From Bacteroidia bacterium (GTDB taxonomy: Bacteria > Bacteroidota > Bacteroidia > Flavobacteriales_D > Sanyastnellaceae), in assembly GCA_030427925.1 (NCBI GenBank), contig JAUICJ010000030.1, forward strand, positions 1-33,883: a stretch of DNA of 33,883 bases, read 5' to 3'. The number at the start of each line of letters is the position of its first letter. Position 1 is the stretch's first letter. Below, piece by piece: positions 1 through 33,883 of this stretch. The notes beneath the pieces were generated by a model that worked only from the letters and a program-made list of their open reading frames with translations, searched no databases and was not told the DNA's origin. Both the position numbers and the translations under genes were made by a program.

Positions 1-2650
1 GGTATTGTGGTGTGCCGGTGCCATTGTCATACGTCACTTCGAAAGGCAGAAGGGTGCCGTCCAAACACACCTCCTGATCGAACGGCTCCGTGGTGAACAC
101 CGGCGCTTCCGTCGTGATGATTTCGGCGGGATCGCTCACAACGGAGCAGTTCGCACCCGATTGGGTCACTAAGCATTGATAGTAAACGGTGCCGACCTGG
201 TCGACAGGCGGCAAATAGCTGATGCTCGTCGCACCGGGGATGTTCGACCAGTCGCCCGGAGCGTCGGGAGAAGACTGCCATTGGAAGCTGTACGTGCCCG
301 TGCCGCCGCTCACTTCGATGAACAGTTCGGCGACACCTGCTCCGTTTTGGCAGTACGAGGCGTCGATGGGTTGGACGTCCACAACGGGGTCCTCCACGAC
401 CACCACTTCAGCCGAATCCGATGCCACCGCATCGCAGCCGCTGCCGCTCAACGTCACCTCCGCGTGGTAGTAGTAGGTGCCCGGAGTGGTGAAGCCAGGC
501 GGCAAGTACGTCGGTGCGTCGCTGTTGGTAATGGGTGAGCCATCCACGAACCATTGGTACGTCACATCTCCCGTGCCTTCGCCGTAAGCGATTTCCAAAT
601 CCAGGAAGAGCGTGCCGCCGACGCACAACGTGTCCGTGGCGAGCGGCTGGAGCGTGATGATCGGATCCGGAACCACGTTGACCGCCCCGGTTTGGGAGAC
701 GATTTCGTCACAACCACCGCCGTCCAGGGTGATGATGCAGTAATAGTAAACCGTGCCCACGGCGTCAGATGGCGGCGTGTAGCTCGCATCCGTGGCCCCG
801 GAAATGGGCGACCCGGCCGAGAAGTCATCGGTCGTCGACGCATACCACTGGTACGCCGGGGTGCCCGTACCGTTGATGTACGTCACTTCAAAAGGCAGCA
901 GGGTTCCGTCCAAACACACTTCCTGATCAAACGGCTCGGTGGTGAACTCCGGTGCTTCGGTGGTGATGATTTCAGCGGGATCGCTCACAACGGAGCAGTT
1001 CGCGCCCGATTGGGTCACCACGCATTGGTAGTACATCGTGCCCACCGCGTCGACGGGCGGCGAGTAGCTGATGCTCGTCTCACCTGTAATGTCGGCCCAG
1101 GGCCCCGAAGCGCTTAAGGACGACTGCCATTGGAAGCTGAACGCGCCCGTGCCGCCGCTCACTTCGATGAACAGGTCGGCTACGCCGGTCCCGTTTTGGC
1201 AATACGAGGCGTCGAGGGGTTGGACGTCCACGACGGGGTCGTCGACCACCACCACGACCGCATCACTGGAGGTCAGTGAGCCGCATCCCGCGCCCGAGAG
1301 GGTCACGACGACGGAGTATTCGAAGGTGCCGGTGGTGGTGTATGCTGGGGGGAGGTAGGTCGAGGCGGTTGCGCCGGGGATTTGGCCTGAGGAATCAAAC
1401 CACTGATAAGTCGCTGTACCTGAACCGCTTGAATAGCCCACTTCAAGCGGCACGGCAAGCGTTCCACCCACGCAGAGGGAATCCGCGCCCAGGAGACCGC
1501 CATCCAACGTCGGCAGCGGGGTGATGACAATCGGCGCCAAATCCGACGTGATCTCGTCGCAACCTCCCCCTTCGAGGGAAATCACGCAGTAATACCAGGT
1601 CGTGCCCACGGTTCCGGTGGGAGCGGCATAGGAAGGGTCGGTGGCCCCGGAGATGGGGGTTCCTGCAGCTGGATTGTTCGACAGCGAGGAATACCATTGA
1701 TAGGTCGGAGCTCCCGTACCGTTGGTGAAGGCCACTTCGAGCAGGGGCTCCGGCCCGCCGATGCAAATGGAGTCGGGCGCGGGCTGAACCGTGAACTGCG
1801 GTGCTTCGGTCACCGTGATGAGCGCGGGTGCGCTCTCTGTTTCGCAGTTCGCTCCTTGGCCGGTCACGATGCAGGCGTACCAAATCGCTCCCACCGCATC
1901 GGTGGGCGGCACGTACGATGCCCCGGTTGCGCCGAGGATTAGGGTCATGGACGAAGGATCGGGGCCGGAAATCCACTGGTACGTGTAGCCACCGGTGCCG
2001 CCGGTTGCCGAAACCACCAGCGCGTCCGCCACCGCTCCTTGGCACCAATCGGCGCTGACCGGCGCCGAGACCACCGGGTCGGGGATCACGGTAACGACCG
2101 CGTCGGCTGAGGTGATGGCGTCGCAACCGTTGCCGTCCACGGAGACGGTCACCGTGTAGGTGAAGGTCCCGACCGCGTTGAAGTCACCGGGGAGGTAGGA
2201 CGAGCCGTTGGCGCCGGGGATGGGGGCGCCGTCGAGGAACCACTGCCAGGTGGGCGCGCCGGTCCCGAGGGTGTAATTCGCTGTCAATGGAGCGGATAGG
2301 GTGCCGCCTGGGCAGAGGGTTTGGCTCGGCAAAGGCTCCACTTGCCAAATCGGATCCCCGACCACCTCCGCAGTCCCCACCGGCGAAGTCACCTCCCCAC
2401 ACCCTCCGCTCGGGAAGGTCACGACGCAGAAATAATGCATGACGCCCACCGCATTCGACGGCGGTGTGAACGTCGGTTGCGTCGCCGCTGGAATGAGCGT
2501 CGCTCCGGCATTGGAAGGCACGGTGTTCATGTACCACTGGTACGTCGGCGTCCCCGTTCCTTCCTCGTATTCAATGGTCCACGCCGGGAATGCCGCCCCC
2601 ACGCAACCGATGACATCGTCCAGCACTGACGTGATGATGGGCGCGGGCGT
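1..2650 (-). repeat. Three-domain higher-order repeat, period 849 nt, inside the giant adhesin gene
   Basis: The string beginning GCTTC(C/G)GT on the plus strand occurs at 105, 954 and 1803, exactly 849 nt (283 codons) apart. Copies at the left edge and around 954 encode nearly the same protein sequence (for example CSVVSDPAEIITTEAP and PFDQEVCLDGTLLPFEV) with scattered synonymous differences. The third copy is more diverged and a fourth, near 2643, is only faintly related. Each unit comprises three Ig-like domains of different subtype, so the array grew by block duplication of a triplet. Confidence 0.8.
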
Positions 2651-5600
2651 CACCTCCACGGCCGCCGCATCGCTTTCCACCACACAACCGGATGCGCCCG
2701 TCGTGATGACGCAGTAGTAATAGAGGGTGCCGAGGGCGGCGGTGGGCGGGGTAAATTGAGATGAGGTTGCTCCGGAGATGGCCGTTCCATCCGTCAATCC
2801 AGCAATCGTTGCCACGAACCACTGGTAAGTCATGGCGCCAACCCCGCCTGTGGCCTCCACGGTGAGGGGGGCCGCTGGGGCGTTCAGGCACCAAATGCCC
2901 GGGTCGGGCTGAACCGTGACCACAGGGTCGGGCAACACCGTCACCTCCGCCGTGGCCGTGGCCGCTGCATCACAGCCATCCCCTGACCAGCTCAATACGG
3001 CGTAATACGAGAACGACCCCACCTGATCGAACGGCGAGGGGTCGAACGTGGAGGAAGTGGCCCCTGGGATCAACCCGGTCTCATCGTACCATTGGAACGT
3101 CAAATCGCCCAATCCATCCATCCCCGCCACTTCGAACGGCGCCGCCAAGGATCCATCCAAGCACAAGGAGGTCGCCGCCACCGGATCCAACGTCACCTCG
3201 GGATCCGGGATCACCGTGACCTCCAACGGGTTGCTGACGTCGGAACACGCCACCCCATTTAACGTGCTCGTCACCACGAGCCTGAAGTATGTGGTCTGTG
3301 CGATGCCCGGAGGGGGATTGTAGTTCAATCCCGTCGCGCCCAGAATGTCCTGCCACGGCCCCGCCAAAGCCGGCGCGCTTTGCCATTGGAACGTCAACGT
3401 TCCCGAACCCGTCGCGATGGCCTGTGGCCCCATGGCGAGAGGATCGCCTCCTTCGCACACCTCGTCTGGCCCGGCAATGGTGCCCGCGTCTACGTCATTG
3501 ACGAAGACCGTCGCCACCGGACCGATGACCGGGCAATCCGAACCGCCCAACGAGCTGCTCACCACCATCCGGTACTGCGTCGTCACGGTGATGCCGCCGG
3601 GCGGATCGTAGGTCACCGAGGTCGCTCCCGGAATGTCCGTCCACGCGCCCCCCGTGGATTGCTGCCATTGGTAGAAGAGCGTTCCTTCTCCTGTGGGCAA
3701 TTCGGAAGGCACCAGGGCGACCGGGTCACCGCCGGAACAAATGGTTTGGTCCGGTGCACCACCGCCAGCCCCTACCCCGTTCAACTCGATGCCCACGGGA
3801 AGCGTTGTGGAAGAACAAGCCACCCCGCCGAACGTGCTGGTCACCTCCACGAGGTACCACGTGTCCGCATTCCACGGGCCTGGTGGTTGGTAAGTCGACC
3901 CATCCCCCACAGGGGTAACAAAAGGTCCCGTCGCGCTGAAAGAAGAAAACCACTCGTAAGTGAGCGCGCCATCACCGGACGCTCCGGCGACGGAAAGCTC
4001 CTCGGGCATCTCCCCCAAACAAATGACCTGCGGTTCGAGCACGATCCCGGGGTCGACGGTGTTCACGTCCACGAGCACGGTGTCCGAGACGACCGCGCAT
4101 TCCACCCCTTCGGCCGTCGAGGTGAGCACCAGCCGGTACCACCGATCCGCGCTTGCTCCCGCGGGCGGGTCGTATTCAGCCTCGGTGGCTCCGGGAATGT
4201 CTGTCCACAGACCCGTCAGCGAGGTGAGCTGTTGCCATTGGTAACTGGGGCTGCCGAAGGATTCGCCGCCGCTGATGATGCCGATGGGCGTGGGATCGTC
4301 GCCCGCGCAGATGATTTGGTCTGGAGCAATTTCCGGAATCTCAATGGCATTGATTTCGACCAAAACCTCGTTCGATACATCGCTGCACGCCACCTCATTC
4401 AAGGTGCTCGTCACCACCACGCGAAAGGCCGTCTCGTCCAACAGGCCCGCCGGCGGGTCATACGAAGCCCCGGTAGCGCCCGGAATGTTGATCCAACTCA
4501 CGGACGGCGGGGTCTGCGACTGCCATTGATAAGTCAAGGTTCCTGATCCCACAGCCGGATTCGAAAACGCGATGGGCGCAGGATCGCCGCCGGGACAAAT
4601 CACCTGATCCGCAACGATGACCCCGGCATCGACGTCATTCAAGGTCACCTCCACAATGAACGTATCGGGTTCACAACTGCCCGCCTCAACTTGAGCGATA
4701 ATCTCGTATTCAACGGACTGAGCGGGTGAAATGACCGAACTCGTGAGCGTTTGGATGAACTGGCTCAGGTTGGTGCCGTTGGATTCCCCCGTGACGTTGG
4801 GGTTGTCCGTGTAGGTCCAAGTGAACAAGGTGTTCTCCGGCAGAATCGTGTTGGGATCGTTGTTTGAGGGGGCCAAAAACGCGGTCTGGCCATTGCACAA
4901 GGTCAAATTCGCATCCGGAACCTCAATCGTCGGGATGATGTCCACCGTCAACGTGAACGGATCGCCGGGGCAAGGCCCTGGAGCAATGGGGGTGACGGTG
5001 TAAACGACCGTTTGGAGCACATTCGTTTCGTTGAACAAATCCGCCTGAATAGACGTCCCCGACCCGGGCACATCGCCTAGCACAGAGAAATTGTCTGCGA
5101 CCTCCCACTCGAAAATGGTTCCTGGTGGCAAGATTGCGGGCGGCGCATCGGGAATGAAATCCAATATGTCCTCGGTGCAAAGGGTCACCTCTTGGTCATC
5201 CACAAACGGAATCGGCGAAATGTCCACCGTTTGCGTCACCGATAGCGGGTCGCAAAACGTGTTCGAAACGGTCAACGTCACGTCATAAGAACCCGGCTGC
5301 GTGAATTGCACGTCAATGGCTACCGACCCCGTGTCAAGCCAAAGAATGTTGCCCATTTCTCCTGCTTGAACATTGTACCCGTAACCACTTAATTCTGAAC
5401 TACCATTGATCGTCCATTCTCTTACATATTCATTAAAACATCCTCCGGCGCCAGCCTCAAATCCTGTGAAGGACGTATCCGTGAATAGAATGCTTTCAAG
5501 CTGACAAATCGGTGGCTCAGGTTCCATTGTGAATCCTGGCAATGGAGTCGTACTCACGTAGAATGGGCCTTGTGAGTTAACCGTGGTGAGGTTGGGGCAA

Positions 5601-6619
5601 GAGTTTTCCGCCTCAATGATAATGGTATACGAAGTAGCCGCTGAGTCTGCGTTCTGACATGACTCATCATAAGCATGCCCCAATTGATTGGGAATAGTAG
5701 GTAGATTCGGGTAGGTGTACTGCTCGATGGGGGAGCCATCTCCCCAATCGATGTTGTATGTTGTCCCGGGCGCTTGGCTGTCGAAGCAAAGTGGATAGTC
5801 CAAAGGAAAGCAAACGCTTTGTGCAGCATTAGCGCATTGATCGATCAAAGCGGCCCCCCAACTGGCCACGTAATAATCTGAATACGTGCAGCCCCCTGGA
5901 AATTCCACCACGTGAACAACATTGTAACTCCCTTGAGCGGAATAGTGGCCGGCAGGAGTTGTTTGGCCTGGGAATAAAGCCAAATCTTGTGTCGCGGTTG
6001 GGAACCCTGTTTGAGTTGTAAATGGCGCCGTACCACCATTGGCCGTAGTACCAGCCCCCCCCCAATAGATGTGCGACACGGTTCCTGGCGGGTATAGATT
6101 AGTCCCGGCGAGGGTCACGCTAGGTCCCCAAGTGGCTGGGCTGCAGGTGCAAGAGGAAGATCCACTTTGGGTTTGAAACACGATCACATCGGTGAACAAT
6201 TCCAACGTATCAGGATCCGTACAGTTATTCCCAGCAATGAGTTCAGGAATAATTGGTGGCGGACTTGACACCACAACAGTCAGCGTGGCCTCACCCAAGT
6301 CATCATCCCCATCAAGCGTGACGATACCCAGCGAAACCGTGTAGGAGCCTGGCGTGTCGAACTGTGCGAAAACGGGCCCTGCAACTAACTCGTCAACCGT
6401 TATTCCAGGAACGCTCCACTCATATGTGGTTTGTCCACTCAAATCCGAGGCGTCCGTCTCGTTCAAGAACAGCACCGTGGACCCTGCGCACACCTCGACG
6501 ACGCCGTTCACCGGCTCGGGAATGGACGTCAATTCCACCTGCGCCATCGCAGCCGCCGACCAGCAAAGGGCCGCGGCAACCGCCCAAAGGAACCCGAATT
6601 TGGACAGCCTCAATTTCAT
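1..6619 (-). CDS. Giant secreted PKD/Ig-like repeat protein (SprB-like surface adhesin candidate), C-terminus outside window
   Basis: An uninterrupted reading frame runs from ATG at 6619 to the left edge (at least 2206 codons, no stop), so the protein is partial at its C-terminus. Residues 1-27 form a signal peptide ending AAAMAQ. A PKD-like domain follows (about 28-115), then a Cys-containing insert (about 146-263) and further PKD-like modules. From about residue 650 there are sixteen complete Ig-like domains and one partial, each about 94-100 residues, with a recurring pattern C.GG...TYQW...GAT...Y.PP...GT.YY..V.T...GC. The start overlaps the stop of the PorE-like gene (ATGA), so the genes are probably translationally coupled. 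Such proteins in Bacteroidota are usually surface adhesins exported by T9SS, often ending in a CHU_C domain; here that end is not visible. Adhesin function is inferred from architecture and operon context. Confidence 0.88.
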   Translation of the reverse strand, partial: MKLRLSKFGFLWAVAAALCWSAAAMAQVELTSIPEPVNGVVEVCAGSTVLFLNETDASDLSGQTTYEWSVPGITVDELVAGPVFAQFDTPGSYTVSLGIVTLDGDDDLGEATLTVVVSSPPPIIPELIAGNNCTDPDTLELFTDVIVFQTQSGSSSCTCSPATWGPSVTLAGTNLYPPGTVSHIYWGGAGTTANGGTAPFTTQTGFPTATQDLALFPGQTTPAGHYSAQGSYNVVHVVEFPGGCTYSDYYVASWGAALIDQCANAAQSVCFPLDYPLCFDSQAPGTTYNIDWGDGSPIEQYTYPNLPTIPNQLGHAYDESCQNADSAATSYTIIIEAENSCPNLTTVNSQGPFYVSTTPLPGFTMEPEPPICQLESILFTDTSFTGFEAGAGGCFNEYVREWTINGSSELSGYGYNVQAGEMGNILWLDTGSVAIDVQFTQPGSYDVTLTVSNTFCDPLSVTQTVDISPIPFVDDQEVTLCTEDILDFIPDAPPAILPPGTIFEWEVADNFSVLGDVPGSGTSIQADLFNETNVLQTVVYTVTPIAPGPCPGDPFTLTVDIIPTIEVPDANLTLCNGQTAFLAPSNNDPNTILPENTLFTWTYTDNPNVTGESNGTNLSQFIQTLTSSVISPAQSVEYEIIAQVEAGSCEPDTFIVEVTLNDVDAGVIVADQVICPGGDPAPIAFSNPAVGSGTLTYQWQSQTPPSVSWINIPGATGASYDPPAGLLDETAFRVVVTSTLNEVACSDVSNEVLVEINAIEIPEIAPDQIICAGDDPTPIGIISGGESFGSPSYQWQQLTSLTGLWTDIPGATEAEYDPPAGASADRWYRLVLTSTAEGVECAVVSDTVLVDVNTVDPGIVLEPQVICLGEMPEELSVAGASGDGALTYEWFSSFSATGPFVTPVGDGSTYQPPGPWNADTWYLVEVTSTFGGVACSSTTLPVGIELNGVGAGGGAPDQTICSGGDPVALVPSELPTGEGTLFYQWQQSTGGAWTDIPGATSVTYDPPGGITVTTQYRMVVSSSLGGSDCPVIGPVATVFVNDVDAGTIAGPDEVCEGGDPLAMGPQAIATGSGTLTFQWQSAPALAGPWQDILGATGLNYNPPPGIAQTTYFRLVVTSTLNGVACSDVSNPLEVTVIPDPEVTLDPVAATSLCLDGSLAAPFEVAGMDGLGDLTFQWYDETGLIPGATSSTFDPSPFDQVGSFSYYAVLSWSGDGCDAAATATAEVTVLPDPVVTVQPDPGIWCLNAPAAPLTVEATGGVGAMTYQWFVATIAGLTDGTAISGATSSQFTPPTAALGTLYYYCVITTGASGCVVESDAAAVEVTPAPIITSVLDDVIGCVGAAFPAWTIEYEEGTGTPTYQWYMNTVPSNAGATLIPAATQPTFTPPSNAVGVMHYFCVVTFPSGGCGEVTSPVGTAEVVGDPIWQVEPLPSQTLCPGGTLSAPLTANYTLGTGAPTWQWFLDGAPIPGANGSSYLPGDFNAVGTFTYTVTVSVDGNGCDAITSADAVVTVIPDPVVSAPVSADWCQGAVADALVVSATGGTGGYTYQWISGPDPSSMTLILGATGASYVPPTDAVGAIWYACIVTGQGANCETESAPALITVTEAPQFTVQPAPDSICIGGPEPLLEVAFTNGTGAPTYQWYSSLSNNPAAGTPISGATDPSYAAPTGTVGTTWYYCVISLEGGGCDEITSDLAPIVITPLPTLDGGLLGADSLCVGGTLAVPLEVGYSSGSGTATYQWFDSSGQIPGATASTYLPPAYTTTGTFEYSVVVTLSGAGCGSLTSSDAVVVVVDDPVVDVQPLDASYCQNGTGVADLFIEVSGGTGAFSFQWQSSLSASGPWADITGETSISYSPPVDAVGTMYYQCVVTQSGANCSVVSDPAEIITTEAPEFTTEPFDQEVCLDGTLLPFEVTYINGTGTPAYQWYASTTDDFSAGSPISGATDASYTPPSDAVGTVYYYCIITLDGGGCDEIVSQTGAVNVVPDPIITLQPLATDTLCVGGTLFLDLEIAYGEGTGDVTYQWFVDGSPITNSDAPTYLPPGFTTPGTYYYHAEVTLSGSGCDAVASDSAEVVVVEDPVVDVQPIDASYCQNGAGVAELFIEVSGGTGTYSFQWQSSPDAPGDWSNIPGATSISYLPPVDQVGTVYYQCLVTQSGANCSVVSDPAEIITTEAPVFTTEPFDQEVCLDGTLLPFEVTYDNGTGTPQY
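6055..6063. other. Run of nine C (G9 in the coding strand) inside the giant adhesin gene
   Basis: Nine consecutive C residues on the plus strand encode Trp-Gly-Gly-Ala on the minus strand near residue 188 of the giant adhesin. The frame is intact as given. A G9 tract early in a surface protein gene is a possible slippage site, and also a place where sequencing errors are common. Confidence 0.7.
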
Positions 6620-8820
6620 TCAACCAGCAACTTGACTTCGGTTCTGCGGTTCGCTTGATGCGCCACCTCGTCTTTGCACTCTTCGCACGGAATCGCTCCC
6701 CCGCATGAGTTGATGAGCCGCGATTCCCCATAGCCCCGCGCCACAATGCGATCGGCGGAAATGCCCTGGGAAATGATGTAATCCACGCAGGATTGCGCGC
6801 GCCGCTGAGACAGGTCTTGGTTATACTCATCGCTGTTGCGGCAGTCGGTGTGCGAGGAAAGTTCCACGCGCAAGGTCGGCCGCTGGTTCATGTAGCGCAC
6901 GAGTTTGTCCAGTTCCACAATGCTCAATGGCCTCAGGTCCGCTTTGTTCAAATCGTAAAAGATGTTGGCCAAATCAATCTCCTCCTCCTTCAACTCCAAC
7001 GTGAACCGATACCGCTCAGGACGCGCGCAGCCATTGAGCCCCGCCAACGCATGCGACGCCGATTCGAAATTCAAGACGTCCACCTCAACCCGCTCGAACC
7101 CGAGGGTCGTGGTCGTGCTCCACACGTACGAGCCCTCGTCGTCTGCACCTCCGCGCTTCACCGTCCCGTCCGCCCGGGTGAACGTGATCAGTGCATCGGT
7201 GAGGGGCGCTCCCGTAGCATCGAGCACCACGATGGAACCTTCGGGGTTACGCCAGTTCAACGTGATCGTATCCTGGCGCAAGCCCCCCTCGACATTCGAC
7301 CACAACGCGCCGTCCACCGCGACCAACGTGTCGTTCCCGCCACAGAGCGCCTTCACGCGGTGCGCGTAGCGCGGCTTGAACTCCACGCGTCCCGCAGCAT
7401 TCGTAACCCCATTGTACGTCAGGCCGGACGTCTCATCCACGAACTCCATGGGCACCCCCGCAATCGGACGGGTGTCACAGGATTGCACAACGAGCTCCCA
7501 CGTCGCGTCCACCATCGGCATGTCCAGCTTGTAGATGCGGTCCACCCAATCGCCGCGGTTCGACGACATGAAGCCCGAACCATCGGCCTCCACGTACAAG
7601 GCAAAATCGTCCGCACTGGAATTCACGGGAATGGGCAAGTGTTCGATGTGTTGCGCGCGCGGGATCCAACTGAACACGTCCAAGCCGCCCAGCCCCGGCC
7701 AGCCATTCGACGCGAAGTAGAGGGTCGAGTCGTCCGCCATGAACGGAAACAGTTCGTCCCCCCCGGAGTTGACGGTCGGACCGAGGTTCACCGGTTCGAG
7801 CCAGCCCGACCCCTTCTTTTCGCACCGCCACAAGTCCGAACCGCCGAATCCGCCCGGCCGATCGCTTGCAAAGATCAGGTCGCCTTCCGGTGTGAACGCC
7901 GCATGCCCCGTCGACCAGTGCGGATCGTTGTGATCGAAGGGCTTCATCTCGCGCCAGTCCTTGCCCAAAATCCGCTCGTAAAACACGAGCTGAAGCGCCG
8001 ATCGCTTCACCGTTCGCAGGGTATCGTGCAGGGTTTGGTTCCGGGTGATTGCGATGACCTCGCGATCGGGGGAGAACGCGACGTGGCCGTCGTGGTGCAG
8101 GGTTTGGTCCAAGCCTTCGAACAAATCGCGGTTCAGCCATTGGTCCAAATCCGTGTGACGCGGCTCCGCCTCCGCCGTATCAGGAATGAACGCCACCTTC
8201 GTCCACGGCTGGTTCATCCACCCATCCACGGAAACCCCATTGGCGACCCCGCGGGTAATGAAGGCCAGTCCACCACGCCATGGGACGGCGCCATACTCCT
8301 CTGCCTCCGCTGAAGGACGGTACGTCCTCACCACGGCTTCTCCCGTATCCGCCAACATCGCCTCCACCTGAGGCCAGCTCGCGGCCAACGCATCCAAGGC
8401 GGAATCCCCTGGATAATCCGCCCGGAAACTCATCAAGGCCTTGGGCACCCGTTCGTAACCGCCGGTTCGCTTCAGCAACTCCACGTAGGTCAGCGCGTCC
8501 GCAGCGGTGAATGCGTTCAACGACGGCGCACGCAACGCATCCAGCCACCGAAGGGCCTCCTCATATTGTTCGCTCGCCATCGCCGTTTCCATCGCGGCGC
8601 GCACGGGATCGCTTGGTCCGCCCTCCCGCTCTGCCAGCTCGGCCAAATTCGCCCAAAACGGATAGGCCTCCGCAAATCGCAATTGGTCAGTCAACAAGCG
8701 CGCGCGCTCCTCCTGCTGATTGCGCAAAGGCGCAAAGACCTGAGCGTGAGACTGCATGCACAAGACGAGCATCAGCGCTAGGAGTCCATGGGACCCGAAA
8801 AGAAGTGCTACGTGCTTCAT
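6616..8820 (-). CDS. PorE-like outer-membrane-associated protein: TPR-like, PD40 beta-propeller, CRD-like and OmpA domains
   Basis: The 734-residue protein has a signal peptide (about 1-26, ending QSHAQ), a helical TPR-like region (about 27-160), PD40/WD40-type propeller motifs (HVAFSPD, AAFTPEGDLIFASDRPGG, TLYFASNGWPGLGGLDVF; about 180-420), a carboxypeptidase-regulatory-like fold (GVTNAAGRVEF) and a C-terminal OmpA domain (about 620-734, IFYDLNKADLR, HTDCR, RRAQSCVDYI, ARGYGE). This order is that of PorE, a T9SS component that binds peptidoglycan. The OmpA Asp and Arg expected to contact peptidoglycan are present. The gene starts three bases after the PorP/SprF stop and its own TGA overlaps the giant adhesin start, so it is mid-operon. 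Because it lies with specific cargo, it may be a dedicated paralog rather than the core PorE; I cannot decide between these. Confidence 0.85.
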   Translation of the reverse strand: MKHVALLFGSHGLLALMLVLCMQSHAQVFAPLRNQQEERARLLTDQLRFAEAYPFWANLAELAEREGGPSDPVRAAMETAMASEQYEEALRWLDALRAPSLNAFTAADALTYVELLKRTGGYERVPKALMSFRADYPGDSALDALAASWPQVEAMLADTGEAVVRTYRPSAEAEEYGAVPWRGGLAFITRGVANGVSVDGWMNQPWTKVAFIPDTAEAEPRHTDLDQWLNRDLFEGLDQTLHHDGHVAFSPDREVIAITRNQTLHDTLRTVKRSALQLVFYERILGKDWREMKPFDHNDPHWSTGHAAFTPEGDLIFASDRPGGFGGSDLWRCEKKGSGWLEPVNLGPTVNSGGDELFPFMADDSTLYFASNGWPGLGGLDVFSWIPRAQHIEHLPIPVNSSADDFALYVEADGSGFMSSNRGDWVDRIYKLDMPMVDATWELVVQSCDTRPIAGVPMEFVDETSGLTYNGVTNAAGRVEFKPRYAHRVKALCGGNDTLVAVDGALWSNVEGGLRQDTITLNWRNPEGSIVVLDATGAPLTDALITFTRADGTVKRGGADDEGSYVWSTTTTLGFERVEVDVLNFESASHALAGLNGCARPERYRFTLELKEEEIDLANIFYDLNKADLRPLSIVELDKLVRYMNQRPTLRVELSSHTDCRNSDEYNQDLSQRRAQSCVDYIISQGISADRIVARGYGESRLINSCGGAIPCEECKDEVAHQANRRTEVKLLVE

Positions 8821-8823
8821 TCG

Positions 8824-9741
8824 TCAGAAATAACGTGGGCTTTCAAAGGCCAACCGGCGCTTCGACAAATCAAACAACAGCGCCACCTCGTGGCTGCCAA
8901 ACGTCCCCGTCCGCATCCGGTTGAACGGCAAATCGACCGCATAAATCACCTGAACCTCCGGGGCAAGCTGGTACGCTGCATGAAATCCGATGGATTCGTT
9001 CATGCGGTACATCGCCCCCACCCCTACCAGGTCCAACGCCCACGCCGTGGCCGTCCAATCCATCGTCGCCGGCGCACTCGACGTCATTTTGAACAATCCC
9101 GTAAACCGATATGAAATCACCGGCCCTTTTTCCACCGCGTACCCGCCACTCAAGTAAAGGTGCCGCTGCAACACGGGCGAAGTCGGATCTTCAAACGCGA
9201 GCGGTTGCCGAACCAAATGCGGCATGCTCAACCCCACGTACCACGCTTCCGACCACACATACGCCCCCGCCCCGAAATTCAGCGCGCGGTCTCGGTATTG
9301 GTCTGCATACACGGCATCCCCCGGATCCTCCGCCCGCAGGTCAGAAAAGTCGTAGCCGTTCGAGACGGTCCCTCCAGCCAGCCCCATCGAAAGGCGGAGC
9401 GTCTCGTTCAAAGGCAAATGGTACGCCACGTGCAACAACCCCGTTGACTGACTTCGCGCCCCTGAACGGTCTGAAGCCATGGACAGGCCCACCCCCAAAT
9501 TGCGCCGCAGCAGCGGGGCATTGACGGACAGGATTTGGGTCCGCGGAGCGCCCTCAAAGCCGAGCCATTGCGCCCGGTTCACGGCATGAACGTTCAAGGT
9601 TCCGCGGCTGCCGGCATAGGCCGGATTGAAGGCCAGTGGACTGAAGGCATACGTGGAGGATTGCAAATCCTGTTGCGCCCAAACCGACACCGCACCGGTC
9701 CATGCGCAGAAAAGCAACGCGATTGTGATGCGGAGGTTCAT
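8824..9741 (-). CDS. PorP/SprF family type IX secretion system outer-membrane protein
   Basis: The chosen ATG at 9741 gives a 305-residue protein with a signal peptide (MNLRITIALLF...SVWAQQ) and overlaps the stop of the CHU_C gene as ATGA; an upstream in-frame extension lies entirely within that gene and is rejected. The family signature NPAYAGSRG follows the signal peptide, and the rest alternates amphipathic strands typical of a beta-barrel, ending in an aromatic (SPRYF). SprF in Flavobacterium is needed to export the SprB adhesin, and PorP/SprF-like proteins typically accompany cargo with CHU_C-type C-terminal domains. The position directly between a CHU_C protein and a giant adhesin fits this role. 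Confidence 0.9.
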   Translation of the reverse strand: MNLRITIALLFCAWTGAVSVWAQQDLQSSTYAFSPLAFNPAYAGSRGTLNVHAVNRAQWLGFEGAPRTQILSVNAPLLRRNLGVGLSMASDRSGARSQSTGLLHVAYHLPLNETLRLSMGLAGGTVSNGYDFSDLRAEDPGDAVYADQYRDRALNFGAGAYVWSEAWYVGLSMPHLVRQPLAFEDPTSPVLQRHLYLSGGYAVEKGPVISYRFTGLFKMTSSAPATMDWTATAWALDLVGVGAMYRMNESIGFHAAYQLAPEVQVIYAVDLPFNRMRTGTFGSHEVALLFDLSKRRLAFESPRYF

Positions 9742-12700
9742 TGAGCTGAAGTTTGGATTTCGAGGAAGCCCTTGACAGGATCTTGGGATTTCTTCTTCGT
9801 GTCGATGACGAAATAATAGGTAGCGGCAGGCAACGGTTCCCCAACCTTGCGGCCTTCTGTGAAGGTACCGTCCCAATCGTTGAGGTAGGGCGAAGCGTGG
9901 TGCACCAGATTGCCCCAGCGGTTGTAGACCCAGACCTCGCTTTCAGGGTACAGGAGGATGTGGTCGATGAGCCAGCGGTCGTTGCGCTGGTCGCCATTGG
10001 GCGAGATGAAGGTGTACGGCTCGACTTCCACCAGCGGAATGCAGGCCAAATCCCACACCGTCTCCACCGAACACCCCTCCTCATCCTCCACAACGATCGT
10101 GTACTGACCCGCATCGATGCCATCGATGACCGATCCATTCGGCGCCCCCACCCAATTGTAGGTGTACCCGCCATTGCCCCCAGATGCGAGGACCTCCAAC
10201 AAGCCGTTTTCCTCCCCACACTCGCTCGCAATGGAATCCACCAAATTCACTTCCAACGGCGCAGGTTCCGTGACCTCGAAGTCCGCCTCATCCTCGCAGA
10301 ATGAGGCATTCACCACCAAGACATTGTACGTCCCTGAAGCCAAGTCCACGGCACTCTCAGCGTCCGATACGGACGGCGTCCATTCCCACGTGAGCGATCC
10401 GGCGTTGGCGTCTGAATCCACATGGACCTGTCCGTCCGCACCCCCCGGGCAACTGACGGGAAGGATTTGAGCACCTTCGATGTTCACGGGCACAGGCGGT
10501 AGCACTTCCACCGAGAATGGCGCCGAGCATCCGGTAGCGGTTTCCGTGACCCAAACCGCGTACGTCCCGACCGCATTCACCTCCGCCGAAGCCCCGTTCG
10601 GTGTGCCGAGGACTCCGGGCCCGGACCATTCAAACGTGCACGATGCGGGATCCGAGCTGCCGGTGATGGTGGCTTCGCCCGTGATGCAGTGCAAGCCACC
10701 GTTGGGCGAAACGTCGAAGGACGCATCGGGCAAATCAAACACCGTCACCTCGAACGTCGCTTCAACTTCGGGGCAATCGGCCACGCTCCCCGTGACCGTG
10801 ACGGTCCCCGTGATGGGGCTGTCCGTGGCGTTCGAACCCGCCACGAAATCCGGAACATCGCCGGCTCCAAACGCCCCCAACCCCACATCGGGTTCATTGT
10901 TATCCCACGACCACACGGCTCCTTCTACCGGTTCTACAGGCTCGACTTCGAACTCGGTACCCGGGCAGCCCGAGAGGTCCGCGTAATCGGGCAGCGAGAA
11001 CTCCGGCAACACCTCGACCGGCACGACCACGTCCTCTCCGGGGCAGGCCACTGCACCGATGGCGACGGTGTACTCCACCGATGTGTTGGCGGAGTTCGCA
11101 TTGACCAAGACGTCGGCGATGAGCGCTCCGCTGCCGTCATTGGCCCCAGTGACGCCCACTACGGACTCGACCGTCCACGAGAAGGAGGCTCCGTCGATGT
11201 TGCTCTCGAGGGCGATTTCAGGCGAAGTCCCGCTGCAGATCGAAGCGGAAACGGGATCGGGCAGGATGTTCGCCTCCGGCCCCACGGTAATGAGGTGCTC
11301 CAAGGGCTCGTCGTTGGTGCAGGCCAAGGTCGCGGTCACCACGAACGTACCGTCCACATCCCCCGAATTTTCCGGCACCCAATTCGGCACTTCCACGGGA
11401 CTGACTCCTCCACCCCCGAGCGGGAAGACCGGCTCCACCCCATCGAATCCGCCCACGGACCAAATCACCTCATAGCCCTCGACCGACGATGTCAGGGTGA
11501 AGGCCTCCGTGGTGTCGCCGCTGCACAGGGTTTGGGCCAACAAACTGGCGGCCAAGGAAGCGGCCGGAATCACCTCCACTTCATGCACCACGGAATCCAT
11601 GCCACAGGCACTCCCGACTTGCAAGCCCACCAAATACGTCCCCGAACTAGCGAAACTCAACTCGATGGTCTCCGTACCATTCGTCCACGCCTCGAAATCA
11701 TAGGAATCCCCGACCGCACCATTGAAACTCCCCAACTCCCCCGATTCGACGTTCACCCCGAAGGGAAGCTGCCAAACCCGGCGATACGTCGAGTCGCACC
11801 CCGTCGACGAAATGTTCTCCCCGGGTGTGGTAGCATCGGTGAGCTCGATGGTCGCGTTTTCGCAGACGGGGTTGGGCGGGGTTTGTTCGATGGCCGCTTC
11901 GGCTGGCGTAGAAATGGTGATGGGACCGACCGTAAAAATGGTGGGGAAGCCGCCGACGCTGCAGAGGTTTTGGGCTACGATGGTTGCAGAAAAGGCATTT
12001 TCAATGGGGGGAAACCCGGGGGCGTACGTGTAATCCACGCCGCAGGAACTCGTCGTAAACGCGTGCGCGAGCGAGGTGTCTGCCACAGTGGTGAACACAT
12101 CGCTAGGCGACTCATCGCTGAAACTGACCACATAATCGATGGGCACCTCGTTGGACAAGATGTCGATTTGGTAAGGAAATGGCAGGCAGGTGGTGACGCC
12201 TTGACCTTCGACTGTCACGATCGGGGCTGCACCATTGAAAACGATGTATTGACGCACCGCCTCGCAGCCGTTGGGCGTGGTCAGGGTATGCGTGAGCAGG
12301 AATTGACCGATGGGATAGGTGTGGCTAACGAGTCCGCTGACCAAATCCGACTCCGTCGAAACCGGGCTGCCGTCTCCCCATTCGAACACCTGGGTCCACC
12401 CCGCGACCGCACCCGCGTCCAGCTGAAACGTTGCTTCCGAGTTGCTCGCGCACTTTTTAAACACCGTCAAGCCCCCTTGCTCGTCCGTGGAGAAGCCTGT
12501 AGCCCCGCTCGCCAGGGTTAAATTCGACTGCGGCTGCTCCGTTACTTCAACCAGTTGCACGGCGACATCGCTCCCCAATCCGTTTTGGTTGTCGACGACC
12601 AAACTCACGTTTGCCGTCCCCGAAATCTGGGTGAATTGAACCGCATGGGGCCCCGCACCTGTCGCTGTCGTAGGAACCGCACCGGGACCAAAATTCCACT

Positions 12701-12908
12701 GGTACGTCGTCAAGAGTCCGACCTGAGTGGATAGGCTTTGAAACGTCACCACCTGTCCCGAGCAGATGGACACCACTCCCCCTTGGGCACCGGGTACAGT
12801 TCCGATGGCGGCGATGGGGGTTTGACCCCAAACCTTCGAGCCCCAAACGCTGCAGGCAACGAGCACCATCCATGTGAACACCAACTTGGGCTTCCGATTC
12901 CGCAGCAT
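9738..12908 (-). CDS. T9SS-exported adhesin with PKD/SprB-type repeats and gliding-motility CHU_C C-terminal domain
   Basis: ATG at 12908 is preferred to a TTG six codons upstream. The 1056-residue protein has a signal peptide (about 1-30, ending KVWGQ), PKD-like domains (YQWNFGPGAV; FEWGDGSPV), several PKD-like/Ig-like modules, SprB-type repeats (SCPGGADGQVHV...GTYNVLVV; GGYTYNW...GQYTIVVEDEEGC) and a C-terminal CHU_C domain (about 960-1056: FISPNGDQRNDRW, VWVYNRWGNLVHH, WDGTF, LPAATYYFVIDT, KGFLEI). CHU_C is the type B T9SS signal, so the product is expected at the cell surface. It is the first gene of the four-gene operon and its stop overlaps the PorP/SprF start. Ligand is unknown. Confidence 0.92.
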   Translation of the reverse strand: MLRNRKPKLVFTWMVLVACSVWGSKVWGQTPIAAIGTVPGAQGGVVSICSGQVVTFQSLSTQVGLLTTYQWNFGPGAVPTTATGAGPHAVQFTQISGTANVSLVVDNQNGLGSDVAVQLVEVTEQPQSNLTLASGATGFSTDEQGGLTVFKKCASNSEATFQLDAGAVAGWTQVFEWGDGSPVSTESDLVSGLVSHTYPIGQFLLTHTLTTPNGCEAVRQYIVFNGAAPIVTVEGQGVTTCLPFPYQIDILSNEVPIDYVVSFSDESPSDVFTTVADTSLAHAFTTSSCGVDYTYAPGFPPIENAFSATIVAQNLCSVGGFPTIFTVGPITISTPAEAAIEQTPPNPVCENATIELTDATTPGENISSTGCDSTYRRVWQLPFGVNVESGELGSFNGAVGDSYDFEAWTNGTETIELSFASSGTYLVGLQVGSACGMDSVVHEVEVIPAASLAASLLAQTLCSGDTTEAFTLTSSVEGYEVIWSVGGFDGVEPVFPLGGGGVSPVEVPNWVPENSGDVDGTFVVTATLACTNDEPLEHLITVGPEANILPDPVSASICSGTSPEIALESNIDGASFSWTVESVVGVTGANDGSGALIADVLVNANSANTSVEYTVAIGAVACPGEDVVVPVEVLPEFSLPDYADLSGCPGTEFEVEPVEPVEGAVWSWDNNEPDVGLGAFGAGDVPDFVAGSNATDSPITGTVTVTGSVADCPEVEATFEVTVFDLPDASFDVSPNGGLHCITGEATITGSSDPASCTFEWSGPGVLGTPNGASAEVNAVGTYAVWVTETATGCSAPFSVEVLPPVPVNIEGAQILPVSCPGGADGQVHVDSDANAGSLTWEWTPSVSDAESAVDLASGTYNVLVVNASFCEDEADFEVTEPAPLEVNLVDSIASECGEENGLLEVLASGGNGGYTYNWVGAPNGSVIDGIDAGQYTIVVEDEEGCSVETVWDLACIPLVEVEPYTFISPNGDQRNDRWLIDHILLYPESEVWVYNRWGNLVHHASPYLNDWDGTFTEGRKVGEPLPAATYYFVIDTKKKSQDPVKGFLEIQTSAQ

Positions 12909-12960
12909 GAACGTAAAAATTAGCAACTAAACAACACAAATCTGCGATCAAGCAGGGCGG

Positions 12961-12968
12961 TAAATATA
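12961..12968 (-). promoter_or_regulatory. Possible -7 element of the T9SS adhesin operon
   Basis: The minus strand reads TATATTTA, one mismatch from the Bacteroidota -7 consensus TAnnTTTG, 52 bases before the ATG of the CHU_C gene. I see no convincing -33 TTG at the usual spacing, so this is weak. Confidence 0.3.
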
Positions 12969-13189
12969 GCAAAAACACTTGCGCGGACACCGCGACCAGC
13001 CGCTGTCAGAAATCAACCACTGCCCTAACTTGAGAATAAAATCACGGTAATGCAACGTAAAAGACCGACTCACGTCGCTTGAACCATTTTAGCTTACATT
13101 TACCCTGCTCGAAATTGAACTTCGAGTACATCATTGTGCGCTTCGACTTGACCTCACCCACGTTCACCATCCGCTTCTGCCGCAGTTCC

Positions 13190-14335
13190 TTGAGAAAATG
13201 CGCGGCAGCTACATGGGGGGTGCTCGTCTTGTCGCTACTCATCACCGACGGGCGCGCTCAAGACCCGGACTTCAGCCAGTTCTATAACCTGCCCGTTCTC
13301 ACGAATCCTGCTGAAGCCGGGGCTTATGGCATGCCCGGTCAAGAGGCTGTCAGCCCGCGGCTGACGATGGTTCACCGCAACCGGTGGCCCAACCTTTCGG
13401 GCGCTTTTGTGACCAACGCGTTATCCTTGGACAGTTATTCGCCGACGGTGAAAGGCGGGTTTGGCCTGCGCGTGCTTCAAGACCAAGCTGGCCACGGCAC
13501 CATCGGCACCCGGAACATCGGACTGTCTTGCGCAGTCGGGAAACGCATTGGCCGAAATTTGAAGCTGCGCTTGGGCATCGACTTGGGATATTTTGAAAAA
13601 TCCCTGGATTGGGCGTTGCTCACTTATTACGACCAAATCGACCCGAACGCTGGCTTCATCTATGCCTCCCAGGAGGTTCCCCGAGGGGGCGTCGCCCGTG
13701 GGGTGGATTTGGGCAGCGGCCTGTTGCTGCACTCCCCCAGGTGGCTGATCGGATTCGCTGGCCATCATTTGAATGAGCCCGACCACAGCCTTGCCGGCTC
13801 TGTTTCCAACATTCCCTTGCCGATGAAATGGACGGCTTATGGACGGTACAGCATTCCGATTAAGGGGTTCCCCCTTTCGAAAGGAAGCGTGGATCCGGGC
13901 ATGCGCTATTGGCGTCAAGGGGAATTTGAACAATGGGAGGCTGGCGCACAAGTCACGTCGATTGTCGGAGAGGACGCGAGCGGACTCAAACAAAAAGCCT
14001 ACTTTGGACTGTGGTACCGCGGGTTCCCGGACCGTGGACGCCACGACGCCATTTTGGTCAACGCTGGTTGGGAATCGTATTCATACCGGTTGAGTTACAG
14101 CTGGGACATGACGTATTCAGCGCTGTCCCCCAGCACGGGAGGAGCGCATGAATTGGTGCTCACGCTCTTCCTTCCAGGATTGCTGCCTCGGAGCGCCGGC
14201 AATTTGCGTTCTCAACGTCTAGACGATTTCTGTCCCGGATGCGATTGGGACATGCTCAACACGAGGCAGTGGCTGCCGATTCGACCGAGCAAGTGGCTGC
14301 AGAACAACGACATGGATTCGATTCGCGGCAACTGA
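13190..14335 (+). CDS. Second PorP/SprF family type IX secretion system outer-membrane protein
   Basis: The frame is open from 13079 but contains no ATG before the signal peptide. I place the start at the TTG at 13190 because it yields a compact leader (RKCAAATWGVLVLSLLITDGRAQ); TTG at 13079, GTG at 13136 and TTG at 13145 are alternatives. After cleavage come DPDFSQFYNLPVLTNPAEAGAYG, the PorP/SprF signature region, and about 350 residues of alternating beta-barrel-like strands (GLRVLQDQAGHG, GVDLGSGLLLHS, YRLSYSWDMTYSAL, GAHELVLTLFL). It is divergent from the adhesin operon and could assist one of its cargos, but it has no co-directional cargo gene here. Non-ATG initiation is unusual for its neighbours and could hide a sequence error upstream. 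Confidence 0.85.
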   Translation: MRKCAAATWGVLVLSLLITDGRAQDPDFSQFYNLPVLTNPAEAGAYGMPGQEAVSPRLTMVHRNRWPNLSGAFVTNALSLDSYSPTVKGGFGLRVLQDQAGHGTIGTRNIGLSCAVGKRIGRNLKLRLGIDLGYFEKSLDWALLTYYDQIDPNAGFIYASQEVPRGGVARGVDLGSGLLLHSPRWLIGFAGHHLNEPDHSLAGSVSNIPLPMKWTAYGRYSIPIKGFPLSKGSVDPGMRYWRQGEFEQWEAGAQVTSIVGEDASGLKQKAYFGLWYRGFPDRGRHDAILVNAGWESYSYRLSYSWDMTYSALSPSTGGAHELVLTLFLPGLLPRSAGNLRSQRLDDFCPGCDWDMLNTRQWLPIRPSKWLQNNDMDSIRGN

Positions 14336-14725
14336 CTGAATGCCGCAGGAGGCTATATGGTCCATCCGACTAAGCAGTGCTTGATAGCCCCTAAGGTGAA
14401 TACTAAATGGACATTTTGGCGCCTTGCGACGCTGATCACAAGAACACTCGCTGAAATCTGAATGCCATCCGAATGAATGTGGTGCCAAATTCTGCAAGAG
14501 CGCAACTTAAGGTGATGTACACGCAAGGGAATTGCGGATGGCTTGGCCGGGCGGCTGGCACATCAGGCTGTTGATCCGAGCCTGCCGAAGTGCTTCTGGG
14601 CATCACGCCGCGACCGAATCATTGGGGACGGACTTCTGGACTGACGAATTGACCTCGGTGCGTGCTCGCCTTCGCCATGCCTTAGGCAAGACACCCAACG
14701 ATCAAGTCCAAGGAGGCTAAAAAAC

Positions 14726-14739
14726 ACGTGAATTCACGT
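14726..14739. promoter_or_regulatory. Perfect 14-bp palindrome upstream of fibre gene A (operator candidate)
   Basis: ACGTGAATTCACGT is a perfect inverted repeat, preceded by an A-tract, and ends 130 bp before the ATG of fibre gene A. Fibre gene B has the same core GTGAATTCAC at the identical distance. The intervening sequence is also partly alignable without gaps (AAAA, ATGA, TCAT..ATG.CTT). A LuxR-like dimer site is the simplest reading, probably for the convergent HTH protein. Confidence 0.7.
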
Positions 14740-14834
14740 ATTCGCCCCGGAAAAACTTCATGATGAGTTCTCATTTATGTCTTGCATTCGCCGCTTTATC
14801 CCGCGAAAACCGGCCCCATAGCGCCCAGGCCTCG

Positions 14835-14842
14835 TAATTTTA
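14835..14842 (+). promoter_or_regulatory. -7 element candidate of fibre gene A
   Basis: TAATTTTA differs from TAnnTTTG at the last base and starts 34 bp before the ATG. The same hexamer TAATTT starts 34 bp before the ATG of fibre gene B. No TTG-type -33 box is visible, which would fit a promoter dependent on an activator. Confidence 0.5.
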
Positions 14843-14868
14843 TATATCATATTTCCACATCCATCGAG

Positions 14869-17616
14869 ATGAAACAATGTTTTAGCTTATTTCTTGGTTT
14901 GTTCATCGGATTCGCGGCCTCCGCACAAGCTCAGCAGCAGGCGGTGATCGGCGAGGAGCAGGGCAACAAGATTTATTTGAAGGTCGATGCGTTGATGCTG
15001 CGCGGGGATTTGAACACGCTCTTCGCGAAGTCCGCTGGGCTGCAAGACCAAATCAGCAACCTGTCCTGGTCGGATGTCCTCGAGAATGGAACCACGCCTG
15101 GCGTGGACGTCGATTTCTTCGGCTACGACGCCACCGGCCTCGGCCACGTGACGACTACCGGGACGTTCACTGGCGACAGCCTCGTTCTCAACAAGGACGC
15201 CGCGATCACCGGTCGCTTGAACGTGACGGACGTAACTTCGCTGAGCGACTCCCTCCTCGTGGCGGGCACGGTCGTCCTCAACGACTCGCTGCGGGTCGTG
15301 AAGGCGGCGAGCATCGGCGAGCGGCTCTACGTCACGGGCATCACGGCCCTCGGTGACAGCGTCCACGTGGTGGGCAACGTCGACTTCGACGCACTCTTCA
15401 ACGTGGACGGCGCGGCCACCTTCGGCAGCACGGTAGAAGTCACAGGCGTGGGCACGTTCCGCGACACCTTGAACGTGGACGGCGCGACCCTGCTCAACGA
15501 CTCCCTTAACGTCGACGGCAACACCTACCTCGAACAGGACCTCCAGGTCGACGGCAACACGAACATCGGCGGCACGGTCAACATCACCGGTGCGGTCACC
15601 CTCGGCGACGCCCTGAGCGTCACGGGCAAAACCTCCCTCGGCGACAGCCTCCTCGTCACGAACGGGGCCCAATTCGACAGCGGCGTGAACATCGACGGCA
15701 ACACGACCCTCAACGCGGTGACGGTAGACGGCGACCTCGACCTCAACGGCAACGCCGACATCAGCGGCACGCTCGACGTGCACGGCGCAACCACCCTCGC
15801 CGACTCCCTCACGGTGGAAGGCGAAACGATCCTCAACGACACGCTCAAAGTCAACGCCCCCGCTTTGATGAACGACTCGCTGCACGTGGCCGGCGGCGCT
15901 GGCTTCGGCTCGGACGTGACGGTGGACGGCGCGACGGCACTCGGCGGCAACCTCAACGTCACGGGCAACACGTCGCTCGGCGGCACGCTCGGCGTGAACG
16001 GCGTGACGAGCTTGAACGACAGTCTCCTCGTGACGGGTGGTGCGGATTTCGATAACGGCCTCAACGTGGACGGCAACGCGACCCTCAACACCGCCACGGT
16101 CAGCGGCACGACGACCTTGCAGGGCGAACTGACCGTCAATGCCGAGGCGACCTTCAACGACACCGTGCACTTCAGCAAGCCCGCCCTGTTCAGCGACAGC
16201 GTGGATTTTGCGGGCAACGTGAACGTGGGCGGAACGATGGAAGTGACGCAGCTCATCATCGACGGCGTGACCATTCCCGCGCTGGACAACACCGATGCGT
16301 TGCCGGAGGGCGACACGAATTTGTACTTCACGGCGGCTCGCGAGGCCGCGTTGCAAGCCCAAATCGACTTCATCGATTCGATGAACACCGTGTTGGCATC
16401 GACCATCGACAACCTACTCAATCAACTGTACGATCCCGCCACCTCGACCACAACCGCGGCAACTCCGGTGGTTGCGACCACGGCCACCCTGACCGCCACG
16501 TTCGACGATGGAGGAGCGGAACCGGAATCAGCCGGCTTCATCTTCTCGACCAGCCCCGCCTTCACCGACTCCACGGTGTATACCGTGACCCCGGGGGACG
16601 GCTCCATGTCGCACGCCCTCAGCGGATTGGAAAAGGGCACGACTTACTACTACAAGGCCTTTGTCGTGACCATCATGGGCCGCGCCGAGGGGGCCGTCGA
16701 AAACTTCACCACCATCGATGATGCGTCCGTCACCACATTGGCGGTGAACGATGCAGGCCAAACCACCGCCACCCTCCGCGGGAGCATCGCCGGCAACGGG
16801 GGAGGCACCATCTCAGCCGCGGGCTTCAAGTACGGAACCGCCGCGAACCTCGCCACCGCGACCACCCTCAACAACGCGGCCACCAGCGGAACCTACACGG
16901 AACCCCTGACCGATTTGGACCAAAACACCACCTACTACTACCACGCCTTCGCCACCAACGAAGCCGGAACCGCAGTCGGTGACACCCTCTCGTTCTCCAC
17001 CGTCGGCCCGTGCAACGGCGTCTTCACCTTGACTTACGAAGGATACACCTATCCCCTAATCGAGGCGGGAGGCGAATGCTGGATGGCCGAGAATTTCCGG
17101 GGGAGCTATTCAGGAAGTAGGAGCCGATGTGCTCCGCAAATTAGTAACACCAATCCTGGTATTCCCACCACAGATGGAAGCCAGACGATTTGCGGAATTG
17201 ATAACGATTACCAAGCTGCATTTGGATTCCTTTACCCCTCCTTCTTGGATTCGAACTGCCCCAGCGGTTGGAAGCTTCCGCGAGTTTCCGATTTCAGCGA
17301 CCTGATCGCAAGTGCAGGGGGAGACCCGTTGAAACTGATGTCTGCATCGAACTGGGGCGGAGCAACAACAGGAAACATCGGATTCAATGCACTACCCGGT
17401 GGGTTGACTGATGATGTAGGGCCGGGACAAGAAGATAATTTTTACATCGAGAACATACCCGCCCTAGCTAGCGATGGGATGGCAGTTTTTGCTTTGTACG
17501 GAGGCACCGGTGTTATTTCCGGGTCTGGAGCAAGTGCGGGTACGCAAAACTGGCCCGTGAGTACAGCTGGTGGAGGCGGAACAAATCGTGCTTCAGTGCG
17601 CTGCATCAAAGAATAA
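14869..17616 (+). CDS. Fibre protein A: secreted tail-fibre-like stalk, fibronectin-III-like modules and FISUMP tip
   Basis: ATG at 14869 gives 915 residues with a signal peptide (MKQCFSLFLGLFIGFAASAQAQ); an upstream TTG extension is non-coding in character. Residues about 85-475 are short repeats of the type LNV.G.TSL.DSL.V, a beta-solenoid-like stalk. The motif TDALPEGDTNLYFTAARE (about 475) resembles the STNLYYTDAR motif of phage tail fibres and is followed by a helical segment (about 495-525) that could trimerise. Two fibronectin-III-like modules follow (about 527-712, KGTTYYYKAFV, NTTYYYHAFATNEAGT), then a C-terminal FISUMP domain (about 715-915: ECWMAENFRG, CPSGWKLPRVSDF, GFNALPGG, ASVRCIKE). 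No T9SS C-terminal signal is recognisable, so how it reaches the surface is open. Bases from about 17100 are visibly less GC-rich than the stalk. Binding or adhesion is inferred. Confidence 0.85.
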   Translation: MKQCFSLFLGLFIGFAASAQAQQQAVIGEEQGNKIYLKVDALMLRGDLNTLFAKSAGLQDQISNLSWSDVLENGTTPGVDVDFFGYDATGLGHVTTTGTFTGDSLVLNKDAAITGRLNVTDVTSLSDSLLVAGTVVLNDSLRVVKAASIGERLYVTGITALGDSVHVVGNVDFDALFNVDGAATFGSTVEVTGVGTFRDTLNVDGATLLNDSLNVDGNTYLEQDLQVDGNTNIGGTVNITGAVTLGDALSVTGKTSLGDSLLVTNGAQFDSGVNIDGNTTLNAVTVDGDLDLNGNADISGTLDVHGATTLADSLTVEGETILNDTLKVNAPALMNDSLHVAGGAGFGSDVTVDGATALGGNLNVTGNTSLGGTLGVNGVTSLNDSLLVTGGADFDNGLNVDGNATLNTATVSGTTTLQGELTVNAEATFNDTVHFSKPALFSDSVDFAGNVNVGGTMEVTQLIIDGVTIPALDNTDALPEGDTNLYFTAAREAALQAQIDFIDSMNTVLASTIDNLLNQLYDPATSTTTAATPVVATTATLTATFDDGGAEPESAGFIFSTSPAFTDSTVYTVTPGDGSMSHALSGLEKGTTYYYKAFVVTIMGRAEGAVENFTTIDDASVTTLAVNDAGQTTATLRGSIAGNGGGTISAAGFKYGTAANLATATTLNNAATSGTYTEPLTDLDQNTTYYYHAFATNEAGTAVGDTLSFSTVGPCNGVFTLTYEGYTYPLIEAGGECWMAENFRGSYSGSRSRCAPQISNTNPGIPTTDGSQTICGIDNDYQAAFGFLYPSFLDSNCPSGWKLPRVSDFSDLIASAGGDPLKLMSASNWGGATTGNIGFNALPGGLTDDVGPGQEDNFYIENIPALASDGMAVFALYGGTGVISGSGASAGTQNWPVSTAGGGGTNRASVRCIKE

Positions 17617-17763
17617 ATCCAACAAAAGAATCGGTCAAAGCAAGTTTTAAAAGCCACCGCGGGCAGTGAGGGCCGCGCCATCTGATTGCTAACTCTCCTA
17701 TGAAGGTAAGGGGACCTGCGGGTCGATTGGCCTCGGCACCAGCAGCGGGCTGCGTTCCGAGGG

Positions 17764-19983
17764 TCACTCGCCCGATTGGATGCGGCGGATGGTGCGGGCG
17801 AGGTCGTCGTCGGGATGGAGCTCCCATTTTTGGCGTATGCTCGACCGCAAGTTGTAGACGTGGCCCTTCGTGCAGGCCAGTTTCCGCGCAATTTCCTCCA
17901 CGGTGAGGTGTTGGGCCAAATACACGGCCACCTCCAACTCCGAATCGCTCAGCAGCTGCAAGCGCTCATCCGCCGTCTGCAACGTGGACGGCTCGGACTT
18001 GAACACCCGCCAAGCCGTTTCAGCGTCCAAATGCCGCTCCGCCGATTCGATGCCCACGAACAACACGTCGTCGGCATGACCGTCCACCCTCAACAGCTCA
18101 CTCCGCCGGCGACGCAACACGCTCCCCCACCCGAAAAAGACCGCCGTGGGCAACAGCAACGCCCACAACCAAGGGCTCCCCTTCCCGTCCTTCAGCGCCT
18201 GCTGATACGCCTCGGTCGGATTCGTGGACCACACGGCGGAAGGCGCGCCTTGGTTGACGAAGTACAACTCCAAAAAACCCGCTTGGTACCAATGCCACAG
18301 CACCGAATCTGGAACGCGCGCCCATTCCGGCCGATCCGCGGAATCCAAAAACGCCACGTCATAAGGCGGCTGAAGACCGAACCACCCGCCTGAAGCAACC
18401 GCCGAATCCCACGCCGCCCGATCCTTCCCCAGCAACACACTCATCAGCGAATCGGCCGCCGGCGAGGCCGTGGCCAGCATCGGCCACCCCAGCACCAACA
18501 CCGCCATCAACTCCACCAACCGCTTCTTGAGCGAATCGTTGCCCGACAGCTCCAGGGCATTCCGCAAACCGTGCCGCACCTTGTACACGTGCGAAACGCT
18601 CACCCCCAAGCGCGCCGCGATGGCCTTCGTGTGCTCCCCGTTCGCCACCCCGATGGCCACGGCTTGCTCCAGTTTCGACCACTGCTGGAATTCGGGAATG
18701 GCGTCCAGGGATTTGGTCAGCCGCCTGCGCATCAGCTCCCCGAGGGCCACCACCGCCCGATTGCGCAAGGGTTTCGACCAGCGATCCTTGTGCAACAGGG
18801 CTTCGTCCACCGCCGACTCCAAGCTCGCCTGCGGAGCGTCACGCACCTCCCGCAAGGACTGCAATTCCAGGTGCATGCGCAGGGCAAAAACCAACGCCAC
18901 GACGAACAACGCCACCACCGCAGCCTGCCACCAACCGGCCCCACCCTCCAGAGGACGGTCCCCGTCGGAAATGTCCGCAGCGCAAGGCAAGTCCAATCCC
19001 CCGCGAAACGCAACCGGAATCGCGCGCAACCGGTCCCATTCCTCCTCCCATTTCGGCTCAAAAAGCGCCACGTTGGCCCCCAACGTCATCCCGACCTCAT
19101 CGCGGCTCATGCCATCCATCAGCGCCTGCAAGTGCGGGCGCGCCACCCGAAACCAGTCCTTTCGATTCGACCACTGAGCGTACATCGACAACGTCCAAAC
19201 CGCCGCCAATTCGCGTTGATCGAACGCCCCCGGCAAGCGAATCGCCTGCACCACACCCGCTGCTCGTTCCACATCCCCCATCCGCATGAAGGCGAGCAAT
19301 TGCGTGAGCAAAATGGCATTGCGCTCGTTGACGAACACTTGGCCTTGCTCGGGACTCTCGCTCAACAAGATGTCAATCTTCTCCAACGCCAATTCCGTCC
19401 AACTCAACGCATCCGAACACTGACCGACGACGTAGCTCACGTAGGCCAAATTGTTCATCTCCGTCGGATTGATGCCCTCCGGCTGGGCCGCATGCGCTTG
19501 TTCGAAGATGGCCAAGGCCTCTTGATACTCCCTTTGGTCCAACAACACCACCCCCAGCGCTTGCAACACCGCCTTCAGCTGCACGGACGATTCATTCTGG
19601 GCCGCGTCCGCAGCAAGGCGCCACCACTGCTCGGCCTCTTCCAACTCCCCGTTGCCGTAATGCGCAAAACCCAAGACGAAGAACAACGGACTGCCCCTCA
19701 TTTCGCAGGAATCCACCCGGTACGCCTCATCGAACGGATGCCCCATCGCCACCGCCGCTTGCCGCAATAAAAACTCACCCACCAGCAAGGAATCGCAATT
19801 CCCCAACTCCACGCCGACATCGTGGAGGCGTTCGCCCTGCAGCTGAAAATTGACCGGATTGAATTCGCACCGATTCAGCTCCTCGTTCATCACCTCCCAA
19901 AGTGAGTCCGCAGCCTGCGTGGGGTTGAGGAACCCCACCACGACCAACAGAAACGTACCGACGACTGAAACTGTGCATTTCAT
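17764..19983 (-). CDS. Membrane TPR sensor with two LuxR-like HTH domains, regulator A
   Basis: ATG at 19983 gives 739 residues with a signal peptide (about 1-25, ending NPTQA); an earlier in-frame ATG at 20022 would bury it. A TPR-like helical region spans about 80-320 (EEAEQWWRLAADA, YQEALAIFEQAHA). A transmembrane segment (about 351-369, WWQAAVVALFVVALVFAL) precedes a first LuxR-like HTH (about 437-478, AIAARLGVSVSHVYKVRHGL). A second hydrophobic stretch (about 489-506, ELMAVLVLGWPMLATA), a roughly 95-residue segment and a third membrane segment (about 604-622) lead to a second HTH (about 677-720, VEEIARKLACTKGHVYNLR). The two halves look like fused copies of a sensor-membrane-HTH plan. 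It is convergent with fibre gene A and probably controls it; this is inferred from layout and shared promoter motifs. The ligand is unknown. Confidence 0.8.
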   Translation of the reverse strand: MKCTVSVVGTFLLVVVGFLNPTQAADSLWEVMNEELNRCEFNPVNFQLQGERLHDVGVELGNCDSLLVGEFLLRQAAVAMGHPFDEAYRVDSCEMRGSPLFFVLGFAHYGNGELEEAEQWWRLAADAAQNESSVQLKAVLQALGVVLLDQREYQEALAIFEQAHAAQPEGINPTEMNNLAYVSYVVGQCSDALSWTELALEKIDILLSESPEQGQVFVNERNAILLTQLLAFMRMGDVERAAGVVQAIRLPGAFDQRELAAVWTLSMYAQWSNRKDWFRVARPHLQALMDGMSRDEVGMTLGANVALFEPKWEEEWDRLRAIPVAFRGGLDLPCAADISDGDRPLEGGAGWWQAAVVALFVVALVFALRMHLELQSLREVRDAPQASLESAVDEALLHKDRWSKPLRNRAVVALGELMRRRLTKSLDAIPEFQQWSKLEQAVAIGVANGEHTKAIAARLGVSVSHVYKVRHGLRNALELSGNDSLKKRLVELMAVLVLGWPMLATASPAADSLMSVLLGKDRAAWDSAVASGGWFGLQPPYDVAFLDSADRPEWARVPDSVLWHWYQAGFLELYFVNQGAPSAVWSTNPTEAYQQALKDGKGSPWLWALLLPTAVFFGWGSVLRRRRSELLRVDGHADDVLFVGIESAERHLDAETAWRVFKSEPSTLQTADERLQLLSDSELEVAVYLAQHLTVEEIARKLACTKGHVYNLRSSIRQKWELHPDDDLARTIRRIQSGE

Positions 19984-19989
19984 GTGCGC

Positions 19990-19997
19990 CAAAAATA
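19990..19997 (-). promoter_or_regulatory. -7 element TATTTTTG of regulator A, apparently giving a leaderless transcript
   Basis: The minus strand reads TATTTTTG, a full match to TAnnTTTG, with six bases between it and the ATG at 19983. Regulator B has TAGATTTG at the same six-base spacing. With the usual -7 geometry transcription would begin at or next to the start codon. Confidence 0.55.
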
Positions 19998-20093
19998 GCG
20001 CAGCAGCCCGCGCCCTTCTCATTTCACCCTTCGTACTGCAATCCCCGAAAAGCCCCCCGCAAACAAATGAAATGCAATTTTTTAAGTCCGAAT

Positions 20094-20100
20094 TTCACGT
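20094..20100 (-). promoter_or_regulatory. Half-site ACGTGAA upstream of regulator A
   Basis: The minus strand reads ACGTGAAATTC. The first seven bases equal one arm of the cassette A palindrome ACGTGAATTCACGT; the second arm is degenerate. It lies 111 bp from the start codon. A seven-base match alone could be chance; the parallel in regulator B strengthens it. Confidence 0.4.
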
Positions 20101-20142
20101 ACTCTCGCAAGCGAGAAGAAAACATGAAACCCCATCATGTAA

Positions 20143-20841
20143 TTATGTCATTCCGGCGGAATGGGCCGCGGCCAAGGAATGCGACCGCAAGACGGCGCTC
20201 AACCGTTCGGGCTGCTCCAATGTCATGAAATGTCCTGCCCCAGGCAACACAACGGGCGACACCATCCGGTGGGCTTTGAACAACCGATCTTCGGATCCGA
20301 CCACTTGCAGGTACCGCTCCGGCCGATCGCGCCTCGGCCAATCGAGGATGGCGTTCACCGCGAAGTGCAGGAACTCGGGGCCGTAGGTTTCGAGGTTTTC
20401 ATAGAACCAACTCCGGTCGTCGGCGTTGCGGAAACCCATGAAGGAATCGCTCAGGCGGTTGAGGCGCATCATGCCAGAGGGGGTGAACCAACGTCCCGTT
20501 CGGAGTGCGCGAAGGAGGTGCATCCGGTTGGGAAATTCATGGCGCGCGGCGGGGGCGCTGAGGAGCACGAGTTCGTCGGCGGGTCGCAAGGCGTGCAGTT
20601 CACGGGCGAGCATGCCGCCCATGGAGGAGCCGATGTACCAAACCGGACGCCCATCGACCGGCCACGGCACCTCCCGCACCAACATCGCAGCGTAGTCCGC
20701 GAGGCTCCGAACACCGGGCCGGAATTCCCAGCGCATCGCATGGACCTCACCGAACGACAAGTCGATGGGATGAAAGAGCCGCTCGTCGGCGGCCATGCCG
20801 GGGAGGAGGAAAAGGAACGGAAGCATGGGATGAAAGTGCAT
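20143..20841 (-). CDS. Alpha/beta-fold hydrolase
   Basis: The 232-residue protein starts at ATG 20841, preceded by an AAGGGG ribosome-binding-like sequence; a second ATG at 20826 is possible. It has the alpha/beta-hydrolase plan: oxyanion region FLLPGMAADERLF near the N-terminus, nucleophile elbow GSSMGG with Ser at about 73, acid GSEDRLF with Asp at about 184 and His in GAGHFM at about 203. There is no signal peptide, so it is probably cytoplasmic. The substrate cannot be read from sequence; the short lid region resembles small esterase-type members. It sits between the two fibre/regulator cassettes and is divergent from fibre gene B, so the cassette B palindrome also lies in its promoter region. 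Confidence 0.85.
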   Translation of the reverse strand: MHFHPMLPFLFLLPGMAADERLFHPIDLSFGEVHAMRWEFRPGVRSLADYAAMLVREVPWPVDGRPVWYIGSSMGGMLARELHALRPADELVLLSAPAARHEFPNRMHLLRALRTGRWFTPSGMMRLNRLSDSFMGFRNADDRSWFYENLETYGPEFLHFAVNAILDWPRRDRPERYLQVVGSEDRLFKAHRMVSPVVLPGAGHFMTLEQPERLSAVLRSHSLAAAHSAGMT

Positions 20842-20892
20842 TGATTTGGCCCCTTGAGTCAATGCTTCAGCGGGCCGGGAGGGGCAAAAAAT

Positions 20893-20906
20893 ATGTGAAT
20901 TCACAT
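20893..20906. promoter_or_regulatory. Perfect 14-bp palindrome upstream of fibre gene B (operator candidate)
   Basis: ATGTGAATTCACAT is a perfect inverted repeat after an A-tract. It ends 130 bp before the ATG of fibre gene B and 52 bp upstream of the divergent hydrolase start. It differs from the cassette A palindrome only at one symmetric base pair (T/A instead of C/G at the second and thirteenth positions). Confidence 0.7.
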
Positions 20907-21001
20907 GTTTTGGTCTTGAAAAGGCGATGAGAGCGGTTCATGAATGCCTTCATCCAGGCCAATTGCACTGCAGGATTCGACCGCCCAATCCACCAAAAAA
21001 C

Positions 21002-21009
21002 TAATTTCA
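21002..21009 (+). promoter_or_regulatory. -7 element candidate of fibre gene B
   Basis: TAATTTCA starts 34 bp before the ATG, the same position as TAATTTTA in fibre gene A. It differs from TAnnTTTG at the last two bases. No -33 TTG is visible at normal spacing. Confidence 0.45.
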
Positions 21010-21035
21010 ACTTCCGAAAATTTCATTCTGTCGAT

Positions 21036-23990
21036 ATGAACAAGCATTTCATCACCCTCCTGGCCCTCGTCACTGCGTGCATCACCAGCACCCTCGCTCA
21101 GCAAACGGCGGTCATCTCCGAGCAACAAGGAGCGAAGATTTACTTGAAGGTTGACGGGCTGCTCTTGCGCGGCGATCTCGACACGCTTTACGCGAAGGCT
21201 GCCGATTTGCAAGACCAAATCGACAACCTCTCCTGGGCCGACGTCCTGGAAAACGGAACCACGCCTGGCCAGGACGTCAACTTCTTCGGCTACGACGCCA
21301 CCGGCATTGGCCAAGTGACCACCACGGGCACCTTCACCGGCGACAGCCTCGTCCTCAACAAGGACGCCGCCATTACTGGCCGGTTGAACGTCACCGGCGT
21401 CACCTCACTCAGCGACTCCCTCCTCGTGGAAGGCACGGTGGTCTTCAACGACTCCCTGCGGGTCGTGAAAGCGACGAGCATCGGCGAACGACTCTACGTC
21501 ACCGGCGTGACAGCGCTCGGCGACAGCCTGCACGTCGTCGGCAACGTGGACTTCGATGCGCTCTTCAACGTGGACGGCGCCGCCACCTTCGGCAGCACGG
21601 TGGAAGTGACGGGCGTGGGCACCTTCCGCGACACCCTCAACGTAGACGGGGCCACCCTCTTGAACGATTCACTCAACGTGGACGGCAACACCTACCTCGA
21701 GCAGGACCTCCAAGTCGACGGCAACACGAACATCGGCGGCACGACGAACATCTCCGGAGCCGTCACCCTCGGCGACGTCCTCAGCGTAACCGGCAAAACC
21801 TCCCTCGGGGATAGCCTCCTCGTCACGGGCGGGGCCCAATTCCACAGCGGCGTGAACGTCGACGGCAACACGACCCTCAACGCCGTAACGATGGACGGCG
21901 ACCTCGATCTCAACGGCAACGCCGACATCAGCGGTACGCTCGACGTGCACGGCGCCACGACCCTCGCCGACTCGCTCACCGTTGAAGGCGAAACGATCCT
22001 GAATGACACACTCAAAGTCAACGCCCCTGCCCTCCTGAACGATTCGCTGCACGTGGCCGGCGGCGCCGGCTTCGGCTCGGACGTAACGGTGGACGGCGCG
22101 ACGGCACTCGGCGGTACGCTCAACGTCACGGGCAACACGTCGATCGGCGGCACGCTCGGCGTAACGGGCGTGACGAGCTTGAACGACAGCTTGCACGTCA
22201 GTGGCGGTGCGGACTTCGACAGCAACGTCAACGTGGACGGCAACACGACGCTCAACAACGCGACCGTCAGCGGAACGACGACCTTGCAGGGCGAGTTGAC
22301 GGCGAACGGGGAAGCGACCTTCAACGACACCGTGCATTTCAGCGCGCCCGCTTTGTTCAGCGACAGCGCGGATTTCGCGGGCAACGTCAACGTGGGCGGA
22401 ACGATGGAGGTCACGCAGCTCATCATCGATGGGGTGACCATTCCGGCGATGGACAACACGGATGCGTTGCCGGAGGGCGATACGAACTTGTATTTCACGG
22501 CGGCGCGCGAGGCGGCGCTGCAGGCCCAGTTGGACTTTGTGGATTCCGTGAATGCGGTACTTTCAGCCACCCTCGATAACCTGCTGAATCAGCTTTACGA
22601 CCCGGCTCAGGTCATCACCCAATCGGCCAGCCCGGTTGCTGCCTTTACCGCGTCCATCGGGGCAACGATCGATGACGGAGGGGCCGAGGTGGAAGGATCA
22701 GGGTTCGAGTTTTCGACGAACGCCGACATGAGCGACTCCACGGTGTTTGATGTGGTGCCGGGAGGAGCGAGTTTGGCCCAAGCACTGAGCAGTTTGAACA
22801 AAGGGACGACTTACTACTACCGCGCGTTCGTGGAGACCATCATGGGGCGCGTGGAAGGGAATGTGCAGAGCTTCACGACCGTCGATGACGCCCAAGTTTC
22901 TTCGCTTTCAGCGACCAGTGTAGGCGCGTTTTCCGCAAACCTCCGAGGCCAAATCACCAGCACCGGCGGCGGAACCATCAGCGCAACCAGCTTCCAATAC
23001 AGCACGAACTCTTCCCTGAGCGGCGCCTCCACGAAATCCGGCAGCTCGACGTCCGGAAGCTTCAATGGCAGCGTCACGGGCCTTTCCGCAGGAACGACCT
23101 ACTACTTCCGGGCACGTGCGACCAACGAAGCGGGCACCGCGAACGGCTCCACACTGAACTTCACCACCATCGGACTTGCTTCGGTGAGCACGGGGAGCGC
23201 CTCTTCCGTCGCATCCACCAGCGCGAATTTGAGCGGAAACGTTACGGGCGATGGAGGCGGCACGGTATCCGCAGCAGGATTTGAACTGAGTACGAACTCT
23301 TCATTCAGCGGTGCCACCTCGGTGCAAGCAGGAACGACAAGCGGGGCCATTTCCGCTGCAGCGACTGGGCTGAATGGCAGCACGACCTACTACTACCGAG
23401 CCTTCGTAACGAATGAAGCCGGAACGGCTTACGGCAATTCAGGAAGTTTCACGACTGCGACCCCGGGACCATGCAATGATTTGACCACATTGTCTTACAA
23501 TGGAACCACTTATCCTTTGGTTGAAGTCAACAACCAGTGTTGGTTTGGAAGCGACTTGGTCACTACCAAGGACAACACCGGGTCAAACCTCGTGAACACT
23601 CCTATGAATTCGCAATTTAGCTGGATGGACCAAAGTCTTCTCAACCTTTACACACTCAACAACGCGAACAAACACATTTACAGCGGTGGACGATCTCCCT
23701 TTTCAGGCATTTGCCCATCAAATTGGCATCCAGCAAACAACATGGATTGGATGTCCTTAAGTACTTCCGAATTGGGTGAACTCAATTTGACCGATTGTAC
23801 CATCGGTAACAGCATATTTCATAATGGAACTTATACCCTGCAGAATGCTGGCGCTTATCATGCAGGTGGTACCTACAGTTATTTTCTATTCACGAACAGC
23901 ATTGTCGGACCAGCAGGGGCTTGTCCCCTTTCGGGAGGAAGCTCCGGTAACACCATCTTGGGAGGAATGGTTCGTTGTGTGAAAAACTAA
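21036..23990 (+). CDS. Fibre protein B: paralog of fibre A with three fibronectin-III-like modules and a diverged FISUMP tip
   Basis: ATG at 21036 gives 984 residues with a signal peptide (MNKHFITLLALVTACITSTLAQQ). The stalk (about 85-475) is nearly identical to fibre A at protein level, including NVDGATLLNDSLNVDGNTY, but many codons differ synonymously. TDALPEGDTNLYFTAARE occurs at the same residue position (about 475). Three rather than two fibronectin-III-like modules follow (about 527-808, GTTYYYRAFVETIMGR, GTTYYFRARATNEAGT, STTYYYRAFVTNEAGT). The C-terminal FISUMP-type domain (about 810-984: NNQCWFGSDL, ICPSNWHPANNMDW, MVRCVKN) is strongly diverged from that of fibre A and encoded by lower-GC DNA. 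No T9SS signal is visible. The convergent regulator B gene ends 43 bp downstream. Surface-binding function is inferred. Confidence 0.85.
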   Translation: MNKHFITLLALVTACITSTLAQQTAVISEQQGAKIYLKVDGLLLRGDLDTLYAKAADLQDQIDNLSWADVLENGTTPGQDVNFFGYDATGIGQVTTTGTFTGDSLVLNKDAAITGRLNVTGVTSLSDSLLVEGTVVFNDSLRVVKATSIGERLYVTGVTALGDSLHVVGNVDFDALFNVDGAATFGSTVEVTGVGTFRDTLNVDGATLLNDSLNVDGNTYLEQDLQVDGNTNIGGTTNISGAVTLGDVLSVTGKTSLGDSLLVTGGAQFHSGVNVDGNTTLNAVTMDGDLDLNGNADISGTLDVHGATTLADSLTVEGETILNDTLKVNAPALLNDSLHVAGGAGFGSDVTVDGATALGGTLNVTGNTSIGGTLGVTGVTSLNDSLHVSGGADFDSNVNVDGNTTLNNATVSGTTTLQGELTANGEATFNDTVHFSAPALFSDSADFAGNVNVGGTMEVTQLIIDGVTIPAMDNTDALPEGDTNLYFTAAREAALQAQLDFVDSVNAVLSATLDNLLNQLYDPAQVITQSASPVAAFTASIGATIDDGGAEVEGSGFEFSTNADMSDSTVFDVVPGGASLAQALSSLNKGTTYYYRAFVETIMGRVEGNVQSFTTVDDAQVSSLSATSVGAFSANLRGQITSTGGGTISATSFQYSTNSSLSGASTKSGSSTSGSFNGSVTGLSAGTTYYFRARATNEAGTANGSTLNFTTIGLASVSTGSASSVASTSANLSGNVTGDGGGTVSAAGFELSTNSSFSGATSVQAGTTSGAISAAATGLNGSTTYYYRAFVTNEAGTAYGNSGSFTTATPGPCNDLTTLSYNGTTYPLVEVNNQCWFGSDLVTTKDNTGSNLVNTPMNSQFSWMDQSLLNLYTLNNANKHIYSGGRSPFSGICPSNWHPANNMDWMSLSTSELGELNLTDCTIGNSIFHNGTYTLQNAGAYHAGGTYSYFLFTNSIVGPAGACPLSGGSSGNTILGGMVRCVKN

Positions 23991-24033
23991 TTCTACGCGA
24001 GAAACAGAAGTTCCCTATTGCAGTGCACCGGGT

Positions 24034-26247
24034 TCACCGGCCGGACTGAATGCGGTGGATCGTTCGGGCGAGGTCCTCGTCGGGCTCGAGGCGCCATTTT
24101 TGGCGGATGCTCGACCGGAGGTTGTAAACGTGGCCTTTCGTGCACGCGAGTTGGCGAGCGATTTCCTCCACCGAAAGGTGTTGGGCCAAACACGCAGCCA
24201 CCTCCCGCTCCGAGTCCGTCAGGAGCAACCACCGTTCGTCGTCGGGCGACGGCTCGACCGGTGACGCCTTGAAGGCACGCCACGCCGCCTCGGCCTCGGG
24301 ATGGGGGGAGGCGGCGTGGATGCCGGCGAACAGGATTTGGCCTGCATCCCCGCCAAACCCCGAGAGCAGCTCGCGGCGCTGGCGGACCAACACCACCCCG
24401 GCCGCGGCCAACGCCGTGCCAAGCGCGAGCAACGCCCACGCCAACTGATTCAAGTTCCCCGTACGCAAGTGCTCCAATCGCGAGGCCGCCCGATCCGGCG
24501 ACCACTCCCCCTTGGCGTGCAGCGCACCGTATTCCAACTCAAGCGCCTCGTAAGCCGCTTGGTACCAATACCAAAGCGCCGAATCCGCCACGGCGGCCCA
24601 AGCCGGCCGCACGCCCTGCGGCTGAAACGCCACATCGTACGGCTCGGGCAAGTCGCCCCAACGGCCCGAAGCCACTGCCTCCTGCCACGCCACACGGTCC
24701 CCTTCGAACAAGATGTACCGAAGCGAGTCCGTCGATTGGGCCGCCATCGGCAGCCCCAAAAGCAGCATCGCCATGAGCTCAATCAACCGCTTTTTCAACG
24801 AGTCGTTTCCGGACAACTCCAAGGAGGAACGCAGCGCGTGACGCGACTTGTAAACCAACGACGTGCTCACGCCCAACCGCGCAGCAATGGCCTTCGTATG
24901 CTCCCCATTCGCCACGCCCAAGGCCACCTGTTGCTCCAGTTCCGACCACGCTTGGAACTCCGCACTGTCCTCGAGTGAAATCGAGAGCCGACGGCGCATG
25001 AGCTCGCCCAACGCCACCACGGCGCGCTCCTTTCGCCCAGCAGACAAGCCGCCCTTGTTCGTGATCGCCTCCTCAACCGCCAATTCCAAACTGTTCTGCG
25101 GCGCCTCCTTCACCCCACGCAATGCCCAGACCCGTGCGAACACAAAGGCCACGAAACCCAACATCGCCACGAAAAAAGCAGCCGCCCCCCACCGAAACCA
25201 AGCCCAAGCTCCCGAAGATCGCTCCATCGACACCTCTTCCGCACAAGCCAACGGCAGTCCCCCGCGAAACGCCAAGGGAACTTCCAACAACGCGTCCCAA
25301 TGCGCCTCCCAATCGCCATCGAACAACACCACGTTCGCCCCCAACGTTGAAGCCACCTCCTCCGGATTGCACTGGTCATGCAAGGCCACCAAATGAGGAT
25401 GCACCACCGCAAACCAGTCCTTCCGGCCCGACCACTGGGCGTAGAGCGTAAGAATGCAAACCGCCGCCAACTCCCGCTGCTCGAAGGCACCAGGGATCCG
25501 CAAGGCCTCCACCGTCCCATCGGCGGCGGCGCGGTCGCCTTGACGCATTTGGGCCTGCAATTGAGTCAGCAGGATGGCGTTGCGCTCGTTGATGAACACC
25601 TCCGCTTCAGCGGGTTTTTCTTTCAACAGGATTTGGATTTTCTCCAAGGCCAAATCCGCCCACCGCACCGACTCCTCGCACCTCCCCACCAAGTAACTCG
25701 CGTACGCCAAATTGTTCATCTCCGTCGGATTCGCCCGATCTGGGAACTCCGCGTGCGCCTGCTCGAAGTAGCCCAACGCCTCGCCATACCGACGCTGCCC
25801 CATCATCACCACGCCCAGGGCTTGAAGCGCAGCATGGCGCTGAGCCGGCGACTTCCCCGCTGCAGCTTCGGCGGTTGCCCGCCACCAGCGCTCCGCGTCC
25901 TTCGCCTTCCCCGCGGCATAGGCTTCCCACCCGATGACGAACAGGAGCGGGCTTTGGGTGCGTTCGCAGTCGTGCCCCATCGCATCGGGACCGACGGACT
26001 TCCCCAACTCCAAGGCCGCACTCCGAAGCAGGTACTCCGCCACCAGCAACGTGTCGCAATCCCCCAAGCGCTCCCCCACGTCCTGCATCCGCTCCCCCTC
26101 CAATTGCAGGTTCACACCATTCCGGTTCGCCGCCTTGAACTTGCTGATCATCACCTCCCACGTGTCAGCCGCTGACGCCTCGCCCAACCCCATCAACAAT
26201 GCCACCCCCAACGCGGCCACTTTCCAAATGAATACAAACCCCTTCAT
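24034..26247 (-). CDS. Membrane TPR sensor with two LuxR-like HTH domains, regulator B
   Basis: ATG at 26247 gives 737 residues; an upstream TTG extension would precede the signal peptide (MKGFVFIWKVAALGVALLMGLGEASA) and is rejected. The order equals regulator A: TPR-like region (about 80-330, AERWWRATAEAA, YGEALGYFEQAHAEF), membrane segment (about 350-371), HTH1 (about 436-475, AIAARLGVSTSLVYKSRHAL), a second leader-like hydrophobic stretch (about 488-504), a roughly 100-residue segment, a further membrane segment and a C-terminal HTH2. The HTH2 recognition region CTKGHVYNLRSSIRQKW is identical to regulator A, whereas HTH1 differs (STSLVYKSRHALRSSL versus SVSHVYKVRHGLRNAL). It is the convergent partner of fibre gene B and is probably its regulator; this is inferred. 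Confidence 0.8.
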   Translation of the reverse strand: MKGFVFIWKVAALGVALLMGLGEASAADTWEVMISKFKAANRNGVNLQLEGERMQDVGERLGDCDTLLVAEYLLRSAALELGKSVGPDAMGHDCERTQSPLLFVIGWEAYAAGKAKDAERWWRATAEAAAGKSPAQRHAALQALGVVMMGQRRYGEALGYFEQAHAEFPDRANPTEMNNLAYASYLVGRCEESVRWADLALEKIQILLKEKPAEAEVFINERNAILLTQLQAQMRQGDRAAADGTVEALRIPGAFEQRELAAVCILTLYAQWSGRKDWFAVVHPHLVALHDQCNPEEVASTLGANVVLFDGDWEAHWDALLEVPLAFRGGLPLACAEEVSMERSSGAWAWFRWGAAAFFVAMLGFVAFVFARVWALRGVKEAPQNSLELAVEEAITNKGGLSAGRKERAVVALGELMRRRLSISLEDSAEFQAWSELEQQVALGVANGEHTKAIAARLGVSTSLVYKSRHALRSSLELSGNDSLKKRLIELMAMLLLGLPMAAQSTDSLRYILFEGDRVAWQEAVASGRWGDLPEPYDVAFQPQGVRPAWAAVADSALWYWYQAAYEALELEYGALHAKGEWSPDRAASRLEHLRTGNLNQLAWALLALGTALAAAGVVLVRQRRELLSGFGGDAGQILFAGIHAASPHPEAEAAWRAFKASPVEPSPDDERWLLLTDSEREVAACLAQHLSVEEIARQLACTKGHVYNLRSSIRQKWRLEPDEDLARTIHRIQSGR

Positions 26248-26253
26248 GACCAC

Positions 26254-26261
26254 CAAATCTA
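26254..26261 (-). promoter_or_regulatory. -7 element TAGATTTG of regulator B, apparently giving a leaderless transcript
   Basis: The minus strand reads TAGATTTG, a full match to TAnnTTTG, with six bases to the ATG at 26247. Element and spacing parallel regulator A. Confidence 0.55.
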
Positions 26262-26358
26262 ACCCTGCTCGCCGAACATGAGACACGCAACACAAGTGAA
26301 CACAATTACACCGCAAAGCAGCCTGAAAGCCTTGTCGGACGAGGCTTTACTCGCATTC

Positions 26359-26368
26359 ATTCACATAT
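26359..26368 (-). promoter_or_regulatory. Ten-base half-site ATATGTGAAT upstream of regulator B
   Basis: The minus strand ATATGTGAAT is identical to ten bases of the cassette B palindrome region (20891-20900) and lies about 112 bp from the regulator B start codon. The second arm reads GAATG and is not symmetric. Matching position and variant argue for autoregulation. Confidence 0.5.
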
Positions 26369-26400
26369 GAAAACCTCATGAAATGACCTCATTAAATCCT

Positions 26401-26766
26401 TCAGTACGCCTGCTTCGAGGGGATGACCCCGCGCACGCCGCCGCGGGGACTCGGCGTATCGCCTGGGTAACGCGGGATGACGTGGCAATGGAAATGCGGG
26501 ATGGTTTGGCCCGCCACTTCGCCGCAATTCATGCCGATGTTGTAGCCCGCGGGAGCGTGGCGTTCGGCGAGCAGCCGCTGCGTCGCGTCGACGACCTCGA
26601 GCAACTCCGCCTTCTCCTCGGGCGTGAGGTGAAAGTAATCCGGCCGCTCCGCCTTGGAGATGACGAGCGCGTGACCCTCCGTCACCGGGTAGCGGTCGTA
26701 CACAACGAAAAAGCGCGCCGTTTCGAGCAGGTAATGCGCGGAAGGGATGTCGGAAAACACGCTCAT
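26401..26766 (-). CDS. HIT (histidine triad) family protein
   Basis: The 121-residue protein begins at ATG 26766, overlapping the TGA of the HNH gene (ATGA), which fixes the start. It carries the histidine-triad motif HFHCHVI at about 89-95 within GQTIPHFHCHVIPRY, plus the family stretch YPVTEGHALVISK. HIT proteins are small nucleotide hydrolases or transferases acting on AMP-linked or dinucleoside substrates; the middle His is the usual nucleophile. No export signal is present. Tight coupling to an HNH nuclease gene suggests a joint role, perhaps in nucleic-acid metabolism or defence, but I cannot name it. Confidence 0.92.
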   Translation of the reverse strand: MSVFSDIPSAHYLLETARFFVVYDRYPVTEGHALVISKAERPDYFHLTPEEKAELLEVVDATQRLLAERHAPAGYNIGMNCGEVAGQTIPHFHCHVIPRYPGDTPSPRGGVRGVIPSKQAY

Positions 26767-27794
26767 GCGCGGAGGTATTGGAAGCCGTTGTTGTGGGCGA
26801 TCGTGAGGAGCGGCTCGACGCAGTTGCGGTACTCCTGTTCGCTGATGTCGAGGGTGCGAAAGACCGTCAGGAAGTCTTCGAGGTAGCCGCTTTTCGGCTT
26901 GACCGCGCGGATGATGCGGATGGCTTGCATTTGGGTCGCATAGAACGGCTTGAAATGCTGCGTCAGCAGGGGCAGCTTGTCGCCCTTTTGGCCGTTGAAG
27001 CGGGGGTCGGCGGGCAGCAGGTTCCACATTTGGTCATGGGCCAAAAACTGAAACGGAATGAAATGCTCCACATCGTACGCCCCCTTCGCCAGCTCGCGCT
27101 GCGTGTAAATGCACTTCACCCCGCCCAGCTCCGCAATGACCAAATCCCAATAGTCCTTCTTCTGCCGAGCCAAACTCCCCCGCCGCTCCGGCCGCTCCAA
27201 CTTGCCCAGCATGTCCGGCACGTTCGGATTGCGCGCCTGCAGGAACACGGCGAGGTTCCACCGGCAGTAATCCTTCAGCACCGCGGCATTCCGGACGAAG
27301 TAGTTCATCCAATCCGGCTGCATCAAGAGGTGGTCGTCGTACAAGGCGTAGGGCGGAAAGCCGAAGCCGTGCTGCGACAGCCGGTACACCTCGGACTTCG
27401 AGCCCGACCCGAGCCACGGGCTCAGGAACTTGTGCGGCACGTTGCCGTCGAAATGCTTCAACGCGCGCCGCGTGACGCGGTTCCCGGACCGCATCAGCAC
27501 GTCCACGATCTGCGCCTTGCTCGCATCCAACGGAATGTCCTCCACCTCTTGAATCGCCCCGATGGCCGCCTCCAAGCTGTCCGCCTTGCCAAACGACACG
27601 TGGAAATACTGAACGGTGTACCACGCATTGGCCACCATGCGCGCAAACAACTCCCGCTTCTCAATGCGCTCCTTCCCCTCCTCCACGGCCTCGAGCACCG
27701 CGAGCAACCAGTAGAACTTGTACGTGGCGGACGTGTGCTTGAAGCACCCGCTGAAGGTGCCGATTTCTACCCGTTCGTCGATGGGGAGGTTCAT
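26763..27794 (-). CDS. HNH endonuclease domain protein
   Basis: The 343-residue protein starts at ATG 27794. Its C-terminal half holds an HNH-type motif from about 225 to 270: KCIYTQ, DVEHFIPFQF (His about 240), HDQMWNLLPAD and NGQKGDKLP, which supplies the expected catalytic His and Asn positions. The N-terminal 220 residues are mostly helical with no recognised domain (EAVEEGKERIEKRELFARM). It has no signal peptide. Its stop overlaps the HIT gene start, so the two form an operon. HNH proteins of this type occur in restriction and defence loci as well as in recombination genes; nothing else in the window settles which. Confidence 0.85.
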   Translation of the reverse strand: MNLPIDERVEIGTFSGCFKHTSATYKFYWLLAVLEAVEEGKERIEKRELFARMVANAWYTVQYFHVSFGKADSLEAAIGAIQEVEDIPLDASKAQIVDVLMRSGNRVTRRALKHFDGNVPHKFLSPWLGSGSKSEVYRLSQHGFGFPPYALYDDHLLMQPDWMNYFVRNAAVLKDYCRWNLAVFLQARNPNVPDMLGKLERPERRGSLARQKKDYWDLVIAELGGVKCIYTQRELAKGAYDVEHFIPFQFLAHDQMWNLLPADPRFNGQKGDKLPLLTQHFKPFYATQMQAIRIIRAVKPKSGYLEDFLTVFRTLDISEQEYRNCVEPLLTIAHNNGFQYLRA

Positions 27795-27876
27795 GGGTTG
27801 AAAATAGCCCTTTTCGCCGAAGGACCGAACCCGGTTCAGTCGGGTGCACGTTGATACCGAGTACCTTGGACAGCAT

Positions 27877-29859
27877 ATGGCAGCCCTTCACGCGCAATCG
27901 CCCCCCACGTGGGACATCGCCTTCATCGGAATGGGGGCGGCCCACGGCATCTTGTTGCAGGTCCTGCACGCCTCGGGGCAGCTGGCGGGCAAATCCGTGG
28001 TGATTTTTGAGCCGAGCCCGCAGGTGCACAATGACAAAACCTATTGCTTCTGGGCGGCCGATTCCGACGACATCCTGCTGTCGCTGGGGCATTTGACGGG
28101 GCAATCCTGGTCGCGGGTGGGGCGAGGCGAAGGGGCGGTGGAGGCGCTGGCACCGTTGCGGTATCACCGCATCGACAGCGCGCGTTTGTATGGGGCGAGT
28201 CGGGAGTTGGCTGAGGCGATCGGGGCCGAGTGGAAGGCGTGTCGGGTGGGGCCCACGGAGGACCCGCACGTGCTGGTCGACGCGGAGGGGATGCGCCACC
28301 GCGTGGGCCGCGTGTTCGACAGCCGGCCTCCGCGGTTCGAGCGGGCCCGGGCGAGCGATGTGTTCCTGTTGCAGAGCTTCGTGGGGTACAAGGTGCGCTT
28401 GGAGCAGCCGGAAGGTTTCGACCCGGACGCGTTCACGATGATGGACTTTCGCGTCGATCAGGGGGGCGCGACGCGGTTCGTGTACGTCCTTCCGTACGGT
28501 CCGCGGGAGGCGCTGATCGAGTTGACGCAGTTCGGGAAGGAGCCGCTGGATCGGGAGGGCGGTGAGCGGGAATTGGCGGCGTACATCGCGCGGGAGTTTC
28601 CGGGTTTGGCCTACCAAATCCTGGACACCGAAATCGGGAGCATTCCGATGACTTCGATGCAGCCGCTGGAAGATGCGCGGCCCGGCTGGACGACCACCGG
28701 CATGGCTGCGGGCATGCTCAAACCCAGCACCGGCTATGCCTTCAAGTCCATGTTCGAGCACGCCCAGCGCATCGCCCGTTCCGGGGACCTGACGAGCCCG
28801 CCCGTGAACCGCACCCGGGGCCGGTTCGCGTTCTACGATCACTTGCTCCTGCTCATTCTGTTGCGCAAGCCGCACCTCGGCCGGGTGATCTTTGAACGGC
28901 TGTTTCGGGTGCGCTCGACGGCGTTCATCATGCGGTTTTTGGACGAGCGAACGGGGGTGCTGGAGGAAGCGGCGATGTTCAGCCGGTTGCCCATTCGGCC
29001 GTTTTTGCAGGCGGTGCTTTGGCGGTTGAATGCGGTGGGGGGTGCAGCGGTTTGCGCGGTGGGGCTGGCGGGGCTGCACGGCTGCGGTTGGGAACCGCCC
29101 ACTTCGGGGTACCTCGGGGCGTTGGGCCTCGGCATGGCGGTGGTGGGCATTCCGCACGGCGCGTTGGATGCGCACTTGGAACGGCGGGTGGCGGATGCGC
29201 GGTTCTATGCGCTGTACTTGGCCGGGGTCTTTGCCGTGTTCGCGTGTTGGTGGTGGAGTCCGGGGCTCGCCTTGCTGCTGTTTTTGCTGTACAGCGCCTT
29301 CCATTTCGGGGAATCGGACGTGTTGCATCACCTGCCGAGCGCGCGCCATCCGCAGCGGGCGGCTTGGCTGTGGGGCAGCGGGTTGCTCGGCATCTTGCTG
29401 CTTTCGCATCCTTCGGAAGTGGGGACCATCGTGGCGGAGATGGGCGTGCGGCTGCCGGGCTGGGGCCGGTTTCCGGATGCGCCGGGCGGGTGGTCCATCG
29501 GGTTGGGGCTGGCGGGGCTGGCGGCTTGGGCAACGCGCTGGCGGTTCGTGACGAAGTGGCTGCTTTTTCTGGCTGGGGCTTGCTGGCTGCCGGTTTGGGT
29601 GGGATTTGGCATCTACTTCATCGGAATTCACAGCACGCAGGGCTGGGGCCAAATCCGCCGCGCCTTCGACTGCTCGCACCGTTCCCTGTTCCTCAAAGCC
29701 CTCCCCTTCAACGCACTTTCGTGGCTCGGGCTCGTCGGCGTGTGGTGGCTGTGGCCCCGCAGCGGCGAGCTGAGCCTGGTGAGCGCCTTCTTCCTGCTCA
29801 TTGCGGGCATCAGCTTGCCCCACATCGTGGTGATGCACCGGTTCAACCGGAACCGCTAA
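27877..29859 (+). CDS. crtY-blh: Fused lycopene beta-cyclase (CrtY) and Brp/Blh beta-carotene 15,15'-dioxygenase
   Basis: ATG at 27877 gives 660 residues; a GTG at 27844 is an alternative start. Residues about 10-380 are a CrtY-type lycopene cyclase: FAD-binding GMGAAHGILL, NDKTYCFW, FVYVLPYGPREALIELTQFG, AAGMLKPSTGYAFKSM and the end of the cyclase IRPFLQAVLWR. From about 385 the protein is a multi-pass membrane Brp/Blh domain: GIPHGALDAHL (about 423), SAFHFGESD (about 472), GIYFIGIHS (about 576), SLPHIVVMH (near the end). CrtY makes beta-carotene from lycopene and Blh cleaves it to two retinals, so the fusion would carry out consecutive steps in the membrane. The second His of the expected H-x3-H pair is not obvious (HSTQG). 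It is divergent from the HNH gene with about 80 bases between, and convergent with the third fibre gene. Confidence 0.92.
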   Translation: MAALHAQSPPTWDIAFIGMGAAHGILLQVLHASGQLAGKSVVIFEPSPQVHNDKTYCFWAADSDDILLSLGHLTGQSWSRVGRGEGAVEALAPLRYHRIDSARLYGASRELAEAIGAEWKACRVGPTEDPHVLVDAEGMRHRVGRVFDSRPPRFERARASDVFLLQSFVGYKVRLEQPEGFDPDAFTMMDFRVDQGGATRFVYVLPYGPREALIELTQFGKEPLDREGGERELAAYIAREFPGLAYQILDTEIGSIPMTSMQPLEDARPGWTTTGMAAGMLKPSTGYAFKSMFEHAQRIARSGDLTSPPVNRTRGRFAFYDHLLLLILLRKPHLGRVIFERLFRVRSTAFIMRFLDERTGVLEEAAMFSRLPIRPFLQAVLWRLNAVGGAAVCAVGLAGLHGCGWEPPTSGYLGALGLGMAVVGIPHGALDAHLERRVADARFYALYLAGVFAVFACWWWSPGLALLLFLLYSAFHFGESDVLHHLPSARHPQRAAWLWGSGLLGILLLSHPSEVGTIVAEMGVRLPGWGRFPDAPGGWSIGLGLAGLAAWATRWRFVTKWLLFLAGACWLPVWVGFGIYFIGIHSTQGWGQIRRAFDCSHRSLFLKALPFNALSWLGLVGVWWLWPRSGELSLVSAFFLLIAGISLPHIVVMHRFNRNR

Positions 29860-29881
29860 GAAGCCTCATTCAGCAGTGAAA

Positions 29882-29926
29882 AAGCCCCATTCACCGGAGC
29901 GCACTGCACTTCGCTGAATGGGGCTT
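29882..29926 (-). terminator. Strong stem-loop between crtY-blh and the third fibre gene, with a competing upstream arm
   Basis: AAGCCCCATTCA (29882-29893) pairs perfectly over 12 bp with TGAATGGGGCTT (29915-29926) around a 21-base loop. On the minus strand the stem is followed by a short T-run (GGGGCTTTTTCAC), so it best terminates the third fibre gene, and it may act in both directions. The sequence 29859-29874 can instead pair over 16 positions, with one G-U, with 29913-29928. Confidence 0.7.
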
Positions 29927-29984
29927 CTGAAATCAAGGCCACCCGCAATCGCTGCGGATTTCAGCCCGGACTCACGAGCATGGA

Positions 29985-32900
29985 TCAGTCCACCGTTTGG
30001 ATGGTAATGGTGACAAAATTCGTGCCGTTCCCTGTGTCATTCAACTTGACGTTGCCCCCGCCCGTGTAATTCCGAGCATCAATGGTCACAGCGCCTGCGT
30101 GCGTATCGATGAAGGTAGAAACTGTGCCTGAACCCTGGAGCCAAGTGTTATTGCCTGGTTCGATGTGTGCGGTCTGAGACAGTTCTGCGTTGGTATTGGT
30201 GTTGTAGATTTTGAACCGGCGCCATCCTCCACCCCAATCGGTGCCTGCCCAGCCCAAGTTCAAGTCGACGCGGTATACACGCCCCTGCGGCAAGGTGATT
30301 TCGCTGTTATTCGCAAGCACAAAACCTCCAGAGTTAATTTCCGTGACAGGAAAGTTGATTCTCGCTTGATAGAGCGGCCCATCAAAGTCATTGTCGTTGC
30401 CAAACCATTGCTCTGCATTGCCGCGGAATTGCGCGTACTTCGGAGCACCGCTTCCGAAGTCTTGCCACGATGCGTTGCCGCTCGCATCCGACACGAGGAC
30501 CTTGCCCGCCGATTGGTTGCCGTCGATGACGCGCACCGCATTCGTCACCAAGCTGTCCGCCGTGATGTCATCGAACGTCACGTCCGCCGTCGTCGCCACG
30601 TCTTGTCCGATGGAGATTTCGTTGTCGGTGTTCACCGTCACGCCTGTGCCGCCCGAGATGTTCACGCGGGATAGGCCGCCTTCCGCCTTCGTCGACTTGA
30701 ATCGGAAGCTCACTTTCACGGCGTGGGGGTCGGTCATTTGGAAAGTGAATCCAATGTACTGCCAGTGGCCAGTACTGTTCGAGTCAGTATTTCCCAACCG
30801 GAACTCCGTCGCACTGTAGGGCACCACCATGAGCCTCGAGTACGCCCCTGCCGTATTCGTGGCCCATCCGGTTTCCCCTTCAGGAAGCACAGCGCGAAAA
30901 CCATCGTAAGTCCAGACGCCTGCCGAGGTGATGGTGCTAGCTGCAGTGGAAACCGAATGGAAACTCAAGTCAAATTCATACCCAGCGGGCAACGTGAAGA
31001 TGCGCGACTCAGACGTTCCACCTGCAGCCCCTGCGTTGTTGGTGAACGCATACTCCATGTCCACTGTGCAGAACCCGGTACCATCGTCCGTCAACGCGAT
31101 CTCATCAACGAGCATGTTCGTCGGCTTCGTGATGGGGGTGTTGATGCCGCGCATCGTGACCGGCTCCCGAATGAGGATGTCGCCCGACTCCGTGATGGTG
31201 CTCGGCGCGGGCGCCGAACCGTTGTCCGCTTCGGAAACAGCAGTTGCAACCAAACTGTTCTCTCCCCAGAGGCCAGTACCGAAGTTATACAGCAGGCCGG
31301 TTGAATTCGTGGAACCGTGAACATCATTTGGGCCGACGAACCAGTAATAGCGTTGGATGGAATTGCCGGAATTCCGGATCACCACCGAGCCTGTGGCCAA
31401 TCCATAAGTCGCTGGACTCACCGCGCTACCCGCAATGATCGAAGCGCCGAGCACAGAGGCTCCCTGGAAGGTATTGGGATCGGTGGAGAATCCAGACCGA
31501 ACCCAAATTGCGGCCTCATCTTGACCATTGACCGCATCCGATGCAATGATTGAATTCGCCTGCACATTCCAATCGCCGGGGGGCAAATCGATGTAGGACC
31601 CCGTATTCACAGCAGTTGAGATGTTTGAAAAAACCTGAAGTGGCGTTTGGGAGAGAACCCCCGTTACCGTTACGGATGGGTTGTAGGGCTCAGTAGCCGG
31701 CAAGGTGACCCAAGTGGCTTCACCATTCGCATTCGACTGCAAGACCTTGTTTGCGCCTTGCGATCCGTTCGCATACTTGAACGCCGAACCGATGGCCAAT
31801 CCCGGCGTGCTGATGCTGTCCGCAACGAGCGTGCCCGTCATCCGCGCTCCGTCGTTCACGATCAAGCTGTCGCTCAGGACGACGGCCTTCGTTGCAAACA
31901 AGCTGTCGCTGAACGTGGCCGTACCGCCCACCGTCAAGGCCGACGTCATGGCCAGGCTGTCGGCCGTCACGTCATCGAAGGTCACGTCGCTCGTCGTGCC
32001 CACGGCTTGGCCGATGGAGATGACGTTGTCCGTCACGTCCACGCCCGTGCCCGCCGTGTAAGGCGACACCGCGGCCTGCCACGTCGCCTTGCCGTTTGCG
32101 TCCGAGGTCAGCACCTTGCCCGCGGCTTGGTTGCCGTCTTGGATTTGGAAACCGCCCGAAAGGGCCAAACCTCCCGCGACCACGCTGTCCGCATGCAACG
32201 TCAACGCCACGCGCGCACCTGAACTGACCACCAAGCTGTCCGCTACCGTCAATGAGCCGGTTGCCGCAATCGAATCCACACTCAACTCGTCGAAGGTCAC
32301 GTCGCTCGTCGTGCCCACGGCTTGGCCGATGGAGATGACGTTGTTCGTCACGTCCACGCCCGTGCCCGCCGTATAAGGCGACACCGCGTCTTGCCACGTC
32401 GCCTTGCCGTTCGCGTCCGAGGTCAGCACCTTGCCTGCAGCTTGGTTGCCGTCGGTGATGCGGAGGCCCGCCGTGATGAGGCTGTCGGCCGTGACGTCCG
32501 CAAACGTCACGTCGCTGTCCGTGCCCACGGCTTGGCCGATGGAGATGACGTTGTTCGTCACGTCAACGCCCGTGCCCGCCGTGTAAGGCGAGACCGCGTC
32601 TTGCCACGTCGCATTGCCGTTCGCGTCGGATGTCAGGACGCGGCCGGCTGATTGGTTGCCGTCTTGGATTTGGACCTTGCCTGCGATGGCCAAACCGCCA
32701 GCCGACAAGCTGTCCGCCACCACCGTCGCCGCAAAGCGCGCTCCCGACGCCACCAACAAGCTGTCGCCCAACTCGGCGCGGCCCGTCAAGTTCAACGCGC
32801 CCGTCGCAGCGATCGAATCCACGCTCAACTCATCGAACGTGACATCGCTCGTCGTGGACACCTCCTGGCCGATCGACACCACGCCCGAGTTCACGCTGAC

Positions 32901-33883
32901 GCCCGTTCCGCCACTGAAGGCAGCACGCGCCCGGGCATCCGTGTAGTACAAATTCGTCGAGCCTTCCGACAAGGCGTCCGTATTGTGGTTGCTGATGTCG
33001 TCCACTTGGCCGTTGATGACGTCCGTGACGCTCAGGCTGTCCGCCGTCACCGTGGCTGATGCGGTGATCCCGGCAAACGATACGTTGTCCGTCGTGCCGA
33101 CGGACTGGCCGATGGCAATGGTCCCCGTTGCAGACGTGTACGTCACGCCAGTACCTCCTGATACGGAACCGCGCGCCCGTGCGTCTGTGTAGTACAGGTT
33201 GGTCGAGCCCTCGGGCAATGCATCCGTGTCGTCAATCGCTGGAATCTCCACGCCATTGATGACCAGCGAGGTCACCTCGAGTGCACCCGAAATGCCCATG
33301 TTGCCCGCTACGTGGACGCTGTCGCCGAACAGCGCCGGCGCGTTAACGTGCAGCGAGTCGTTGAACGTGGTCTCGCCGTTGATCGTCACGTCATCCCCCA
33401 ACGTCGTCGTGCCCGTGACGTTCATGGTGCCGCCCACCGTCGAGTTGCCCGTGATGGTCACGTCCTCGCCAAAAGCCGCACCGCCGCCAACGTACAAGCT
33501 GTCACTGAACAACCCCGGTGCGTCCACATGCAACGTGTCCTTCAACGTCGTTTCGCCGTTCACCGTCAGGTTGTCACCCAACGTTGTCGTGCCCGTCACG
33601 TTCATCGTACCGCCCACGGACGAGTTGCCCGTGATCGTCACGTCATCACCGAACGCCGCACCGCCGCCAACGTACAGGCTGTCGCTGAACAAGCCCGGGG
33701 CGTTCACATGCAATGTGTCGCTCAACGTCGTCTCGCCGCTTACCGTCAGGTTGTCACCCAAAGTCGTGGCTCCTGTTACGTTCATCGTTCCACCCACGGA
33801 CGAATTGCCACCCACCGACGAATTGCCCGTGATCGTCACGTCATCGCCAAACGCCGCGCCCCCACCAACGTACAAGCTGTCGC
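29985..33883 (-). CDS. Fibre protein C: large tail-fibre-like repeat protein, N-terminus outside window
   Basis: The frame is open at the right edge, so the start and any signal peptide are missing; at least 1299 codons are present. The distal part is a stalk of 60-residue repeats (LYVGGGAAFGDDVTITGNSS, TMNVTGTTTLGD, GLFSDS). Then come TDALPEGSTNLYYTDARARG and TDALSEGSTNLYYTDARARA, motifs typical of phage tail fibres, and several copies of DGNQAAGKVLTSDANGKATW with SPYTAGTGVDVTNNVISIG. A non-repetitive insert with a jelly-roll-like look and less GC-rich DNA (about 30750-31700) follows, then one more repeat block and a C-terminal beta-rich tip of about 150 residues (VTITIQTVD end). It shares the stalk style of fibres A and B but has no FISUMP domain and no T9SS signal that I recognise. 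Function as a surface fibre is inferred. Confidence 0.8.
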   Translation of the reverse strand, partial: DSLYVGGGAAFGDDVTITGNSSVGGNSSVGGTMNVTGATTLGDNLTVSGETTLSDTLHVNAPGLFSDSLYVGGGAAFGDDVTITGNSSVGGTMNVTGTTTLGDNLTVNGETTLKDTLHVDAPGLFSDSLYVGGGAAFGEDVTITGNSTVGGTMNVTGTTTLGDDVTINGETTFNDSLHVNAPALFGDSVHVAGNMGISGALEVTSLVINGVEIPAIDDTDALPEGSTNLYYTDARARGSVSGGTGVTYTSATGTIAIGQSVGTTDNVSFAGITASATVTADSLSVTDVINGQVDDISNHNTDALSEGSTNLYYTDARARAAFSGGTGVSVNSGVVSIGQEVSTTSDVTFDELSVDSIAATGALNLTGRAELGDSLLVASGARFAATVVADSLSAGGLAIAGKVQIQDGNQSAGRVLTSDANGNATWQDAVSPYTAGTGVDVTNNVISIGQAVGTDSDVTFADVTADSLITAGLRITDGNQAAGKVLTSDANGKATWQDAVSPYTAGTGVDVTNNVISIGQAVGTTSDVTFDELSVDSIAATGSLTVADSLVVSSGARVALTLHADSVVAGGLALSGGFQIQDGNQAAGKVLTSDANGKATWQAAVSPYTAGTGVDVTDNVISIGQAVGTTSDVTFDDVTADSLAMTSALTVGGTATFSDSLFATKAVVLSDSLIVNDGARMTGTLVADSISTPGLAIGSAFKYANGSQGANKVLQSNANGEATWVTLPATEPYNPSVTVTGVLSQTPLQVFSNISTAVNTGSYIDLPPGDWNVQANSIIASDAVNGQDEAAIWVRSGFSTDPNTFQGASVLGASIIAGSAVSPATYGLATGSVVIRNSGNSIQRYYWFVGPNDVHGSTNSTGLLYNFGTGLWGENSLVATAVSEADNGSAPAPSTITESGDILIREPVTMRGINTPITKPTNMLVDEIALTDDGTGFCTVDMEYAFTNNAGAAGGTSESRIFTLPAGYEFDLSFHSVSTAASTITSAGVWTYDGFRAVLPEGETGWATNTAGAYSRLMVVPYSATEFRLGNTDSNSTGHWQYIGFTFQMTDPHAVKVSFRFKSTKAEGGLSRVNISGGTGVTVNTDNEISIGQDVATTADVTFDDITADSLVTNAVRVIDGNQSAGKVLVSDASGNASWQDFGSGAPKYAQFRGNAEQWFGNDNDFDGPLYQARINFPVTEINSGGFVLANNSEITLPQGRVYRVDLNLGWAGTDWGGGWRRFKIYNTNTNAELSQTAHIEPGNNTWLQGSGTVSTFIDTHAGAVTIDARNYTGGGNVKLNDTGNGTNFVTITIQTVD
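31981..32660 (-). repeat. Long near-identical internal repeats in fibre gene C
   Basis: A stretch of about 150 bases beginning GTCACGTCGCT on the plus strand recurs at 31981, 32296 and 32506 (spacings 315 and 210 nt, both whole codons). The copies at 31981 and 32296 differ at few bases, unlike the synonymous scatter seen between fibre genes A and B, suggesting recent duplication or conversion. Confidence 0.75.
33298..33883 (-). repeat. 180-nt tandem stalk repeats in fibre gene C, one with an 18-nt internal duplication
   Basis: The ACGTACA(A/G)GCTGTC motif occurs at about 33491, 33671 and 33869. The first interval is 180 nt (60 codons); the second is 198 nt because the GNSSVG hexapeptide is doubled (near 33790-33825). 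The array continues beyond the right edge. Confidence 0.75.

What the first reader, a model, noticed from the sequence alone, without database searches (positions are those of the whole stretch)
14726..26368. Duplicated two-gene cassette: secreted tail-fibre/FISUMP protein facing a two-headed membrane LuxR-like regulator
The same convergent pair (fibre gene plus, TPR-membrane-HTH gene minus) occurs twice with equal domain order, and the promoters of all four genes carry related elements. I know of no named system with this composition: an exported repeat stalk with FISUMP tip, paired with a signal-peptide-bearing TPR sensor that has two DNA-binding domains. A sensor that monitors fibre export or ligand binding and adjusts fibre expression is one model. 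Protein families and layout are read from sequence; the regulatory link is inferred.
Basis: partly seen in the sequence, partly recalled or inferred. Interest (0 to 1): 0.85.

Follow-up and report, generated by a model that had tools for sequence, protein, structure and literature searches.

The report
Surface fibres with paired membrane regulators
This stretch of a flavobacterium-like genome holds two copies of a long exported fibre gene next to membrane-anchored gene switches with two DNA-binding heads; relatives show the switch normally sits back-to-back with the fibre and probably controls it, so it is an unusual, testable fibre-control module rather than the facing pair first described.

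Summary
The duplicated cassette is real: F1 (14869-17616 +), R1 (17764-19983 -), F2 (21036-23990 +), R2 (24034-26247 -). F1/F2 stalks are 90% identical, their FISUMP tips 27%. R1/R2 are 56% identical: signal peptide, TPR, membrane helix, HTH, hydrophobic segment, short domain, membrane helix, HTH. The convergent pairing is not the conserved unit. Of 9 strong regulator relatives outside the window (three genomes), 8 are directly DIVERGENT from a fibre gene, 1 from another secreted protein; none has a fibre as convergent neighbour. So R1 most likely goes with F2, across one hydrolase gene. At 7 of 11 strong loci the two heads are separate genes (A: TPR-membrane-HTH; B: short-membrane-HTH); the window form is a fusion whose inner hydrophobic segment sits where B's signal peptide was. 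AYGTGA occurs in 13 of 13 promoter regions of this set against 15 of 57 other intergenic regions (post hoc). The palindrome AYGTGAATTCACRT occurs exactly three times in the genome, each before a fibre/FISUMP gene, about 136 bp before both F1 and F2. Best reading: lineage-specific membrane one-component regulators of surface fibres. Regulation itself is inferred, not shown.

The parts
14726..14739 (.). 14-bp palindrome ACGTGAATTCACGT upstream of F1; centre about 136 bp before the F1 start codon
14869..17616 (+). F1: secreted fibre (signal-peptide-like N-terminus, repeat stalk, predicted long helix, FN3-like region, FISUMP tip)
   Evidence: (model of low confidence)
17764..19983 (-). R1: fused two-headed membrane regulator (ORF could extend upstream to 20022)
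20095..20100 (-). AYGTGA half-site upstream of R1
20143..20841 (-). alpha/beta-hydrolase gene between R1 and F2, same direction as R1 (ORF could extend to 20904); probably not part of the module
   Evidence: Abhydrolase_6; matches in 9 of 30 genomes searched, own included, and in G024 on another contig than its regulator
20893..20906 (.). 14-bp palindrome ATGTGAATTCACAT between the hydrolase and F2; centre about 136 bp before the F2 start codon
21036..23990 (+). F2: paralogous fibre; against F1 the stalk is 90%, the FN3/linker part 58% and the tip 27% identical
24034..26247 (-). R2: paralogous fused regulator, 56% identical to R1 (ORF could extend upstream to 26316)
26361..26366 (-). AYGTGA half-site upstream of R2
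29985..33881 (-). third stalk-type fibre gene, cut by the contig end, no Pfam FISUMP match

Best explanation
This is part of a lineage-specific set of surface-fibre modules. A typical module has a fibre gene and, transcribed away from it, inner-membrane one-component transcription factors: A (signal peptide, periplasmic TPR solenoid, one membrane helix, cytoplasmic LuxR/GerE-type HTH) and B (signal peptide, short extracytoplasmic domain, membrane helix, GerE-type HTH). A and B are neighbouring, often overlapping genes; in the lineage leading to R1 and R2 they fused into one ORF. I infer that the TPR domain reads an extracytoplasmic state (fibre export intermediate, peptide or ligand) and that the heads bind AYGTGA half-sites in the divergent region to control fibre transcription. 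In the window R1 is most likely the regulator of F2 (divergent, one hydrolase gene in between) and may also act on F1, whose palindrome lies at the same 136-bp distance. Shown: gene architecture, divergent synteny, one fused clade, motif enrichment. Inferred: membrane topology, cognate control, its direction, the signal.
For: Divergent synteny: of 11 strong A genes (E <= 1e-150; these 11 are also the rows of the profile) the 9 outside the window are all divergent from their upstream neighbour: 5 from a window-type fibre (C24, C14, G042 C4, G042 C344, G024 C135), 3 from another tail-fibre-like repeat protein (C3, C8, G042 C144), 1 from a 1307-aa secreted protein followed by a window-type fibre (C48). 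These loci were found by regulator similarity, not by fibres. Fusion: the 4 fused ORFs form one clade (100/100); the B gene of G042 C4 has its own signal-peptide-like start, and the matching place in R1 is hydrophobic segment 489-507. DNA element: AYGTGA in 13/13 regions vs 15/57 controls, 6.3 vs 1.5 per kb; the exact 14-bp palindrome occurs 3 times in 2.95 Mb, each before a fibre/FISUMP gene. Structure model: TPR helices, membrane-type helix, HTH, membrane-type helix, HTH in this order.
Against: No expression, binding or topology data. R2 has no divergent fibre (HIT/HNH genes upstream on its own strand) and F1 has a PorP/SprF gene upstream on its own strand, so two of the four window genes do not follow the rule. 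The motif was picked after looking at the regions; three genomes supply the 13 regions, one the 57 controls. The exact palindrome is absent from the other strong divergent regions, which have only half-sites; with one mismatch there are two more sites in the own genome (one inside a long ORF on C47, one on C32 not examined) and one in G042 (not examined). 7 of 10 family genomes with the fibre N-terminus have no strong A gene. Weaker relatives: 4 of 23 genes outside the window are not divergent, others are divergent from non-fibre genes (C36, C39), and two are convergent with a fibre or FISUMP gene (C8, G042 C266). Beyond the convergent neighbour of the C48 regulator lies a FISUMP gene on the facing strand.
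Confidence: 0.68

Rival explanations
1. One reading: each regulator belongs to the fibre it faces (F1-R1, F2-R2), and the tandem copy is a duplication of that convergent pair.
For: The repeat offsets (F 6167 bp, R 6261-6276 bp) fit a tandem duplication of an F-R unit, and R1 and R2 are sisters (100/99). Two weaker relatives are also convergent with a fibre or FISUMP gene: C8 (553 aa, which is at the same time divergent from a FISUMP gene) and G042 C266 (530 aa).
Against: 0 of 9 strong relatives outside the window have a fibre as convergent neighbour, 8 of 9 are divergent from one. Fibre relations do not follow the regulators: F1's stalk is closer to the C24 fibre (95-96%) than to F2 (90%).
Confidence: 0.15
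2. The regulators are general membrane TPR/LuxR regulators of many secreted genes; nearness to fibres reflects the abundance of secreted repeat genes in this genome.
For: 60 FISUMP matches in the genome, 57 over the cut-off. Weaker relatives are divergent from other genes: C45 and G042 C32 from other proteins with signal-peptide-like starts, C36 and C39 from non-fibre genes.
Against: Stalk-type fibres are few (12 matches to the fibre N-terminus in the genome), yet 8 of 9 strong regulators outside the window are directly divergent from a fibre.
Confidence: 0.15
3. The fibre genes belong to a prophage or other mobile element and the regulators to its control region.
For: Stalk and tail-repeat proteins match PHROGs structural and tail-fibre families.
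Against: A viral-contig scan with the fibre N-terminus confirmed none of 40 candidate stretches. Signal-peptide-like starts, FISUMP tips and a neighbouring PorP/SprF gene fit a cell-surface protein.
Confidence: 0.02

Closest known systems
SusR-type regulators of Bacteroides (PMC3878776, passages read)
   Same: Bacteroidota-specific regulator with periplasmic ligand binding and a C-terminal HTH, controlling nearby genes for surface functions.
   Different: SusR is a maltose-binding regulator of sus operons with predicted tandem boxes 67 or 77 bp apart; here TPR sensor, two GerE-type heads or an A/B gene pair, and fibre genes as partners. Homology to SusR was not tested.
ToxR/TcpP-type membrane one-component regulators and their gene pairs (recalled, no call)
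   Same: Membrane-tethered DNA-binding proteins that read the periplasm, often in operonic pairs.
   Different: Opposite predicted topology (HTH N-terminal there, C-terminal to the membrane helix here); no TPR; no fusion of two heads.
Fib_succ_major / FISUMP proteins (PF09603, TIGR02145)
   Same: C-terminal domain of F1 (above Pfam's cut-off, just below NCBIfam's) and, by similarity to other tips, F2; 60 matches in the genome.
   Different: Here mounted on a phage-tail-fibre-like stalk that is much more conserved among paralogues than the tips.
Phage tail-fibre and hexapeptide-like repeat proteins (phrog_697, phrog_4549; LpxA/LpxD as weak hits)
   Same: Short-period repeat stalk.
   Different: Bacterial secreted protein with a FISUMP tip; no relative confirmed in viral contigs.

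Membership tests
LuxR/GerE-type transcription regulators | GerE HTH | tested here: met
   PF00196 over cut-off (23.5) in R1 (34.5) and R2 (38.6) at the C-terminal head; the first head matches HTH_23 over cut-off and, far below cut-off, UhpA/MctR-type regulators
LuxR/GerE-type transcription regulators | receiver or autoinducer-binding domain as in classical NarL/LuxR proteins | tested here: not met
   only TPR and HTH-type matches at E <= 0.01, so a membrane one-component form, not a NarL response regulator or AHL receptor
SusR family | sequence homology to SusR (BT3705) | not tested
   SusR sequence not fetched
SusR family | location beside susC/susD or glycan-use genes | tested here: not met
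   no SusC/SusD match among the 10 window proteins scanned, which cover the genes from 13079 on; four genes at 2-12926 were not scanned
FISUMP proteins | PF09603 / TIGR02145 over curated cut-off | tested here: inconclusive
   F1 39.5 vs 33.9 bits (Pfam), 40.2 vs 41.65 (NCBIfam); F2 22.4 and 16.7, below both, though F2's tip matches other FISUMP tips
T9SS cargo | C-terminal sorting domain | tested here: not met
   no such Pfam match in F1, F2 or the third fibre at E <= 0.01; a PorP/SprF gene is nearby
Diversity-generating retroelement target | reverse transcriptase in the genome | tested here: not met
   PF00078: 0 matches in the 99.5%-complete genome; control genomes with a match 3 of 14

The most novel reading that the evidence does not exclude
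The fused regulator is a membrane polyprotein: the old signal peptide of B, now internal, is still cut by signal peptidase, so one ORF delivers two separate membrane transcription factors in fixed ratio that together gauge fibre export and switch among paralogous fibres with a near-constant stalk and diverged tips. Seen by eye only (no signal-peptide predictor was run): the inner segment keeps a basic start, a hydrophobic core and a small-residue end in R1, in C24 and in the C18 long protein, which falls outside the fused clade and may be a second fusion (the tree flags long branches there).
Probability: 0.2. Interest if true: 0.78.

Novelty: new variant of a known kind. Interest (0 to 1): 0.55.

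Why it matters
How Bacteroidota control surface fibres and FISUMP proteins seems little studied: my searches found only two papers with the full FISUMP family name (listing only). A divergent, dedicated membrane regulator beside a fibre, with a shared DNA element, makes that control directly testable. The A/B split pairs and their fusion also show how a two-headed membrane transcription factor can arise, and raise the question whether an internal signal peptide is still cut. The paralogues pair a conserved stalk (90-96% identity among F1, F2 and C24) with fast-diverging tips (27-40%), with no reverse transcriptase detected in the genome.

Tried and rejected
Named relatives with the fused-regulator profile: 99 candidate stretches, none confirmed; the second genome-contig scan, with the fibre N-terminus, confirmed 6 of 129 and named two of the relevant MAGs. 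Phage origin of the fibres: none of 40 candidate stretches confirmed. Diversity-generating retroelement: no reverse transcriptase found. AlphaFold of F1: mean pLDDT 48.6, so no fold search was made with it. PDB fold search with the R1 model returned mostly TPR-solenoid proteins, among them PilF and RapI; not informative on the ligand. The 15-row regulator alignment put the HTH of split A proteins on the second head and was not used further. The order-level search scored only 3 candidates per genome and is weak evidence of absence.

Errors of mine found on checking: the F2 and C24 tip sequences, and some FISUMP queries, were cut out of frame, so their 'no similarity' and missing FISUMP labels were wrong. 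One search repeats them in frame: the tips are homologous but diverged, and the 2772-aa convergent neighbour at G042 C266 (L112) is FISUMP. Searches translated the B genes of C8 and G042 C144 in a wrong frame; one search gives the open frames. Loci L116 and L117 were fetched because of their fibres; the divergence count of the strong set does not use them. Some upstream ORFs (L102, L172) may be spurious calls.

Literature: eight full-text searches gave no paper on this combination; only PMC3878776 was opened (passages); of the others only the listing was seen.

Full report
What is there. The window is the whole of contig C10 of a 2.95-Mb, 99.5%-complete genome of 51 contigs. Between 14726 and 26368 lie F1 (+), R1 (-), an alpha/beta-hydrolase gene (-), F2 (+) and R2 (-). 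Repeat search finds the F and R stretches duplicated about 6.2 kb apart. R1 and R2 are 56% identical; R1 is 35% and 33% identical to two further fused regulators on contigs C24 and C48. A third stalk-type fibre, cut by the contig end and without a Pfam FISUMP match, runs on the minus strand from 33881 to 29985.

Fibres. F1 and F2 start with a signal-peptide-like segment, followed by a conserved N-terminal module, a short-period repeat stalk similar to phage structural and tail-fibre families, a predicted long helix, FN3-like regions and a tip (the model has low confidence). In frame, stalk / FN3-linker / tip identities are 90 / 58 / 27% for F1-F2 and 96 / 82 / 40% for F1-C24: the tips are homologous FISUMP domains that have diverged far more than the stalks. 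F1's tip is FISUMP by Pfam; F2's is below the cut-off but matches other FISUMP tips. The genome has 60 FISUMP matches, 57 over the cut-off, and 12 matches to the fibre N-terminal module. No reverse transcriptase was found, so a diversity-generating retroelement is not the likely cause of tip divergence. F1 and F2 have no T9SS sorting-domain match, so how they would cross the outer membrane is unknown.

Regulators. Hydrophobic segments in R1 lie at 1-19, 354-372, 489-507 and 605-623, with HTH regions after the second and after the fourth. The model (mean pLDDT 70.8, pTM 0.46, below 50 at 494-511) shows TPR-like helices to about residue 319, a long helix at 349-381, HTH helices at 437-476, a long helix at 604-631 and HTH helices at 680-719. 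If the N-terminus is exported, both heads are cytoplasmic (inference).

Synteny test. Regulator-like genes in the own genome were found by sequence and their surroundings read. Of the 11 strong A genes (7 in the own genome, 3 in G042, 1 in G024; all are rows of the profile used), the 9 outside the window are all divergent from their upstream neighbour: 5 from a window-type fibre, 3 from another repeat fibre (two such proteins, from C8 and C3, match PHROGs tail-fibre families), and 1 (C48) from a 1307-aa secreted protein with a window-type fibre behind it. None has a fibre as convergent neighbour, although at C48 a FISUMP gene lies one gene beyond the convergent neighbour. In a wider table of 25 regulator-like genes, 19 of the 23 outside the window are divergent; 6 of these from a window-type fibre, 3 from a tail-repeat fibre and 2 from a FISUMP protein (C12, C8). 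A convergent fibre or FISUMP neighbour occurs in 4 of 25: R1, R2, the C8 relative and the G042 C266 relative. Two of the 23 (L116, L117) were fetched because of their fibres; L116 is one of the 6. In the window R1 is the one with a fibre, F2, lying divergently behind the hydrolase gene; R2 and F1 have no such partner. A 70%-identical hydrolase in G024 lies on another contig than the regulator there, which suggests that the hydrolase is an insertion.

Range. In the family, 3 of 114 genomes have an A gene at E <= 1e-15 and 10 of 114 have the fibre N-terminal module; the 3 are among the 10. Across the order 3 of 399 sampled genomes matched, with only 3 candidates scored per genome.

Split and fused forms. 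At C14, C3, C8, C12 and C39 and in G042 and G024, A and B are separate ORFs, overlapping or close together. The B of G042 C4 begins with its own signal-peptide-like segment. The four fused ORFs form one clade with 100/100 support and R1 and R2 are sisters; the long proteins of C18 and G042 C14 fall outside that clade (weakly supported deep forks and long branches are flagged there). Fusion with the former B signal peptide now internal is the simplest reading.

DNA element. k-mer comparison pointed to ATGTGA- and TCATGA-type words. AYGTGA is in 13 of 13 promoter regions of the set (23 sites, 6.3/kb) against 15 of 57 other intergenic regions of the own genome (1.5/kb), and TCATGA in 10 of 13 against 5 of 57. 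Both were chosen after inspection, so the p-values are optimistic. The 10-bp core GTGAATTCAC occurs at 9 places in the genome and 0 times in the reversed-pattern control. The full 14-bp palindrome is exact at three: before F1, before F2 and before a FISUMP gene on C8. Of the other six core sites five lie inside called genes and one is intergenic. With one mismatch, two more sites occur in the own genome and one in G042.

Verdict. The most likely function is control of the divergent fibre by membrane one-component regulators. Signal, direction of control and any processing of the fused protein are open.

Noticed in passing
window 27844-29859 +: One ORF with a lycopene cyclase domain followed by a beta-carotene 15,15'-dioxygenase (BCD) domain, a fused carotenoid/retinal gene.
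   Followed up: no
L173 2475-4232, L176 3853-5598, L177 699-2468; L023 16443-18155: TPR proteins with an AraC-type HTH lie directly upstream, in the same direction, of stalk-type fibres in G042, and one lies about 1.8 kb downstream of the C24 fibre: a second regulator type tied to fibres.
   Followed up: partly
L028 12307-14748 and L099 712-3150: 814- and 813-aa relatives outside the fused clade, divergent from genes for proteins with signal-peptide-like starts; L028 has two HTH regions, L099 an internal hydrophobic segment. Possibly an independent fusion.
   Followed up: partly
window 2-6619 -, 6616-8820 -, 8824-9876 -, 13079-14335 +: Giant repeat-rich secreted protein cut by the contig end, a protein with an OmpA-like end (by eye), and two PorP/SprF-like genes (13079-14335 by Pfam; 8824-9876 by eye).
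   Followed up: no
L108 2997-7269 (contig C8): A weak regulator relative is divergent from a FISUMP gene that carries the exact 14-bp palindrome, centred about 40 bp before its likely start.
   Followed up: partly
L179 / G024 C135: The MAG record titled Chryseobacterium gleum matches by contig a genome placed in this family; the label looks doubtful.
   Followed up: no
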